Positions 1 to 64,000 of a DNA stretch of 64,000 nucleotides are shown piece by piece. A program made the translations under genes and the position numbers. This stretch comes from Massiliimicrobium timonense (GTDB taxonomy: Bacteria; Bacillota_I; Bacilli_A; Erysipelotrichales; Coprobacillaceae). Below the pieces are notes generated by a model. It did not search any database. It was not told where the DNA came from and saw only the letters and a list, made by a program, of their open reading frames with translations. The DNA lies in the NCBI RefSeq assembly GCF_002160865.1, contig NZ_NFLJ01000004.1, positions 1 through 64,000 on the forward strand, written 5' to 3'. Within the stretch, counting starts at the first letter, position 1; each line of letters starts with the position of its first letter.

Positions 1-2
1 CA

Positions 3-128
3 ACTTATCTTGTTGAAGTTCAGCAAGAAGATGTTCAAGTTTTCAATGAACAGATTGTCATAGAAATGAGTTCAGGAACTTCAATGGGATATTTTAAAGA
101 AGCAAAATTAGAAGAAATAAACCTATAA
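3..128 (+). CDS. 3' end of an unidentified protein
   Basis: An open frame runs in from the left edge and stops at TAA 126-128, giving the last 41 residues of a protein that begins outside the window. The visible part is acidic and hydrophilic (many Glu/Gln, ending KLEEINL) with no motif I recognise. It converges with the PAS-domain gene after a 68-base AT-rich gap in which I see no clear terminator. The reading frame is uninterrupted, but short open frames are not rare in this AT-rich DNA, so the call is moderate. Confidence 0.45.
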   Translation, partial: TYLVEVQQEDVQVFNEQIVIEMSSGTSMGYFKEAKLEEINL

Positions 129-196
129 TCAAATAGACAATCTTTTTTGCTTTTAACATTTTCATCCCTCTTTATCTACATCATACTTAACAATTC

Positions 197-577
197 TTAT
201 ATACGATTTTTCCAATATTGCACTACTGAAACTTCAGGATGTTCATGATCCCAATGAGCTTCATGTCTTTCAAAATAACCAATAACTTGTCCCTTGACTC
301 TTACAGGTACAAAAAACTCTCTTTCTCCAGTTTTCTGATTGAGTGTTTCAAACATTTCATCTTCCCCTTGATCAGCTCTTTGTAGAAAAGCTTCAATCTT
401 TTGACGAGAATTTTCATTATGACAACAAAATAAACTTTGTCCAACTTGTACACGTCCAGCATATCTTTCTTTAGCCACTTTATTCATATATCGTACAATA
501 TGATGGCGGTCAACAAAAACAACCTCGTAAGCGTAGGCATCTAAAATACCAGCTAAAATATCAAATGTGATTTCCAT
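197..577 (-). CDS. PAS-domain protein (single-domain sensor)
   Basis: This 126-residue soluble protein consists of essentially one PAS fold. The features are the early segment DAYAYEVVFVDRHHIVRYMN, a central helix region with SLFCCHNENS, and a late ERHEAHWD strand. It resembles the PAS part of DUF438-type proteins, which bind small ligands or sense redox state, but no output domain is attached. A Cys pair and several His residues could bind a cofactor. Its start overlaps the end of the upstream MFS gene by 17 bases, so the two are translationally coupled and probably act together, perhaps with the PAS protein sensing the transported compound. That link is inference. The ligand is unknown. Confidence 0.7.
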   Translation of the reverse strand: MEITFDILAGILDAYAYEVVFVDRHHIVRYMNKVAKERYAGRVQVGQSLFCCHNENSRQKIEAFLQRADQGEDEMFETLNQKTGEREFFVPVRVKGQVIGYFERHEAHWDHEHPEVSVVQYWKNRI

Positions 578-1712
578 TTTTCTTTTCTCCTTTCATATGC
601 TTCCAATAACATAACAAACTAACCAGACTAAACAAAGCCCCTAACAACATAACCCACTCAATTTTTTGATTTCCGGCAACTCCAAAACTCATATTTGTAA
701 AAACACCAACCATATTCATAATCATCGAATAAATAGAAAGCATAGTGACTCTTAAATGACTCTCAACCATGTGATTCATTATAGATTGTGACAAGGGTGT
801 ATACAACGCTTCTACAAAAGTTAGTATAAACACACCTGCAATGGATAACCATGCAATATGATAAAATCCCATCACTAGACACGATAAGAAACAAAGACTT
901 ATTAATCCCATCATTAATTGTTTTTCTTGAATATATTGAGCAAGTTTTCCAAGTATTGCACTACAAAACGGAATAAAATTCATTAATATAGCTAACCAGC
1001 CAAAATAAATCATAGGAATATGACTTGCTTTCCATTGGATTTGATTATAAAAAACACTTATTGTATGTGTTGTTTCTAATATAAAAGCAGTAGAAATCAA
1101 AAATAATATGATTCTCTTTTGTTTCCATAAATCTGAAAATAAACTTCTCAAATGATGTGAATTTCCTTGCTTTTCTACCGGTATATCATTCAAGAAAAAA
1201 GATAAACCAAAAGCTATCAAATAAGGAAAAATGGTCAAAAACGCTGCTTTTTCTACATCTTGAATCCACAATGAAAAAGTCAGTGATGCTATCATCATAC
1301 CAGCAACACCACAGGCATGATAATAACCAAAGATACGTGGATTCTCCATTTTTCCAGTTGATAAATATAAAAATGCACTGTCACAACCCGAAAGTCCAGA
1401 AACTGTTAATGCAAGTAAAATTCTTTCTAATAAAAACATCCAAAAGCTATAAGCCTGATAAAAGATGATTTTAGATACAAAATACAATCCATAACATGAT
1501 ATAAGTGTTTTCTTATAGCCAAAACGATCACCTATATATCCCATAGGGATTTCTAATATAAAAACAAAAATTGAAAAAAAGCTTTCAATCAGTCCCATTT
1601 CCACTAAAGACAAACCATGACTCTGTCTATATAAAGTGGCTATAGAACCATAAAAAACCATTCCTTGCAGCCATTCAATCGTAAACAAGAGATAGATATT
1701 TCTTTTATTCAT
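561..1712 (-). CDS. MFS transporter
   Basis: A 383-residue integral membrane protein with about ten to twelve hydrophobic segments. It carries the major facilitator loop 2-3 signature as GYIGDRFGYKK, after the helix MGLIESFFSIFVFILEIPMG. Substrate is unknown; the family moves drugs, sugars and metabolites using the proton gradient. I chose the ATG at 1712 (MNKRNIYLL) because it has an AAAGGA ribosome site about 11 bases upstream. The longer open frame starting at 1748 has none and would add a hydrophilic leader. It shares an operon with the PAS gene, and its promoter diverges from addB. Confidence 0.82.
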   Translation of the reverse strand: MNKRNIYLLFTIEWLQGMVFYGSIATLYRQSHGLSLVEMGLIESFFSIFVFILEIPMGYIGDRFGYKKTLISCYGLYFVSKIIFYQAYSFWMFLLERILLALTVSGLSGCDSAFLYLSTGKMENPRIFGYYHACGVAGMMIASLTFSLWIQDVEKAAFLTIFPYLIAFGLSFFLNDIPVEKQGNSHHLRSLFSDLWKQKRIILFLISTAFILETTHTISVFYNQIQWKASHIPMIYFGWLAILMNFIPFCSAILGKLAQYIQEKQLMMGLISLCFLSCLVMGFYHIAWLSIAGVFILTFVEALYTPLSQSIMNHMVESHLRVTMLSIYSMIMNMVGVFTNMSFGVAGNQKIEWVMLLGALFSLVSLLCYWKHMKGEKKNGNHI

Positions 1713-1833
1713 AAATAAAATAGTCCTTTCTTCATATGATAAAAACATCTACATAAAAATGTAGAAAAATATAAATTTCATTTTGTTTTTATCAAATTAA
1801 AAAAAGCACCATCTCTATCCCTCCATATATTTT

Positions 1834-1863
1834 ATTATAGTATAATCCAACATATCAAAGCAA
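1834..1863 (-). promoter_or_regulatory. Sigma-A promoter of the MFS-PAS operon
   Basis: On the minus strand, TTGCTT (1858-1863) and TATAAT (1834-1839) are separated by 18 bases. The roughly 115-base leader contains a small perfect hairpin (CTACAT-AAAA-ATGTAG near 1750-1765). Assigned by consensus match only. Confidence 0.5.
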
Positions 1864-1879
1864 CAATTTTGCCATTTCA

Positions 1880-1908
1880 AAGACAACATTCTTTTTTTCA
1901 TGTATAAT
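1880..1908 (+). promoter_or_regulatory. Candidate promoter of addBA
   Basis: A perfect TATAAT (1903-1908) lies 17 bases after AAGACA (1880-1885), a partial -35 match. The start codon at 1928 and the ribosome site GAGGTG (1916-1921) follow at normal distance, so the mRNA leader would be very short. Confidence 0.5.
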
Positions 1909-1927
1909 AGAAAACGAGGTGAAAACA

Positions 1928-4606
1928 ATGCAAATCATAACGGGTTTAAATCAACATTATAAACGCAATCATATCATTCAAAAATATGTTCAAAAAGCCA
2001 ATCAACATCCTTTTCATCAATATATTTATATATGTGACAATCCCCATGTCATTGAACAATATTTTTTTCAATATACTCATTGCTTAGTCAATATTCAAAT
2101 CATGACATGGAAGCAATATTTAAAACAACTTCAAGTGCAATACCATCTGACAAAACACCATCTTGTTTCTTCCATTGAAGCGACTTATCATTTAAGACGT
2201 ATCTTAAAAGAAGAAAGTTTTCATTGTTTTGATATGGGTCATCCCCTTCCTTTTATTAAGGAACTCTTTCCACTCATCAAAGATTATGAACGTTATCAGA
2301 TAAATTATCCAACAATAAATCATGAAAAAATTGATGATTTTATGCATATCTATCATTCATTTCTACAATCATTAGATAATGAAACACACCTGACAATAGA
2401 GAGTATCTTTAATCATGTAAATTTTACACATCATGATACTTTAATCATTGAAGCCGACTCCCTTTATATGACACAGTCCCAAAAACTGATTGAACGTCTA
2501 TCCAAAACATGTGAAGTTATCTGTTTATATACTTATCAAGATGATGAACGTTTATTCAACTTACCCTATCAATCTTTCTGTCAAGACAGTCATATCATTG
2601 ATCAGCCCAATATCTTGACTGACCATCTTTTTGATTATGAGCCTGTGCCTCAGCAGGACAATCATCATATGTATACATTTGTGGCAGGAACACCTTATCA
2701 GGAAATTCAACGTGTTGTTTATACTATTTATCAAAAAGTTGTAGATGAAAAGAAACACTTTCGTGATTTTACAATCATTTATCCTCAACAAAGCTACCGA
2801 GATGATTTACTTTATGTGTTAGATTCCCTACATATTCCTCATTCATTACCACATCAAAAACAACGTCAATATGAACATAGCTATCAATGTATTTTACAAC
2901 AACTCCAACAATCTTCAAGTTCCTGCTTTCATGATATAGCGATGGAATTATTAACTTTAAATCTTGATGCTGATTATATCCATTATTTCAATGAAATTTC
3001 TGAATTAAAGGGACATATAACACCTGAAGAATTCAAAGAATTCTTTCAAATGACATTTCCTCAAACTATTCAAAGTTCAGAGAAAAAACAAGATGAAGTT
3101 CATGTCTGTATGATTGGTGAAGAAAGCTATTTTCCTCAAACCCACCTTTTTATATTAGGAATGAACGAAACCATTCTTCCTCAAAGTATAAAAGATACAG
3201 CCTTATTATTAGATGAAGATATTGAATTATTAAGAAAGCAGCAAATGTCTTCCCCTCTCACAACAAGTGAATTATTAGGAATTCATCAAAATCATATTTT
3301 GAAACTTCTTTCTACTCCTTATGATACATTAACCATTTCCTACCCTATGACATCTTTAACTGGAGAAACACTTTTACCATCTTCCCTCTATAAACAATTA
3401 ACGAATATGTTTACTTTTCAAAAACTTCCTGCCTTAGAGTTTTTACCTATCGAAGACTTTTATGTACAGGGAGGACAAAGTTCTGATAAATATATCTTAA
3501 ACAAGCATATTGCTCAATATCAGGCAACAAAAAATCAGCCTGTACAACTCCCTATAGATTTGGCACAAAATCTATATAGTTCCTATCTTTCTGTCAGTCA
3601 AATTGAAACATATAATAAATGTCCTTTTCTCTATTTTATTCAATATGGTTTAGGTGTTTTTCCACCACAGGAACAAAAATTAATGCCTAATGAATTAGGT
3701 TCGTTGATTCACTATGTTCTTTCTATGACGATTGATCAAGAAAAAGATATAAATCATCTTGTTGATCAATATATTCATGATCATGACATTCTCCAACAAA
3801 AAATCAGCCAGCAGCCATTAAATCAATTCTTTATTGAACAATTAACAGATGATTTACATATGACTTTAAAAGTTTTAAAATACTTTTTAAAAACTGGACA
3901 TTTTCAAGTGGAATATAAGGAAAAGAAAGTTCAAGACCAGATTCATGATATTGCTTTTAAAGGGTTTGTTGACCGTATTGACACTTATGATCATTATGTT
4001 TCTATCATTGATTATAAGTCCAGTGCCAAAAATATAGATTTGAATCTTGCGATGCAGGGATTTCAAATTCAAATGCTTATCTATCTTGACATGGTCACAA
4101 AAATGACTCAAAAAGATCCCGGTGCTGTTTTATACTTCAATACCAAAAAACGTATTTTAAGTGTGCAACAAAATATGAATAAACCTATTGAAGAAGATGA
4201 ATGGATGAAACAGTATCGCTATGGTGGTTATGTTATTGATGATGGAAGTCACCAAAGCTTATTAAATTTAGATCCCACTTTTGATAAACGTTCATCACTT
4301 ATTCCTGTCACCTATGTCAAAAGTAAAGATGAGTATAAAGGACAGATATTAACGATAGAACAGCTACATATCTTATTTGATAAAATCAGTGAGCATATCT
4401 ATGAACTGTATCAACATATGATGGAAGGACATATTGAAATTGCACCTAAGGGTAGTGATCAAAAAGCAACACATACCCTTGTTAATCCTTGTTTTTACTG
4501 CCCATATCATAGTGTTTGTAGCTTTGATGTCTTTTATAATGATTATCAGCTTGTTGAATTTTTAGATGTTGATTCCATACTTGGAGGTGAAGAAGATGCC
4601 ATTTAA
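1928..4606 (+). CDS. addB: AddB/RexB, helicase-exonuclease subunit B
   Basis: Second subunit of the AddAB (RexAB) helicase-nuclease that resects double-strand breaks for recombination. The C-terminal nuclease has VDRID and DYKSS (about residues 680-700) as PD-(D/E)XK elements. An iron-sulfur staple is indicated by one Cys near 564 (YNKCPF) and CFYCPYHSVC near 855-865 (Cx2Cx5C). At 892 residues it is shorter than Bacillus AddB (about 1160). The N-terminus (MQIITGLNQHYKRNH) lacks the Walker A loop of AddB, as in streptococcal RexB. The ATG at 1928 is preceded by GAGGTG; a GTG nine bases earlier is part of that ribosome site. It overlaps addA by 11 bases. Confidence 0.9.
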   Translation: MQIITGLNQHYKRNHIIQKYVQKANQHPFHQYIYICDNPHVIEQYFFQYTHCLVNIQIMTWKQYLKQLQVQYHLTKHHLVSSIEATYHLRRILKEESFHCFDMGHPLPFIKELFPLIKDYERYQINYPTINHEKIDDFMHIYHSFLQSLDNETHLTIESIFNHVNFTHHDTLIIEADSLYMTQSQKLIERLSKTCEVICLYTYQDDERLFNLPYQSFCQDSHIIDQPNILTDHLFDYEPVPQQDNHHMYTFVAGTPYQEIQRVVYTIYQKVVDEKKHFRDFTIIYPQQSYRDDLLYVLDSLHIPHSLPHQKQRQYEHSYQCILQQLQQSSSSCFHDIAMELLTLNLDADYIHYFNEISELKGHITPEEFKEFFQMTFPQTIQSSEKKQDEVHVCMIGEESYFPQTHLFILGMNETILPQSIKDTALLLDEDIELLRKQQMSSPLTTSELLGIHQNHILKLLSTPYDTLTISYPMTSLTGETLLPSSLYKQLTNMFTFQKLPALEFLPIEDFYVQGGQSSDKYILNKHIAQYQATKNQPVQLPIDLAQNLYSSYLSVSQIETYNKCPFLYFIQYGLGVFPPQEQKLMPNELGSLIHYVLSMTIDQEKDINHLVDQYIHDHDILQQKISQQPLNQFFIEQLTDDLHMTLKVLKYFLKTGHFQVEYKEKKVQDQIHDIAFKGFVDRIDTYDHYVSIIDYKSSAKNIDLNLAMQGFQIQMLIYLDMVTKMTQKDPGAVLYFNTKKRILSVQQNMNKPIEEDEWMKQYRYGGYVIDDGSHQSLLNLDPTFDKRSSLIPVTYVKSKDEYKGQILTIEQLHILFDKISEHIYELYQHMMEGHIEIAPKGSDQKATHTLVNPCFYCPYHSVCSFDVFYNDYQLVEFLDVDSILGGEEDAI

Positions 4607-7600
4607 TGCTGGTCAGTTAAAAGCAATCCAACAAAGAAATTCTTCAATATTAGTCAGTGCTCCCGCTGGAAGTGGAAAGACGAAGATTCTTGTCAGTCGT
4701 ATTATCGAACTTTTAAAAGAAGGTTATGAAATTTCAGATTTTTTAGTTGTGACATTTACACAGGCTGCTGGTCATGAAATGAAGCAGCGATTAACTGAAG
4801 AACTCAATACGCTTGTATCTTCTCCTATTGATGAAAAATTAAAAACCCACTTACAAAAACAATTATTTGATCTTCCCCATGCTTATATTACGAATTTTCA
4901 TGGTTTTTGTAATTTATTACTGATGAAATATGGTTATTTAATTGGCATTATGCCCGGTTTTGAAATCAATAGTGATCCGACAATGATCAAAAAAGAAGTC
5001 TTACAGGAATGTTTGAATCAATGGGTTCAAGACCAGCATATTCGTGATTTCCTGACACTTTATTTTCCCGGATATTCTTTAGATGATTTTCAAACATTAC
5101 TCTTATCTATTGATAATATTTCACATTCCATTGATCATTTTTATGACTTTATTGATCAGATGAAAACTTCTTATTATGACAATTTGTCTTCTTTAGAAGA
5201 TTGGCCTTTATTCCCTTATTTAAAAAATATTTTTTATGATGAATTAACCATGGCCATGAATAAATTAATTGAATTACAGATTTTCTGCGAAGACAATCAG
5301 CTCATCGACTTTTATGAAAGACCCGATGAACAAACAGAAAGAAATCAATTGTTAAAAGTGCCTTTTGAAGCCTACTATGATTATATAGATGAACGTCTAC
5401 AGGCATTATCACATTCTATGACTTATGATACATTTGTATCTTTAATGAATGCCTCTATAGATAAATCTTATAATATGTCATGGAAAGAGGTTGATCCTCA
5501 AGTCAAAAAAGAATTTACGAAGATGAAAAGTGCTGTTTTATCTTCCTACCAAAAAGCCTGTCAGTCTTATTTAGAAGAAGATAGTCAAGACTTTATCAAA
5601 AAATTACAGATCAGCTCTCAAGTGATAGATATGTTGCTTTGTAAAGGTCAACTTCTAGACCAATTTCAACAGGCTTATCAACAAAGAAAAAAAGAACTTA
5701 ATCAATTAGATTTTGCAGATTTGGAAAATTATACACATCAGTTACTTTTACCTGAATATGGTGTTGTTGATATTTTGTATCATCGTTTAAAAGAAATTAT
5801 GATTGATGAATATCAGGATACCAATCAAATACAGGAGTCTTTAATTGCTTTAATTGCTCAATATCAAGAGCCATCCATTCCATTATTTATGGTTGGAGAT
5901 ATGAAACAATCTATTTATCGTTTTAGACAGGCTGATCCTCAAATCTTTTTAGATAAATATAATCGTTTTTCTTTATCAGATGAAGAATGTCTACAAAGTC
6001 AAACAAGAAGAATTGACCTTGTCTTTAATTATCGTTCTTCAAAGATTGTTTTAGATTCTATTAACTATATTTTTAATCAAATCATGGATAGTCAAATTGG
6101 TGGTTTAGAATACTATTTAGATGACAGTGCCCGTTTAAACTATGATTATGATGGAAAAGAAGGTGGTCATCAAAAAGAAGCACGAGAACGATTCTTTAAA
6201 GATGATATGAAAAAAACAGAAATATTAATTGATATTTATGATCCTGCATCATCTTTGGATAAAGATCAGTATGAAGCACATATGGTAGCACAAAAAATAT
6301 TGAAATTAAAAGAATCAATGACTTTAGATGGTCGTTCTGTATCTTATAAAGATATGGTTGTTCTCATGCGTTCCACTGTTTCTTTCTTAACTTTTAAAAA
6401 GGTTTTTGACCAATATCACATTCCTAATCATATTGTATTATCACAAGGATTCTTAAATGCCAACGAAATAGAAAACATGTTAACATTTTTAAAGGCTATT
6501 GATAATCCCTATCATGATATTGCCTTATTAAGCGTCATTACACAGCCTTATACATGTTCTTATATTCCATTAGATAAAATTGCTCAGTTAAAGATTGACT
6601 ACCCAGATCAATCTCTTTACGAAAGATTACAGCTTTGTGATGATGAACAGATTCAAAATTTCTTATCTATTTTTGAAGAATTAAGACGTTTTGCTTACGA
6701 AAATTCACCTTATGATATTTTAAGAAAGATATATGAATTGACAGATTATCCATTATTTGTTTGTCAGTTAATCAATGGTGAACAAAGAAAAGCCAATCTC
6801 CAGCTTTTATTAGAACTTGCGAAAAACGCTCAACAACAATATCCTTATCTTCATGATTTTATGGAAATGATGGAACAATCTTCAGATGTCGCTCCAGCTA
6901 TTGTTGCATCGCAAAATGATGATTATGTTGAATTTATGACAATACATAAATCTAAAGGTCTTGAATTCCCTATTGTCTTTGTTTGTCAGACACATAAACA
7001 ATTCAATACACAAGACAGTAAAGAACGTTTTATGATTGATAAACAGTTAGGAATTGCGATTAAGCCTAGAGTATATGTTTCAAACGAACAATTTGGGCAA
7101 ATGACTGTCGAATATGATAATTGTTATCGTAATATGATTGCCAGACATCAGTTAGATGAATCAATTAATGAAGAAATGCGTATTTTATATGTCGCTTTAA
7201 CACGTGCTTCACAAAAACTGATACTAACGGGTGTTTTAAAAAGTATAGATGAAATTAGAGATACGATGAACAAACTCATTATCAATGAACATCCCGATAT
7301 TTATCATAAAAAAGGAGCCGAACATGTTTTACTTTATAATCGTATACGTAAAACAAATAATTATCTATCTTGGATATTAGCAGCTGTATGTCGCCATCCT
7401 CAAATTCTTCATCAATGTCTGGATATACCAGAATTAGCTGATTTAGCACAAAAGCTGCAAAAATATCATTTTGAAAAGTATCTGACTTTTGATTCTACAG
7501 AACACGCTATGTTTTCATTATCACTGACAACAGATCAGGAACTTGAAAAGAATATCATTTTGACAGCTCATCAGAAAAACAATCTTGATAATCAAACACA

Positions 7601-8204
7601 GCAATATTATCAAAATTTTCAATATCCTTATGATACAACCAACCCATTAACACTTGCTGTGACAAAACTTCCTCATGTTCATGACAATGATTATTCTATT
7701 ATAGCTGATGAAAGTGAGAATATAACACTGAGTGCCAGTGACAAAGGAACACTCGTTCACTTGCTTTTAAGTTATCTGACTTTTGAACATGATGACATTA
7801 AAACATTGATACAACAGCTTTATGATGAAGCTTTAATTGATGAAACCGGTCGAGATATTTTATATGATTATCAAAAACAGATACAAGGATTTATTGATAG
7901 TCCATATTACCAAATGATTCAACAGGCAAGTCATATTTATAAAGAAAAACCATTTTCTTACTATGACGAAACACTCCAACAAATCATTCATGGTATTTTT
8001 GACCTTGTCTTTGTATATCATGATAAAATCTATGTTTTGGATTATAAGACAGATCGTATCAAGAAAGAAAGCACTAATCAACAACTGATTCAAAAACATC
8101 AAGTACAATTAGATTATTATAAAAAAGTTTTAAAAGATATGTATCATCAAGATGTTCAAGCCATTGTTTATTATTTACATATTGGACGTGGTGTTGAATT
8201 TTAA
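4596..8204 (+). CDS. addA: AddA/RexA, helicase-nuclease subunit A
   Basis: UvrD/Rep-type superfamily 1A helicase fused to a RecB-type nuclease, 1202 residues, typical for AddA. Motifs in order: APAGSGKTK (Walker A, about residue 22), TFTQAAGHEMK, IDEYQDTN (Walker B, about 403), GDMKQSIYRFRQADP, TIHKSKGLEFP (about 783), LYVALTRASQKL, and the nuclease core VLDYKTD near the C-terminus (about 1148). It unwinds DNA from break ends and loads recombination. The ATG at 4596 follows a strong GGAGGTGA (4583-4590) inside addB, so the pair is coupled. A hairpin terminator begins in the stop codon. Confidence 0.95.
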   Translation: MPFNAGQLKAIQQRNSSILVSAPAGSGKTKILVSRIIELLKEGYEISDFLVVTFTQAAGHEMKQRLTEELNTLVSSPIDEKLKTHLQKQLFDLPHAYITNFHGFCNLLLMKYGYLIGIMPGFEINSDPTMIKKEVLQECLNQWVQDQHIRDFLTLYFPGYSLDDFQTLLLSIDNISHSIDHFYDFIDQMKTSYYDNLSSLEDWPLFPYLKNIFYDELTMAMNKLIELQIFCEDNQLIDFYERPDEQTERNQLLKVPFEAYYDYIDERLQALSHSMTYDTFVSLMNASIDKSYNMSWKEVDPQVKKEFTKMKSAVLSSYQKACQSYLEEDSQDFIKKLQISSQVIDMLLCKGQLLDQFQQAYQQRKKELNQLDFADLENYTHQLLLPEYGVVDILYHRLKEIMIDEYQDTNQIQESLIALIAQYQEPSIPLFMVGDMKQSIYRFRQADPQIFLDKYNRFSLSDEECLQSQTRRIDLVFNYRSSKIVLDSINYIFNQIMDSQIGGLEYYLDDSARLNYDYDGKEGGHQKEARERFFKDDMKKTEILIDIYDPASSLDKDQYEAHMVAQKILKLKESMTLDGRSVSYKDMVVLMRSTVSFLTFKKVFDQYHIPNHIVLSQGFLNANEIENMLTFLKAIDNPYHDIALLSVITQPYTCSYIPLDKIAQLKIDYPDQSLYERLQLCDDEQIQNFLSIFEELRRFAYENSPYDILRKIYELTDYPLFVCQLINGEQRKANLQLLLELAKNAQQQYPYLHDFMEMMEQSSDVAPAIVASQNDDYVEFMTIHKSKGLEFPIVFVCQTHKQFNTQDSKERFMIDKQLGIAIKPRVYVSNEQFGQMTVEYDNCYRNMIARHQLDESINEEMRILYVALTRASQKLILTGVLKSIDEIRDTMNKLIINEHPDIYHKKGAEHVLLYNRIRKTNNYLSWILAAVCRHPQILHQCLDIPELADLAQKLQKYHFEKYLTFDSTEHAMFSLSLTTDQELEKNIILTAHQKNNLDNQTQQYYQNFQYPYDTTNPLTLAVTKLPHVHDNDYSIIADESENITLSASDKGTLVHLLLSYLTFEHDDIKTLIQQLYDEALIDETGRDILYDYQKQIQGFIDSPYYQMIQQASHIYKEKPFSYYDETLQQIIHGIFDLVFVYHDKIYVLDYKTDRIKKESTNQQLIQKHQVQLDYYKKVLKDMYHQDVQAIVYYLHIGRGVEF

Positions 8205-8235
8205 AGGGTCTGAATTTCAGACCCTTTAAAAATAT
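8203..8235. terminator. Bidirectional terminator after addA
   Basis: Perfect 11-bp arms (8203-8213 and 8217-8227; AAAGGGTCTGA) with a 3-base loop, overlapping the addA stop codon. It is followed by AT-rich sequence on both sides and serves the convergent membrane-protein gene as well. Confidence 0.85.
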
Positions 8236-8612
8236 CTTCTTCTTTTGTTTTTAAATGAATATTTGTATGTCATTGTATAACGGGGATGATTTTGGTAAAG
8301 CATATATAATCCTACACATTCTAAAGGAATAGACAATGCTAAAATGTTTGTTAAATCTGGTAAAATCAATAAATGTGGATTTAACATACCAAGCAAAAAA
8401 CTAACAATAAAGATAAAGATTGTAAAAATCTTACCCAACTTCATTAAAACCGTTCCCTCAGCTTTTTTAAGATTCAAAAATTCTATTCCTATCAATAATC
8501 CTACTACAAAAGCTATCAAAGCCTTTTCAATCAATGCACTTTGCATAAAACCAACACAAACCAATATGATATAAGGTATCATCATTCCTAAAATTTTATT
8601 CATAAATAACAT
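8226..8612 (-). CDS. Small integral membrane protein
   Basis: About 128 residues with four predicted membrane segments (GMMIPYIILVCVGFMQSALI, ALIAFVVGLLIGIEFL, IFTIFIFIVSFLLGML and LTNILALSIPLECVGLYML) and a basic tail KNKRRRYF. I recognise no family. The open frame extends to 8717, but a good promoter (8629-8657) lies inside that extension, so the true start must be downstream. ATG 8612 sits just after AAGGACGGG, and ATG 8603 is the alternative. It is monocistronic and shares the addA terminator. Confidence 0.6.
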   Translation of the reverse strand: MLFMNKILGMMIPYIILVCVGFMQSALIEKALIAFVVGLLIGIEFLNLKKAEGTVLMKLGKIFTIFIFIVSFLLGMLNPHLLILPDLTNILALSIPLECVGLYMLYQNHPRYTMTYKYSFKNKRRRYF

Positions 8613-8628
8613 CCCGTCCTTTTTTATC

Positions 8629-8657
8629 ATTATAATTGACATATCTTGTCGTTTCAA
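8629..8657 (-). promoter_or_regulatory. Sigma-A promoter of the small membrane protein
   Basis: TTGAAA (8652-8657) and TATAAT (8629-8634) on the minus strand with an exact 17-base spacer. This places the RNA start near 8622 and decides against the long upstream start codon. Confidence 0.7.
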
Positions 8658-8722
8658 GTCAAAGATTGGAAAATATATAATACTGTTAAACAGACAAGGA
8701 TAATTGACTGATTTCATTCACA

Positions 8723-8751
8723 TTGAATCATTCATTTTTCATTGATATAAT
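8723..8751 (+). promoter_or_regulatory. Sigma-A promoter of a 55-residue membrane protein
   Basis: TTGAAT (8723-8728), 17 bases, TATAAT (8746-8751), followed by a GGAGGA ribosome site at 8775-8780. Confidence 0.7.
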
Positions 8752-8788
8752 ATGTATAGATATTACAATTTAATGGAGGAAATCAAGT

Positions 8789-8956
8789 ATGAAAGATTCA
8801 AGTCTTATCACAATCATTGGTTTTATAATGTATATCATCTTATCTATAATAGATAAGTTTATATATACTGTTCCCAATATCATTTACATCCCTATTGGCA
8901 TTTTAAGCATCATCTTTGTTTTAATGGGGTCTTTTATCAATCTAAAAAGTAAGTGA
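8789..8956 (+). CDS. 55-residue membrane protein
   Basis: A small open frame with every signal of a real gene: its own promoter, GGAGGA eight bases before the ATG, and a terminator right after the TGA. The product has two hydrophobic helices (LITIIGFIMYIILSIID and IIYIPIGILSIIFVLMGSFI) joined by a short polar turn, and a basic end NLKSK. It has no recognisable family. Such proteins often regulate membrane partners or are type I toxins, but I see no antisense RNA to support the latter. Confidence 0.65.
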   Translation: MKDSSLITIIGFIMYIILSIIDKFIYTVPNIIYIPIGILSIIFVLMGSFINLKSK

Positions 8957-8962
8957 AAATAG

Positions 8963-8996
8963 AAAAGCGGTGGTTATTTCAATCAGCCGCTTTTGT
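8963..8996 (+). terminator. Terminator of the 55-residue gene
   Basis: AAAAGCGG (8963-8970) pairs with CCGCTTTT (8987-8994), with a partly paired loop and a T-rich end, seven bases after the stop codon. Confidence 0.7.
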
Positions 8997-9037
8997 ATAC
9001 TCAAATCAAGATTAACATCATTGTTTAAACAATCTAT

Positions 9038-9929
9038 CTATATTTCATTTTCAATACAACATACTTTATTTTTCAACTCATGATAACTCATATTTTCAAT
9101 AATATAATGAAAGACACTCTCAATTTGTATTTCACTACATGACTCAATCCAAAGACTATCTTGATGATATTTTTCCTCAATAAGTTTCTTAGCACTTTCT
9201 AATTTTCCTCGCTTTATACCTTCTTCTCAGTTTCGCATCATTCTACTTTCAATAAGCAATCTTTCTTGTTCAATCCCATAACTTTTAATCATTTCTTCAT
9301 CACTTTGAATAAATTTTTGATGCATATTCATAACTTCTTCAACCAAACTATTTAACTCACTATAAGAATGTGGTTGATTATGTGTAAATAAATAATCCAA
9401 TTGTTCCATTATATGTAATGGCTTTAAATTCCTCCTTCAATAACTGTAAATGCAACAATATTGTTTTGACTTTTCCACCATTATAAGTTAATTGTCTATG
9501 AATATCACCTTTTTATATCACATGATAATAATGAGAAAAAAACTTTATAGGTTTTCCTGTATAAAAAATGAGCTGATATACATTTTTAAGATAGATATAA
9601 TTCAGTCCCATCTGTTCTTGATAATTAATTCATCTTTCACTATATCTTAAAAAACGAATTTCATCTTCTAACTGAATGTCATAATTATTCATTTCAAAAT
9701 CATATAAACGTCCATGATCATCTTCCACAACAACATCAAGAATTAATTTCTTATTTTGATAAGAACTTTTAAAAGTTTTACTATTTCTAACATATGTCTT
9801 TTGAATCGTGTTGTCCCCTGATACATACTGGCATAAAAAACATCTGAGTCTAGAAATATAAATCAAAAGATAGTGAAAGAAATAATCGTATTTAAACTGA
9901 TAAATCTTTTGTTGACATTGATTGCACAT
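9038..9929 (-). pseudogene. Broken Rpn-family nuclease/putative transposase
   Basis: Several open pieces on one strand make a decayed PD-(D/E)XK protein of the recombination-promoting nuclease (Rpn) type. The N-terminal piece (9630-9929) has the core KKLILDVVVEDDHGRLYDFEMN, matching the family pattern LDVxVxDxxGRxYxxEMQ. It ends at TGA near 9627. The frame then reads on as NYIYLKNVYQLIFYTGKP, meets a TAA, shifts by one base near 9410, and resumes as EQLDYLFTHNQPHSYSELN. After another TGA near 9230 it reads EEGIKRGKLESAKKLIEEKY, the repetitive C-terminus usual in Rpn proteins, ending at TAG 9038-9040. At least three stops and one frameshift make it non-functional. Confidence 0.8.
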
Positions 9930-10059
9930 ATATAGAATCCTCCTTGTTATTACCCTTCTACTTCTATATACGCAAAAATCATGTCATTTTTCTTTTTTAT
10001 TTTTCAATTTTCTACATTTATTATAACATTTATATATAAATTCACAATAAGCAAATATA

Positions 10060-11916
10060 TTATATCTCATTATCTTTGATATGAATTTGAAATTGCACAC
10101 CCTTTTCACTATTGATCACACAATATGAAAATCCATGTAAGTCTAATATAGCTCGACATATTGCCAATCCTAATCCCGTGCCATGACGATCTCCAGACAC
10201 ATATGTATCCCATATTTTAGTTATTTGCTCATCACTTAAATGATGACCTTCATTTTCAAATTTCAAGATTCCATTTTCATAATTCAGATAAATATGTCCA
10301 TCTTGAGGTGTATGTTTGATAGCGTTACTCATGAAATTTTGAAAAACAATCTTGAGTTCTTTGAAATCTCCTTGAATATGTGGAAATTCATCTTCCAGCA
10401 CAACATGAATATGTTTCTTTTTTAGAATAGGCGCAAATGTTTCTACAATTGACATTAATAAATCCTCTAAATCAATATCTTCTTTATATAATTCCACTTT
10501 ACCAGATTCTAATCTTGATAAATCTAGCATAGCCATAATCAATTGATTAATATGCTCTATTTCTTGATGAATCGCACTTAGATATTGTTGTTTCTTAAGA
10601 TCATCTTTCCCTGCTTCAATTAATTCTATGTAACCATTAATAATACTTAATGGGGTTTTAATTTCATGAGTAAAATTCGCAATAAACTCTTTTCTCATAC
10701 CTTCTAATTTTTTTACATATTCTATTTCATCATTTAACTGTTGAATTGTTGTTTTTAATTGTTGACTCATCTGATTAATATTATGTGATAATACACCTAA
10801 TTCATCTTTAGCTTTTTCATTAAGCTGAATATCAAAATCATTATTTGCAATGGATAAAGTAGCTTGACTCATCTTTTTAATACGCCTTGTCAATATATAT
10901 GAAATCAATAAAGATATCATTATACAAACAATAAAGGAAAAGATATAAATAATCATTTTAGAATAAATGACTTGATGTGTAATTCTACCTATCGCATTAA
11001 GCTCATATGTATAAAAAACAAGATAGCCATCTACATCTTGAACATCATAATCTCCAAATTCGCTATTTTCAATTGGTTTGGCATCCTTAGAAATTAACGG
11101 CATACAATGAATCGAGTATATAGTCCCCTCTTTTTCCTCTATACCACTTACACCTGATGAAAATGTTTCACACTGTTGTGGCAAAAATGAAGATACATAA
11201 TCAAGAACAATCTCATCATGTTTTTGATAATTATCTTCATGAGTATTATCATATTCATCTATATAAAATCCCTGAGCAGATAAAAAGCAATTCGCACTCT
11301 CATATATTTCAAAATACATCGTATAAATCTTTTCATTATTTTGGCGATGATCCACGAAAATCCGATTATCAATAGATAAATAAGAAATATCATCAATCAC
11401 CATAGAAATATTGAGATTATCTTGAAAATCATTTGTAGTAAATGCTATATTTACAGGAAGTTGATTATTTTCAACTTGTTTTCTAAGAATATTTTCTATT
11501 TGCTTTTGTTGATCTATAGGAATTTGAGAGAGATTGATTTGGAGATAAGTTGTTATTCCCTCATTTTCATTTCTTAATGTTAAAGATGGAGCATTTTTTT
11601 CACGTAGATTATAGACCATATCTGAATCTGGATTCAATACAAAAAGCGAGTCTATTTTATAACCATCTTCTGCTTCTAAAGTCTGCTCTATACCTTCATA
11701 AAATGAAGAATTTAAATCATTATATTTTTGATTATAAAGAATAGATAATTGTCGACTTAAAGCATCGATATTATATATATTATCATTTTGAATATAGATA
11801 TGAGATTTTTCTCGGTGAAAATCAAGAGTCACATTTAAGACTTGAATTAATACAAAACTCATGAAAACTAAAATAAAAATCTTTTTTCCTAATGTCATTT
11901 TAAACATTGTCTTCAT
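10060..11916 (-). CDS. Sensor histidine kinase A
   Basis: Membrane sensor kinase of about 618 residues. A transmembrane helix near the N-terminus (KIFILVFMSFVLIQVLNVTL) precedes an extracellular domain of roughly 290 residues. The second helix (IIYIFSFIVCIMISLLISYI) is followed by a HAMP linker, the phosphoacceptor NFTHEIKTPLSIINGY (His near 420) and a HATPase domain with NFMSNAIKHTP and GDRHGTGLGLAIC. It phosphorylates the regulator encoded just upstream, whose end overlaps this start by about 17 bases. The ATG at 11916 follows GGTGGTGG; ATG 11907 is possible. It is paralogous to the kinase at 14176-15909, but the sensing domains differ strongly. The signal is unknown. Confidence 0.9.
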   Translation of the reverse strand: MKTMFKMTLGKKIFILVFMSFVLIQVLNVTLDFHREKSHIYIQNDNIYNIDALSRQLSILYNQKYNDLNSSFYEGIEQTLEAEDGYKIDSLFVLNPDSDMVYNLREKNAPSLTLRNENEGITTYLQINLSQIPIDQQKQIENILRKQVENNQLPVNIAFTTNDFQDNLNISMVIDDISYLSIDNRIFVDHRQNNEKIYTMYFEIYESANCFLSAQGFYIDEYDNTHEDNYQKHDEIVLDYVSSFLPQQCETFSSGVSGIEEKEGTIYSIHCMPLISKDAKPIENSEFGDYDVQDVDGYLVFYTYELNAIGRITHQVIYSKMIIYIFSFIVCIMISLLISYILTRRIKKMSQATLSIANNDFDIQLNEKAKDELGVLSHNINQMSQQLKTTIQQLNDEIEYVKKLEGMRKEFIANFTHEIKTPLSIINGYIELIEAGKDDLKKQQYLSAIHQEIEHINQLIMAMLDLSRLESGKVELYKEDIDLEDLLMSIVETFAPILKKKHIHVVLEDEFPHIQGDFKELKIVFQNFMSNAIKHTPQDGHIYLNYENGILKFENEGHHLSDEQITKIWDTYVSGDRHGTGLGLAICRAILDLHGFSYCVINSEKGVQFQIHIKDNEI

Positions 11917-12583
11917 CACTTACCACCACCTTTAACATATATCCTGTTTTGATAACAGTTTGGATATAACACGCATATTTTCCTAGTTTTTTACGTAATT
12001 TTTTGATATATGTATCAACTGCTCTTCCATCTCCATAATAATCATATCCCCATATATGATCTAGAATCTGTTGACGTGTCAATAACTGATTCACATGCAT
12101 ACATAAATATTCTAACAATTCATATTCTTTATGTGCTAATGTGATTTTTTGTTGATCTATAATTAAAATACGATTGATACGATCTAATTGAAGATGTCCA
12201 ACAGTTAATATATTTTCTTCTTTTTTCTGATCACGTTTAATCATGGCAATCACTTTAGCATGTAATAATGATAACTGAAAAGGTTTGATGATATAATCAT
12301 CTGCTCCCAGTTGATATGCCAGTAACTGATTTTCTTCTTGTGATAAAGCACTCATAAAGATAACAGGTCTTTTTGTTGTTAATCTTAATTGTTTACAAAC
12401 TTCATAACCATCAATACCAGGCATCATAATATCTAGTAAAATTAAATCAATCGTCTCATTAATCATACTTAATGCTTCATAGCCTTGTGTTGCTTCAACA
12501 ACTTCAATACCTTTTAATGAAAAATAATCTTTGATAATTTGACGAATATGAAATTCATCTTCGATGATTAGTACTTTATACAT
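11900..12583 (-). CDS. OmpR/PhoB-family response regulator A
   Basis: DNA-binding regulator of 227 residues. The receiver domain has the acidic pair E8-D9, phosphoacceptor D51 (LILLDIMMPGIDGYEV) and Lys in IIKPF. The winged-helix domain ends DTYIKKLRKKLGKYACYIQT. The ATG at 12583 is chosen because GAGGTGA precedes it; the GTG nine bases upstream is part of that site. Two 11-bp direct repeats at 12616-12637 sit where such a regulator would activate its own promoter. It is highly similar to the regulator at 15893-16576 in the winged helix (both contain HIWGYDYYG or AIWGYDYYG). Confidence 0.92.
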   Translation of the reverse strand: MYKVLIIEDEFHIRQIIKDYFSLKGIEVVEATQGYEALSMINETIDLILLDIMMPGIDGYEVCKQLRLTTKRPVIFMSALSQEENQLLAYQLGADDYIIKPFQLSLLHAKVIAMIKRDQKKEENILTVGHLQLDRINRILIIDQQKITLAHKEYELLEYLCMHVNQLLTRQQILDHIWGYDYYGDGRAVDTYIKKLRKKLGKYACYIQTVIKTGYMLKVVVSDEDNV

Positions 12584-12601
12584 CTTTTTCACCTCAGCTT
12601 C

Positions 12602-12637
12602 ATCTTAACATGCTTTTGTGGAATTGAAGTGGAATCG
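12602..12637 (-). promoter_or_regulatory. Direct-repeat operator and promoter of regulator A
   Basis: Two 11-bp direct repeats, read on the plus strand as TTGTGGAATTG (12616-12626) and AAGTGGAATCG (12627-12637), lie 8 bases upstream of a minus-strand -10 box TAAGAT (12602-12607). Tandem repeats one helical turn apart are the classic target of PhoB/VanR-type regulators, and no good -35 is visible. This suggests activated autoregulation. Confidence 0.6.
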
Positions 12638-12669
12638 AAAATATAAATGTTATAAGTCTTCACAAAAAC

Positions 12670-12699
12670 GTGACATTTTATGACAAATTATGTTAAAAT
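12670..12699 (+). promoter_or_regulatory. Promoter of the NCS2 permease
   Basis: GTGACA (12670-12675), 18 bases, TAAAAT (12694-12699). The pentamer TGACA recurs ten bases apart (12671, 12681), possibly another regulator site. The leader to the ATG at 12731 is only about 25 bases, leaving no room for a purine riboswitch. Confidence 0.5.
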
Positions 12700-12730
12700 C
12701 ATAACGTTTTAATAGATGAGGAGAGGAAAA

Positions 12731-14143
12731 ATGAATAAAGAAGAAAAGGTAACGACTGTAAGTGATGAAAATATTTATAAACTCAATGGACGTGTTCCAT
12801 TGAAAAAAGCTATTCCTTTTGGTTTACAACATGTTTTAGCGATGTTTGTTGCGAATCTGGCACCTGTAATTATCGTTTGTGGAGCAGCTGTTGTCAGAGG
12901 TTCTGGTGAGCATTTGACATCAGCTGAAATTACTTCTATTTTACAATGTGCAATGTTTGCGGCTGGAATTGGAACTTGTATGCAACTCTATCCAATATGG
13001 AAAATTGGTTCTAAATTACCTATTGTCATGGGAGTGAGTTTTACATTTTTAGGAAGTTTATTAGTCATATCAACAAATCCATCTTTAGGTTATGAAGGTA
13101 TGATTGGCGCTGTTATTCTTGGTGGTATTTTTGAAGGGTTAGTTGGATTAAGTGCCAAATACTGGAAAAGATTTTTAACGCCTGTTGTTTCAGCTTGTGT
13201 TGTGATTGCGATTGGGCTATCACTGCTATCAGTAGGAATGGATTCTTGGGGTGGTGGTTCTGGTGTTGAAGACTTTGGTGCCTGGTACCATCTTCTTGTT
13301 GGAACTTTTACGCTTATTGTATGTTTAATATCACATTATCGTTTAAAAGGTATTTATAAAAATTTAAATATTCTTGTTGGTTTAATTTTTGGATATTTAT
13401 TATCTGTTATTTTGACAGTCACAGGAATTGCGCCAATGGTGGACTTTTCTAATATTGCGGAAACGATTCATCAAATTGGATATTTCAGTATTCCAAAATT
13501 AGTATTCTTTACAGAACATATGCCTGTCTTTGATTTAGGGGCTTTCTTTACTATTGCGATTGTCTTTTTAGTTTCAGCTGCTGAAACGACTGGCGCAACA
13601 ACAGCTGTCTGTAAAGGAGCTTTAAATCGTGATATTAAAATGGAAGAACTTCAAGGTTCATTAGCTGTAGATGGATTTTCAAGTGCTATTTCTGGATGTT
13701 TTGGTTGTCTCCCTTTAACATCTTTTAGTCAAAATGTTGGTTTAGTCACAATGACACAAGTCATCAACCGTTTTACTATTTTCATGGGAGCTTTAATCCT
13801 GATACTAGCATCGTTATTTCCACCTCTAGGGGCTTTCTTTCAATCATTACCTCAATCAGTTTTAGGTGGATGTACAGTGATGATGTTTGGTTCTATCATG
13901 TATGAAGGTATTAAAATGTTAAAAGATAATACTTTTGATGAACGTACAATGATCATTGTTTCACTTGCCTTTTGTATTGGGGTTGGTGTCACTCAAACTT
14001 CTGGAAATTTCTTTACATGTTTCCCATCAGTTGTTGGAGAAATCTTTAATGGAAATGCAGTTGCAGGAGTCTTTGTTGTATCATTATTATTAAGTTTAGT
14101 CTTACCTGAAAAGAAAAAGAAAAAAGGAAATGAGAATATGTAA
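12731..14143 (+). CDS. NCS2 nucleobase permease (xanthine/urate type)
   Basis: Proton-coupled nucleobase importer, 470 residues and about 12-14 membrane helices. It contains the early NCS2 sequence GLQHVLAMFVANLAPVII, an SAAETTGATTAV helix holding the substrate-binding Glu, and the SFSQNVGLVTMTQVINR signature, which is closer to xanthine/urate permeases than to uracil permeases. The exact substrate is inferred. The ATG at 12731 follows GAGGAGAGG; an upstream ATG at 12716 lies within that site. It is flanked on both sides by related two-component systems that point away from or towards it. A strong terminator overlaps its stop. Confidence 0.88.
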   Translation: MNKEEKVTTVSDENIYKLNGRVPLKKAIPFGLQHVLAMFVANLAPVIIVCGAAVVRGSGEHLTSAEITSILQCAMFAAGIGTCMQLYPIWKIGSKLPIVMGVSFTFLGSLLVISTNPSLGYEGMIGAVILGGIFEGLVGLSAKYWKRFLTPVVSACVVIAIGLSLLSVGMDSWGGGSGVEDFGAWYHLLVGTFTLIVCLISHYRLKGIYKNLNILVGLIFGYLLSVILTVTGIAPMVDFSNIAETIHQIGYFSIPKLVFFTEHMPVFDLGAFFTIAIVFLVSAAETTGATTAVCKGALNRDIKMEELQGSLAVDGFSSAISGCFGCLPLTSFSQNVGLVTMTQVINRFTIFMGALILILASLFPPLGAFFQSLPQSVLGGCTVMMFGSIMYEGIKMLKDNTFDERTMIIVSLAFCIGVGVTQTSGNFFTCFPSVVGEIFNGNAVAGVFVVSLLLSLVLPEKKKKKGNENM

Positions 14144-14168
14144 AAAGCATATTCTTGTTTCCTTTTTA
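14121..14168 (+). terminator. Long terminator overlapping the permease stop
   Basis: The arms 14121-14140 and 14148-14167 pair almost completely (AAAAGGAAA plus GAGAATATG against the complement), with a 7-base loop carrying the stop codon and a T-run at the end. It separates the permease from the convergent kinase gene. Confidence 0.85.
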
Positions 14169-14175
14169 TATACTA

Positions 14176-15909
14176 TCAACAATCATACTTTGAATCTGAA
14201 AAATAAAACTCTACACCAGATTCAACATTTTGAACACCATAATCATAATGATGAAGCTGTAAAATAGCCTGACATATAGCTAAACCTAAACCACTGCCCT
14301 GATGATCATGTGTCACAAAAGTATACCAGATATCTGATAAGTGTTCTTCATCAATATGTGAACCTTCATTGATGATAGAAAATCCGTGATCAATCGTTAT
14401 ATAAATATGTCCTTGTTCTGGAGTATGTTTTAAAGCATTGGATAAAAAATTATGTATTACTGTTTCTAATAGCTTACGATCACCTTGAATCATAGGATGT
14501 AGAACTTTGATATCCACTTGAATATGCTTTTTCATCAATAAGACTTCATATTCATCAACAATTTCCGTTACACTATTTTCTAAATCAAATTCTTCTTGAT
14601 GAAGCTCTACTTTTCCAGCTTCAAGTCTTGAAAGTGACAACATGGATTGAATCAGCTGATTGAGTCTTTCTGTTTCTCGATGAATGATTGATAAATATTT
14701 TTCTCTTTCTTCCTGACTTGTCGCTTCTTCAATTAATTCACTATAACCATTAATAATACCTAGGGGTGTTTTCATTTCATGCGTAAACTGATTCACAAAA
14801 TCTTTTCTTAATCCTTCCAGCTTTTTAACATGTTCAATTTCCTGATTCAACTGTTCCATTGTGTTTTTTAACTGAGAAGACATACTTTGAATACTTTTCG
14901 CTAATGAACCAATTTCATCATGAGAACGGATATTGATTTCTTCATCAAATTGATTATTTTTAATTTTTAATGCTACTTTTTCTAATGCTTGAATAGGTCT
15001 GCTGATTGTCCATGACACCAATAGTGATATACATATGACAATACAAAATGCTCCTAAAAACAATCCCCAATTCTCTTCAAAATACTGTTGAACCATAAGG
15101 CTATCAATATGCGCCTGGTCTTCCATTCCAATAACTACTGCATATAAATCCTGGTCTTGGTCTTCCCAATCTGTGAGTCCTGTCATACCAATATAATAGT
15201 AATGTCCATGATAGCTTGTATAATAGGCCGTCATGTACCCATGGTGTTTAAGTTGAAGGACATGTTCAAGATCTTTTTGTTGGCTTAAAAACAATTGAGA
15301 ATCATATTGACTTTGAATTGATTTTTCGCCATCTATACAAAACTGATTAACACTTGCTGATTGGATTTGATGCTGATCCAATTGACCATAACTGTCTTCA
15401 CCCCATTGAAGATAAATCAATTGTTCATTGTCTACCACATATTTGACTTCAGCTTCACCAGGAATAGAATAACTATAATCAGTTAATTTTTGCATCAGAT
15501 ATGTCTTTAAACTTTGTCTTTGTGACAAAGATAAATCGGCAATAGATATGTAGATTGATGAATCATCATAGATATGAATATAATTATCTAAATAAGGACT
15601 TACAGAAAACCATTTGACAACTTTATCATCTTGTTGAATTAAACATTGATAAAGGTTATTGTTTTCACTGATATAATCAATAGAATTCATTTTTTTCATG
15701 ACTTCATCATATTGAGGATAATGATCATATTCAATACCTAATTGTTGTTGGAGATTATCAAGATCATCAAAATCAATAATCTGTTGAAGAAGATAATGAT
15801 TTGTAGAGTCAATACGATTTTGAATATTGATTTTGGTAGATACAGCTAAAATAATGATAAAAGCTAACATGATCAAAAGAAAAATCTTAACGCTAATCTT
15901 TGTTTTCAT
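14176..15909 (-). CDS. Sensor histidine kinase B
   Basis: Membrane kinase of 577 residues with the same layout as kinase A. It has a first helix (IFLLIMLAFIIILAVSTKI), a long extracellular domain, a second helix (LFLGAFCIVICISLLVSWTI), HAMP, the phosphoacceptor QFTHEMKTPLGIINGY, and a HATPase with NFLSNALKHTP and HQGSGLGLAIC. The C-terminal halves of kinases A and B align closely while the extracellular halves do not, so the duplication was followed by a change of signal. ATG 15909 is preferred because GGTGA precedes it; the longer frame to 15939 lacks spacing. It overlaps the regulator gene by 17 bases. Confidence 0.9.
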   Translation of the reverse strand: MKTKISVKIFLLIMLAFIIILAVSTKINIQNRIDSTNHYLLQQIIDFDDLDNLQQQLGIEYDHYPQYDEVMKKMNSIDYISENNNLYQCLIQQDDKVVKWFSVSPYLDNYIHIYDDSSIYISIADLSLSQRQSLKTYLMQKLTDYSYSIPGEAEVKYVVDNEQLIYLQWGEDSYGQLDQHQIQSASVNQFCIDGEKSIQSQYDSQLFLSQQKDLEHVLQLKHHGYMTAYYTSYHGHYYYIGMTGLTDWEDQDQDLYAVVIGMEDQAHIDSLMVQQYFEENWGLFLGAFCIVICISLLVSWTISRPIQALEKVALKIKNNQFDEEINIRSHDEIGSLAKSIQSMSSQLKNTMEQLNQEIEHVKKLEGLRKDFVNQFTHEMKTPLGIINGYSELIEEATSQEEREKYLSIIHRETERLNQLIQSMLSLSRLEAGKVELHQEEFDLENSVTEIVDEYEVLLMKKHIQVDIKVLHPMIQGDRKLLETVIHNFLSNALKHTPEQGHIYITIDHGFSIINEGSHIDEEHLSDIWYTFVTHDHQGSGLGLAICQAILQLHHYDYGVQNVESGVEFYFSDSKYDC

Positions 15910-16576
15910 TTTCTTCACCATCCTTAAATAAATATCCAACCTTAAAAACTGTTTGAATATAATATTGATATTTTCCCAACTTTTTTCTTATTTTCTTGAT
16001 ATATGTATCTACGGCTCTCGCTTCTCCATAGTAATCATATCCCCATATGGCATCTAAAATTTGTTCTCTTTCTAATAAACGATAAGGATTTTTCGTTAAG
16101 TATTCTAATAATAAATATTCTTTATGAGTGAATTCTATTTGTTGACTATCAATGTAAACTTGATGATTGGTATAATCAATCTGTAAATGATGAAAAGTTT
16201 TGATATTGGATACTTGTGGATCTTGTCTTTTACAGATAGCTAAGCATTTTGCATACAAAATAGATGGTAAAAATGGTTTGGTTATATAATCATCCCCACC
16301 TAATTGATACGCTTGAAGCTGATTGTCTTCCTCACTTAAAGCACTTATAAAAATAATAGGACATTGATATTGATAGCGAATCTGTTGACAAACTTCATAA
16401 CCATCAATACCAGGCATCATAATATCTAATAAAACAAGCTGAATTTGAGAATGCATAAGTGATAATCCCTGATGTCCATCACAGGCTTCAATAATCTGGA
16501 TTTCTCGCTTTTCAAAATAAGTTTTAATGATATGCCTGATATCAAAATCATCTTCAATAAGCAATACCTGATACAT
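15893..16576 (-). CDS. OmpR/PhoB-family response regulator B
   Basis: 227-residue regulator, paralogue of regulator A. It has the same D51 phosphoacceptor context (LVLLDIMMPGIDGYEV), a receiver Lys in ITKPF and a winged helix with the near-identical block AVDTYIKKIRKKLGKYQYY. The start ATG has AAGGTGGGAG in front. The recognition helices look almost the same in A and B, which fits the similar repeat boxes upstream of both genes and raises cross-regulation as a possibility. Confidence 0.92.
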   Translation of the reverse strand: MYQVLLIEDDFDIRHIIKTYFEKREIQIIEACDGHQGLSLMHSQIQLVLLDIMMPGIDGYEVCQQIRYQYQCPIIFISALSEEDNQLQAYQLGGDDYITKPFLPSILYAKCLAICKRQDPQVSNIKTFHHLQIDYTNHQVYIDSQQIEFTHKEYLLLEYLTKNPYRLLEREQILDAIWGYDYYGEARAVDTYIKKIRKKLGKYQYYIQTVFKVGYLFKDGEENENKD

Positions 16577-16597
16577 ACTCCCACCTTCTTTACTTTT

Positions 16598-16633
16598 ATC
16601 ATAAAAAGGACTTGTGTAAAATTTGTGTAAATC
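16598..16633 (-). promoter_or_regulatory. Direct-repeat operator and promoter of regulator B
   Basis: TTGTGTAAAAT (16612-16622) and TTGTGTAAATC (16623-16633) on the plus strand form an 11-bp tandem repeat. On the minus strand it ends exactly 8 bases before a -10 box TATGAT (16598-16603). Repeat period, core (TTGTG-x-AA) and distance to the -10 all equal those upstream of regulator A. Confidence 0.6.
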
Positions 16634-16644
16634 TTCTATTCTTA

Positions 16645-16686
16645 TTTTATCATAAAAAGAAAAGACGTTTATATCAAAACGCCTTT
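16645..16686 (-). terminator. Terminator of the flavoprotein gene
   Basis: AAAGGCGTTT and AAACGTCTTT (16677-16686 and 16661-16670) pair with one G-T wobble and are followed on the minus strand by TCTTTTTAT. The stem begins in the stop codon. Confidence 0.8.
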
Positions 16687-17227
16687 ATAAAGATAAACCT
16701 TTTTCATATGCTTCCTGTAATTTTAAAGGTGGAATATAGGGTTGATGTGATTCATCATGACAACCTCCAGCGAGAACAGATCCTAAACTTTTCCAGCCTA
16801 GTGCCTTTGTATAAAAAGAATAAAAAGATAATGCCTGTTCAAAAGTCCAAAAATGATTATCCCCAGCACTCATCAATAAGAATGTTTCTTTATATGGATA
16901 TTCATCATTTTGAGAAATCGCATATAAACGATCAATAAAGCACTTTAATCTTCCTGAAATAGACCAGAAATAAAGGGGTGAAGCCAGTACCAATGTATCG
17001 GCCCATTCAAACATGGCATAATATTCCTGCATACTATCTTGAATGACACAGTGATGTTGATTGATCTGACAAGCACCACAGCCTTGACATCCCTGTAAAT
17101 TTTTTGATAATACAATTCGTTTCACTTCATGCCCAGCCTGAATAGCTCCTTTTTCAAAAACCCTAGCCAACTGATCCGTATGTCCATTTATATTTCCACT
17201 TCCAACAACAATAAGTATTCGACGCAT
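16685..17227 (-). CDS. Isf-like iron-sulfur flavoprotein / NADPH-dependent FMN reductase family
   Basis: 180-residue flavodoxin-fold protein. VVGSGNINGHTDQLA is the FMN phosphate loop. CQGCGACQINQHHC gives Cys spacing Cx2Cx2Cx6C, the compact 4Fe-4S motif of archaeal and clostridial iron-sulfur flavoproteins. ASPLYFWSISGRLKCFIDR is the second FMN-contacting block. It probably transfers electrons to quinones, oxygen species or other acceptors; the substrate is unknown. ATG 17227 (MRRILIVVG) has AGAGGG upstream, and the longer frame to 17257 runs through that site. It is divergent from a LysR gene, a common arrangement for regulated reductases. Confidence 0.85.
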   Translation of the reverse strand: MRRILIVVGSGNINGHTDQLARVFEKGAIQAGHEVKRIVLSKNLQGCQGCGACQINQHHCVIQDSMQEYYAMFEWADTLVLASPLYFWSISGRLKCFIDRLYAISQNDEYPYKETFLLMSAGDNHFWTFEQALSFYSFYTKALGWKSLGSVLAGGCHDESHQPYIPPLKLQEAYEKGLSL

Positions 17228-17301
17228 TCTTTTTCCCTCTTTTCCTATTTGTATCATATCACTCCCTCTCCCCTATAACAAATACTTATACTTTATATAG
17301 T

Positions 17302-17332
17302 TATATGCTTACTAAGCATATAGTGTTATAAT
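17302..17332. promoter_or_regulatory. LysR operator palindrome and promoter
   Basis: A perfect inverted repeat with 10-bp arms (TATATGCTTA at 17302-17311 and its complement at 17313-17322, one central base) lies between the divergent flavoprotein and LysR genes. TATAAT at 17327-17332 follows, so the palindrome covers the LysR -35 region. This is the expected position for an autoregulatory LysR site with a T-N11-A core. Confidence 0.6.
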
Positions 17333-17354
17333 ATAGCTAAAGGAGTGAACGATT

Positions 17355-18245
17355 ATGGAATTACGAGTTTTACAATATTTCCTAGCTATTGCCAGAGAAG
17401 AAACAATATCAGGAGCAGCGCAACAATTACATATCACACAACCCACTTTATCTCGTCAAATCAAAGAATTAGAAGATGAACTAGGGAAAACTTTATTTGT
17501 AAGAAGTAATAAAAAAATCACATTAACAGAAGAAGGCATGATACTCCGTCAACGTGCTGAAGAAATTGTGAATCTGGTAGATAAAACGGAACTGGAAATA
17601 ATGTCTACTGATTCTCATTTAAAAGGTGAAATCTATATTGGTTCAGGTGAATCTCACGCTTTAAAAATCATTACTAAAGCTATCAAAAAGATACAGGCCC
17701 AATATCCTGATATTCAATTTCATATACATAGTGGTAATGCTCCTGATGTGATAGAAAAATTAGATAATGGTTTGATTGATTTTGCATTATTGACACCCAA
17801 TTCTAAGATTAATGATTACAATCATATGTTATTGCCACTTTCACATCATTGGGGTGTCCTTATGTTGAAAGATGATCCATTAGCGCAAAAAGAAAGTATT
17901 ACATTTGAAGATCTTCGAGATAAACCATTGATTGTATCTAAAGAACTACAACAGATATCAGATTTGGTTGAATGGTTACATAATGATATTGAACATCTTC
18001 ATATTATTTCATCCTATACTTTGTTGTATAATGCTTCATTAATGGTAGAAGATGGACTCGGATACGCTATTTGTTTTGATAAACTTATCAATACAACTGG
18101 AGATTCTTCACTTTGTTTTAGACCACTTTCTCCACATATTGAAGTTCCTTATTATTTTATATGGAAAAAATATCAGATTCTCACAAGAGCATCCCAATAT
18201 TTCTTAAATATTGTTCAAGACACAATTCAAGAATTGAGTCAATAA
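17355..18245 (+). CDS. LysR-family transcriptional regulator
   Basis: 296 residues. The N-terminal winged helix-turn-helix is typical (LQYFLAIAREETISGAAQQL, then HITQPTLSRQIKELEDELG, LFVRSNKKITLTEEG). The C-terminal half is a periplasmic-binding-type co-inducer domain, and GEIYIGSGESHALK marks its first strand. It probably controls itself and the divergent flavoprotein gene through the palindrome at 17302-17322. AAAGGAG lies 10 bases before the ATG. The ligand is unknown. Confidence 0.92.
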   Translation: MELRVLQYFLAIAREETISGAAQQLHITQPTLSRQIKELEDELGKTLFVRSNKKITLTEEGMILRQRAEEIVNLVDKTELEIMSTDSHLKGEIYIGSGESHALKIITKAIKKIQAQYPDIQFHIHSGNAPDVIEKLDNGLIDFALLTPNSKINDYNHMLLPLSHHWGVLMLKDDPLAQKESITFEDLRDKPLIVSKELQQISDLVEWLHNDIEHLHIISSYTLLYNASLMVEDGLGYAICFDKLINTTGDSSLCFRPLSPHIEVPYYFIWKKYQILTRASQYFLNIVQDTIQELSQ

Positions 18246-18258
18246 AAACATATAGCTA

Positions 18259-18298
18259 TAAAGAAAAAATATGTGGAGCCAATCAATAGGCTCCACAT
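18259..18298 (-). terminator. Terminator of the HAD-esterase operon
   Basis: TGTGGAGCC arms (18272-18280 and 18289-18297) with an 8-base loop, followed on the minus strand by ATTTTTTCTTTA. It may also stop the convergent LysR transcript, though the plus-strand tail is less T-rich. Confidence 0.85.
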
Positions 18299-18300
18299 AA

Positions 18301-19047
18301 TTATTTCCACAACACATCAAAGTACAATTGATTTTGTTTTCCCCAAGTTGCTTCATTATGTCCACCATTTCTCACTATATGTATATAACTTTGAGCCTCG
18401 CGGCGGACAATTTCATCATTAAATAACTGAATGTTTTTTAAGAAATATTGAACATTGGAAACTTCACCTGTTCCAAAACTCCAATAAACACGTGTATCTT
18501 TATTCAAATCATGATGATTCATTTCTTCTTGTAGTTGATGGATACATAAAGAAAGTGCCGGAGATAAACAGGCTGCTTTAGAAAAGAGTTGATTATAATG
18601 GATGACAGTATAAAAGGCCATTAATCCACCCATAGAACTTCCCCCAATACCGGTACACTCTCTAAATGGTATTGTTCGATATTTTTGATCAATCATCGGT
18701 TTTAATTCATTCACAACCCAATCCATATAGATTTGACCTTTTCCAGTAATAGGACCAAAAAATCCATTTTCAACATCATATGGGCAATATTCATTTAGTC
18801 TTTCATGGCCTTTATGATTACATTCCATTCCTACAATAATAAATGGTTTATCATAATGGTCTAAAAAATCTGAAAGTCCCCATGATTTTCCATAAGTTGC
18901 ATCCTGATCATTAAAGAGATTATGTCCATCATACATATACATAACAGGGTATCTTTCATGAGATTCATAATAATTATTTGGCAAATAAATATGCATAGTA
19001 CGCCATAATTGAAATGGCTCTATATAAACATCAAACTTTTCTATCAT
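18301..19047 (-). CDS. Esterase D-like alpha/beta hydrolase
   Basis: 248-residue cytosolic hydrolase of the putative esterase family (related to enterochelin esterase and S-formylglutathione hydrolase folds). An early strand YPVMYMYDGHNLFND is followed by the nucleophile elbow GGSSMGG (Ser near 136), and a late GGHNEATW supplies the catalytic His. An Asp from a strand near YWSFGTGEVSN probably completes the triad. There is no signal peptide. It lies 20 bases after the HAD phosphatase gene in the same operon. The natural ester is unknown. Confidence 0.85.
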   Translation of the reverse strand: MIEKFDVYIEPFQLWRTMHIYLPNNYYESHERYPVMYMYDGHNLFNDQDATYGKSWGLSDFLDHYDKPFIIVGMECNHKGHERLNEYCPYDVENGFFGPITGKGQIYMDWVVNELKPMIDQKYRTIPFRECTGIGGSSMGGLMAFYTVIHYNQLFSKAACLSPALSLCIHQLQEEMNHHDLNKDTRVYWSFGTGEVSNVQYFLKNIQLFNDEIVRREAQSYIHIVRNGGHNEATWGKQNQLYFDVLWK

Positions 19048-19067
19048 TCTATTCTCCTCTTTACTTT

Positions 19068-19871
19068 TTAAATAATCTGTTGAGATATTAAAAATTGCGC
19101 AATACCATCTTCATTATTGGATGTTGTTATGTATTTTGCAACCTCTTTAATTTGTGGATTGGCATTTCCCATCGCCACACCAATATAATCTTTAATCATT
19201 TCATAGTCATTTAATTCATCACCAAAAGTTAAAATACTATCTAGTGGTAAATGTAAATCTTGACACAATTTTTGAATACCTTTTGATTTAGAAAGCTCTG
19301 GATTTAAAAACTCAAATAATATAGCTGTAGATTGAACACCTCGATAATGAGAATGTGAATTCATTTGATAATGCTGACTTATTTTTTGAATTTCTTCTTT
19401 TTCAGCCATAAATATCATTTTTTCTATCTGTTTATGATAATATGGTTTTAATCCATCAACAACAAGTGGTAATTTATTTTTTATTGCTATATTTTTAGCA
19501 AAATCATCTTCTTTTAAAACATGGAAAGATTCTTGATCATAAATCCCTGCATTAAAATGAAATTCTTTAAATTCATTGAATATCATTGGAATGTATTTTC
19601 CGTCCAATAAATAACATGAAAACATATTTTGAGTTCTCATATCAAAATAACAACCGCCATTAAATCCCATAATAATATCTACATACTCATCTATTTTCCA
19701 GTCTTTAATCAAATGTTTGACAGCATAAGGTGTACGTCCAGTTGCGATACCAAATAAAATATGTTTTTCTTTTAATTTTTTAATTGCTGCTATTGTTTTA
19801 GGTGTGACTATGCCATTATCATTCAGTAATGTTCCATCTATATCTACCAACACGAGCTTGATGTGATTCAT
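19068..19871 (-). CDS. Cof-type HAD hydrolase (sugar phosphatase family)
   Basis: 267 residues. Motif I VDIDGTLL supplies the nucleophile Asp. Motif II is in IATGRTPYAV, motif III is a Lys before the end of the cap, and motif IV is FGDELNDYEMI. The C2B-type cap and the ending YITTSNNEDGIAQFL are typical of the Cof/YidA group, which dephosphorylates sugar phosphates and cofactors such as FMN or PLP. It is the first gene of a two-gene operon with the esterase, and the link between the two substrates is not evident. Confidence 0.92.
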   Translation of the reverse strand: MNHIKLVLVDIDGTLLNDNGIVTPKTIAAIKKLKEKHILFGIATGRTPYAVKHLIKDWKIDEYVDIIMGFNGGCYFDMRTQNMFSCYLLDGKYIPMIFNEFKEFHFNAGIYDQESFHVLKEDDFAKNIAIKNKLPLVVDGLKPYYHKQIEKMIFMAEKEEIQKISQHYQMNSHSHYRGVQSTAILFEFLNPELSKSKGIQKLCQDLHLPLDSILTFGDELNDYEMIKDYIGVAMGNANPQIKEVAKYITTSNNEDGIAQFLISQQII

Positions 19872-19904
19872 AACTTATCCTCGCTTTCTTTATCTTGATT
19901 ATAA

Positions 19905-19944
19905 CATAAAAAAAAGAAATCCTGCTAAGTTTTGTTGTTAGCAG
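19905..19944 (-). terminator. Terminator of the DUF134-NifX gene
   Basis: CTGCTAA (19922-19928) pairs with TTAGCAG (19938-19944). On the minus strand the stem is followed by GATTTCTTTTTTTTA. Confidence 0.75.
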
Positions 19945-19951
19945 AATTATT

Positions 19952-20635
19952 TTAGTGACAATGATGCTGTCCTTGACATTCATGTTCATGATGATTGCAT
20001 TCTGTTTCTGGATTATAATTCAAAGTTCCTTCAATGTAACTTTGAACCTGTGCCAAAGCATTACCACTTGCTCCTGGTAAAACTTTTATTCCAGCAGCAT
20101 TGAGGTGATTTTTAGCACCTCCACCAATACCTCCACAAATCACAGTATCAACACCTAATTGTGATAAAACACCTGCTAATGCACTACATCCAGACGTAGA
20201 AGTATCAATCATCTGTGATGAATCAATTTTCCCATCTTTAATATCACAAACTAAAAAGCTAGGACAATGTCCAAAATGTTGAAATACTTCTCCTTCAACA
20301 CATGTTACTGCAATTTTCATTTCTCTTTCTCCTTCACTATACTCTAATTGATAATGACCGCCATCTATTTCCATAGTATGACCTTCAATGATAAATCTGG
20401 AAATCTTATTTCTTGCACTATGATATAATGAAACAACACTACTTCTCGATATTTCCATCATTTGAGCACATTCCAATTGGCTATAACTCAAATAATCAAT
20501 TAATCTTATTGTTTCATATTCCTCTAATGATAAAATAATTTTTAGACAATCTTTTTTTTCACTTGTAAATCTTCTATATTCGGGCATCTTTCCAATTTTC
20601 TTTACCCTATTTTGTCTTCCTATGATTATCACCAT
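19952..20635 (-). CDS. DUF134 helix-turn-helix fused to a NifX/NifB-type metal cofactor domain
   Basis: 227 residues in two parts. Residues 1-100 match DUF134: RVKKIGKMPEYRRF, then LSLEEYETIRLIDYLSYSQLECAQMMEISRSS, a DNA-binding helix-turn-helix. Residues 107-205 match the dinitrogenase FeMo-cofactor-binding family: MKIAVTCVEGEVFQHFGHCPSFLVCDI, and DTVICGGIGGGAKNHLNAAGI. The tail is rich in His and Cys (CNHHEHECQGQHHCH), a probable metal-binding arm. Separate DUF134 and NifX-like genes are often neighbours in anaerobes; here they are one polypeptide, suggesting a metal- or cluster-responsive regulator. The start is uncertain: ATG 20635 lies at the predicted RNA start and has no ribosome site. 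Confidence 0.85.
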   Translation of the reverse strand: MVIIIGRQNRVKKIGKMPEYRRFTSEKKDCLKIILSLEEYETIRLIDYLSYSQLECAQMMEISRSSVVSLYHSARNKISRFIIEGHTMEIDGGHYQLEYSEGEREMKIAVTCVEGEVFQHFGHCPSFLVCDIKDGKIDSSQMIDTSTSGCSALAGVLSQLGVDTVICGGIGGGAKNHLNAAGIKVLPGASGNALAQVQSYIEGTLNYNPETECNHHEHECQGQHHCH

Positions 20636-20639
20636 TCAC

Positions 20640-20674
20640 ATTATATAGTTATAATTGACATATGTCAATTATAA
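20640..20674 (-). promoter_or_regulatory. Consensus promoter inside a 26-bp palindrome
   Basis: Positions 20649-20674 form a perfect 26-bp palindrome centred on TTGACATATGTCAA. On the minus strand TTGACA (20663-20668) is followed after 17 bases by TATAAT (20640-20645), a perfect sigma-A promoter for the DUF134-NifX gene. A repressor bound to the palindrome would cover the -35 box. The core TTGACNNNNGTCAA also resembles CRP/FNR-family sites. Confidence 0.75.
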
Positions 20675-20726
20675 TCAATTTTATGTCTTTATAAAATTAG
20701 CATAGTTCAAAAGTTATTGTATGTAA

Positions 20727-21770
20727 TTACTTGTCTTTTTTATAATGGCCTGTTTTTCCATCCATATAATAAAAGATACCTTCTATCATTTCCCCATCAG
20801 CCCACTTTCCGCTAAGAATTGTGCCATTTGGATAATAATAAGTTCCCTCAATACATTGATCATTTTTCCATTTTCCTTTGAGTATTGTCCCATCTTTAAA
20901 TATAGTTTTTCCTTCCCCATTACGTAAAACATCCCATTGTCCTTCGTAAATTGATTCATCAGTAAACACAATTTTCCCATAACCTTTAGGGTGACCATTT
21001 TCTATTTCACCATTATATATACCAGTACTAAACTCAATAGTTCCTTTACTTACACTATATTTTGCATTATATTCATCAAGATACATTTGTTGAGTAATCA
21101 AACGTGTTTTGTATAAAAAATAATTAGCCTGTGGATTTGCATAATCTCTCCATCCAATAATATATGCTGTCAATTCATCAACTTTATTATGTTGATAAGT
21201 ACTTAACATAATACTATCAGGAAAATAATGTAACGCTAAATCTTTGATATTTTTCATAATATAAAAGTCTACTGCTCCAAATAAATGTAGAGTTTCATGG
21301 ACAATAGTCGCCTCTAGACATGTAACATTTTTGACAAAAACCATTGCATATTCAATTTCATTTGGATATTCTTTTTGACATATATTTGCATATGAGGTAC
21401 TTTTCTTATTCACAAAAAACAAAAAACTAACTTCATCATATAAATGATTGCATTTTAAAGATTCAGATTGCTTTAAATATTTTTGTTTATTTTGATTCAT
21501 GTAATCATAAAACAATCTTGTACGAAATCCAGTCTTCAACAAAACCTTATCATTGTAATACTGTGACGTAACTTCAACATTAACCTGATAATATCTTGCA
21601 TTATTCTTTATAATCGTTATTGCTTGTTGTACTTTCTCTTTGACTATATTTTTACTATAATTATCCCATTCACTTTCTTCATCATCCAGAAATATACAAT
21701 ATAACAAGATATTTCCTAATAAACATCTATTATTACCTAAATTTTTGCCATGCAACAAGAAATGTTCCAT
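20727..21770 (-). CDS. Metzincin-like zinc protease with MORN repeats
   Basis: 347 residues without signal peptide. Around residue 158 is HETLHLFGAVD, the extended zinc-binding motif HExxHxxGxxD, whose third ligand Asp recalls snapalysin-type metzincins. The C-terminal third is a run of at least four MORN repeats (GHPKGYGKIVF, IYEGQWDVLRNGEGKTIF, LKGKWKNDQCIEGTYYYPNG, LSGKWADGEMIEGIFYYMDG), which bind membranes or proteins. ATG 21770 has AAAGGTGG in front. It is the last gene of the big minus-strand operon, after a 110-base gap. It may be a proteolytic effector or an accessory; the target is unknown. Confidence 0.75.
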   Translation of the reverse strand: MEHFLLHGKNLGNNRCLLGNILLYCIFLDDEESEWDNYSKNIVKEKVQQAITIIKNNARYYQVNVEVTSQYYNDKVLLKTGFRTRLFYDYMNQNKQKYLKQSESLKCNHLYDEVSFLFFVNKKSTSYANICQKEYPNEIEYAMVFVKNVTCLEATIVHETLHLFGAVDFYIMKNIKDLALHYFPDSIMLSTYQHNKVDELTAYIIGWRDYANPQANYFLYKTRLITQQMYLDEYNAKYSVSKGTIEFSTGIYNGEIENGHPKGYGKIVFTDESIYEGQWDVLRNGEGKTIFKDGTILKGKWKNDQCIEGTYYYPNGTILSGKWADGEMIEGIFYYMDGKTGHYKKDK

Positions 21771-21880
21771 TATATATTCGCCACCTTTTTACCATACATT
21801 TTTAACAACAACTCATACATCAAAAAGATGAATACATAACTATAAATTTTATTTTCTTATGAACATTTAAATTAATTTCA

Positions 21881-22969
21881 TCATTCAATTACATCTGGAA
21901 AAACAAACTGACTATCAATACCAGAATCAACTAAATCTTCACCATTATCAATAAGCCAATCTTCTATAAAATCATAATTAAAATGTCTACCAGTAGCTCT
22001 TGGAAAAAATTCTTGATCCCAATGATATCCATTCATTTGACTATCACACTTCATAAAACTACTTACGCATACTCCTTGTTCAATTCCACACGTTGCATCA
22101 ACATGATAGTATTGATTATTAATCCTGACCAAATTCCATGCATGATCCATACTTGAATCTTCGTTTAATATACCATGAATAACCATACATTCAATATTTA
22201 AAGATTCCATTAATGTCTTAAAAGCATATGCTATACCAGAACAAATTCCTCTCCCTTCAACTAAAGGTCCATATGAAAGATGAGGTGCCGGATCTATCGT
22301 AATTGACTCTAAATCCATTGCTAAATTATTATATGCTCGATGATCATACGATGTATTTTGTTGCAAGTATGAAAAAGCTAAAAAAACTTTTACAAAAGGA
22401 GGTATAACGAGTCCTCCTGTTAAATCTTTTGCTATCTGATTTGCCTTAAATTCAGCTTGTCTTTTTTTCTGATTTAACTGATTAAGAGGTAAACAATATG
22501 TAAATTTTGTTGTTAGAGCAATATTATCTGATAATTGATCAAATGTTATTGAATTATTTTCAACTTTATATAAACCTTCATATCGAATATGAAAATTATG
22601 AAAAGAGTCTATAATACGCTGAGATAAATCACTATGCCCATCTGAAATAAAATATAGTTTTTCTGGATTAGAAAGTGATTTATAATTTAATAATGTATAT
22701 GTACCATCATCAATGGTAATATCGTCCAATGAGTCAGGAGCATTTTGATTATAGTCTATAGTTACTGTATAATCAGCTATCATACTTAAACGACTATTTT
22801 TTGTATAAGAATAAGAATAGCTACTTATATAAAATAATAATCGTGGTTCTTGAATTAAAACTTCTTTTAATATTTTTTCAAAACTTATGGAAGATTTAAA
22901 AATTTGGAAGTTTGGTTTTTTATTGGATAAATAATAAATGACATTATTGACATTATCTTTTCTAGACAT
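21881..22969 (-). CDS. Transglutaminase-like cysteine protease-fold protein
   Basis: 362 residues. The transglutaminase-like core is in the C-terminal half: GRGICSGIAYAFKTLMESL with Cys near 241, DHAWNLVRINNQYYHVDAT with His near 276 and Asp near 290. These three make a complete catalytic triad. The N-terminal 180 residues are unassigned. There is no signal peptide, so it probably acts in the cytoplasm or is delivered by another route. It starts only 8 bases after the immunity gene with no clear ribosome site (coupled translation). Family members are proteases, amidases or cross-linkers. Role as effector is inferred from context. Confidence 0.78.
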   Translation of the reverse strand: MSRKDNVNNVIYYLSNKKPNFQIFKSSISFEKILKEVLIQEPRLLFYISSYSYSYTKNSRLSMIADYTVTIDYNQNAPDSLDDITIDDGTYTLLNYKSLSNPEKLYFISDGHSDLSQRIIDSFHNFHIRYEGLYKVENNSITFDQLSDNIALTTKFTYCLPLNQLNQKKRQAEFKANQIAKDLTGGLVIPPFVKVFLAFSYLQQNTSYDHRAYNNLAMDLESITIDPAPHLSYGPLVEGRGICSGIAYAFKTLMESLNIECMVIHGILNEDSSMDHAWNLVRINNQYYHVDATCGIEQGVCVSSFMKCDSQMNGYHWDQEFFPRATGRHFNYDFIEDWLIDNGEDLVDSGIDSQFVFPDVIE

Positions 22970-22977
22970 ATACTTAA

Positions 22978-23409
22978 TTAATATTCAAAATGTTCAGCTT
23001 GCCACATATTAATATAAAGTTCATTAAAATCATCAATATCATCATATTGAAAATGAACATCATAATGGCCATTCACATAAAAATCAAATGTCATTTCTCT
23101 CCAATCATCTCCACATTTTTTACAATAATCATGAATATCCTGTAGAATAAGGCTAACTTCATCTATGCTATCTTCTCTTAAATCATCTTCCGTTCCTTCC
23201 CAAAACTCTTTCAGCAAGTCTAAATAATCATCACCTGGTGAATATTGATAGTAAATTTGATAATTATCCATCAAGTGATCTTCTTTTATATAATAGAAAG
23301 AACCTAAAACAACATGATACCAATTTTCTGGTAATGCATTATTTAAGTGAAAAGCTAAATCTTTAAAATATTTATTCATTTTATCTTGATTTTCCTTTGT
23401 TGTTGCCAT
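22978..23409 (-). CDS. YezG-family (DUF600-like) immunity protein
   Basis: 143-residue acidic protein. The pattern LPENWYHVVLGSFYYIKEDH, then DYLDLLKEFWE and finally WREMTFDFYVNGHYDVHFQYDD resembles the YezG/DUF600 family (compare WxxxTFxxxxxGxFxxxxxYDD). Its founding member neutralises the nuclease toxin YeeF. It begins two bases after a nuclease gene of the matching type, with AGGATAG before the ATG, so it is most likely the antidote. High Asp/Glu content fits inhibition of a nucleic acid-binding enzyme. Confidence 0.75.
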   Translation of the reverse strand: MATTKENQDKMNKYFKDLAFHLNNALPENWYHVVLGSFYYIKEDHLMDNYQIYYQYSPGDDYLDLLKEFWEGTEDDLREDSIDEVSLILQDIHDYCKKCGDDWREMTFDFYVNGHYDVHFQYDDIDDFNELYINMWQAEHFEY

Positions 23410-23411
23410 AT

Positions 23412-23924
23412 CTATCCTCCGTTTCTAAAAGTTTTAGAATAATATTTAACATCACCATTTTCATTTTCTATACGATAAGAAATTCTAAAACGGTCCGGAC
23501 GTTCACTCTCGCCTTTATAAATCATTTTTATATCAACATCAACTTTTTTTCCCTCAGAAATATCCTTTACCCAGCTTTCTTCCAAAGCTTTATATTCATT
23601 ACGATTTAATCCTTTATCCATCGCAACTAAGTTATCTATTTTCCCAGATCCTTCAAATCGTGATGCAATAATATGTCCACCTTCATCATTTTCTTTACGA
23701 TCTTCATGTCCTGCCTCTAATTGGTGATTCCCATATCTCTTTCCTTCTCCTAGATGCAACACACCAGATGCTTCTTTAATTCTACCTTTGGAATCTGTTT
23801 CATAATGATACCCATTTTTCTCATACTCATAGTTTTCTTTTAATCGATAAGTTGACTGAAAATGATCATCATTTTCTTTTGTTTCATCAACTTCATCTTC
23901 TAAATCTTCAATATTTCTTTTCAT
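23412..23924 (-). CDS. DNA/RNA non-specific nuclease toxin (YeeF C-terminal type)
   Basis: 170 residues. The core GEGKRYGNHQLEAGHEDRKENDEGGHIIASRF followed by NLVAMDKGLNRNEYKALEESW is the Endonuclease_NS_2 pattern: catalytic His in GGHIIA (about residue 85), metal-binding Asn in NLV, then YKALE. The last part (YKGESERPDRFRISYRI) is the family's closing strand region. In LXG toxins this domain forms the C-terminus of a long secreted protein. Here a short charged segment (about 40 residues, rich in Glu/Asp) replaces the LXG part, so it is a free-standing toxin. The immunity gene follows immediately. All key residues seem intact. Confidence 0.8.
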   Translation of the reverse strand: MKRNIEDLEDEVDETKENDDHFQSTYRLKENYEYEKNGYHYETDSKGRIKEASGVLHLGEGKRYGNHQLEAGHEDRKENDEGGHIIASRFEGSGKIDNLVAMDKGLNRNEYKALEESWVKDISEGKKVDVDIKMIYKGESERPDRFRISYRIENENGDVKYYSKTFRNGG

Positions 23925-23930
23925 TTATCA

Positions 23931-26900
23931 TCACCTAAAAAATTTTTGAGAATTTAAAATATCTATAGCTATTTGATATTTATCACTACCAGTCATAGAC
24001 CAATATTTTTGACTATAAGAAAATAAAATATCATGAAAAATATCATTAAATAGTTCTGCTTGATAAGGATTTGATGGCCAACTATAATGTGATACAGGAT
24101 CTACTTCTAGAGGCATAACTAAATATTGCCCAATCACCTCTTTAATATTTTTTCCCCATCTCAAAGCCTCATTGATATCTTTTTGTTTTGGAGTTGAAAA
24201 TAAATCAAGGTGATCAACAATATTTAATGGAAAGATTTTAAAAACACTGGTTAATCTCAAAAAGTCAAACATAAAATCACGATAAACCCCTTTCAGTCGA
24301 TTATGATTGTTCTTTTCAAACAAAGAGGCACTATTTTCAAAGAAAACAGATATATCTAAAATAATTTCTTGAATTTTATCTTCTGATAAAATATTTACCT
24401 GACCTTTTGCGGTTAATTCTTTCACCAAATCAATTGTATCATTTCTTAAATCATAATAATCTTTGTCATAAATTCGACTGAATAAAAATTGAACAACAGC
24501 TCCTTTAACCCTTATATAATTATTTCGATCATAAATGACATCTTGTCGTGTTCCTAGTACATGGTTATTCCAGATATTTCCCATTTTAGCAAGCAATGTA
24601 TTAGTCCATCCGACATGATAAATAGCTGCAACACCAATATCTAATCTGCTTAATTCTTTTATTTGTTCTTCGTTTAAACTTAATGCAGCACCCATAGCTT
24701 CACAATCTTCCTTATTAGGCAATCTCATAACAATTTTAATGGCTGTATTTTTAATAGCTGTTTCATCAATAGCTGATGGTGATTGATCAATAATCATAAA
24801 TCCTTCACCAAAACTTCGCATTTCTGCAATACATCCACATAGCATCTTAACTGATTGTCCTTGAACATTTCCTGATTCAATGTTTGTATCTTGTGAACAA
24901 CGTTTTAAAATATTATGTGCTTCTTCTAATACTGTAATATGCTGAAGTGATGCATTTAATGTCTTACGTGTAGCTTTACGATACTCTTGTAATCTAATAA
25001 TAAGAACACCCATAATGAGTGATTTTGTATCTTCTGAACCAATACTACTCAAATCAATAATTGTATTACTATCAAACAATACTTTATCAGCAATACCTAT
25101 AGAATTTCCAAAAATCTGACCTTCAAAACCATTATTTAAAGAAGATACACGATTTAATAAAGCTCCTTTATAATCTCCTTTAGATTGTTTCGAGTATGGT
25201 GAATCATCAATAATCTGATTTAAGGCTATTTCTAAATCTTTAAATGTTGGATATTTGCTTCCCCTATCGACAATCCTTATTGAATATTCTAAATCCCAAC
25301 CATGATCAATATAAACTTTTTCAAATGCCTGTTTTAATAATCCTGGCATAGCTCCATATAATGGCCAGCAAGCACATACTGTAGAACTCAAACGATCTAA
25401 ATGTTCTCTAATATGAATATGAGGGTTAAATTCAAAAGGATTAATTTGTAATTTTCGATAAGCGCTATCTTCTGCAACAAAAATATTTATACTTTTTAAT
25501 GCAGCAAATTCAACCTTATATTCTCCCTTAGCTGGCTCAATTACAAGAAATGGAATCTTTCGCTTAATCATTTCATATAATAAATTATAGGTTGTATTAC
25601 TTTTACCAGATCCTGATGCTCCACAAATAAAACTATGCGAAGCAAAAGAGTCTAAATTAAGACACACTGGTGTATGCTCAATACTCCCCATATGATAAAC
25701 GTTACCAAAATCGATTGGTCTTTTTATTTTTTGACGCCAATTTTCTGGAACATTACGTCCAAATTCTGCCGCACTATCAACTACAACTCCCGGAACGGAA
25801 CGGTGCGGTATGCCTAACATAACTGGTAATTCTTTACCCGAAACCATTAATGCAGGAGTTAAACATTGTGCCGGAATAGATTGACCTTTCTCATCAATGA
25901 GCGAGATCATATTTCCATCATTATCTAATTTATACATTTCTAATTCAATTTCTGGGTGATAAAGATTTCCTAAGTATTCCAAAATTTTATCTCTATCAAT
26001 TTGTCCGCCAGGTTTGCAAGCATTCCACTCATTAATATACGCATGACTTGCTCCTTTATTATCCCCTGCTAATAAAGAAAGTAATGTTGCTATAGCAATA
26101 GAAGCTGTTGAAGAATCTTCTGTAATAATATAACTTGCAGCATTCCACATTCCAAACAATTGGTTTGATTCAATTCTTTTAATCATAACATCAAGTTTTT
26201 CTAACATATCTACAACGGCCTTATTATCTCTAGTCACAGACACTGTACGTGTTGTACCATGTGTCCTGCCCAAAGCCTCTGATTCATTTGAATTATCACC
26301 ATCAGTAGTAACATTTCCTTGACTATATCCCGTACTTATTCCTTCACTTTGAGCAAGAGTTGATGACCATGATGAACCATTAGAGAAACCAATACCATCC
26401 CATGAAGAAGAAAAACCACTATTTTTACCCTTTCCATGAGCTATACTAGATGTATGGTTTGTTCCATAAGAATTAGATATAGATTGACTTGTAGAATGAC
26501 TGATTCCATTAGAAATTGTATAATTAATACTATCTGTTTCACTTTCAGCATAACTAGCTTGTTCTTTAGCATAAGGGGATAAAGATGTATATATATCTTC
26601 AAAACCACCCTTAGCCAAATCCATTGCCTCACTAGATATTTTTTGGGCTAATACAACAAGTGTATATTTCTTCCCATTCATTGTATCAATAAATTTCTCA
26701 TAACCCTGTGAAGTCAAGAATCTACCCTTTTGTTGTTCTTCTTCCCTTCTTCCAGGAATCATACTCATTGCTTTAACTGTTGTGCTTCTTTTCTGCTTTA
26801 AATCTGTTGAAAAAGAATCTAATAACTTTTCTTTATCTAGATTATTTAATTTAGATAACTCACAACCAGGAAATTGCCCTTTAAAATTACTACATAGCAA

Positions 26901-27353
26901 ATTACCAGCAACCGATTCATTATTTTCACTATTCACACATAAATATAATTGTGCATATTTACCGTCACTTTGAATGATAATTCCAACAGTTCCTCCAAAA
27001 GTATACATTGCTGAATAAACACTTACTAATTTTTCAAAATTATCTTCATCTTGATTATACATAATTTTCGTTACATTATAGATAGCAATATTCTTAAGAC
27101 GATTTTTTTTATTAGCTTCTAATACACCAACTTTACTTTTGTATAAATCACCATATCCAGCAGGTTGAAGCATTTCCATATGACGACTATTTACAAAGAC
27201 ATCTAATAATTTTAATGAATCTTTTAATCCTTCCAAACGTTGTTTTGTCATTAATAATTGTTTTGCTTTTTCTTCTTTAGCATCTTTACTTTTTTTTGTT
27301 TGATAGCGCATGTTGGTCTTTTTATTTCCATTATAATCCGCTATATTTGGCAT
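23931..27353 (-). CDS. HerA/FtsK-like ATPase (DUF87 type) with serine-rich linker
   Basis: 1140-residue P-loop motor. Residues 1-270 are an unassigned N-terminal domain. About 275-355 is a low-complexity Ser/Gly/Asn-rich stretch (for example ISHSTSQSISNSYGTNH). Walker A GASGSGKSN is near 577-585, EPAKGEYK follows, and Walker B ITVLEEAHN is near 806-814. A sensor block SPSAIDETAIKNTAIKIVMR precedes the arginine region. The arrangement resembles HerA-type hexameric translocases used in DNA end processing and conflict systems. There are no membrane helices, so it is soluble. AAGGGGG precedes the ATG. It sits directly before the nuclease gene (6 bases), so it could feed DNA to, or control, the nuclease; that is inference. 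Confidence 0.85.
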   Translation of the reverse strand: MPNIADYNGNKKTNMRYQTKKSKDAKEEKAKQLLMTKQRLEGLKDSLKLLDVFVNSRHMEMLQPAGYGDLYKSKVGVLEANKKNRLKNIAIYNVTKIMYNQDEDNFEKLVSVYSAMYTFGGTVGIIIQSDGKYAQLYLCVNSENNESVAGNLLCSNFKGQFPGCELSKLNNLDKEKLLDSFSTDLKQKRSTTVKAMSMIPGRREEEQQKGRFLTSQGYEKFIDTMNGKKYTLVVLAQKISSEAMDLAKGGFEDIYTSLSPYAKEQASYAESETDSINYTISNGISHSTSQSISNSYGTNHTSSIAHGKGKNSGFSSSWDGIGFSNGSSWSSTLAQSEGISTGYSQGNVTTDGDNSNESEALGRTHGTTRTVSVTRDNKAVVDMLEKLDVMIKRIESNQLFGMWNAASYIITEDSSTASIAIATLLSLLAGDNKGASHAYINEWNACKPGGQIDRDKILEYLGNLYHPEIELEMYKLDNDGNMISLIDEKGQSIPAQCLTPALMVSGKELPVMLGIPHRSVPGVVVDSAAEFGRNVPENWRQKIKRPIDFGNVYHMGSIEHTPVCLNLDSFASHSFICGASGSGKSNTTYNLLYEMIKRKIPFLVIEPAKGEYKVEFAALKSINIFVAEDSAYRKLQINPFEFNPHIHIREHLDRLSSTVCACWPLYGAMPGLLKQAFEKVYIDHGWDLEYSIRIVDRGSKYPTFKDLEIALNQIIDDSPYSKQSKGDYKGALLNRVSSLNNGFEGQIFGNSIGIADKVLFDSNTIIDLSSIGSEDTKSLIMGVLIIRLQEYRKATRKTLNASLQHITVLEEAHNILKRCSQDTNIESGNVQGQSVKMLCGCIAEMRSFGEGFMIIDQSPSAIDETAIKNTAIKIVMRLPNKEDCEAMGAALSLNEEQIKELSRLDIGVAAIYHVGWTNTLLAKMGNIWNNHVLGTRQDVIYDRNNYIRVKGAVVQFLFSRIYDKDYYDLRNDTIDLVKELTAKGQVNILSEDKIQEIILDISVFFENSASLFEKNNHNRLKGVYRDFMFDFLRLTSVFKIFPLNIVDHLDLFSTPKQKDINEALRWGKNIKEVIGQYLVMPLEVDPVSHYSWPSNPYQAELFNDIFHDILFSYSQKYWSMTGSDKYQIAIDILNSQKFFR

Positions 27354-27365
27354 AAAATTCCCCCT

Positions 27366-27584
27366 TTACAAAGCTTCGTCAATCTCTAAATCTTCTTCAT
27401 TGATATAGTCCCCTTCACGTTTACTATCAATATAATCAGATTGCTTTAAATCTTTCATATCGTATCTATCCTTAATATCTTCCATCTGTTGATTAAACTT
27501 TATTTTATCTTCATCACTCATTTCATCATAATGCATAGACTTTTTTTTCAATAATTGAAACTCATCAAATGATTTCTTCTTCAT
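27366..27584 (-). CDS. Acidic mini-protein B
   Basis: 72 residues, highly charged, starting MKKKSFDEF. It shares the block HYDEMSDEDKxKFxxxxExIxxxY with the protein encoded just upstream, so the two are tandem paralogues. The acidic tail EGDYINEEDLEIDEAL has no fold I recognise. A clear AAGGAG precedes the ATG, and gaps of 9 and 12 bases join it to its neighbours. It could be an adaptor or inhibitor of one of the ATPases. Confidence 0.7.
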   Translation of the reverse strand: MKKKSFDEFQLLKKKSMHYDEMSDEDKIKFNQQMEDIKDRYDMKDLKQSDYIDSKREGDYINEEDLEIDEAL

Positions 27585-27593
27585 AATACTCCT

Positions 27594-27884
27594 TTATAAA
27601 ACCATATCATCATCGTCATCCCTTTCAGGATCATCATCAATTTCTCCTTCTTTAGTAATATCTCTTTCTTGTTCTTCTTTATATTCATCATCGTCTTTTT
27701 TATCATCATCTTGATTATCATTATCATCCTTTTTATCATAACCTTCTTGATACTCTTGTCTGATTTCTTCTTCTTTAGCATCAAACTTTGCTTTATCTTC
27801 ATCACTCATTTCATCATAATGGCGTTTTTCTTTTTGATCATTAATCATTTCGTCCATTTCTTCTTTAGATACTTTTTTTGCCAT
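27594..27884 (-). CDS. Acidic mini-protein A
   Basis: 96 residues. MAKKVSKEEMDEMINDQKEKR is followed by RHYDEMSDEDKAKFDAKEEE, shared with the 72-residue neighbour. The C-terminal half is almost entirely Asp/Glu/Lys (DKKDDDEYKEEQERD and a DDDDD run) and is probably disordered. The ribosome site GGAG lies before the ATG. Such DNA-mimic-like composition could bind basic surfaces of the nuclease or motor, but there is no direct evidence. The long plus-strand open frame across this region only mirrors the acidic codons. Confidence 0.7.
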   Translation of the reverse strand: MAKKVSKEEMDEMINDQKEKRHYDEMSDEDKAKFDAKEEEIRQEYQEGYDKKDDNDNQDDDKKDDDEYKEEQERDITKEGEIDDDPERDDDDDMVL

Positions 27885-27901
27885 GACATTTCATCTCCTA
27901 T

Positions 27902-30595
27902 CTATTTTTTCTTCTTAAAGAAACTACTAAATCCTTCTTTCACTTTATTAAAACTAAATCCTTTCATCTCACCAGCAATATCTTTAATATGTTCATTTAA
28001 TTCAGATGCTTTTGCACGATTCTTACGATCACGAATAGTATCAATAACGTCTAACCACAAATCTTCTTTATAATATTCTGCTAATAATGAAATTCCTTCA
28101 CTTTCCACATATTGACGAATCATTTTATCCATTTTTTGACTACAAAGAATATCAATACATATTTCAATAGCCGTACTATCCTTTTTTGTTCTTTTAGCAA
28201 TAATATCAAAATATTTTTTTATTATTTCTTCTTGAACAAAAGAATCTGCATCAAACATGTAACATGCTTCAACAAAAGCTTCAGAATCCTCAATATATTT
28301 ACCAATTCCTTCAATAAAAATTTGAATCCATTCTGTATCTTTTTCATCTACCACAATATGATTTTTTCTAACTTTGCTAATAAATGCTAATAAATGACTC
28401 TTTTTTAAATGCTGAACTTCTTCAGCCAATTGAGCTTTACTTAGATTCTTGGTAATCATATTTAAATCTCTACACCAATCTAAGCATTCTTCAATCATTT
28501 TTTTATCTTCTCTATTTTTAACAAAAGATGGCATAAATTGGTCAATACGACTCAACAAAGTTACTTGTAAACTCTTTGAAAATTGCTCATCTCTTACAAA
28601 ACTAATCAAACGAGAAATTTCTTGATATTTATTTGATTGTGATGCTACAATTAAAAGATACTGATCAAAGAAAGAAATTCCTAATTTTTTATCATTGTCC
28701 ATACTTACAAATAATAATTTAAATGCTTTCAGCAAAGCATCACTTGTTTTTCCTTGTTTTTCCATATAAGTAACTAATAACAATTCTACTGCTTTAGGTG
28801 AAATTCCTGCCAATAACATGTCTTGACATTGATTATATAAATTATTGTCAGAAATACGGCTTCCATATAGTGTAATCCAATTTTTAGTAATAGGAGTATT
28901 AAAACCAACAGTTGTTGCAAATTTCATTGTTAAAGCATTCATAACATCAGAATTATAATTTTGTACTAAATTCATAACTTTTTTATCATAGTCTTCTGAT
29001 AAAATTAATTTATATAAATTAAACAATAATCCTGTCCATCCAGAATGTTCAACAAACAGTTCTTTATTTAATCCCTTATCTTTTAAATAATCGTTTAATA
29101 AGGATATGATTAAGTATCCATAATCAAAAGCAACTTCATCATCAATATATTCTAATTCCTTAAGTTTAGATATAGAACCTACTTTTTCTTCATCAAAATA
29201 ATAATCACTTACGAACTTATACAAAACATTATCTTTTTTCACTGATTCCCAGAATTTTTTAGCTTGTTTAATATCAAAGCTATTTTTATTCATTATAAAG
29301 TCCACTATTTGATAAATCATCGAACTCACATTATTCATATATTTTGAGTGTTGAGATTGTAAGCTCGCATGAAAGATAAAATTAAGTAATTGATAATCAT
29401 TTTTACTATCTTCTTGAAACCATTGATTTTTTGATTTATAAAGTTTATATAATTGTACACTGAGATTAATTTTCAATAGACTTTCTGGCTTCAAATAGTC
29501 ATTCAATTGTTCAAGATAATGCATTAACTTTTGATATTCCCATTGATTAGGACAATTCTGATCTTTAAATAGATAATGATAAATTTCATAAATTTTATAA
29601 ATGTCGTTAAAGTCATAGTGATCAAATGATTTTAAAATAGAATTAAAATCATTCATATTTTCATCGTAAGCACATACAAATTGTAAATAATCATGATTTA
29701 ACTGTGTTGTATAAGAAATCTCTTTAGTTGTACCATCAATCACAATAAATGGAGAATTAGGAAGTGGTTTAAATCCAGATGCTGACATTGTCAAAGGAGA
29801 AATGCCAATAATATCATAAAGTAAATGCGGTGTCAGATTTTCATGATTAGGTGCATATCGTGCATAAGAGCCATCAGAATCTAAACAATACATAAAAGAT
29901 CCTACGTTACTTTTCTCTATTTTCGCATTTGTATTAAAAGAAATTTTTTTACTCAATTCCAAAGGTAATGCATAGGTAATACAAGCTATCCACTTCAAAA
30001 CGTTTAAAGCATCATCTTTGATAATTAAAACTTTTTTATGCGAAGAATCTGCTTGTTCAATAAGAAAACTGATTGCATTTTGAATAGTATCTTCTCTACC
30101 ATCATGATAAAATTCTTTAATTTGTTCTTTTGTATATTTTGGTGATGGTTCTAATTCTTTTGATGGAAGGAAATCACAAGTTTCATTCATTTCATAATAA
30201 TACTCAGATGGATAATCACAATAAGGATATAATGATTCATTCATATAATTGACTGGATAATCATTAACTTCACCAACATATAAATGTTTAATAAAATTAC
30301 CTGCACGCTTATCTTCATGGGATAATCTTTGATGTTGAAAACCAAAAAAAGATACTTTACTATTAAGCTTCATATATTCAAATGAATCAATAAGTCCCTG
30401 TTTAGCTGTTGTTTTAGATTCATTTCTATTTTTTATATATGCCTTTGCAAGTAAACTAATCTCTTTACTATCCAAATGATCATAAATTTCTTTACTAAAT
30501 GATCTTATTTTATAGCCACTACTTTTATCCTCTATTCCGTTTTTTTCTAATTGTCTACCGAAATTATTTCTAGTATATATAATTTGATCAAACAT
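27902..30595 (-). CDS. Large GAP1-like (GTPase-associated) protein
   Basis: 897-residue soluble protein. The first 250 residues contain IIYTRNNFGRQLEKNG, GFQHQRLSHEDKRAGNFIKHLYVG and a later VLKWIACITYALPLELSKKISFNT. These resemble, from memory, the N-terminal domain of GTPase-associated protein 1 (GAP1) families predicted in GTPase-linked conflict systems. The rest is long alpha-helical repeat-like sequence ending in a basic SSFFKKKK tail. No nucleotide-binding or catalytic motif is visible. It starts 9 bases after a GTPase gene with a GGAGG site, supporting a partnership with that GTPase. The family name should be confirmed by profile search. Confidence 0.6.
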   Translation of the reverse strand: MFDQIIYTRNNFGRQLEKNGIEDKSSGYKIRSFSKEIYDHLDSKEISLLAKAYIKNRNESKTTAKQGLIDSFEYMKLNSKVSFFGFQHQRLSHEDKRAGNFIKHLYVGEVNDYPVNYMNESLYPYCDYPSEYYYEMNETCDFLPSKELEPSPKYTKEQIKEFYHDGREDTIQNAISFLIEQADSSHKKVLIIKDDALNVLKWIACITYALPLELSKKISFNTNAKIEKSNVGSFMYCLDSDGSYARYAPNHENLTPHLLYDIIGISPLTMSASGFKPLPNSPFIVIDGTTKEISYTTQLNHDYLQFVCAYDENMNDFNSILKSFDHYDFNDIYKIYEIYHYLFKDQNCPNQWEYQKLMHYLEQLNDYLKPESLLKINLSVQLYKLYKSKNQWFQEDSKNDYQLLNFIFHASLQSQHSKYMNNVSSMIYQIVDFIMNKNSFDIKQAKKFWESVKKDNVLYKFVSDYYFDEEKVGSISKLKELEYIDDEVAFDYGYLIISLLNDYLKDKGLNKELFVEHSGWTGLLFNLYKLILSEDYDKKVMNLVQNYNSDVMNALTMKFATTVGFNTPITKNWITLYGSRISDNNLYNQCQDMLLAGISPKAVELLLVTYMEKQGKTSDALLKAFKLLFVSMDNDKKLGISFFDQYLLIVASQSNKYQEISRLISFVRDEQFSKSLQVTLLSRIDQFMPSFVKNREDKKMIEECLDWCRDLNMITKNLSKAQLAEEVQHLKKSHLLAFISKVRKNHIVVDEKDTEWIQIFIEGIGKYIEDSEAFVEACYMFDADSFVQEEIIKKYFDIIAKRTKKDSTAIEICIDILCSQKMDKMIRQYVESEGISLLAEYYKEDLWLDVIDTIRDRKNRAKASELNEHIKDIAGEMKGFSFNKVKEGFSSFFKKKK

Positions 30596-30604
30596 AGTAA
30601 CCTC

Positions 30605-31705
30605 CTAATCTTTATCAATGATTTTTTCTTGAGCAAATATCCACATTAAAGGATCCAATACACGATGAGGTTCAACAGTATTTAATTGTTTTTCACCAAT
30701 GGGAACATTACCAAAGCTACTAACTCCAAAAAAATGCGCATTTTTAAAGTTCATATCGATAGAATCTAGGAATGGACCTTCTCCGACTTGTTCTAAATAT
30801 TGTCGAATTTCATCATTCACTAGATTTGCATCTCCTGTCTTAAACTTTCTTTCTCTGGTATGAGGACTTGGTTTTGTAATTTGTTGCTGCCCAAACTGAT
30901 CTAAAAGAAGATCAATTTTTGTAAAACATATAGCTATAGGAATTTCAATTTTCCTTGTAACCTTTAAATTAGCAGCTTGTCGAATATATGATGCCATATC
31001 TTGAGCTAAATTGATAGATGCATCACTATCATCATCTTCTTCTACCTTTCCTTCTGGTAATGACCACTCTAAAACATCTTTATCTTGAACAGTTTGTTTA
31101 ACCTTATATAAAGACATTGGATCAACAAGAAAAATAACATATTTTGATGCAGCAATATATGAAGCAACATCACTATCCATCATTTGTGTTTGATCTTCCC
31201 CAGCTCCATCAAAAATAGTCATACAATATGATTCAAGTCGAGACATTTTCCCTGGCTTTCTAATTCGCCATTGATAGGGTATAATTTCTCCAGAATTTGT
31301 TCCTTCAGAGGGCTTTAATTCCTTATAAATACTATTCTTTTCTTCCAAAAAACGATTATTTGTTGCACTATTCATAGCCGAAACATCAAAACCACAACGA
31401 CTTGTTTTCAATTCTTGAATCATTGTTGTAATGTAATTCGTCTTTCCGGAACCAGATAATCCGACAATGGAAAAAGGTATATACTTTTTATATTGAAAAA
31501 TATCATTTGGCAATTCATTAGAACATGCACCACATTTCAATACAACTCTTTTAACTGCACTCCCTTTACACTTAGGACATTTAGGCAACTTTCCATTTTT
31601 TACTCCTAGTGGCATAATGAGTTTACTATTACAACCTGTACATTCAAAATAGGCTGTTTTTGTAGTAACTTTCTCAAAACAATATGGACATAATATATCA
31701 CTCAT
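30605..31705 (-). CDS. Soluble zinc-ribbon P-loop GTPase
   Basis: 366 residues. Eight cysteines in four CxxC pairs (CPYC 6-9, CTGC 22-25, CPKC 43-46, CGAC 58-61) form two zinc ribbons. The nucleotide domain has Walker A GLSGSGKTN at 82-90, a switch-like TIFDGAGEDQTQ (DxxG) and VIFLVDPMSLYK. A TKID motif in IAICFTKIDLLL gives guanine specificity. There are no membrane helices. It is related in layout to the membrane-anchored GTPase at 39702-41345, making a pair of GTPases in one operon, as described for double-GTPase conflict systems. A GGAGGAG site precedes the ATG. Confidence 0.8.
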   Translation of the reverse strand: MSDILCPYCFEKVTTKTAYFECTGCNSKLIMPLGVKNGKLPKCPKCKGSAVKRVVLKCGACSNELPNDIFQYKKYIPFSIVGLSGSGKTNYITTMIQELKTSRCGFDVSAMNSATNNRFLEEKNSIYKELKPSEGTNSGEIIPYQWRIRKPGKMSRLESYCMTIFDGAGEDQTQMMDSDVASYIAASKYVIFLVDPMSLYKVKQTVQDKDVLEWSLPEGKVEEDDDSDASINLAQDMASYIRQAANLKVTRKIEIPIAICFTKIDLLLDQFGQQQITKPSPHTRERKFKTGDANLVNDEIRQYLEQVGEGPFLDSIDMNFKNAHFFGVSSFGNVPIGEKQLNTVEPHRVLDPLMWIFAQEKIIDKD

Positions 31706-31724
31706 TTTTTTCTCCTCCTATCTA

Positions 31725-34700
31725 TCATTTCTTTGTTGGAACATTTAAACTTTTTTCATTCAACACTTCTAATTCATATTCATCTTGATCTTCTTTATCA
31801 ATAAACAATCTTAACTTTGCTTTGGCAGGTATACTATCTGGTATATCCAATAGTACTGATAACGATTTTGATGGTTGACTTTCTATTTTTTTTGCAACAA
31901 TTACATTTTTTCCTGTATAATCTAAAGGAATCTTACCATCCGTAGTACCTACTAAATATAAAGTTGGACATTCAGTATTTTCACCATCAATGCGTAAAAT
32001 AGCTCCTTTACGTCTAGGTGTAAAAGTACCTTTCCATTGAATTTCATAATATATTTTCTTTTTAGGACTATTATTAATATATAATTTTGAAGGCTCAGAA
32101 AAATAACTTTGATTTCCTTGAGATAATTCAGCAATCACTGTTATGTATAACTGATTTTCTGGTAGAGCATCAATGGGAATACAATGTTGACGTTCGTAAC
32201 TTTCTAATGAAATCACTTTCATTTCATCTAAATTATCTTTTGTTAGATATGGTGGCTTACTTGATAAGTTATCTTTTATTTTACAAGCATAATATAATTT
32301 AATTATATTTTTAGCTAATGGTTCTTTCAAATGAATATTTAAACGATTATTTTTTACTTTCGTTTTTTGTTTATCAATCTCACACTTTTCAAAAGTCGAT
32401 ATATTGACATAATTACCTAATACAGCCTTACTTCCAGCAATAGTTGCTATTCCTAATTTATATCCTGTATTTTTTAATGGGGCAAATTGAATTTTAGAAT
32501 CCAGACTATCTCCATAAGCAACTATTTTACCATATTTAGTCAATTCCGAAGTATTGATAATATCATTCGGTAAGCCAAATGATCCAACAAGATGAATAAT
32601 TTGTATTTTATATGGTTTTGGTGTATTTGATTTTATATCAAGTATTATTTTTTGTTGTGTTGAATTATACTGTCCCTGACGAATTGTCACAGGATCTGGA
32701 ATATCTTCACTAATAATATCTTTAGTTATTCCATTTGTATAAATCAACTTACCCTTCATCTGATAAATAATCTGAAAACGATATTGATATAAAACTCCAT
32801 TTTCTAGATGACCATCCTCAAAAGAACTATAAACATTATTAGCTACACACTGTGTATTTCCTCCCGGTTGATTTGCAACAGCCCCACTTTTACTTTTCAA
32901 AACACGAACTCCTATTGCATTCTTTGGTAGTGTCCATGTAAAAATACATTTTCCCTTATCTAAGTAGAAATTCAACATATCTTCTCCCATATCAACAGTA
33001 TATGTTATTGTTTGAGAAACAGGCTGAGACAAAACAGACATTCTTCTAACAAAAGCAGTATAATAATAAATAGAACCAGGATTAATTTTGCGATCAACAT
33101 AAGTTAGAGTTCCTGCCGAACAAAAAATTTGTTCCCCATCATTTATATTTTTTGAAGGACTATCCTCTTTTCTTAAAATAACATACTCAACACCTATATC
33201 TGGTGAAGCGTGCCAACTTAATTGTACACCATTATTCTCCAAAGTAACCATGAAATGACTTACAGGCCTTGGAGCTGTTTGCATCACAAATTCTTTTGCA
33301 TCAATAAAATCACTAACATCTCTTAAAATTCTTATACATGTATTAGCTGCTTCATACATGTTATTACTTTTTTGATTAAACATCTGTTTTGCTTTTTCTA
33401 AAGTGTCTTGTATCTTTTTTTCTTGAGCTTTTAAATTAAGCTTTGGATATTGCGATTTGATTTGACTAAGATAACTATTTGCCTTATTATATTCATTCTT
33501 ATTTATATATTCCTGAAGTTGATTTAATGGCTTTTCATACATTTGATTTAATTTTTTAATTTGTTCATCTAATGATTTTAATTGATTATTTTTAGGATCT
33601 GCAACTTGTGCCTTATGGTAATATTCTACTGCCAGTGCAATATCAGAATCTTGTATTGCCTGTTTTGCATTTTGATAATAAGAATCAAAATATTGGTACT
33701 CTAATAAATCAAAGTGACATTTTGTACATTTTCGAATTGATGTAGGAATAAGTTTACCACAATTTGGACATTTTCTATAATACATTTCACCACATACAGG
33801 GCATTTTGCTTGCATTGCTTCTTTAACTGATTGAAAAGTTGCAGGTGATTGGCAATTGCCACAATAAACATGTATCAAAGCTTTTTCTGGTTCATAAGGA
33901 TCACGCATTAATCCCAAAGTCTGATTATATATAGTAAGTGCTAAATCATAATCAGGAAATTTTGTCTGAATTCTTTTGATAACAACATCAGCAAAACTTT
34001 CATCTTTTTTCATACTATCAGGAACATTTTTAGCAATTGCAAAAAATTCATCTAGTTCCATTAATTTTCTCGAGTTATCATAACGCATTCGTGTTTCATC
34101 ATTGGCAAATGCATCATTTTTGGCTTTAGAAAACAAAGTACGAGCTTCCGGAACGTTTTGTTTTATAGAATAAACCTTATCACCATCAGTTGCAATACTT
34201 AACAAATCTCCTGTTTTCTTATTATAATAATTCATATTTGGTTCATTATTATAACAAGCTAGTAAGTCATATAAACTATTCACTTTTTTTGTCAACCATG
34301 GATATTTTTTAGCTACATCTGGTTTATTCATTTCTGCTAATAATTTATTAATTTCTCCCATTTGATCTCTTAAAAAATATTTATTAAAATCTAATGTATT
34401 AGCTTTCATTTTAATATCAAAATGATGATTTTTAAATATTTTAGAGACTTCTTGAATTTTTAGTCCTGATTTTTCAGATATACTTCTTAAACGAGCATTC
34501 ATAATAGGAATTGGGCCTTCTTTATCAGTACTTAGAATCCTCGCTAAATTATCAATTTCACTTTTTCTTTTCTCAATCATTGCTTGAGCTTCTTGTTTTC
34601 TTAATTCAACATTAAACATGACTTTTCTCATTTCTGATTCTAATGCCATTTCTTCTTTTATTTTATTTTTTTCAATTAAATCGGTTTCAATAGAAAATAA

Positions 34701-34808
34701 TTGATTTTTTTCTTTTATCCATTTTTTGATAGCCTCTTCAATTACTTGTTCATTTTTTTCATTAAAATCTAAACCATTAAGTAATTCAAAAAAGTTTTGT
34801 CTCACCAC
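31725..34808 (-). CDS. Scaffold protein: coiled coil, zinc ribbons, helical repeats and Fn3-like domains
   Basis: 1027 residues starting with GTG (34808), seven bases after AGGGGG. Order of parts: a charged coiled coil (about 20-95); a helical region; zinc ribbons with CGNC, CPVC, CPNC and CTKC (about 305-365); TPR-like helices (QNAKQAIQDSDIALAVEYYHKAQ); then several beta-rich Fn3-like modules (VQLSWHASPDIGVEYVILRK, YYYTAFVRR). There is no J-domain, nucleotide motif or membrane helix. It lies between the Hsp70-vWA gene and a GTPase gene and could link the two groups or recognise targets. It may take the place of a DnaJ co-chaperone; that is speculation. Confidence 0.65.
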   Translation of the reverse strand: MVRQNFFELLNGLDFNEKNEQVIEEAIKKWIKEKNQLFSIETDLIEKNKIKEEMALESEMRKVMFNVELRKQEAQAMIEKRKSEIDNLARILSTDKEGPIPIMNARLRSISEKSGLKIQEVSKIFKNHHFDIKMKANTLDFNKYFLRDQMGEINKLLAEMNKPDVAKKYPWLTKKVNSLYDLLACYNNEPNMNYYNKKTGDLLSIATDGDKVYSIKQNVPEARTLFSKAKNDAFANDETRMRYDNSRKLMELDEFFAIAKNVPDSMKKDESFADVVIKRIQTKFPDYDLALTIYNQTLGLMRDPYEPEKALIHVYCGNCQSPATFQSVKEAMQAKCPVCGEMYYRKCPNCGKLIPTSIRKCTKCHFDLLEYQYFDSYYQNAKQAIQDSDIALAVEYYHKAQVADPKNNQLKSLDEQIKKLNQMYEKPLNQLQEYINKNEYNKANSYLSQIKSQYPKLNLKAQEKKIQDTLEKAKQMFNQKSNNMYEAANTCIRILRDVSDFIDAKEFVMQTAPRPVSHFMVTLENNGVQLSWHASPDIGVEYVILRKEDSPSKNINDGEQIFCSAGTLTYVDRKINPGSIYYYTAFVRRMSVLSQPVSQTITYTVDMGEDMLNFYLDKGKCIFTWTLPKNAIGVRVLKSKSGAVANQPGGNTQCVANNVYSSFEDGHLENGVLYQYRFQIIYQMKGKLIYTNGITKDIISEDIPDPVTIRQGQYNSTQQKIILDIKSNTPKPYKIQIIHLVGSFGLPNDIINTSELTKYGKIVAYGDSLDSKIQFAPLKNTGYKLGIATIAGSKAVLGNYVNISTFEKCEIDKQKTKVKNNRLNIHLKEPLAKNIIKLYYACKIKDNLSSKPPYLTKDNLDEMKVISLESYERQHCIPIDALPENQLYITVIAELSQGNQSYFSEPSKLYINNSPKKKIYYEIQWKGTFTPRRKGAILRIDGENTECPTLYLVGTTDGKIPLDYTGKNVIVAKKIESQPSKSLSVLLDIPDSIPAKAKLRLFIDKEDQDEYELEVLNEKSLNVPTKK

Positions 34809-34819
34809 AAATCATCCCC

Positions 34820-36994
34820 CTATTCATCTACAGCATCCCATGTATCAACACTACTATACTCTCTATTTATTTTTCCTTTTGTATGTGATGAATCATGAAT
34901 TGTTTGTGCAATATTACCAAATGATTGACGTAGCTGTTTTTCATTAATTTTTAATGCTTTTTCAGAAATAGATGAAATTTTTCTTAAAAATTCTAAATTT
35001 GATTCTCCTATTCCAATAGCAATAATTTCAATTTGATTTTTTTTACAAATCTCAGCAGTAACAGTGGGTTCTGGTTCCATTCCATACCAGTCTCCATCTG
35101 TTAAAACAATTATAATTTTTCGACCTTTTACAGATTCAAAGATTTTTTGAGCTGCTGGAAAAGGATCTGCTGAAGTTCCGCAACCTCCAATACCACTATC
35201 CAAACTATCTGTACTTTTATTAATTTTATGTCTATTTTCTGTTAAAGATTGAATAGGAGTAATACTTGATGAAAAAGCCAAAATACCAAATGATACATTT
35301 TTCCCTTTTAACTTATGTACAAAATCTTTAATAGATAATTTTGCTTCATCAATACGGCTTCCTGCCATTGAGCCAGAAGTATCAATAACAAATAGTACAG
35401 ATACTTTTTCTTGCGTTATTTTTTCCTGCGGAATTGGTTGCCCAAATCTAGAAATATCTTTATCAATCGGTTCCTCTCTTATAGGTAAATCATATTGATC
35501 ATCTTCTTGTCTAGCTTGAACATGAACTAACCCGCTTGCATCATAACTATATTGAATACGAATGATAGTTGGTCCATCTTCTTTATGTTTAATTCCTGAT
35601 ATAACATATTTATTCAATATTTCACATTCTAGAATTGGTTTAGTCCCTTGTAATAAGTAAATATCAACTTCATTTTTACGATTAGGATATGTGTAATATT
35701 GAAATTTCTTTGCACATTTAACAGGAATTTCTTGATTTGCCGGGATAATATTTTGATTTTCATAATGTGTTCCCTCTGCATTTACTGCTATTATCCCTAA
35801 AGCATGTGCCTGAACATCTTTTACTCGTATCGCTGAAGCATGAGTTAATGATTGTTCTTTTTTAACCAAACCTGCTTTAAATCGTGTTGGCGTAGATTTT
35901 AATTCACCAGCTTGTAATTTTTCATATTTAGGAATAGGTAAGATTGTTTGAATAGCTGCACCTAAAGCAACAGCTTCATCAGGATTAACTTGTGTTAAAG
36001 GTCTATGCCCACTTACTTTCTCAAGATATTTAGAAACTTGAGGCATTCTTGTTGATCCTCCAACTAGTAAAATATCAGTCACTTGATGCCAGTCCATTTG
36101 ACTTTCTTTTAGAATTGTTTCACATAAAGTGACTGTTTGATCTAATAACGAATGTGTCAGATTTTCAAAATCTTCAACTGTGATAATTGTTTCATAAATC
36201 CCATAGTGAGGTACTCGTAACTTTATCTTTACTTGCTTTGCTTTCGTTAAATCTTTTTTTATTTTTTCCACATTTCCACTTAGCTCATTCATAAATTGAT
36301 TATCTTTTTTTACATCTTCCCCAGTTTCAGAATAGATTAATTGAATCAAGTAATGGACTAATGCACGATCCCAATCTTTTCCACCTAAAATATGATTACC
36401 CATTGTTTTTAAACAATGAATTTCATTATGATTTCCCATTTGTAATAAAGTAACATCAAATGTTCCACCACCTAAATCATAAACCATAATAACTGCATTT
36501 TCTCGCCAATGATTTACCCCATAATTTAGAGCAGCTGCCGTTGGTTCATTAATCAACATTCTTACTTTCAAACCAGCTTTTTTTGCCGCATTTAAAGTTG
36601 CTTGTCTTTCTTTATGAAAGAAATATGCTGGCACAGTGATTACCGCTTCTTCAATAGTATCATTTAAAATCTTTTCTGTATCTTCTTTTAATGCTTTTAA
36701 AAGCATAGCTGAAAGTTCTTCAGCACTATATCCTTTTCCTTTGTAAAAAGCATAAGGCTGATTATCTCCCATTCCTCTTTTAAATGCTGTAACACAACCA
36801 ACATCGCCTTCATCAAATGCTTCTTTCGCTTCATCTCCAATAATAATTTCACCATCATCACAAAATTGAATAACTGACGGTGTAATATGATTGCCATATT
36901 GGTTCTTAACAATTTTAGGCATTTGAGTTGTTTTATCATATATAGCCACAGCAGAAAAAGTTGTTCCTAAATCAATCCCTATTTTAACACTCAT
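34820..36994 (-). CDS. Hsp70-vWA fusion protein
   Basis: 724 residues. The N-terminal part is an Hsp70 ATPase: KIGIDLGTTFSAVAIYD, VMVYDLGGGTFDVTLL-like segment, INEPTAAALNYG and VGGSTRMPQVSKYL. A shortened substrate-binding segment follows (about 380-510). The C-terminal 190 residues are a von Willebrand A domain with an intact metal site: DTSGS near 537 and GGCGTSADP plus VLTDGDW later. vWA domains bind protein ligands via Mg, so this fusion ties chaperone ATPase activity to adhesion-like target binding. It follows a second, vWA-free Hsp70 after a 63-base gap containing a hairpin. GAGGAGAGG precedes the ATG. Confidence 0.9.
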   Translation of the reverse strand: MSVKIGIDLGTTFSAVAIYDKTTQMPKIVKNQYGNHITPSVIQFCDDGEIIIGDEAKEAFDEGDVGCVTAFKRGMGDNQPYAFYKGKGYSAEELSAMLLKALKEDTEKILNDTIEEAVITVPAYFFHKERQATLNAAKKAGLKVRMLINEPTAAALNYGVNHWRENAVIMVYDLGGGTFDVTLLQMGNHNEIHCLKTMGNHILGGKDWDRALVHYLIQLIYSETGEDVKKDNQFMNELSGNVEKIKKDLTKAKQVKIKLRVPHYGIYETIITVEDFENLTHSLLDQTVTLCETILKESQMDWHQVTDILLVGGSTRMPQVSKYLEKVSGHRPLTQVNPDEAVALGAAIQTILPIPKYEKLQAGELKSTPTRFKAGLVKKEQSLTHASAIRVKDVQAHALGIIAVNAEGTHYENQNIIPANQEIPVKCAKKFQYYTYPNRKNEVDIYLLQGTKPILECEILNKYVISGIKHKEDGPTIIRIQYSYDASGLVHVQARQEDDQYDLPIREEPIDKDISRFGQPIPQEKITQEKVSVLFVIDTSGSMAGSRIDEAKLSIKDFVHKLKGKNVSFGILAFSSSITPIQSLTENRHKINKSTDSLDSGIGGCGTSADPFPAAQKIFESVKGRKIIIVLTDGDWYGMEPEPTVTAEICKKNQIEIIAIGIGESNLEFLRKISSISEKALKINEKQLRQSFGNIAQTIHDSSHTKGKINREYSSVDTWDAVDE

Positions 36995-37014
36995 CTTATC
37001 CTCTCCTCTATATT

Positions 37015-37056
37015 TTATAAAAACGATAGGATATTGTAACCCTATCGTTTTTATAA
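37015..37056 (-). terminator. Intra-operon hairpin (partial terminator)
   Basis: Perfect 16-bp arms (37015-37030 and 37041-37056) with a 10-base loop, directly after the Hsp70 stop codon. On the minus strand the descending arm contains CGTTTTTAT followed by AAAATATAG, so it is a plausible leaky terminator or RNA-processing/stabilising hairpin between the two Hsp70 genes. Confidence 0.65.
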
Positions 37057-37057
37057 A

Positions 37058-38746
37058 TTACTCACCTGTAATTGAAACTCTATTTAAATTTTTAGCCATT
37101 TGTTCCATTTCTTCTTGGCTAATTCCATTATCATAATGAATGACTTCTTCTTTTGTCACACTTAAATCCGTAGATAATGTCACTTTAATAATAATTCCAA
37201 CTGGTTGTACTGTAAATTCTACATAAACAACAGTTCCTTTTGGATCATTACCATTTAAATTGAGAACAAGTTCTCCTAATTTTTTTACTTCTAAAGATGG
37301 ATCTGTATCTTGTGGTACATCTTCTCCAGTTTGAGGATCTGGTATAAAACATGGTTTTTCAGTATCTTCTACAGAATGACTTTCATAAACTGGGAATACA
37401 ATCATTTTTTGATTATCTACCATTGTAACATACTGTTTTTCAATAGTTTGGTTAATTTCTTGACCTTCTTTCACTAAATTGTCAATTAAATAATCATTAC
37501 CAAAATAGATAGCAGGACCGAATGATCGAGGTGCAACATCAACAATGATGCTTTGATTCGTTTGGGTTGTGACACGATTTGTATTTTCTTCCCCATCCTC
37601 ATGATGAATAGGTGAAACATCAATATCTTCTCCATTATCCTCAGAAACCTCACTAACAATCATATCTGCGTAAATTGCAGCTCCTTTAGCAACTGCTCTA
37701 TCAGGATCTTCCACTTGTACTAAACCTGGGAATCTTTCTTCAACCACTCGTTTAATCATAGGCATATTTGTAGATCCACCAACCAATAACACTGTATCAA
37801 TTTTTGGTTCTTCTCCAATCACCTTTTTTGCTTTTTCTAAAGTTCCCTCAACATAACTCATAGTCTGATCTACTAAAGACTTTGTCAATTCTTCAAATTC
37901 TTCTCTTGTTACATTAATTTTAACCATTTGGCCTTCAACAGAAACTTTAACAACTGCCTTTTCAGCTTGAGTTAATTTTTTCTTTGTTATTTCAACTTTA
38001 GAACGAATGCTTTGAATTGTTTCAACATCTAAATCTGAAGTAGATAACCCTAATTCATCACATACTTGATTTTTAATTTTTTCAAATAATTTATCATCCC
38101 AATCTTTACCACCTAAAGCATCATTTCCACCAGTTGCAATAATTTTAATTTGACGTTCATCTTTTCCATCCTCATTAGGAATAACTGACATATGAACAAG
38201 TGTAACATCAAATGTTCCACCACCTAAATCATAAACCAAAATATTTGTTTCTTCTTGAAATAATCTTGAACAATAATTAAGTGCAGCTGCTGTTGGTTCA
38301 TTAATTAAATTCAATACATTTAAACCAGCAATTTCTCCTGCTTTTTTTGTTAAATCTCTTTCTTTAAAACCAAAATAAGCTGGACAAGTAATAATAACGT
38401 CTTTAACTTCTTCTCCCTGTTCTTCAGCCATTTCCTTAACACGTTTTAAAATAAGAGCTGATAATTCAACTGGTGTAAATTCTTTTCCATGAATCACATG
38501 TGCTCCATATTTATCTTCCTTACCAATTTCTCTTTTTATAAACTGAACAACATTCTCTCCATCAGTTTCAACATACTCCTTAGCACTTTGACCAATGATA
38601 ATATTATCAAGTGTTTCAAAATAGATTGCTGATGCTAAAGTATCTGATGCGTCAGTGATATTAGAAATCACCTGAGGATTTCCATTCACATCCAATTTTG
38701 CAATACAAGAATAAGTAGTACCTAAGTCAATTCCATAAACAGCCAT
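37058..38746 (-). CDS. DnaK-like Hsp70 chaperone (dedicated paralogue)
   Basis: 562 residues, close to DnaK length but about 50 shorter at the C-terminus. The ATPase motifs are complete: YGIDLGTTYSCIAKLD, LINEPTAAALNYC, LVYDLGGGTFDVTLV, GGNDALGGKDWDD and LLVGGSTNMPMIKRV. The substrate domain differs from housekeeping DnaK: DVAPRSFGPAIYFG replaces DVTPLSLGIET, and the lid is short and acidic. A GrpE-like gene ends two bases before its start, so this is a self-contained chaperone pair. No DnaJ is present. Confidence 0.9.
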   Translation of the reverse strand: MAVYGIDLGTTYSCIAKLDVNGNPQVISNITDASDTLASAIYFETLDNIIIGQSAKEYVETDGENVVQFIKREIGKEDKYGAHVIHGKEFTPVELSALILKRVKEMAEEQGEEVKDVIITCPAYFGFKERDLTKKAGEIAGLNVLNLINEPTAAALNYCSRLFQEETNILVYDLGGGTFDVTLVHMSVIPNEDGKDERQIKIIATGGNDALGGKDWDDKLFEKIKNQVCDELGLSTSDLDVETIQSIRSKVEITKKKLTQAEKAVVKVSVEGQMVKINVTREEFEELTKSLVDQTMSYVEGTLEKAKKVIGEEPKIDTVLLVGGSTNMPMIKRVVEERFPGLVQVEDPDRAVAKGAAIYADMIVSEVSEDNGEDIDVSPIHHEDGEENTNRVTTQTNQSIIVDVAPRSFGPAIYFGNDYLIDNLVKEGQEINQTIEKQYVTMVDNQKMIVFPVYESHSVEDTEKPCFIPDPQTGEDVPQDTDPSLEVKKLGELVLNLNGNDPKGTVVYVEFTVQPVGIIIKVTLSTDLSVTKEEVIHYDNGISQEEMEQMAKNLNRVSITGE

Positions 38747-38748
38747 TT

Positions 38749-39690
38749 TTAATTCTCCCCTTCTTCATCTAATTTATTTTCATTAACTTTAATATCATTT
38801 GATTTCTCTAATTCTTTTTCATCACTAATTTCTTGAGTCATTTCTATATTTTCTATTTCTTCACTCTGTAAATTCTCTTTTGCTAATGACTCATCATATT
38901 TATAAATTGAAACATATTCAGGATATAACACCTTTTTACCTTTAGATATACTTGGATTAAAAGATGTAATAACCTTTCGATGTAAGTTTTTATCACCCGT
39001 TAATACCAATGGTTGTTTAATTTTTGTAGTCTTCACTAATCTTTCCGTGCCAGGTTCACTACGTTGTATATCACAACCATACTCATAAAGAATATCTTCA
39101 ATACTCTCAAATAAATAAGAAACTTGTTTTTGATATTTCTCATCAATTCCTTGAACATTAAGAAGTTGATAATATTCTCCATAAACTGAAGCAATACTTT
39201 TTAATAAAGGGTCTAATCTTTCTCCTAAAAGTTCTTTTTTTAATAATTCATTTTCATTATTCATATTAACACGAACTTGCTGTTGAAACTCAGCATTTTG
39301 TCTTAAATATTGGACTAATAAATCATTATTTCGATTTTGACTCTTTGTTAAATTTTTCAGCATATCTTGCATATCTAGTGAACTATCTTTACTTTCTTCA
39401 CCATTTTCTTTTGCCTGCAATAACTGAAGAATAGAATCTAATTTATTTAAAACAGCCTCCTGATTATAAGATTGATGTAATAAAGTTTTTAATTCTGATA
39501 AAATGTCTGATTGATCAAACATTGATTCAACCACAATTTCTTCAGTTTCATTATTTTGTGAACTTTCTTTTTGAGTTTCTTCATCATTCACTTTTTCATC
39601 CTGTGATTGATTAACTAATTCTTCATTCAATGATTCTTCATCAGACAAAATATTATCTAGATTATCCATTCGCCAATCTTTTTCTATCAT
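38749..39690 (-). CDS. GrpE-like nucleotide exchange factor with acidic extensions
   Basis: 313 residues. The first 110 are acidic and probably disordered (ETQKESSQNNETEEIVVE). A long helix region (NENELLKKELLGERLDPLLK) follows. Residues about 180-260 resemble the GrpE head: EDILYEYGCDIQRSEPGTERLVK and RKVITSFNPSISKGKKVLYPEYVSIYKYD, compare GxVLRPAxVxV. The C-terminus is again acidic. The ATG at 39690 has AGGAGG seven bases upstream. Co-location with two Hsp70 genes supports the assignment; overall similarity to GrpE is weak. Confidence 0.65.
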   Translation of the reverse strand: MIEKDWRMDNLDNILSDEESLNEELVNQSQDEKVNDEETQKESSQNNETEEIVVESMFDQSDILSELKTLLHQSYNQEAVLNKLDSILQLLQAKENGEESKDSSLDMQDMLKNLTKSQNRNNDLLVQYLRQNAEFQQQVRVNMNNENELLKKELLGERLDPLLKSIASVYGEYYQLLNVQGIDEKYQKQVSYLFESIEDILYEYGCDIQRSEPGTERLVKTTKIKQPLVLTGDKNLHRKVITSFNPSISKGKKVLYPEYVSIYKYDESLAKENLQSEEIENIEMTQEISDEKELEKSNDIKVNENKLDEEGEN

Positions 39691-39701
39691 ATGTCTCCCT
39701 C

Positions 39702-41345
39702 CTATATTTGTTCAATAGTACGATAATATTCATTATCCGTACTCTTTATAATCCAATCAAAACATTCATTAACTCCAAATGGTGTAAATTCTTCTCCATC
39801 CGGTTCATGTCCAATAGCACTTGCAACAAAAAAAGATATATTTTTAAACTGATGTTCCAATAATTGCAAAGCATTGTCCATACCATACTCAATCATAAAT
39901 TGTTTAATCTGTTCATTACGATATTGATCATATGTCATGGCTTTTTCATCCTCTCCTAATCCATTCACATATTTTTTATACATTATCTTAATATGGGCAG
40001 TACTAATTTTCTTTCTAACAATAGGTGCGTCAGCTTTACAAATCACAACAGCGACTGGCAAGTGACTCGCTCGATTTCCTTTAATAATACCAACTTGAAG
40101 TAAATAATTAATAAAATTATTCACAACTTCATCAGGTTCCATCTCCGAATAATTATTAACATTTTCACCACTAACCTCGGCTTCATTACGAATAACTTCA
40201 ACTGAAAATGGATCAATCAATAAAATAGTTCCATTACAATATTTATATTGTTGCTGAGTAATTTCATAATCACTAATTTCAGGGCGAAACATTTCCCCTG
40301 CAATATCATAAACAGCAAATTTTCTATCTGTTCCTAAATTTTTTCCTTTAACAATTAATTCATACATAGTTGCATTTGTTTCTGAGGTTGTTTCAGGTAA
40401 TATTGTACCATTATAATATTCTGATAATTCATCAAATTTCTCCTTAGATGTTAAAGGTATCTCATATTCAATTTGATTATTGGCATTTAGCTTTTTAAAA
40501 TACTCTTTATAAAAAGCTGATAAAAAGACAGTTTTACCAGAGCTACTTCCACCAGTCAATTGGATAATTACTGATTTTGTTGCATCAGAAGACAATGACT
40601 CATCACAATGCGGACAATGCGCTATTAATTTTGAACGTCCATTAAAAAAGGTACATGGTAGTTTTTCCCCACACTTACATTTATGAGTGAAAATCCCATA
40701 AGTATTTGGAACTAATTTCAAATGTCGTTCACCACAATTAGGACATTCATAAGTAGGCAGAGTAAATTGTTGTTTACAGTGTTGACAGTCCAAGTGAATC
40801 CCTTTGATTAATCGATATGAACGATCGCAGATGTATGTTAGCATAAAAATAATATAGACAAGAGCCATGACTAATAATGTAATACCACCTTGTATAGCAA
40901 TACATAATAAAGTAAATATTAATGCAATAATTGCAGATACTATAGCAATTGGTATAATCAAAACAATTGCTATAATTTTTGAAATGAATGAATCACTCAA
41001 ATCATCAAAAAAATCATAAACGCTATAACACAAATCTTTAACTTCACTATAACTGCTAGATATTCCACCTTTAATAGTTCCATATAATTGCTGATACCCA
41101 GGTCCAAAAAAATAACTCTTTTGAGCAGGTTCCCCCTCATCTTTATAACCATAGTTTTTAAAATCCAGATTTTGCTTTAAATTTTTAAAATATTCTTTAG
41201 CTACCTTAAAAGCACCATAAATCGCTAAAACACCCCCAACAGCAAGCAAAATCTTAGAAACTATTGGTAATGCAAACTCCAAGAAAGGAATAACAACATA
41301 AACAATAATCACATAAAGAATAACTATAGCAATAATATACTCCAT
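39702..41345 (-). CDS. Membrane-anchored zinc-ribbon P-loop GTPase
   Basis: 547 residues, first gene of the operon. Two membrane helices are at residues 1-50 (YIIAIVILYVIIVYVVIPFL, ILLAVGGVLAIYGAFKV) and two more near 115-175 (IIAIVLIIPIAIVSAIIALI and a following helix). Zinc-ribbon cysteines come next (CQHC, CPNC, CKC, CPHC). The P-loop GGSSSGKT is near 265-272. AVYDIAGEMFRPE is a DxxG-like switch, GTILLIDPFSV a second strand, and VICKAD occupies the guanine-specificity position. It is clearly related to the soluble GTPase at 30605-31705. A GGGGGGAG ribosome site precedes the ATG. It could place the system at the membrane as a sensor. Confidence 0.8.
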   Translation of the reverse strand: MEYIIAIVILYVIIVYVVIPFLEFALPIVSKILLAVGGVLAIYGAFKVAKEYFKNLKQNLDFKNYGYKDEGEPAQKSYFFGPGYQQLYGTIKGGISSSYSEVKDLCYSVYDFFDDLSDSFISKIIAIVLIIPIAIVSAIIALIFTLLCIAIQGGITLLVMALVYIIFMLTYICDRSYRLIKGIHLDCQHCKQQFTLPTYECPNCGERHLKLVPNTYGIFTHKCKCGEKLPCTFFNGRSKLIAHCPHCDESLSSDATKSVIIQLTGGSSSGKTVFLSAFYKEYFKKLNANNQIEYEIPLTSKEKFDELSEYYNGTILPETTSETNATMYELIVKGKNLGTDRKFAVYDIAGEMFRPEISDYEITQQQYKYCNGTILLIDPFSVEVIRNEAEVSGENVNNYSEMEPDEVVNNFINYLLQVGIIKGNRASHLPVAVVICKADAPIVRKKISTAHIKIMYKKYVNGLGEDEKAMTYDQYRNEQIKQFMIEYGMDNALQLLEHQFKNISFFVASAIGHEPDGEEFTPFGVNECFDWIIKSTDNEYYRTIEQI

Positions 41346-42039
41346 AAATTCTCCCCCCTATTTCATTCTCCCCAAACACTATAAAAAGCCACCATTTCTA
41401 GTTTAGATTTTAATAGCGCTTTCATTTTTAAAAACAAAAAATTCCATTTATTAATTGTATAGAAGTAACATTTTTAACATATTTCATTAAAATATGGAAA
41501 AATAATGTAACTCATAATATAATAATATCATATTTTTGTTTAAATCAAAAGAAAAAGTTACCATCGTGTATATTTTTGTTGGATGATTACAATAAGAATA
41601 CATATACTCATACTTCATTACCATTTTCATATGAAAATCTTCTTTATAAGAGTCAAATACTATTGCAAAATCCCTATAAAGTGATAATAGATACTATCCG
41701 GATAAAAACTTCATTATAAAACAATACCATAGATTATATTCCAATAGATCAACTTAACAGTACAATAAAACAGCTGAATTTCTACTCCATAAATAGAATA
41801 AAGTACGTACCAAAAAATTAAAGTTTAAAAGATATACCTTAATTAATTTATGGCACAAACATTTCAAAGAAATATCTTCAAATACAACAAATGTGAAAAT
41901 AGCAACATGCAAAGTTAAAACATAAAATAACTTATTTATTTTGAAGTAACAATGAACCGAGATACTCAACAAACCATATTTTTTACTTACAATCTTCATT
42001 CGTTTTATAATTGTAATTGTTACATAAAACTAAAATCAT

Positions 42040-42076
42040 ACAAGCTAAAAACACAGTAATTTTACCGTGTGCTTGT
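42040..42076 (-). terminator. Orphan terminator hairpin
   Basis: ACAAGC (42040-42045) pairs with GCTTGT (42071-42076), and inside it ACACaGTAA with TTACcGTGT (42051-42070). Read on the minus strand it is ACACGGTAAAATTACTGTGTTTTTA, nearly the same as the RloB terminator at 42572-42600, but no gene now precedes it. Confidence 0.5.
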
Positions 42077-42098
42077 ATTCTACATTAAACCAACAGAC

Positions 42099-42212
42099 AT
42101 GTTCTGGAATACAGAGGCAATATACGAAGTATTCGAAGATTTAGATATATGTCATAGAATTGTATATGGAATCAAATCAGTATTTGAAGACTACAATAAA
42201 AGTGCATCTTAG
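42099..42212 (+). CDS. 37-residue open frame, possible gene remnant
   Basis: MFWNTEAIYEVFEDLDICHR and so on, ending NKSAS at TAG 42210-42212. The frame is open for about ten more codons upstream of the ATG and is followed by a good terminator. There is no ribosome site before the ATG, so it is more likely the tail of a lost gene than a working small gene. I do not recognise the sequence. Confidence 0.3.
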   Translation: MFWNTEAIYEVFEDLDICHRIVYGIKSVFEDYNKSAS

Positions 42213-42224
42213 ATGCATTTTTTT
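42198..42224 (+). terminator. Terminator of the 42.1-kb remnant
   Basis: TGCATC (42203-42208), TTA loop, GATGCA (42212-42217), followed by a run of seven T on the plus strand. Confidence 0.7.
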
Positions 42225-42404
42225 GTTATCTCCCCCCCAGCAAATAATATGAATAATTAGAACAATTTAATTTGAATATTATAGTTTTTTCACCTTGTAT
42301 CCTAACCAAATAAATTGAAGAACTTTTTGCCATTTAATTTGGCATTCAACACCTCTTTGTATTTAAAACCTCCATAGAGCTATATGACCCTGTTGTATGA
42401 CTCC

Positions 42405-42548
42405 CTATATAGCCATTTTTTCAACAGTCTTATAATCATTTTTAGCTTCATCTCTGTCTGTATAACCAAAATAGCTATCAACTGTATCATTTCTTATCTT
42501 TCCTTTATATCTAGAATTTTTAGGTGGTGGTTTTCCATATTCAAAAAT
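42405..42548 (-). pseudogene. Unidentified gene fragment
   Basis: An open stretch of 47 codons between two stops with no start codon reads EYGKPPPKNSRYKGKIRNDT and continues VDSYFGYTDRDEAKNDY. Its composition is like a folded soluble protein rather than random AT-rich translation. Similar-looking codons continue in other frames to about 42290 (GSHTTGSYSSMEVLNTKRC), suggesting frameshift decay. It lies downstream of the RloB terminator. The family is unknown. Confidence 0.35.
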
Positions 42549-42571
42549 CTAGTCTTTGTTATCTTCATAAT

Positions 42572-42600
42572 AAAAAGACACGGTCATTTTACCGTGTTAA
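42572..42600 (-). terminator. Terminator of the RloB-type operon
   Basis: ACACGGT (42578-42584) pairs with ACCGTGT (42591-42597), with CTTTTTATTA after it on the minus strand. Confidence 0.85.
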
Positions 42601-42613
42601 AATTTCTTCCTTT

Positions 42614-43270
42614 CTATATTAAATTGCAGTCTTTTAATATTTTTTCAACAACTTCCCATACCATCAAAGAAGGATTTTCTCTATAAAAACTATAACCTTT
42701 ATATCTTTGCAACTGATATCCATTAGCCTGATTAGATTGCATAATACGTTTTGATCGTTCTATAGCTTTTTTTACATTATCAATGCTCAATTGTTTTAAA
42801 CAACTATTAAAATGATCTTTATGCTTGTAATCATCCATGCTTAAAAAATGCTTGTTATACGCTCTATTAATTGAATTAATATATTGCTTCCTATCAGTTT
42901 TTGGACCATTACAATCCATTTTATGTAATATGATCCATAAATCAAATGTAAAATTACTATAGCCAAATTTATAAACTATATTCTTTCCTATACCGGAAGC
43001 CTTTTTCAAATTATCAATAGTCTGCTTAAATTGCTGAACATGAAATTCATCATTACTTTCATAATCTGATAAATGCCAAATTTCTGTTTTGCTTGCAATA
43101 GTCATTTTTTTCGCACGTCTATATGGATCTTTTTCCACTTTGCAATCAATTGCCACTTTATAGCGAGATTCATCCAATTCATTAATACGATCTCTTAGCC
43201 ACTCAAGATACCACTTTTCAGTTTCACCTTCGACACTGAAATAATATTTATTAGTATATTTTTTTACCAT
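42614..43270 (-). CDS. RloB/AbiLii-like TOPRIM-type defence protein
   Basis: 218 residues. YYFSVEGETEKWYLEWLRD near the N-terminus provides the TOPRIM-like Glu. WHLSDYESND supplies the acidic pair, and NFTFDLWIILHK matches the conserved FExWxLLH-like block of RloB proteins. The family is the second component of AbiL-type abortive infection and RloAB modules, where the TOPRIM protein is the presumed nuclease effector. It starts one base after the ATPase gene stops, so the two are coupled. Confidence 0.8.
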   Translation of the reverse strand: MVKKYTNKYYFSVEGETEKWYLEWLRDRINELDESRYKVAIDCKVEKDPYRRAKKMTIASKTEIWHLSDYESNDEFHVQQFKQTIDNLKKASGIGKNIVYKFGYSNFTFDLWIILHKMDCNGPKTDRKQYINSINRAYNKHFLSMDDYKHKDHFNSCLKQLSIDNVKKAIERSKRIMQSNQANGYQLQRYKGYSFYRENPSLMVWEVVEKILKDCNLI

Positions 43271-43271
43271 A

Positions 43272-44597
43272 TCAATCCTCTCCTTTTTTAGAAATCAATT
43301 CTCTAAATACAGGAGAAAAATCTATATCAGAGATTGCACCATATCGTGAAATAAAGTAATTTTTCATATAATCTTCATTTTTTCTAACACCACTAGTACC
43401 TGAAGTTCCAAAATCTGATAAAGAATATAAATCACTTTTAAAATTATCTTCATCTCTTTCAACAAACTTTATTTCATCTCTTCTAAACAGATTAGAATTC
43501 AAAAAGATAGGATTATGTGTATCAAAAATCAACTGCGCATGATGAATATTGATCTCATCGTCATGAAATATATTAATAATATTCATTAAAGCCATAGGAT
43601 GAATGGAAGCATCAAATTCATCTATAACTAATGTTCCACCTGTATACATAGCTTTTATAACCAGAGGAAATAAATTAATAAATCTTATCGTTCCATATGA
43701 CTCAAACGTCTTAGCATTGATGATAACTTTCTTATTTGAATTTTGATCATCTAAAACAGAACATAGTTTTGTTTTCTGATCTTCATCTGAAACCATATAA
43801 CCTACAGCATTTGAATTTAAACCAAATATTTTAGCTGCTTCATTAGTCGTTTTTTCAACATAGAATCCTGGAGAATCTGTATCTTCAAATCTACGAATTA
43901 ACTCGATAGCGTTTGCCTTATATATAACCATGAATTTATTTTTAAACCAGTTTTGTATCAATTCAACCAGCTTTCTGGAAATAATTAACTTAAAACCATT
44001 CATTAAAAATAGTTCAGTGTCATTAAGACTATTAAGGGCTACTTCGTACAATTTGTTAGATTCTTTAGAATTCATATCTAGCAATTCAGATATCTTTTTA
44101 GAATAATTGAACTCAAGCTTATCAAAACTACGATCAAATATCTCCATTCCATTAACGTTCAATATTTCTCGTTCAATATTTCTTTTAAAATCTTTTTCTA
44201 AAAAGAAACCAACGTTCATTGAAAATGAATACTCTATATGATACCCTTCTTCAGTAAATGAAATGAAAAACTTAACAGGTTTTCTTTCTGTAAGTTTATT
44301 ATTAGGAATCAACTCTAAATAATTAGCTGCTTCATTTGGATAAGACTCATTAACATTTAATATATTTCCTCTAAGCACTATAGATCTCATAGTATCCATA
44401 GCACCTATGATATTCGTTTTTCCAGAAGCATTTGGTCCATAAATAACAGATGAACATATTGCATTGATTTTCTTCTTACCAATGGCTTCTTCAAATACAC
44501 TATAATCTAATCCCTTTTGTTTAGGTGCAGGGATCATTGAAAAAGAAACTTCATCCTGAAAAGATTTATAATTTTCAACCCTAAAATCTAAAAGCAT
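43272..44597 (-). CDS. RloA/AbiLi-like ABC-type ATPase
   Basis: 441 residues in the OLD/AAA_21 family of SMC-like ATPases. FRVENYKSFQDEVSFS is the typical N-terminus, IYGPNASGKTNII is Walker A, GTLVIDEFDASIHP is Walker B with the D-loop, and DTHNPIFLN is the H-loop. The protein probably senses infection and controls the RloB partner. ATG 44597 is chosen because GGAAGGTGA precedes it; the open frame to 44615 begins with a GTG inside that site. A large inverted repeat (44651-44689) sits about 55 bases upstream. Confidence 0.85.
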   Translation of the reverse strand: MLLDFRVENYKSFQDEVSFSMIPAPKQKGLDYSVFEEAIGKKKINAICSSVIYGPNASGKTNIIGAMDTMRSIVLRGNILNVNESYPNEAANYLELIPNNKLTERKPVKFFISFTEEGYHIEYSFSMNVGFFLEKDFKRNIEREILNVNGMEIFDRSFDKLEFNYSKKISELLDMNSKESNKLYEVALNSLNDTELFLMNGFKLIISRKLVELIQNWFKNKFMVIYKANAIELIRRFEDTDSPGFYVEKTTNEAAKIFGLNSNAVGYMVSDEDQKTKLCSVLDDQNSNKKVIINAKTFESYGTIRFINLFPLVIKAMYTGGTLVIDEFDASIHPMALMNIINIFHDDEINIHHAQLIFDTHNPIFLNSNLFRRDEIKFVERDEDNFKSDLYSLSDFGTSGTSGVRKNEDYMKNYFISRYGAISDIDFSPVFRELISKKGED

Positions 44598-44650
44598 ATT
44601 TTCACCTTCCTTCACTTTTTCATTAACATTTTAACATAAAGATGATTTTT

Positions 44651-44689
44651 ATTAAATGATTTTGCAAAAAAATCGCAAAATCATTTAAT
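44651..44689. repeat. 15-bp perfect inverted repeat upstream of the defence module
   Basis: ATTAAATGATTTTGC (44651-44665) and its exact complement (44675-44689) are separated by nine bases. It lies in the 5' region of the ATPase-RloB operon and is a plausible operator or transcript hairpin. Confidence 0.75.
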
Positions 44690-44821
44690 TTATTAATTAT
44701 TATATGCCTAAAATTGTGAAAATATACATATTTTATTCATTTTTCTCTTTTTTATCTATTATCTCTTGCAAACTATTCAACATTTCAGCATTGCTGATAG
44801 AAAGCTACCGCAATAGAGTCA

Positions 44822-44947
44822 ATGCTAACGAAAAGCTATGATAAAATACTTGAAGAAGATGACGTATTAGAAAAATTTATAGAGTATCTTGATAGTATAA
44901 TTCAAATGATTGGAAATCATTCATCGCAAAACAAGTCAAATAGATAA
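44822..44947 (+). pseudogene. 41-codon coding remnant
   Basis: An open frame beginning MLTKSYDKILEEDDVLEKF and ending with TAA 44945-44947. There is no ribosome site, and a different frame just upstream reads LLIESYRNRVNANEKL, so it looks like the frameshifted end of an old gene. The family is unknown. Confidence 0.3.
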
Positions 44948-45234
44948 CGTAGTCCTTGAATGACAAAAATACTATAACAATTAAAAAGGCATTGATAAAA
45001 TCAATATTTTTTATTATTGGTCGATAGTATTAGAAGACTTTTTTCTTAATCAAATTAAAAAGAAAGCCTTTAAAATTTTTGTGTAATCAAAAAATTGAAC
45101 GACTTTCTTTTTAATATAGTTTACTCAACTTTTATCTTTTATTTGATTATTATAATTTCAACTTAAACAAACTTAAATAATATGCATAAATAATGTTTTT
45201 AAGCGGAAAACAAACGGAAATTACAGCACCTCAT

Positions 45235-45265
45235 CAAAAAAACGTTGATTTTATCAACGTTTTTT
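45235..45265 (-). terminator. Terminator of phosphoglucomutase gene
   Basis: AAAAAACGTTGAT (45237-45249) pairs with ATCAACGTTTTTT (45253-45265) across a three-base loop. The minus-strand tail has seven T. Confidence 0.88.
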
Positions 45266-45276
45266 GTCTTTTTGTA

Positions 45277-46971
45277 TTATTCACCGATAATATTCATCAT
45301 ATCTTTTTGGAATACTTCTGTTTTAGCAGTTGCATCATCAACAGTTGCACCTTTAATTGAGAAATAGAATTTACATTTTGGTTCAGTTCCACTAGGTCTA
45401 GCAGCAATCCAAGAACCATCTTCTAAATAATATTTCAATACATTTGATTTTGGTAAATCAATTGTTGTTTCATTTCCATTTTCAGTTCTTACACTTGTCT
45501 GATAATCTTCAACAGCAACAACTTTAACACCACCAATTTCAGTAGGTGCATCTTTTCTTAAATTATCCATAATTTCTTTAATTCTTGCAGCTCCAGCAGC
45601 TCCTGCTTTAGATAAAGCAATTTGACTTTCTTTAAATGCTCCATGTTTAGCATATAATTCATTTAATACATCAATTAAATCTTTACCTTGTTTTTTATAA
45701 TAGTTACCAGCTTCTGCAGCAGTTAAGACAGCCTGTACAGCATCTTTATCTCTAACGAAATCTTTAACAACACATCCATAAGATTCTTCATAACCAAAGA
45801 CAAATTGTTTTTCTCCAGTTTTTTCATATTTACGAATCTTATCTCCAATAAATTTAAATCCAGTCAATGTTTTTTCAACATCTACACCATAGCTTCTCGC
45901 TACTAATTCACCTAAATCAGAAGTAACAATGGTATTATACATAACTGCATTATCAGGTAATGTTCCTTTTTCTTTCATTTGACTTAAAATATATTCAAGA
46001 TAAACAGCAGCAGACTGGTTACCACTCATCAAGACATATTTTCCATCATGTTTAGCAACGACACCTAATCTATCTCCATCAGGATCACAAATAACAACAA
46101 CATCAGCATCAACTTCTTTAGCTTTAATAATAGCTAATTCATAAGCCATGTCTACTTCAGGGTTAGGAGATTTTGTATTTGTATAATCAGGATCTGGTGC
46201 ACATTGTGCAAGTACTGGTACAACATCATATCCTAAACGTCCTAAACAAGTTCTAACAGGAATATTACTTGTTCCATGTTGTGGTGAGAAAACAATTTTA
46301 AATCCACTCTTATCCATACCAGGATTAATTTCAATACCCATAACAGCTTTATAATAAGCTTCATCTACTTCTTCACCAATCCATGTCATATATGGATAAG
46401 CTTCTTCATCACTACATACATGAATATCTAATTCATCTTCAACTTCATTGACATATTTAACAACTTCATCTGCCCATTCTGGAATTAGCTGACATCCTGT
46501 ATCATCATAAACTTTATAACCATTATATTCTTTTGGGTTATGTGAAGCAGTAATCATGATTCCACCAGCACATTTTAAATATCTTACAGCAAAAGATAAT
46601 TCTGGTGTAGGTCTTAAACTTTCAAAAATAAATGATTTAATACCATAAGTTGCTAAAACTTTAGCGCTTTCAATCGCAAAACGATAAGACATATGTCGGT
46701 TATCATATCCAATCGCAACGCCTCTTTCTTTCCCATTTTCTAAACCTGCGACATATTTTGCAAAACCAACATTTGCCTTACGAATTGTATAGATATTCAT
46801 TCTATTTGTTCCTGGTCCCAAAATCCCTCTCATACCAGCAGTTCCAAATTCAACATTTGTATAGAATGCATCTTCCTTTTCTTTTTCTCCCATATTTTGC
46901 AATTCCATTTTTGTTGCTCCATCCATAGCAGGATGATTTAACCATCTTTCATAATTTACTTTATAATCCAT
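45277..46971 (-). CDS. pgcA: Phosphoglucomutase/phosphomannomutase (PgcA type)
   Basis: 564 residues, alpha-D-phosphohexomutase family. The active-site serine lies in GIMITASHNPKEYNGYKVY, the metal loop is CDPDGDRLGV, the sugar loop is FGYEESYGC, and the phosphate-binding loop is RPSGTEPKCKFY. Length and the N-terminal WLNHPAMD match Bacillus PgcA/YhxB, which interconverts glucose 1- and 6-phosphate for cell-wall and glycolipid precursors. It is a single gene with its own terminator. The gene name is by family resemblance. Confidence 0.92.
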   Translation of the reverse strand: MDYKVNYERWLNHPAMDGATKMELQNMGEKEKEDAFYTNVEFGTAGMRGILGPGTNRMNIYTIRKANVGFAKYVAGLENGKERGVAIGYDNRHMSYRFAIESAKVLATYGIKSFIFESLRPTPELSFAVRYLKCAGGIMITASHNPKEYNGYKVYDDTGCQLIPEWADEVVKYVNEVEDELDIHVCSDEEAYPYMTWIGEEVDEAYYKAVMGIEINPGMDKSGFKIVFSPQHGTSNIPVRTCLGRLGYDVVPVLAQCAPDPDYTNTKSPNPEVDMAYELAIIKAKEVDADVVVICDPDGDRLGVVAKHDGKYVLMSGNQSAAVYLEYILSQMKEKGTLPDNAVMYNTIVTSDLGELVARSYGVDVEKTLTGFKFIGDKIRKYEKTGEKQFVFGYEESYGCVVKDFVRDKDAVQAVLTAAEAGNYYKKQGKDLIDVLNELYAKHGAFKESQIALSKAGAAGAARIKEIMDNLRKDAPTEIGGVKVVAVEDYQTSVRTENGNETTIDLPKSNVLKYYLEDGSWIAARPSGTEPKCKFYFSIKGATVDDATAKTEVFQKDMMNIIGE

Positions 46972-47123
46972 ATTGTTTCACCTCTGCTTCTATTATAACA
47001 AATCTTAAAAACCTACGCTATAAAAACTCACTTTGAAAATAAAACATTTTTCATAGTATCTTTATGCATTTATCAAATATAATATTCTTCATGTAAACCC
47101 TATCATTACTTTAAAACTTTTCT

Positions 47124-48035
47124 TTATTTCCCTAATAAAATCTTTTTAATATCTTCCTCTTTTTCTATATCAAAAATATGTAACGTTAAAGAATTAAGTT
47201 GTTTCTTGTTGCTTCGTTTAATTGCTTTAATAGTATCTTTCGATAAATTTCCAAACTTTTGTGTAAGTAGTTTAATAAGTGTCGTCATGATTCCTTCATT
47301 TCGTCCTTTTCTTTCTGCCTTTCTGCTTATTCCTAATACATAGTCACTCATATTCGTTGCCCCTTTCTTTTTTTCAATCAACTGATAAATACGTTCATCA
47401 TGAATCAGTGTTCCTAATAGACATGCCACTTCATGGCTGACTATAAACTTTTCTGGTACCTTCTTCTTTGCATAAAGAACCTTCAGTCCTGTAATCAGAT
47501 CTTTATTGTCCTTGTTTTGAAATCTTGTTTCATCCAGCTTTACCATTTCTACCAGCGGATGAAATTCAACATTCATGTAACGTCTTAAGTGTCTGATACT
47601 TCGATTCATCATCTGCTTATAGCTTCTGGCGTAGTTCCATTTCCTTTCACCATAATAAATAGCTAAAGTCATGACACCATTGATTCTTTCCTAAATGTTC
47701 TTTTCATAGATATGATACTGTCTAAGATAGCTGAGATAATCATATTCCATGATTCTTTGAAACATCCTTTTATCTGCATAGGACTGATGTTCCAGTCCAA
47801 TGATGCATTGCTCTCCATTCAGGCTCACCAGAAGCAGATGATCTCTTGTACGCTTGATTGTTTGTCCATTAGACAAAAAAACACCACTGCTGCTGGAATC
47901 AAGGATGATGATATCCTGAGTATCCATTATCATTTGTCCGTCAAAGAGAACAACATTCAAAAAATCAGCCAGACGTTCATGATTGAGAAAATAGTTGTAA
48001 ATGCGTATGTCAAAAAGATTCTTGAAATCCATCAT
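47124..48035 (-). pseudogene. Rpn-family nuclease/transposase split by one amber codon
   Basis: One reading frame of 304 codons interrupted only by TAG at 47691-47693. The N-terminal part (LADFLNVVLFDGQMI, then GEQCIIGLEHQSYADKRMF) and the part after the stop (GVMTLAIYYGERKWNYARS, SHEVACLLGTLIHDE, RKAERKGRNEGIMTTLIKLL) match the usual layout of Rpn/PDDEXK transposase-like proteins. The frame is intact on both sides, so the mutation is recent. AGGAGGG precedes the ATG at 48035. A translation restart at 47672 is conceivable but would lack the nuclease core. Confidence 0.8.
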
Positions 48036-48266
48036 AAAATAACCCTCCTATTATATATATACGCATTTTTTTGACAGATTTCTTTTTTTACTTTCAATTT
48101 TTTTATCTTTATAGACATTATATCATATAAATTGCTTAAAGCATATAATATTATTTCTATCTTTTCCATAAATAAAAGTATTTGTTCCCTTTCATCTGCA
48201 TATTTTTATAAAGTTTTATGCTAGAATGATAGAAAGATATATTTTTAAAGAAAGTGAGGAAAACAT

Positions 48267-48989
48267 ATGTCAAGAATTTTTATAACCGGTGATACACATG
48301 GTTCGTATGATATGACAAAATTATCAAGACGACATTTTCAAGAAGGAAAAACACTGACAAAAAATGATTATGTTATTATTTGTGGTGATTTTGGATGTGT
48401 ATGGGGTGGTGAATTAGAAAAATCGGACAAATGGTGGCAAAACTGGTTAGATGAACAACCATGGACGACACTCTGGATAGATGGCAACCACGAAAATCAT
48501 GATTTACTTCAAACTTATCCTGTTGAACAATGGCATGGGGGTCGTATCCATAAAATCAATAACAGTATTTACCACCTTATGCGTGGTGAAGTTTTTACTA
48601 TAAACGATAAAACAATTTTCACATTTGGTGGTGGTTATTCTACTGATCGTGCTTATAGAAAAGAGGGTGTTTCTTGGTGGAAAGGTGAATTACCAACTCA
48701 TGAAGAAGTCAATTATGCCTTACAATCATTAGAAAAATACAATAATCATGTAGATATCATTTTAACTCATGATGCCCCTCGTGACATCAAAGAATATTTA
48801 GGATTTTATAATCTTTGTGATATGAGTGTTTATGGAGAAGAATATGAAGACATTCATAGCACCTTATATTTTTTTAAAAAGAATATTGTATTCCAAGATT
48901 GGTATTTAGGACATTATCATATAGATAAAGATATAGGCAATATGCATATTTTATATAATGAAATTATTGAGATAACTGATAAAGAATAA
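48267..48989 (+). CDS. Calcineurin-like metallophosphoesterase
   Basis: 240-residue cytosolic phosphoesterase with the metal-binding motifs FITGDTHG, ICGDFG, IDGNHEN, LTHDAP and LGHYHID in the right order. Substrate unknown; relatives hydrolyse nucleotides or phosphoproteins. It has GTGAGG before the ATG and a terminator shared with the convergent YbaK gene. The 230 bases upstream hold only AT-rich promoter-like sequence (TAGAAT near 48223 as a -10 candidate). Confidence 0.9.
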   Translation: MSRIFITGDTHGSYDMTKLSRRHFQEGKTLTKNDYVIICGDFGCVWGGELEKSDKWWQNWLDEQPWTTLWIDGNHENHDLLQTYPVEQWHGGRIHKINNSIYHLMRGEVFTINDKTIFTFGGGYSTDRAYRKEGVSWWKGELPTHEEVNYALQSLEKYNNHVDIILTHDAPRDIKEYLGFYNLCDMSVYGEEYEDIHSTLYFFKKNIVFQDWYLGHYHIDKDIGNMHILYNEIIEITDKE

Positions 48990-49010
48990 CAGAAACCCTG
49001 TTATTCTTTT
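48982..49010. terminator. Bidirectional terminator
   Basis: AGAATAACAG and CTGTTATTCT pair around a five-base loop (about 48983-49007). It overlaps the stop codon of the phosphoesterase gene and reaches that of the convergent YbaK gene. Confidence 0.8.
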
Positions 49011-49471
49011 CTTATGACATCTACACACTGTCCATTGACATAAGCTATTAAATTTTTAGGATTTAAAATCACTTGAATTCCTCTTTTACCAGCACTTACA
49101 GCGACCTTGTCTAATAATAATATGTCTTCTTGAAAATAAGTAGGAAACTTCTTCTTCATGCCAATAGGCGAACATCCTCCACGTATATAACCTGTTAATG
49201 GCAACAAATCTTTTTGACGAATCATTTCCACACTTTTATGCCCACTCGCTTTAGCCAATTTTTTAAGATCAATTTCTTCCATGACTGGTATACAACATAC
49301 CAGATAATCATTTCCTGAATGTAATACAAGTGTTTTATAGATTTCCTCTGGTTTTAAATCAACTTGCTCAATGATATGTTTACCAGACAAATCATTTTCA
49401 TCATAATCATATTCTTTCGTTTTATAATAAATATGCTGATAATCAAGCAATCTTAATACATTTGTTTTCAT
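49001..49471 (-). CDS. ybaK: YbaK/EbsC-type Cys-tRNA(Pro) deacylase
   Basis: 156-residue trans-editing protein that removes cysteine mischarged on tRNA-Pro. The family features are KTLVLHSGNDYLVCCIPV, the catalytic Lys in that first block, LKKLAKASGHKSVEMI, and GYIRGGCSPIGMKKKFPTY with the substrate-pocket GxxSPxG. The start at 49471 (MKTNVLRLL) has AAGGGG at good spacing; the longer frame to 49516 has no ribosome site. Confidence 0.9.
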   Translation of the reverse strand: MKTNVLRLLDYQHIYYKTKEYDYDENDLSGKHIIEQVDLKPEEIYKTLVLHSGNDYLVCCIPVMEEIDLKKLAKASGHKSVEMIRQKDLLPLTGYIRGGCSPIGMKKKFPTYFQEDILLLDKVAVSAGKRGIQVILNPKNLIAYVNGQCVDVIRKE

Positions 49472-49566
49472 TTTCATCAACCCCTTACTATCATTTATTA
49501 TACAATAAAACATCATAGCGAAAAACAGACAATTTTGTTATACTAAAACAAAGAGGATGTGAAAAT

Positions 49567-50157
49567 ATGACAAATAAAGAAAGATTTATTGAAATCTATA
49601 AAACAAAGATTCATCGTGATGGAAGTGAAAAATTATTAGAATTTCTTATGTCTAAAAATTCAGATTTTTTTGAAGCTCCAGCCAGCACTCGCTTTCATGG
49701 AAGTTATGAAGGTGGATTATTAGAACATAGCTTAAATGTTTATGATTGCCTATTAGATTACTTATCAAGGGAACGCGTACAAAAAACATATCATCTCAAT
49801 TACAGTGAAGAATCAATTGCGATTGTTGCTTTACTACATGATTTGTGTAAAATTAATTGTTATAAGAAGGGAATACGTAACGTTAAAGAAAATGGACAAT
49901 GGACACAGGTTCCTACCTTTGAATATCATGACACTCTCCCCTATGGTCATGGTGAAAAAAGCGTTTATATGATTAGTGGCTATATGCGTTTAAAAAGAGA
50001 GGAAGCTTTTGCGATTCGATATCATATGGGTTTTGCGGGGAATGAAGACGCTAGAAATGTTGGAGCAGCATTTGAAATGTTCCCACTTGCCTTTGCGTTA
50101 TCCACCGCGGATATGGAAGCAACTTACTTTATGGAAAGTCAGTCATCATATTTGTAA
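49567..50157 (+). CDS. HD-domain hydrolase
   Basis: 196 residues. HSLNVYDCLLDYL, then LLHDLCKINCYK with His91-Asp92, and later DTLPYGHGEKSVYM and STADMEATYF give the H...HD...D metal site of HD phosphohydrolases. Proteins of this exact type are common in Firmicutes and have no assigned substrate; they are related to proteins acting on nucleotides or cleaving nucleic acid 3' ends. GAGGATG precedes the ATG. A short T-rich hairpin (AAACAAGCACTGCTTGTTTTTTTC) just after the stop looks like its terminator. Confidence 0.85.
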   Translation: MTNKERFIEIYKTKIHRDGSEKLLEFLMSKNSDFFEAPASTRFHGSYEGGLLEHSLNVYDCLLDYLSRERVQKTYHLNYSEESIAIVALLHDLCKINCYKKGIRNVKENGQWTQVPTFEYHDTLPYGHGEKSVYMISGYMRLKREEAFAIRYHMGFAGNEDARNVGAAFEMFPLAFALSTADMEATYFMESQSSYL

Positions 50158-50260
50158 AACAAGCACTGCTTGTTTTTTTCTTTAGAAATTCTTTTCTTTT
50201 TTTACAGTTTCTATTTTCATTTTTTCGTTCATACTATCATTGACAATAGGAGTGATAGAT

Positions 50261-50950
50261 ATGATTCATCAAATACAACAACACAAAAAAGAATTACTAT
50301 TTATTTTCAAATGTATTTTGATTATGGGTATTCTCTGTTTCTTTTTATATCAACCCATGATGCAAATATTTGAAAATCCACAACTGTTAAGAAAACAACT
50401 TCAAAACTATGGTTTATGGGGACAAATCTTTTTGACATGTATTATGATATTACAAGTCATCTTTGTTTTCCTTCCTGGAGAAATAGTAGAAATCATGGCA
50501 GGTTTTATATATGATCCTATTCATGGATTAATGCTCTGTTTAATAGGTTGTGCTATAGGTTCTTTTCTTATTTTTACTTTTGTCAAAAAATGGGGACAAC
50601 CTTTTATAGAACATTTTATAAGTAGAGAAGATATGAAACAAGTCCATTTCTTACATAATCCTCAAAAACGTAATACACTTTGTTTTCTCATCTTTTTTAT
50701 ACCCGGAACCCCTAAAGATTTATTAACTTATCTTATACCTTTAACAGAAATGAAAAGATCAACATTTTTATTCATCACAACCATTGCAAGAATTCCATCC
50801 ATCATTACTTCTACTATCGGTGGTCATGCTTTAGGTATTGAAGATTATATGTTTTCAATCATTGTTTTTACAGTTACAGGAATCATTTCATTGATAGATC
50901 TATTCATTTACAATAAACTCAATAAAAAGACATTATCCTATCATCTTTAG
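50261..50950 (+). CDS. TVP38/TMEM64-family (VTT-domain) membrane protein
   Basis: 229 residues with about six membrane segments. The VTT signature is seen as FVFLPGEIVEIMAGFIYDPIHG and IGCAIGSFLIFTFVKKWG, then FFIPGTPKDLLTYLIPLTEM. DedA/VTT proteins are linked to lipid scrambling and undecaprenyl phosphate recycling. The ATG at 50261 follows AGGAGTGATAG; the open frame extends to a TTG at 50240 inside the leader. It precedes a VanRS-like pair by 75 bases and may be co-regulated. Confidence 0.85.
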   Translation: MIHQIQQHKKELLFIFKCILIMGILCFFLYQPMMQIFENPQLLRKQLQNYGLWGQIFLTCIMILQVIFVFLPGEIVEIMAGFIYDPIHGLMLCLIGCAIGSFLIFTFVKKWGQPFIEHFISREDMKQVHFLHNPQKRNTLCFLIFFIPGTPKDLLTYLIPLTEMKRSTFLFITTIARIPSIITSTIGGHALGIEDYMFSIIVFTVTGIISLIDLFIYNKLNKKTLSYHL

Positions 50951-51025
50951 AATTTCTTTCGTTTTATCCTCTACTTTTCTTTGATAATTTCAAGTATAAT
51001 GTATGGAAGTAAGGGGGATTATAAA

Positions 51026-51739
51026 ATGATTGATAATATATTGATTGTAGAGGATGAAATTGAAATAGCTGATGCGATTGAAATTTATTTAAAGTCACAA
51101 AATTATCATGTTTTTAAAGCACATAATGGTGTTGAAGGTTTAAAAATCATAGAACAAGAAATAATCCATTTAGCTATTGTAGATATTATGATGCCTATTA
51201 TGGATGGTATCCAAATGACCATGAAAGTGAGAGAAAAGCATGATTTTCCTATTATCATGTTATCAGCTAAATCTGAAGATATTGATAAAGTCACTGGTTT
51301 AAATATTGGTGCTGATGATTATATGACAAAACCATTTGTTCCAATGGAGTTATTAGCAAGGGTTTCATCACAATTAAGACGTTATCACAAATATTTAGAA
51401 GCCACATCAACTCAAAAGAATCAAAACATTTATACAGTTGGTGGTTTAGAACTTAATTTAGATACCAAAACTGTCAGTGTTGACAATCAACCAATCAAAG
51501 TCACTCCTATTGAATTTAAAATCTTAGAATTACTGATGGCTTATCCCGGTAAAGTTTTTTCAGCCGAAAACATTTATGAAAGTGTCTGGAAAGAAGACGC
51601 TATTAATACTGATACTGTGATGGTCCATGTTCGTAATTTAAGAGAAAAAATTGAAATTGATCCTAAACATCCTCAGTATTTAAAAGTTGTCTGGGGTGTT
51701 GGATATAAAATTGAAAAACAAGGCAGGGATGAACAATGA
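51026..51739 (+). CDS. VanR/OmpR-family response regulator
   Basis: 237 residues. Receiver domain with E9-D10, phosphoacceptor D53 (AIVDIMMPIMDG) and K in MTKPFVPMELLARV, then a winged helix ending VWGVGYKIEK. Start ATG 51026 is supported by AAGGGGG. TATAAT at 50995-51000 is a likely -10. The gene overlaps the kinase gene by four bases (ATGA), so they are made together. Sequence style is VanR/CroR-like, which suggests a cell-envelope stress signal. Confidence 0.93.
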   Translation: MIDNILIVEDEIEIADAIEIYLKSQNYHVFKAHNGVEGLKIIEQEIIHLAIVDIMMPIMDGIQMTMKVREKHDFPIIMLSAKSEDIDKVTGLNIGADDYMTKPFVPMELLARVSSQLRRYHKYLEATSTQKNQNIYTVGGLELNLDTKTVSVDNQPIKVTPIEFKILELLMAYPGKVFSAENIYESVWKEDAINTDTVMVHVRNLREKIEIDPKHPQYLKVVWGVGYKIEKQGRDEQ

Positions 51740-53847
51740 AAATAAAACAACATATTGCAAGTTTCATACTTTTAATCATTCTTTTCATTACTAGTATTGG
51801 AACTTATTTATGCTATCCTCTTATCAATCAGGCTATCCAAAAATCTAATTTTGAAAAAACGGATATTTCAGATTATGTCACATCTCATCTGGTTGAGTAC
51901 AGTTATGCATCTGACTTTTTATTAAAGCAAAATCAAGATCCTTCAATTTCACTTCTTGATTACTACCAATCACCTCCAGATAACTTCAATGAGTCTTATT
52001 ATGATTTTCAATATCAGATAGAAAATAAACTCGATGAATTTTATCAAAAAGAAGATATTTTCTTTCATATTATCAACAACCAAACACAGCAACAATTTTC
52101 TAATACCAAAGATTCCATTGCTCAAATATCTACAAATAAAAATCTACAAAAGAAATATCAATGGTATATGCAAGTCCAATTCAATGAAAAAGGTATACCA
52201 AGCATCATTTCTACAAGTGATAATGAATATAACATCTATTCATTAGATTCTCTTTTTTCTTACACACAAACTTATTTTGATGAAAACACACAAAAAGATG
52301 TCACTTTGCATTATCATCCTTTACAAAACATCACAATCACTTTAGCTGTCAGTGATCAATTGCATATGACAAGCCCTATTGGTTCTTATTTGTTGAATAC
52401 ATCTCGTAGTCAATTACATCTTTATTCATTTCCTTATATTTTTACAGCTATCTTCATTTGTAGTATTGTCACTTTATGTATTCCTATGAAATATCTTCTA
52501 CAGAATCGCTTCTTGACTTTTGTCATGCGTATTAAATTCGCATTTCTAGCTATTATATGGATAACATTAGCCACAATCATGTATCTTGGCACTGCTATCA
52601 TACTCTCTGGAACAATTCAAGATCAATTTCCGTACTTTTTCCAACAATTTGGCATTGAAGCTATGGAACCTTATTTAACACCTCTCGTCAATATTATTTA
52701 TTTCTTCATTTTCTATTTACTCTTTGTGATTTTTGCTTATTTCATTAAATATCTTTTCCACAAAGGTTTGAAAGCTTATTTTAAAGAGAACACGTGTACC
52801 GGTTGGATCATCACGCAAGGATATGGATCAATGAATAAGGTCATTCAATTTGATTTAGAAGATTCTATCAACAAAACTGTTTTAAAGATTGTTTTATTTA
52901 ATATGCTCATTATTGCTGGATGCTCTTTATTCTTTGTGTTTGGTATCTTCTTTGCGGTTGTTTATTCTATCATTATCTTTATTTTAATCAGAAAGAAATT
53001 TATTGATATTCAAACAGACTATCATACACTCTTACAAGCAACAAAACAGCTTTCTCAAGGGGATTTTGATGTTCAAATCAATCAAGATATTGGTATTTTT
53101 AATCCTTTAAAAGATGAATTTGTACACATTAAACATGGTTTTGAAAAAGCCGTTGAAAAAGAAGTGAAATCACAAAAAATGAAAACAGAACTTATTTCAA
53201 ATGTATCTCATGATTTAAAAACACCTTTAACTTCTATTATTACTTATATTGACTTATTAAAAAATGAAGATCTTCAATCCCATAATCAAAAACATTATTT
53301 AGAGATATTAGAAAGAAATGCATTAAGATTAAAGAATTTAATTGAAGATTTATTTGAAGTCAGTAAAGCCAATAGTGGAGATATTAAATTAGATTTAGTG
53401 GATATAGATATTATATCATTAATTAAACAGGCACAACTAGAATGTCAAGATAAATTAGAAGAAAAAGAACTTATTATCAAATGGAATATAGCCCAAGAAA
53501 AAATCATGTGCCATTTGGATAGTTCCAAAACTTATCGTATCTTTGAAAACTTGTTTATGAATATCAGTAAATATGCTTTAGCACATACCAGAGTCTATAT
53601 TGATATTATAGAAAAAGATAAGCACGTTTCTATTATCTTTAAAAATATATCTGAAGCAGAAATGACTTTTAATGAAAATGAAATTGTGGAGCGTTTTGTA
53701 CAGGGTGATAAATCTAGAAACAGTCATGGTTCTGGTTTAGGTTTAGCCATTGTGAAAAGTTTTACTGAAATACAGGGTGGTCAGTTCCATGTAGAACTTG
53801 ATGGTGATTTATTTAAAACTGTTATTACTTTTTTACAATCTCAATAG
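51736..53847 (+). CDS. Multi-pass sensor histidine kinase (VanS-like)
   Basis: 703 residues. An N-terminal helix, an extracellular domain of about 200 residues, then four further membrane helices (for example YIFTAIFICSIVTLCIPM and FFVFGIFFAVVYSIIIFIL) and a HAMP-like linker. The catalytic part has NVSHDLKTPLTSIITYIDL with the phosphoacceptor His, NLFMNISKYAL as the N box and SHGSGLGLAIVKSF as the G box. The combination of a long ectodomain and a five-helix membrane part is larger than VanS. It partners the regulator upstream. Confidence 0.92.
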   Translation: MKIKQHIASFILLIILFITSIGTYLCYPLINQAIQKSNFEKTDISDYVTSHLVEYSYASDFLLKQNQDPSISLLDYYQSPPDNFNESYYDFQYQIENKLDEFYQKEDIFFHIINNQTQQQFSNTKDSIAQISTNKNLQKKYQWYMQVQFNEKGIPSIISTSDNEYNIYSLDSLFSYTQTYFDENTQKDVTLHYHPLQNITITLAVSDQLHMTSPIGSYLLNTSRSQLHLYSFPYIFTAIFICSIVTLCIPMKYLLQNRFLTFVMRIKFAFLAIIWITLATIMYLGTAIILSGTIQDQFPYFFQQFGIEAMEPYLTPLVNIIYFFIFYLLFVIFAYFIKYLFHKGLKAYFKENTCTGWIITQGYGSMNKVIQFDLEDSINKTVLKIVLFNMLIIAGCSLFFVFGIFFAVVYSIIIFILIRKKFIDIQTDYHTLLQATKQLSQGDFDVQINQDIGIFNPLKDEFVHIKHGFEKAVEKEVKSQKMKTELISNVSHDLKTPLTSIITYIDLLKNEDLQSHNQKHYLEILERNALRLKNLIEDLFEVSKANSGDIKLDLVDIDIISLIKQAQLECQDKLEEKELIIKWNIAQEKIMCHLDSSKTYRIFENLFMNISKYALAHTRVYIDIIEKDKHVSIIFKNISEAEMTFNENEIVERFVQGDKSRNSHGSGLGLAIVKSFTEIQGGQFHVELDGDLFKTVITFLQSQ

Positions 53848-53874
53848 AAGTTTTCGATTAGAAAACTTCTTTTC
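53846..53874 (+). terminator. Terminator after the kinase
   Basis: AGAAGTTTTC (53846-53855) and GAAAACTTCT (53861-53870), five-base loop, then TTTCTT. It overlaps the stop codon. Confidence 0.85.
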
Positions 53875-53887
53875 TTATGCATCAGAT

Positions 53888-53916
53888 TTGACAAACATCT
53901 TCACTATCATTAAGAT
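53888..53916 (+). promoter_or_regulatory. Sigma-A promoter of the DUF2871 gene
   Basis: TTGACA (53888-53893), 17 bases, TAAGAT (53911-53916), then AGGAGG at 53925-53930 and ATG at 53938. Confidence 0.8.
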
Positions 53917-53937
53917 AGATAGACAGGAGGATAGACT

Positions 53938-54357
53938 ATGAAAAAATTAATCAATACAGCCATGATCTATATGATTCTAGCACTTGTGATGGGTGTCTTT
54001 TATAGAGAGTTCACAAAATTTTATCAATTTACCGGAATAACAACATTAAGTGTGACACATACACATTTGTTTATTTTAGGTGTTTTTCTATTGCTGATAT
54101 TAGCTCTCTTTCTAAAAGATGATATCCATTTATATCAAAGTTCTTTATTTCAAAAATTCTTTATTTTATATAACATCTCTTTACCATTTTTTATTGTCAT
54201 GTTAGTAACAAGAGGAATTGTAGAAGTTCTTAATATTCCATTATCTCATTCAATGGACGCTATGATTGCTGGTATCGCTGGGTTATCCCATATTTTACTT
54301 ACTGTTTCATTAATTTTATACTTTATAATCTTAAGAAAAAAAATCTATTCAAAATAG
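53938..54357 (+). CDS. DUF2871 membrane protein
   Basis: 139 residues with four membrane helices. The first contains MIYMILALVMGVFYREFTKF, and LSVTHTHLFILGVFLLLILA carries a conserved His pair. These features and the length match DUF2871, a Firmicute family of unknown function whose histidines might bind haem or metal. Monocistronic, with its own consensus promoter and a terminator shared with the convergent transporter gene. Confidence 0.8.
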   Translation: MKKLINTAMIYMILALVMGVFYREFTKFYQFTGITTLSVTHTHLFILGVFLLLILALFLKDDIHLYQSSLFQKFFILYNISLPFFIVMLVTRGIVEVLNIPLSHSMDAMIAGIAGLSHILLTVSLILYFIILRKKIYSK

Positions 54358-54366
54358 ATTTTTTTC
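54337..54366. terminator. Bidirectional terminator
   Basis: AAAATCTATT-type arms (54337-54349 and 54353-54365) with a three-base loop and A/T runs on both sides, between convergent DUF2871 and YeiH genes. Confidence 0.8.
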
Positions 54367-54367
54367 T

Positions 54368-55375
54368 TTACCCCAATAATAACGCAATAAAAATCAATGC
54401 TAATATAACCTGTGATGTTCCTGTTAAACATCCATAAAGCATAGCTTTTGGTCCTTCTTTCATTAAATCAGCAAATTTCACACGCATTCCTATGGCTGCT
54501 AAAGCAATAATTTCAAATTGAGTACTTATCATTTTGGCTGCAGCAGAAAGAATAACAGGTACAAATCCACTACTATTAATAAGACTCAATATAAAAAATC
54601 CAATAACAAACCATGGTACTTTTGCTTTTACCTTTGATGCTTTGCCTTCTTTTTTAGCAAACAATGGCTGATTCTCATCAAGATTCATTCTGGCATATGT
54701 TAAAGCAACGACAACCACAAAAATGATTCTGACGATCTTAAAAATTGTTGCAAACTCTACAACTTCTTGATTGACTAAAGATGCTGAAGCAATCACTTGA
54801 CCAATGGATTGTAGTGTCCCACCAATCATAGCTGAAGTATGCAAGGTTTCATGATGATATAACAAACCAGTGACAATTGGTAACACAACCATTAAGATGG
54901 TTCCAGTCACATTCACAATCGTAATAGAAATTCCCTTATCTTTACTATCTGCTTCCACAATAGGAGATACCGTACCAATGGCTGAAGATCCACATACAGC
55001 ATTTCCAGCACACATTAATAAGGAAAATTTCTTGGTGAATTTTAATCTTCTTCCTATCAAATAACATATAGCAATCGTACATGTCATCTGCAATGCAATA
55101 AATACAACACCTTGAAAACCAATCCCCATAATATCTGTTAATTGCAGTGTCAATCCCGTTAAAACAATTGAATATTCTAACAATCGACTCTCAGAAAACT
55201 TTGTTCCAACATTAAAAATATCTTTGTTTAAAAATGTATTTCCGGCAATCATCCCGATACCTATCGCAAATAAAGCAGCACCAATACTTGGAAAAAATTT
55301 AGCAATCTGTTGAGCAATCAAACCAATGATGACACAAACAATAAATCCGGGTAATATTTCTTTTATCTTATTCAT
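54368..55375 (-). CDS. YeiH/UPF0324-family putative sulfate exporter
   Basis: 335 residues with about ten membrane helices. Family blocks are GAALFAIGIGMIAGN, LLEYSIVLTGLTLQL, LLMCAGNAVCGSSAIGTVSPIVEA (the conserved CG-SSAIAA-like region) and TLQSIGQVIASASLVN. Members are annotated as putative sulfate or sulfonate-linked exporters; the evidence is mostly genetic context, including a divergent LysR gene as here. ATG 55375 follows GGAG at nine bases; an upstream TTG is inside the site. Confidence 0.87.
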   Translation of the reverse strand: MNKIKEILPGFIVCVIIGLIAQQIAKFFPSIGAALFAIGIGMIAGNTFLNKDIFNVGTKFSESRLLEYSIVLTGLTLQLTDIMGIGFQGVVFIALQMTCTIAICYLIGRRLKFTKKFSLLMCAGNAVCGSSAIGTVSPIVEADSKDKGISITIVNVTGTILMVVLPIVTGLLYHHETLHTSAMIGGTLQSIGQVIASASLVNQEVVEFATIFKIVRIIFVVVVALTYARMNLDENQPLFAKKEGKASKVKAKVPWFVIGFFILSLINSSGFVPVILSAAAKMISTQFEIIALAAIGMRVKFADLMKEGPKAMLYGCLTGTSQVILALIFIALLLG

Positions 55376-55483
55376 TTCTTTCTTCTCCTTCAACGAAGCT
55401 ATATTACCATATTTTACCTATAAATAATAATTATAATATTTTATTTATCATAAGAATATATTATAATAAATAAGGTGATTTGT

Positions 55484-56350
55484 ATGATTGATGATAAAAT
55501 GAGAACATTTATTGAAGTTGTAGAATGTCAAAGTTATACACAGGCAGCCGCCCATTTGCATATAACCCAACCTGCTGTGACACAACATATCAAGGCATTG
55601 GAAGAACATTATCAACAAAAGTTTATTGACCGTACACATAAATCTTTTCATCTGACAAAAATGGGAGAATTACTCTATCACTATGCCAAAACACAAATGC
55701 ATAATGAAAAACTCTTTGAAAAGCAATTACATGATATCCGTCCTTCCTTAATCATAGGTTCAACACTATCTATTGCTGATTACTATATTCCTCATATGAT
55801 TGCTAAAAAAATAATATTAAAGAATTATCATTGTGAAATTGTGGTAGCCAATACACAGACACTGATTCAAAAATTAATTAATGGTGAAGTGGAATGTGCT
55901 TTTGTGGAAGGTCAGTTTGATACAACATTATTTGATTATCATTTACTTAAAAAAGAACGATTTATCGCTGTCGCAAGTCCTTATCATCCCTTAGCACACC
56001 AAACTATCACTTTTGAACAGCTTTTCCCTTATCCATTATTTATAAGAGAAAAAGGTTCAGGCACACGTGATATATTAGAAAACTATCTTCATCAGACAAT
56101 CTATTCTCTGTCAAGTTTTTCACAGCTTGTTGAAGTCGGAAGTTTATCTATGATAAAAACAATGTTAATGGATACTCAAGCAATAACTTTTGTTTATGCC
56201 GGTGTTGTAGAAAAGGAAATAAAAAATAAACAGCTCATTGAGCTGCACATTGATCATTTTGATATCTTTCGTCCCATGCATTTTATTTATCTTCAATCCC
56301 ATATTCATAAAAAATATTACCAACAGCTATTTCATATGTTAACACAATAA
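55484..56350 (+). CDS. LysR-family regulator (YeiE/CysL-like)
   Basis: 288 residues. The helix-turn-helix is FIEVVECQSYTQAAAHLHIT followed by QPAVTQHIKALEEHYQQKF. The ligand domain follows (LIIGSTLSIADYYIPHMI). It is divergent from the YeiH-type transporter, and in other bacteria this LysR group controls sulfur genes and YeiH, so the transporter is the likely target. TATAAT at 55462-55467 is its probable -10. The ATG 55484 has AAGGTGA upstream. The co-inducer is unknown. Confidence 0.9.
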   Translation: MIDDKMRTFIEVVECQSYTQAAAHLHITQPAVTQHIKALEEHYQQKFIDRTHKSFHLTKMGELLYHYAKTQMHNEKLFEKQLHDIRPSLIIGSTLSIADYYIPHMIAKKIILKNYHCEIVVANTQTLIQKLINGEVECAFVEGQFDTTLFDYHLLKKERFIAVASPYHPLAHQTITFEQLFPYPLFIREKGSGTRDILENYLHQTIYSLSSFSQLVEVGSLSMIKTMLMDTQAITFVYAGVVEKEIKNKQLIELHIDHFDIFRPMHFIYLQSHIHKKYYQQLFHMLTQ

Positions 56351-56361
56351 AGGAGATTTAT

Positions 56362-56640
56362 ATGATTTATTTATTATTAATGACAATATTGGGCTGTATA
56401 GTCATGAAAATAGACAAATATAAAGCGATTCATCATCGTTATCGCATCAGTGAAAAACTGATTTTTATCATTGCTATGATTGGTGGAAGTTTAGGTGTTT
56501 GGATGGGCATGTATCTTTTCCATCACAAAACAAAACATTGGTATTTTGTTATAGGAATTCCACTTATCATTTTTATTCAATTCATCATAGCTTATCAATT
56601 TGACTGTTTTTCTTTTCTTGCAGCATCCATAATTTGTTGA
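56362..56640 (+). CDS. DUF1294 membrane protein
   Basis: 92 residues, three membrane helices. KYKAIHHRYRISEKLIFIIA followed by GGSLGVWMGMYLFHHKTKHWYF is the DUF1294 pattern (compare DKxxAxxxxxRIxExxLLxLxxxGGxxGxxxGMxxxxHKTxxxxF). Function unknown. It starts 12 bases after LysR with AAAGGAG and ends inside the 3' end of the convergent GrpB gene (46-base overlap). Confidence 0.85.
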   Translation: MIYLLLMTILGCIVMKIDKYKAIHHRYRISEKLIFIIAMIGGSLGVWMGMYLFHHKTKHWYFVIGIPLIIFIQFIIAYQFDCFSFLAASIIC

Positions 56641-57164
56641 ACAACATCACTTTTCGCATCAGCATAATTTTGAACATATTTCCACTTCTTTTTTGCTAAT
56701 GTTTTTTTCGTATTTGCATAAAGTTCTCTCGCTTCTTGATGTGCTCTTAAATAATTTCTAAAAAGAAGATATTTTTCAATCTCTTTTGAACCTTGAGAAA
56801 AAACATGTAAATGAATATCCGTGTCCGGTCCTAGAAACATATGATGATTTTCAAAATCTGGTTCTTTTATTCTTAAAATATAACCATGTGACACCAAATC
56901 AACTACATAATCTTCTTCCTTTCCAGCATCTTCAACAACAAGTAAAATATCAATAATTGGTTTAGCAATCAAGCCCGGAACTGAAGTTGAACCAATATGC
57001 TCAATCATTAATGCTTTGTCTTTTAAAATTGTTGAAATTCTTTGCTTCTCCCTTTCAAATAAAATAGACCAATTTTCATCATAAGGCTTTAAAACAATTG
57101 TCTGGTTGTGCTCCACCTTTCCACTTACAACCACTTTTTGAATATACTCATCACTTAATTTCAT
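56595..57164 (-). CDS. GrpB-family (UPF0157) protein, nucleotidyltransferase fold
   Basis: 189 residues. VLKPYDENWSILFEREKQRI, HIGSTSVPGLIAKPIIDILL and later FENHHMFLG and HLHVF are the standard blocks of the GrpB/UPF0157 family. It has the DNA polymerase beta-like GS...D-x-D pattern. Some members are fused to CoaE, but the reaction is not known. AAGGAG lies eight bases before ATG 57164, and a GTG at 57173 is part of that site. Its 3' end overlaps the DUF1294 gene on the opposite strand. Confidence 0.88.
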   Translation of the reverse strand: MKLSDEYIQKVVVSGKVEHNQTIVLKPYDENWSILFEREKQRISTILKDKALMIEHIGSTSVPGLIAKPIIDILLVVEDAGKEEDYVVDLVSHGYILRIKEPDFENHHMFLGPDTDIHLHVFSQGSKEIEKYLLFRNYLRAHQEARELYANTKKTLAKKKWKYVQNYADAKSDVVQQIMDAARKEKQSN

Positions 57165-57211
57165 TTGAATCACTCCTTATTCATATCATTGTACACTCTT
57201 TTGAATCAAAT

Positions 57212-57243
57212 AAAAATAAGATTCGTCTTTGAATCTTATTTTT
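57212..57243 (-). terminator. Terminator of the RDD gene
   Basis: AAAAATAAGATTC (57212-57224) and its complement (57231-57243) with a six-base loop, overlapping the stop codon. Confidence 0.82.
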
Positions 57244-57826
57244 CACTTACAACCACTGTTTTAGCAATCTTATCATGAAAAGCCTGTGATAATGGCTGGA
57301 AATAGGCATAAACAATCGAAGCAATCGTCAACCCATAAGCAATATATTTTAAAGGATCAACAAGTGCAGTCAATCCAAATAAAGGCAACATACGTCTGAT
57401 ATAAGTCGCAATAATGATAATTCCCCCTTCTAAAAAAGTTGAACCAATTAATTCTCTTATCATAATAGAAAAAGGTTTTACAGGACTTCCATCAACTTGT
57501 ACAATTTTAATCTTACAAATCTTTTTACCAATCGTTTGTCCTTTCCAAAATATAGGTATAAGAACATAATAAATGATTCCAACAACAATACCAAACACAC
57601 CTAAAAAGAGTCCTATCTCAAAATCATAGTTTTCAAGTTGAAACATAGATGCCTTTAAATAATCACCACCTCTAAAATAAAAGGTAATAGGAATAACTGC
57701 AATCATCTGAGCTAAATACCAATCTATAATCATCGCAAAAAAACGTCGCATTCTTACACGCAAAACATCATAGTTACGAATCTGTTCCTTTTTCTTTTTT
57801 TGATTTCTTTGTTTTTTCTTTGACAT
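57236..57826 (-). CDS. RDD-family membrane protein
   Basis: 196 residues. A highly basic N-terminus (KKKQRNQKKKKEQ) is followed by RMRRFFAMIIDWYLAQMIAV with the Arg and Asp that name the family, three to four membrane helices, and GQTIGKKICKIKIVQVDG, the conserved cytoplasmic block. The role is unknown; RDD proteins are suspected transport or envelope proteins. A ribosome site AAGGAG lies before the ATG, about 45 bases after the NagB-like gene, with a hairpin between them. Confidence 0.87.
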   Translation of the reverse strand: MSKKKQRNQKKKKEQIRNYDVLRVRMRRFFAMIIDWYLAQMIAVIPITFYFRGGDYLKASMFQLENYDFEIGLFLGVFGIVVGIIYYVLIPIFWKGQTIGKKICKIKIVQVDGSPVKPFSIMIRELIGSTFLEGGIIIIATYIRRMLPLFGLTALVDPLKYIAYGLTIASIVYAYFQPLSQAFHDKIAKTVVVSEK

Positions 57827-57848
57827 GACATTATCTCCTTAAAAAGCA

Positions 57849-57872
57849 AAGATAGTGAATATTCACTATCTT
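57849..57872 (-). terminator. Hairpin between NagB-like and RDD genes
   Basis: AAGATAGTGAAT (57849-57860) and ATTCACTATCTT (57861-57872) form a perfect 24-bp palindrome overlapping the stop codon. On the minus strand TTTGCTTTTTAAGG follows. It probably ends or reduces transcription into the RDD gene. Confidence 0.7.
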
Positions 57873-58593
57873 AAAGTCTTTGATAATCTTTCATATCCAA
57901 TAATGATGCTGCATCTTTGTCACAGATAACAGTAAAATTTGGATGAAGTTTCAAAACTGTGGCAGGTAATTCATCAGTGATTGGTGAATCTAAAACTTGT
58001 TTTAAGATTTCTGCTTTATGTTTACCATTGACAATCATTACCAAATGTTTCACACGCATTAAACTCTTAGGACCCATTGTTAATGAATATGGTAAATCTG
58101 GCTTATCTGGATAAGTTGGATTGACAGCATTCTTTGTTTTTCTATCCATGATATAAGTATAACTATCCATAGGTGTACATCTTGGACAATTACTACAGAA
58201 ATGTCCATCCCATCCTAAACCAATCAACATCACATCAATGCCACCTGCATCACGAATTTCCTGATCATATGTTTCCCAGTTTTCCATTGTTGTGATATGA
58301 ATCTTCTCATCTGGAATATGAGCATCTCTAAAGAATAAATCCTGCATTTCTGTCCAGTTAGGACCTGGTTTATCTTCATTGATGTATGGTGCTTCATCAA
58401 AAAGATAGTATTCTACATCTTTGTATTTTTCCTGATCTCTCACTTCAGGAATCATCATTTGATACAAAGTCTTAGGAGAACGACCACTTGTTAATGAAAT
58501 ATTAACACGTTTATCCTGCATCATTGCTCCTAAAAGAATGTGCATAGCACTTTCACTCATTTTTTGTTCATTTTCTTCAATAATTAATTTCAT
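57871..58593 (-). CDS. NagB-family sugar-phosphate isomerase/deaminase-like protein
   Basis: 240 residues in the glucosamine-6-phosphate deaminase/6-phosphogluconolactonase superfamily. SLTSGRSPKTLYQMM binds the phosphate, YYLFDEAPY holds the Asp equivalent to NagB D72, and LIGLGWDGHF has the catalytic Asp-x-His. In E. coli NagB the motif continues NEP with catalytic E148; here it reads SNCPRC, so that Glu is replaced by Cys. The reaction may therefore differ from GlcN6P deamination. It is divergent from a PTS permease gene and close to an RpiR regulator, so it probably acts on the imported sugar phosphate. Confidence 0.78.
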   Translation of the reverse strand: MKLIIEENEQKMSESAMHILLGAMMQDKRVNISLTSGRSPKTLYQMMIPEVRDQEKYKDVEYYLFDEAPYINEDKPGPNWTEMQDLFFRDAHIPDEKIHITTMENWETYDQEIRDAGGIDVMLIGLGWDGHFCSNCPRCTPMDSYTYIMDRKTKNAVNPTYPDKPDLPYSLTMGPKSLMRVKHLVMIVNGKHKAEILKQVLDSPITDELPATVLKLHPNFTVICDKDAASLLDMKDYQRL

Positions 58594-58632
58594 ATTCTTT
58601 CTCCTTGATTTATATTTTTATCATCAGTCGAA

Positions 58633-58656
58633 AGAGAATATGACTCACACACACTT
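58633..58656. repeat. CACACACACTT element, copy 1
   Basis: A 24-base element containing AGAGAATA and ACTCACACACACTT, located at the predicted RNA start of the NagB-like gene. A 23-base near-copy lies at 60255-60277, on the other side of the PTS gene. TTTATCATC also accompanies both copies. Confidence 0.65.
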
Positions 58657-58658
58657 TT

Positions 58659-58686
58659 ATTATAATATGAAAGAAAGCCCTGTCAA
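58659..58686 (-). promoter_or_regulatory. Sigma-A promoter of the NagB-like gene
   Basis: Minus strand TTGACA (58681-58686), 16 bases, TATAAT (58659-58664). The start falls near 58652 within the repeat element, giving a leader of about 60 bases. Confidence 0.75.
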
Positions 58687-58732
58687 GAAAATTTCTTTTT
58701 TCAATCATAAAAAAGAAAATAACAAGGGCTTT
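58674..58732. repeat. Large imperfect hairpin between divergent genes
   Basis: AAAGCCCT (58674-58681) pairs with AGGGCTTT (58725-58732), and inside it TTTCTTTTTT (58692-58701) with AAAAAAGAAA (58709-58718). It covers the -35 box of the NagB-like promoter and could be an operator or a stop for upstream-directed transcripts. Confidence 0.55.
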
Positions 58733-58882
58733 ATGAATCACACACAATATAATATTATAAAACTTTTTTCAACATAATACAATTCATTTCCACAATTTGG
58801 CACATTTTTCTATCATTTGGAATTTTGTTGTATGCGTTTTCAAATAATCTATATAATAACTCTAAAGAAGGGAGGAAATTTT

Positions 58883-60247
58883 ATGAATTTCATGGAAAAA
58901 TTCAATGATTTAGCGGAACGTACCTTAATGCCGATTGCGACTAAACTTGGTAACCAGCGTCATCTTGGTGCCATTCGTGATGGTATGGTTGTTGCGATTC
59001 CACTATCAATCTTAGGTGGTGTGTGCTTGATCATTTCAACGCCACCATTCACACCAGATACATTACCTCAGTGGGGATTTATTACTGATATGTTAATGGG
59101 CTGGTATAATTGGGCACAAACTTATAAAGCAGCCCTACAAGTTCCATATAATATGACAATGGCATTAATGGGACTTTTCATCGCATTCTCTATTTCATAT
59201 CATCTTGCAAAAAGATATGAAATGGCAACATTAAACGCAGCTGTTGTTTCTACTGCAGTCTTCTTGATTGTCAGTGCTCCATCTATGTCTGCTGTGGCAG
59301 CTTCATTGATTAGTGATGGTGCAACTGCTGAAGAATTATTAGCATCAGCAAGTATGTATATTCCAACCACATATCTTGATGCTAAAGGAATTTTTACAGC
59401 CATTCTCGTATCTATTGGATGTGTTGAAATCATGCACTTTATGTTAAAGAAAGATATTCGCTTTAAAATGCCTGAAGGTGTTCCACCAGCAATCGCATCT
59501 TCATTTGATGCTATTATGCCATTATTTGTATGCGTTGTTATTTTCTATGCTATCTCTTTAGTGATTCAAAACTTTAGTGGTGAATTATTACCAAGTACAA
59601 TTATGACAATTTTAGCACCTGCTATTTCTGGTTTAGATTCACTCGTTGGTATCTGTTTAATTACAATCATTTCACAGATCTTCTGGTTCTTTGGATTACA
59701 TGGTGCAAGTATCACTCAGCCAATCAGATTACCTTTCCAAAATATGTATTTGATTGAAAATATTACTGCCTTTACAAATAATGAACCTATCGTTCATTTC
59801 TTTACACAACCATTCTGGTCTTATGTCATTACTTTAGGTGGTGGAGGATCAACACTTGGTCTATGTATCCTCTTATTAAAATCAAAATCTGTTGAATTAA
59901 AAACACTTGGAAAACTTTCTATTGGTCCAGCTATATTCAACATCAATGAACCAATTATCTTTGGTTTACCAATGGTTTTAAACCCTTTGATGATGATTCC
60001 ATTTATCTTTGTACCGGTTGTCAATTCAATTATTGCCTATACATTAATGGCATTGCATATTGTCGGAAAAGGGGTTATCGAAACACCATGGACAACACCT
60101 GCTCCATTAGGTGCAGCACTGGGATGTATGGATATTAAAGCAGCCTTTATGGTCATTGCCCTTATTATTATAGATATTGTTTTATATTATCCATTCTTTA
60201 AATTAATGGAAAAACAAAAATTAAAAGAAGAAAATGCAACTGATTAA
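58883..60247 (+). CDS. PTS system IIC permease (cellobiose/lactose family)
   Basis: 454 residues with about ten membrane helices. EKFNDLAERTLMPIATKLG and HLGAIRDGMVVAIPLSILGG open the protein. FGLHGASITQPIRLPFQNMY and the substrate/active motif GPAIFNINEPIIFGLPMVLN with the key Glu identify the cellobiose/diacetylchitobiose IIC family (CelB/LicC). It imports and helps phosphorylate a beta-linked disaccharide, but no IIA or IIB gene is nearby. ATG 58883 follows GGGAGG; the frame to 58817 is leader. TATAAT at 58852-58857 is the -10 with a poor -35, suggesting activator dependence. Confidence 0.9.
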   Translation: MNFMEKFNDLAERTLMPIATKLGNQRHLGAIRDGMVVAIPLSILGGVCLIISTPPFTPDTLPQWGFITDMLMGWYNWAQTYKAALQVPYNMTMALMGLFIAFSISYHLAKRYEMATLNAAVVSTAVFLIVSAPSMSAVAASLISDGATAEELLASASMYIPTTYLDAKGIFTAILVSIGCVEIMHFMLKKDIRFKMPEGVPPAIASSFDAIMPLFVCVVIFYAISLVIQNFSGELLPSTIMTILAPAISGLDSLVGICLITIISQIFWFFGLHGASITQPIRLPFQNMYLIENITAFTNNEPIVHFFTQPFWSYVITLGGGGSTLGLCILLLKSKSVELKTLGKLSIGPAIFNINEPIIFGLPMVLNPLMMIPFIFVPVVNSIIAYTLMALHIVGKGVIETPWTTPAPLGAALGCMDIKAAFMVIALIIIDIVLYYPFFKLMEKQKLKEENATD

Positions 60248-60254
60248 ATAAGAT

Positions 60255-60277
60255 AGAGAATACACTCACACACACTT
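60255..60277. repeat. CACACACACTT element, copy 2
   Basis: Near-identical to 58633-58656 with one base deleted and one changed, placed between the PTS stop codon and the terminator shared with the RpiR gene. See the first copy for the shared core. Confidence 0.65.
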
Positions 60278-60301
60278 ACATTTATCATCTTTAATCAGTC
60301 A

Positions 60302-60361
60302 AAAAAGATACTTCATTGACCTTTTCACAAAAGCATCCTTTGATCAATGAGGTATCTTTTT
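60302..60361. terminator. Bidirectional terminator between PTS and RpiR genes
   Basis: AAAAAGATACTTCATTGA (60302-60319) pairs with TCAATGAGGTATCTTTTT (60344-60361), apart from a wobble, around a 24-base loop. T-runs lie at both ends. Confidence 0.8.
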
Positions 60362-61135
60362 CATATGGGCATATTCAACACAAATAACATCAGCAATCAT
60401 CATTAATGGATAGGGATGACTAGCATAATCATGACGACTATGATAATAAATATATTCATCAACATAAGGTATATCCAAATCATGACATGATGTAATCATA
60501 TATATTTTAGGTTTGGTTTTCATGTTTTTAAACGGTTTGACACGTTCAAAAACACAATCAAAATAAGTGCCTGTATCTGAGAAAATAATAATTAAATCAT
60601 CTTGATTGGCTTGTCCTATATATTCAGCCTGTTCAGTAAATTTGATACATGTAAAAATATGTTTACCATTCGTCTGTAAATCATATTGTAGATTTAAAGC
60701 AACATTTTCTGACTGCCTATATCCAAAAGCAGCCACATTTTTATATTGTGATATATCTTTCACAAGTTTTTGAATAGACTGTTCATCAATACTTGGTATA
60801 ACAAGTTTTAAATTATCAATTACACTTGTAATATATGATTTTGCAGGTTGATGTGGATCGTATGATTGAAATTCATATTTGCCTTTTGTTGTTTCTTGAG
60901 ATATTCCAAATTTAGCAATCTGATTTTTTAAAGCATTAAAATCACTCATACCTATATCTCGACAAAACCTTGAAATACTGGAATTAGAAACATAACAGCT
61001 TTTGGCTAACTGAGATACTGAACAATCCTCTAAATCCTCAATATTTTCAATAATATATTTAGCAATTTTATAGTTATTACTGCCAAAAGGCTCACTGTTA
61101 ATCATAGAAGACAAAATAATCATTAAATTAAACAT
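60344..61135 (-). CDS. RpiR-family regulator with SIS domain
   Basis: 263 residues. The N-terminal helix-turn-helix reads NYKIAKYIIENIEDLEDCSV, then AKSCYVSNSSISRFCRDIGM. The C-terminal SIS domain (NVAAFGYRQSENVALNLQYDL, LIIIFSDTGTYFDC) binds a sugar phosphate. It probably controls the convergent PTS gene and the NagB-like gene in response to the phosphorylated sugar. GGTGATGG precedes the ATG. The protein is of usual length and all elements are present. Confidence 0.9.
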   Translation of the reverse strand: MFNLMIILSSMINSEPFGSNNYKIAKYIIENIEDLEDCSVSQLAKSCYVSNSSISRFCRDIGMSDFNALKNQIAKFGISQETTKGKYEFQSYDPHQPAKSYITSVIDNLKLVIPSIDEQSIQKLVKDISQYKNVAAFGYRQSENVALNLQYDLQTNGKHIFTCIKFTEQAEYIGQANQDDLIIIFSDTGTYFDCVFERVKPFKNMKTKPKIYMITSCHDLDIPYVDEYIYYHSRHDYASHPYPLMMIADVICVEYAHMKKIPH

Positions 61136-61163
61136 CTGCCATCACCCACTTTTTACTATTATA

Positions 61164-61196
61164 TACCAAAAAAGCTCTCTTTGAAAAGAGCTTTTA
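61164..61196 (-). terminator. Terminator of the surface phosphoesterase gene
   Basis: AAAAGCTCT (61170-61178) and AGAGCTTTT (61187-61195) with an eight-base loop. The minus-strand tail is TTTTTTGG. It lies 45 bases after the stop codon. Confidence 0.75.
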
Positions 61197-61240
61197 AATT
61201 CTTTATTTATCAGGAATAAAACCAATTCCTTTTACCATTT

Positions 61241-64000
61241 TTACTTTTGAAATAAATCTTTGATTTTATTTTTTAATGTTAAATATGCAATACCAAGCAA
61301 TGTTATAATGGCAATAAATAAATATCCTGCAAAATTCCCATAAAGGTCTGAAGTTTGTGGTTGTATAGATGATTGTACCTGTTGAATATTGTTTTGGCTT
61401 TGAATTTGTTGTGAAGGGTTATCACTTTGTTGTGGAGTGTTCTGATTAGGATTTTGCATTGGTTTATTTTCATCAGGAAGAGAAGGTTGACCTTGAGATG
61501 ATGATTCTGCTTTGACAGTAATCACTCTTCTAGCCTGAGTAGAATAACCATATTCATCATATACAGTATAAGTCAATTCATAAGTTCCAGGTTTTGATGT
61601 ATTCACTTGACCAGCAACCTGAATTTGAGATGTAATATCTTTTCCTGTATAATCCGTTGCACTCACACCCTTCATTGGATCAAATTCTTCTCCAACAGTA
61701 AATGTATTATCTGATGGTAAAATAATTGTTGGTGCTTTTTCTTCTTTGTTCACTGTAATATACTGCACATCCGTTCTTGTCAATCCACCATTTTCATCAG
61801 TAATTTCAGCATACCATCCTAATGTTTGATTGGCCAGATTATTTAATGTCAATTGTGCAGTTTGTCCACTTTCTACATTTTTAACTTCACCTAATACTTC
61901 ACTTCCATAAACATCTATATCTAAAGATGAAGTTTCAAGACTCTTTGTCTTTGGTTCGATTCCCAATGCTGAAAAAGGAATTTCAAATTCTTCTTCTCCA
62001 TTAATATTGGCGACATCACCAATATCAGTTTCATCTTTAGCATCATAATCATCTAATGAAGGTGAGTATGTACGAATAATAATTTTTTCACCTTCTAAAT
62101 CAAAATGCATTAAACGAATATATCCCATACCACCAGCTTTTAATCCTTGATAATCGAATAACATCTGATAAACCGTACGATCTGCAACACCATCTTGATT
62201 ATCATCAAAGTTTTCTACATTTGTCTGAGCGTTATGATAATGTCCTGATAATACCATGCAGACATTTGGATTCACAGCTACGACTTCATCATGGATACGT
62301 TGAGGTTCTTCACCCAAACCTCCACTAGCAAGTAAATATTCATGGAAGTTCAAAATAGCCTTACGTTCAGGATATTGTGCTAAGACATCATTCATCCATT
62401 GAACTTCTTCATCACCAATACCCCATCCCATGTAAATCATAATAAAGTCAATACCACCTACACTAATTAAATCATAATGTCCTCGATTATCTTTATAACT
62501 TTGACCATACCAAGGATTCTGATTATATCTTTCTTCTCCAAAATACTGAGAAAAACTTGTATAATCACCGCTTAAATGACCAACATCATGGTTACCAGCC
62601 AATACACCATAAGGCATTCCTGCTTCATCAAGCATTTTATAAGCTTTATCGGCATTTTCCCATTCAGGTTCAAGATGTTCATCATCAATAATATCTCCAT
62701 CATGGAACATATATTGAATATTCATACGTTCTCTATTTGCGAGAACCCATTCATGAATATCTAACTGATACTGATATGAACCATCAACATCTTGTTCAGG
62801 ATTACCATCATAATCTTCATTATAATATTGTGTATCACTTTCTACAACAAATGTAAAATCATAATCTTCGCGAGGAGTATCATCTTCATTAGAAGTTGTA
62901 ATACGTGTTGTTTGTGAATCATATTGAGGTGGCGTATATCCTTCCCCATTTTGTATCATGACTCTTACTGATGAATCTTTGAGATAATCATTTAACTCTA
63001 TTGATGCAGTTAATTCAATCTGACTGCCATCATAAATCTTTTGGGCATCTTGTAAATCCCATTCTTGAGTTGTGTGATTATAAACATACATAAATGTTTT
63101 GGCATTATTACTTTCACCTTCCCAATGAACTTTCATTGCATCCTTATTTGTAAATGAAGAATCAACCTTAATATCAAATTGCTGATATGGGAAGCCATTG
63201 GCAGAATTTGTTTCAAAAGACTGTTCATTAGTACCAGAAGTCTGACTCACACCTTGAGAAGCTTGAATATTTTGATCATTCAAAGTATATTTTTGGCCTT
63301 TCTTAAATGCAACATTCATAACATCATTTGTTGCATCACTCACTTGAACAGATAATGTAGGATCACCATGAATCACTGACCCATCACCTGGTGTGATTTC
63401 ACCAACAGTAGCATTTTCTTCAGGAACAGTAAATGTTATTGTTTTGGTAGCCATATTCCCTACTTCATCTGTAGCAGTTAAAGATAAAACGTGTTCTCCA
63501 GCATCTAATGTCTTTGTATCAAATGCATAAGGCAATTCAATTGCTTGATTATCCAATGTTGCTAATAAAGAAACATTTTTACTTATAGCATCTTTAGCAC
63601 TCGCTTCAATTGTATGACTTCTATATTGTGCATTTTCTTCCATATTTGTCATAATTTCAGGAGCCGTATTATCTACTATAAACTGTATAGATGATTCTCC
63701 AGTTTGAAGTGTATGCACACCATCTGATAACTTTGTTGTATCAAGATCATAACGTAATGAATCAAATGATGCTTCAGGAATATCAAATGTGACATAAAGA
63801 ATTTCTATTTTACTTGTTCCATCTCCCATTGAAATTTCAGTTTGTGGAGAATAATTGTCCAATGTTTCTGGTTGATCTGGATGCCAGTTATCTGCAGTAT
63901 GTTCAACTGCTCCAAGCCCCTTAACACCAGTATATTTTCCTCTCAAAGATGTACCATCAGGTAAAACAAGACGAATATTCTTTAAAACAAAATCATCGTT
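61241..64000 (-). CDS. Surface-anchored metallophosphoesterase with Ig-like domains (5' end missing)
   Basis: The frame is open to the right edge, so the gene begins outside the window; 919 residues are visible. The first third is beta-rich Ig-like/Y_Y_Y-type repeats (PEIMTNMEENAQYRSHTIEA). Next is a calcineurin-like domain: VESDTQYYN, HDGDIIDD, LAGNHDVGH and VLSGHYHNAQ as metal ligands. A DUF5011/Ig-like module follows (FTVGEEFDPMKGVSATDYTG), then a Gln/Pro/Asn-rich wall-spanning stretch. PQTSD, a hydrophobic helix and a basic tail KNKIKDLFQK form a variant sortase sorting signal. It is probably a wall-bound phosphatase or nucleotidase; the substrate is unknown. Confidence 0.85.
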   Translation of the reverse strand, partial: NDDFVLKNIRLVLPDGTSLRGKYTGVKGLGAVEHTADNWHPDQPETLDNYSPQTEISMGDGTSKIEILYVTFDIPEASFDSLRYDLDTTKLSDGVHTLQTGESSIQFIVDNTAPEIMTNMEENAQYRSHTIEASAKDAISKNVSLLATLDNQAIELPYAFDTKTLDAGEHVLSLTATDEVGNMATKTITFTVPEENATVGEITPGDGSVIHGDPTLSVQVSDATNDVMNVAFKKGQKYTLNDQNIQASQGVSQTSGTNEQSFETNSANGFPYQQFDIKVDSSFTNKDAMKVHWEGESNNAKTFMYVYNHTTQEWDLQDAQKIYDGSQIELTASIELNDYLKDSSVRVMIQNGEGYTPPQYDSQTTRITTSNEDDTPREDYDFTFVVESDTQYYNEDYDGNPEQDVDGSYQYQLDIHEWVLANRERMNIQYMFHDGDIIDDEHLEPEWENADKAYKMLDEAGMPYGVLAGNHDVGHLSGDYTSFSQYFGEERYNQNPWYGQSYKDNRGHYDLISVGGIDFIMIYMGWGIGDEEVQWMNDVLAQYPERKAILNFHEYLLASGGLGEEPQRIHDEVVAVNPNVCMVLSGHYHNAQTNVENFDDNQDGVADRTVYQMLFDYQGLKAGGMGYIRLMHFDLEGEKIIIRTYSPSLDDYDAKDETDIGDVANINGEEEFEIPFSALGIEPKTKSLETSSLDIDVYGSEVLGEVKNVESGQTAQLTLNNLANQTLGWYAEITDENGGLTRTDVQYITVNKEEKAPTIILPSDNTFTVGEEFDPMKGVSATDYTGKDITSQIQVAGQVNTSKPGTYELTYTVYDEYGYSTQARRVITVKAESSSQGQPSLPDENKPMQNPNQNTPQQSDNPSQQIQSQNNIQQVQSSIQPQTSDLYGNFAGYLFIAIITLLGIAYLTLKNKIKDLFQK

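Follow-up and report, generated by a model that had tools for sequence, protein, structure and literature searches.

A single open reading frame in Massiliimicrobium timonense joins an Hsp70 to a von Willebrand A (vWA) domain, which raises the question of what this protein is and in what kind of system it works. The frame lies in a stretch of 64,000 nucleotides (contig NZ_NFLJ01000004.1, positions 1 to 64,000), referred to here as the window. An earlier sequence-only reading had proposed the fusion; we found that its coordinates hold, with the gene on the minus strand, and that one frame carries both a Pfam HSP70 match (2.6e-107, best stretch residues 5-350) and a Pfam VWA match (1.8e-20, residues 533-678). 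Pfam, alignment and a predicted model together give the following layout.

34820..36994, minus strand: Hsp70-vWA fusion, 724 aa
residues 1-352: nucleotide-binding domain (NBD)
residues 353-389: linker
residues 390-508: SBD-beta, of the substrate-binding part
residues 509-528: spacer
residues 529-700: vWA domain, followed by a tail

In an alignment with the DnaK of the same genome, all five catalytic residues of the NBD are present, namely D8, K72, E150, D173 and T178, which we take to correspond to D8, K70, E171, D194 and T199 of DnaK. The nucleotide motifs are thus complete, as had been proposed, and from these residues the ATPase of the fusion is active-looking. The substrate-binding part had been described as reduced. 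This is true of the SBD-alpha lid, which is absent by alignment to DnaK and in the predicted model, but not of SBD-beta, which is complete at about 390-508 and matches the corresponding stretch of DnaK. The vWA domain stands in place of the lid after the 20-residue spacer, and because of this exchange the protein is an Hsp70-derived fusion and not a canonical DnaK. While NBD, SBD-beta and catalytic residues are shared with DnaK/Hsp70, the fusion further differs in about 35 extra residues before the linker and in a Met at the R167 equivalent. A scan of the protein found no TM segment, and the vWA domain is therefore cytoplasmic. In the predicted model, which was built from a three-row alignment and has a mean pLDDT of 65, the NBD and the strands of SBD-beta can be seen, as well as a vWA part in which alpha and beta elements alternate, and structure comparison of the model confirms the NBD (7krv_B, Z 36.0, rmsd 5.3, 361 aligned residues, VIA-align).

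The vWA domain had been credited with an intact metal site. In the window fusion the MIDAS pattern DxSxS...T...D is complete in the alignment: DTSGS lies at 538-542, and D538, S540, S542, T607 and D633 align with the MIDAS residues of other vWA domains. All five are also kept in the orthologue from genome G021. In the orthologue from genome G003, however, position 607 is Asn instead of the MIDAS Thr, with a Thr two residues later. The predicted metal site is therefore intact in the window fusion but not across the whole family. In the predicted model the loop carrying the MIDAS Thr (575-607) is of low confidence, with pLDDT below 50. Given this loop and the Asn in G003, the metal-dependent binding proposed by the earlier reading stays a hypothesis.

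Both orthologues have the same architecture and are 71% and 57% identical to the window fusion. They are single uninterrupted frames (L013 4969-7131 and L014 14474-16636) in independent assemblies, which by their contig records are an Erysipelotrichaceae MAG and an uncultured Massilimicrobiota MAG, both Erysipelotrichales. Scanning genome contigs with the single fusion protein gave no match, and scanning with the alignment gave the two known orthologues; Clostridia and Actinobacteria were covered by a pattern scan from the alignment alone. The fusion is present in 3/295 genomes of the order, the window genome included, and no further fusions were found in these 295 genomes or in 392 of the phylum. 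Those other vWA matches in the order that were opened proved to be unrelated proteins. Viral contigs, phages and plasmids yielded just ordinary Hsp70s and one weak vWA match; with no fusion relative among them, a phage, plasmid or viral origin of the fusion was rejected.

The fusion is one of 13 consecutive minus-strand genes that run from 41345 to 21881. They are separated by 2-63 bp, and most are preceded by a Shine-Dalgarno-like sequence. In transcription order these are:

39702..41345, minus strand: DO-GTPase with four N-terminal TM helices and zinc ribbons, first in the order (DO-GTPase1 6.6e-9 and DO-GTPase2 6e-8, both above cut-off; TM, CxxC and P-loop seen)
38749..39690, minus strand: probable GrpE-like protein (hhalign against the genome's own GrpE gives E 0.0021 yet a probability of 13%; the predicted long-helix model is of low confidence)
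37058..38746, minus strand: second, plain Hsp70 of 562 aa, NBD and divergent SBD-beta without vWA (Pfam HSP70 6e-77; 35% identical to the fusion over 443 columns)
34820..36994, minus strand: the Hsp70-vWA fusion
31725..34808, minus strand: scaffold with helical N-terminus, double zinc ribbon (CxxC x4) and probable FNIII-like repeats (all domain matches below cut-off)
30605..31705, minus strand: soluble DO-GTPase with two N-terminal zinc ribbons (DO-GTPase1 7.4e-7, above cut-off; P-loop, CxxC)
27902..30595, minus strand: GAP1, GTPase-associated protein 1 (GAP1-M PF20014 9.3e-7, 29.5 bits against a cut-off of 24)
27594..27884, minus strand: small operon protein with a homologue in G021
27366..27584, minus strand: small operon protein
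23931..27353, minus strand: HerA/DUF87-like ATPase (DUF87 8.4e-13; its counterparts in the orthologous operons share 76% and 60% identity with it)
23412..23924, minus strand: DNA/RNA non-specific endonuclease domain, likely effector (Endonuclea_NS_2 2.1e-33)
22978..23409, minus strand: YezG-like immunity protein (PF04634 4.3e-6, above cut-off)
21881..22969, minus strand: transglutaminase-like protein, in all three operons (PF01841 7e-8)

The operons of G021 and G003 keep most of these members in a reshuffled order. Endonuclease and immunity genes are present in the window and in G021, and none was recognisable in the G003 operon. The scaffold is confined to exactly the same 3/295 genomes as the fusion. 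The earlier reading is upheld on the plain Hsp70 paired with the fusion and on the link to the scaffold; fusion, plain Hsp70 and scaffold occur together in the three genomes. The G021 operon has two plain Hsp70s and two scaffolds. The latter stand in tandem (L043 174-6197), and the first copy may be decaying, because the profile match to it reads through two stops.

The surroundings of the operon are those of an insertion. Directly upstream lies an AbiLi/AbiLii-like abortive-infection pair (42614-44615, minus strand; AbiLi 7.5e-73, AbiLii 5.8e-15), and the whole 25-kb block, 19871-45277, is inserted between a phosphoglucomutase (PGM) gene and a HAD gene. The block is an accessory island, because PGM and HAD are near-adjacent in congeners (distances of 88 bp, about 2.4 kb and about 4 kb in three of them) and the G003 operon is located elsewhere in its genome. 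Elsewhere in the window, two adjacent large plus-strand genes at 1919-8204 resemble a Cas4-like nuclease and a UvrD-type helicase and are conserved in genome G001; they are possibly AddB/AddA.

R167 of DnaK contacts the HPD motif of J proteins. Its equivalent is lost in both operon Hsp70s (34820-38746): the fusion has Met and the plain Hsp70s have Asn or Asp, but the genome's two other Hsp70s keep Arg. No operon protein contains an HPD motif, and hhalign found no J domain in the scaffold N-terminus. Because of the loss of R167 and the lack of HPD, a classical J protein is probably not what drives the operon Hsp70s. The same two observations could be taken to mean that the lidless Hsp70 is uncoupled from HPD-type J domains altogether, which we regard as doubtful. 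It is likewise only a tentative idea that such an Hsp70 acts as an ATP-driven, metal-dependent capture machine and immune trigger, in which the vWA domain, and not a J protein, would select and gate the target.

The operon resembles systems that have been predicted from genomes. Kaur et al. 2020 (PMC7159879) predicted GTPase-centric conflict systems of DO-GTPases and GAP1. According to its text, the GTPase of the GAP1-N2 type as a rule bears a pair of N-terminal zinc ribbons, and when two GTPases are present, one of them has four N-terminal TM helices as well; about 14% of GAP1-N2 neighbourhoods contain HSP70 and GrpE, a subset has a second HSP70, and the FNIII protein of the HSP70-bearing neighbourhoods is typically fused to DnaJ or TPR (PMC7159879). 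Measured against this description, the window is alike in its pair of zinc-ribbon DO-GTPases, of which one has four N-terminal TM helices, in its GAP1, two HSP70 genes and large scaffold, in its Firmicutes host, and probably in a GrpE-like gene. It differs in that one HSP70 is fused to vWA, in a scaffold without a recognised HPD J domain, and in the HerA ATPase and nuclease/immunity pair that its operon carries. The C-terminal TM helix of the GTPase described there was not seen in the window DO-GTPases. At curated thresholds no GAP1-N2, GrpE, DnaJ or FNIII domain was recognised in the window operon, and no GAP1-N model scored on the window GAP1 at E 0.1 in Pfam; the scaffold homologues in G021 gave a weak FN3 match (0.0033) in one and TPR_8 (0.17) in the other. 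In its GTPases, GAP1 and HSP70s, the predicted domains of the operon match the HSP70 theme of the predicted GAP1-N2 conflict systems, which the earlier reading had not named. The available text of PMC7159879 does not mention an Hsp70-vWA fusion, which could be drawn in its figures or supplements, and the literature searched contained no experimental work on GAP1/DO-GTPase systems. The predicted GAP1/DO-GTPase kind of system is known, and what is new is the Hsp70-vWA fusion as a rare variant part.

Two other settings bring vWA close to such proteins. At seven other GAP1 loci of the same bacterial family, the stretches read contained no homologues of the operon Hsp70s. The one that was Pfam-scanned, C83 of G021, belongs to the tubulin theme of GAP1-N2 systems (Tubulin_2 7e-48, VWA 1.9e-16, and GAP1-M 4.6e-4, below cut-off for the translated protein). 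There GAP1 and vWA proteins share a neighbourhood as in the window, but the vWA forms a protein of its own, which has a signal-like N-terminus, and tubulin replaces HSP70. CoCoNuT systems are likewise defence operons with Hsp70-like and TerY-like vWA proteins (PMC11090510). In contrast to the window, their Hsp70 homologues have degenerate Walker A-like motifs and are paired with McrB-type GTPases, and their vWA is again a separate protein.

The three fusion sequences differ in rate along their length. Identity of the window protein to those of G021 and G003 is 85/73% in SBD-beta, 76/63% in the NBD and 59/41% in vWA, which ranks SBD-beta as the best and vWA as the least well conserved of the folded domains. 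Fast evolution is also seen in the scaffold, at 48/39%, and in GAP1, at 47/32%. Since SBD-beta is the most and vWA the least conserved, this suggests a conserved client in the SBD-beta groove and a variable docking partner at vWA. The evolution of vWA, more rapid than that of the other folded domains, does no more than hint that it is the recognition arm; this pace could reflect relaxed constraint rather than diversification, and three sequences are too few to tell these apart.

We think it fairly likely that the fusion acts as an ATP-driven switch within a GAP1/DO-GTPase conflict system that belongs to the HSP70 theme and is likely directed against invaders. We read it so because of its domains, the tight operon, the gene sets shared among genomes, the published match, the AbiL neighbour, the insertion site and the domain identities. 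Several findings speak against this reading: GAP1-N2, GrpE, DnaJ and FNIII escaped recognition at curated thresholds, G003 has Asn for the MIDAS Thr, its operon yielded no endonuclease or immunity gene, and relaxed constraint could explain the faster change of vWA. Beyond domain content and gene order, we infer every step. The Hsp70 part would cycle between ATP and ADP states, with SBD-beta holding a conserved partner inside the system. In the place of the lid, vWA would dock on a fast-evolving partner, which may be the scaffold, GAP1 or an invader protein; where the MIDAS is kept, docking would use a metal ion. A signal sensed at the membrane would set off the GTPases, this would change the state of the Hsp70, and the effector arm of HerA ATPase and nuclease would be released.

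Alternatively, the two Hsp70s may serve as a chaperone devoted to the operon's own products, folding or restraining its toxin or large proteins, in which case the operon would be a toxin or secretion cassette rather than sensor-type immunity. A chaperone with a conserved client groove fits this, and so does the presence of a HerA-like ATPase, a nuclease and a YezG-like immunity gene where the operon ends. However, the G003 operon keeps Hsp70-vWA, GTPases, GAP1 and HerA where nuclease and immunity genes are not detected, and no secretion genes were recognised in the operon, so we consider this unlikely.

The vWA domain could instead be mainly a structural substitute for the SBD-alpha lid that covers the groove and sets the grip on the client without an outside partner. 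Its position directly after a strongly conserved SBD-beta, via the short spacer, is where a lid would be. A lid should co-evolve with its groove, though, yet vWA is the least conserved folded domain, and the MIDAS motif is kept in two of the three sequences; we give this explanation a slim chance.

It is highly improbable that the fusion is a general stress chaperone located in the operon by chance: its NBD does have all the catalytic residues, but it is found only alongside the GAP1/DO-GTPase operon, the R167 equivalent is changed in it and in the plain Hsp70s, and the genome has its own dnaK-dnaJ-grpE cluster, for which reason we also rejected the fusion as a housekeeping DnaK. That two neighbouring genes were joined by an error of assembly or sequencing is already refuted by the same uninterrupted architecture in the two other assemblies.

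GAP1/DO-GTPase systems form a large class whose existence has been predicted purely from sequence. One polypeptide that joins an Hsp70 engine to a vWA arm is a handle for testing crosstalk between their chaperone and GTPase parts. The fusion would also show how the Hsp70 mechanism can be rewired when both the lid and a classical J protein are missing.
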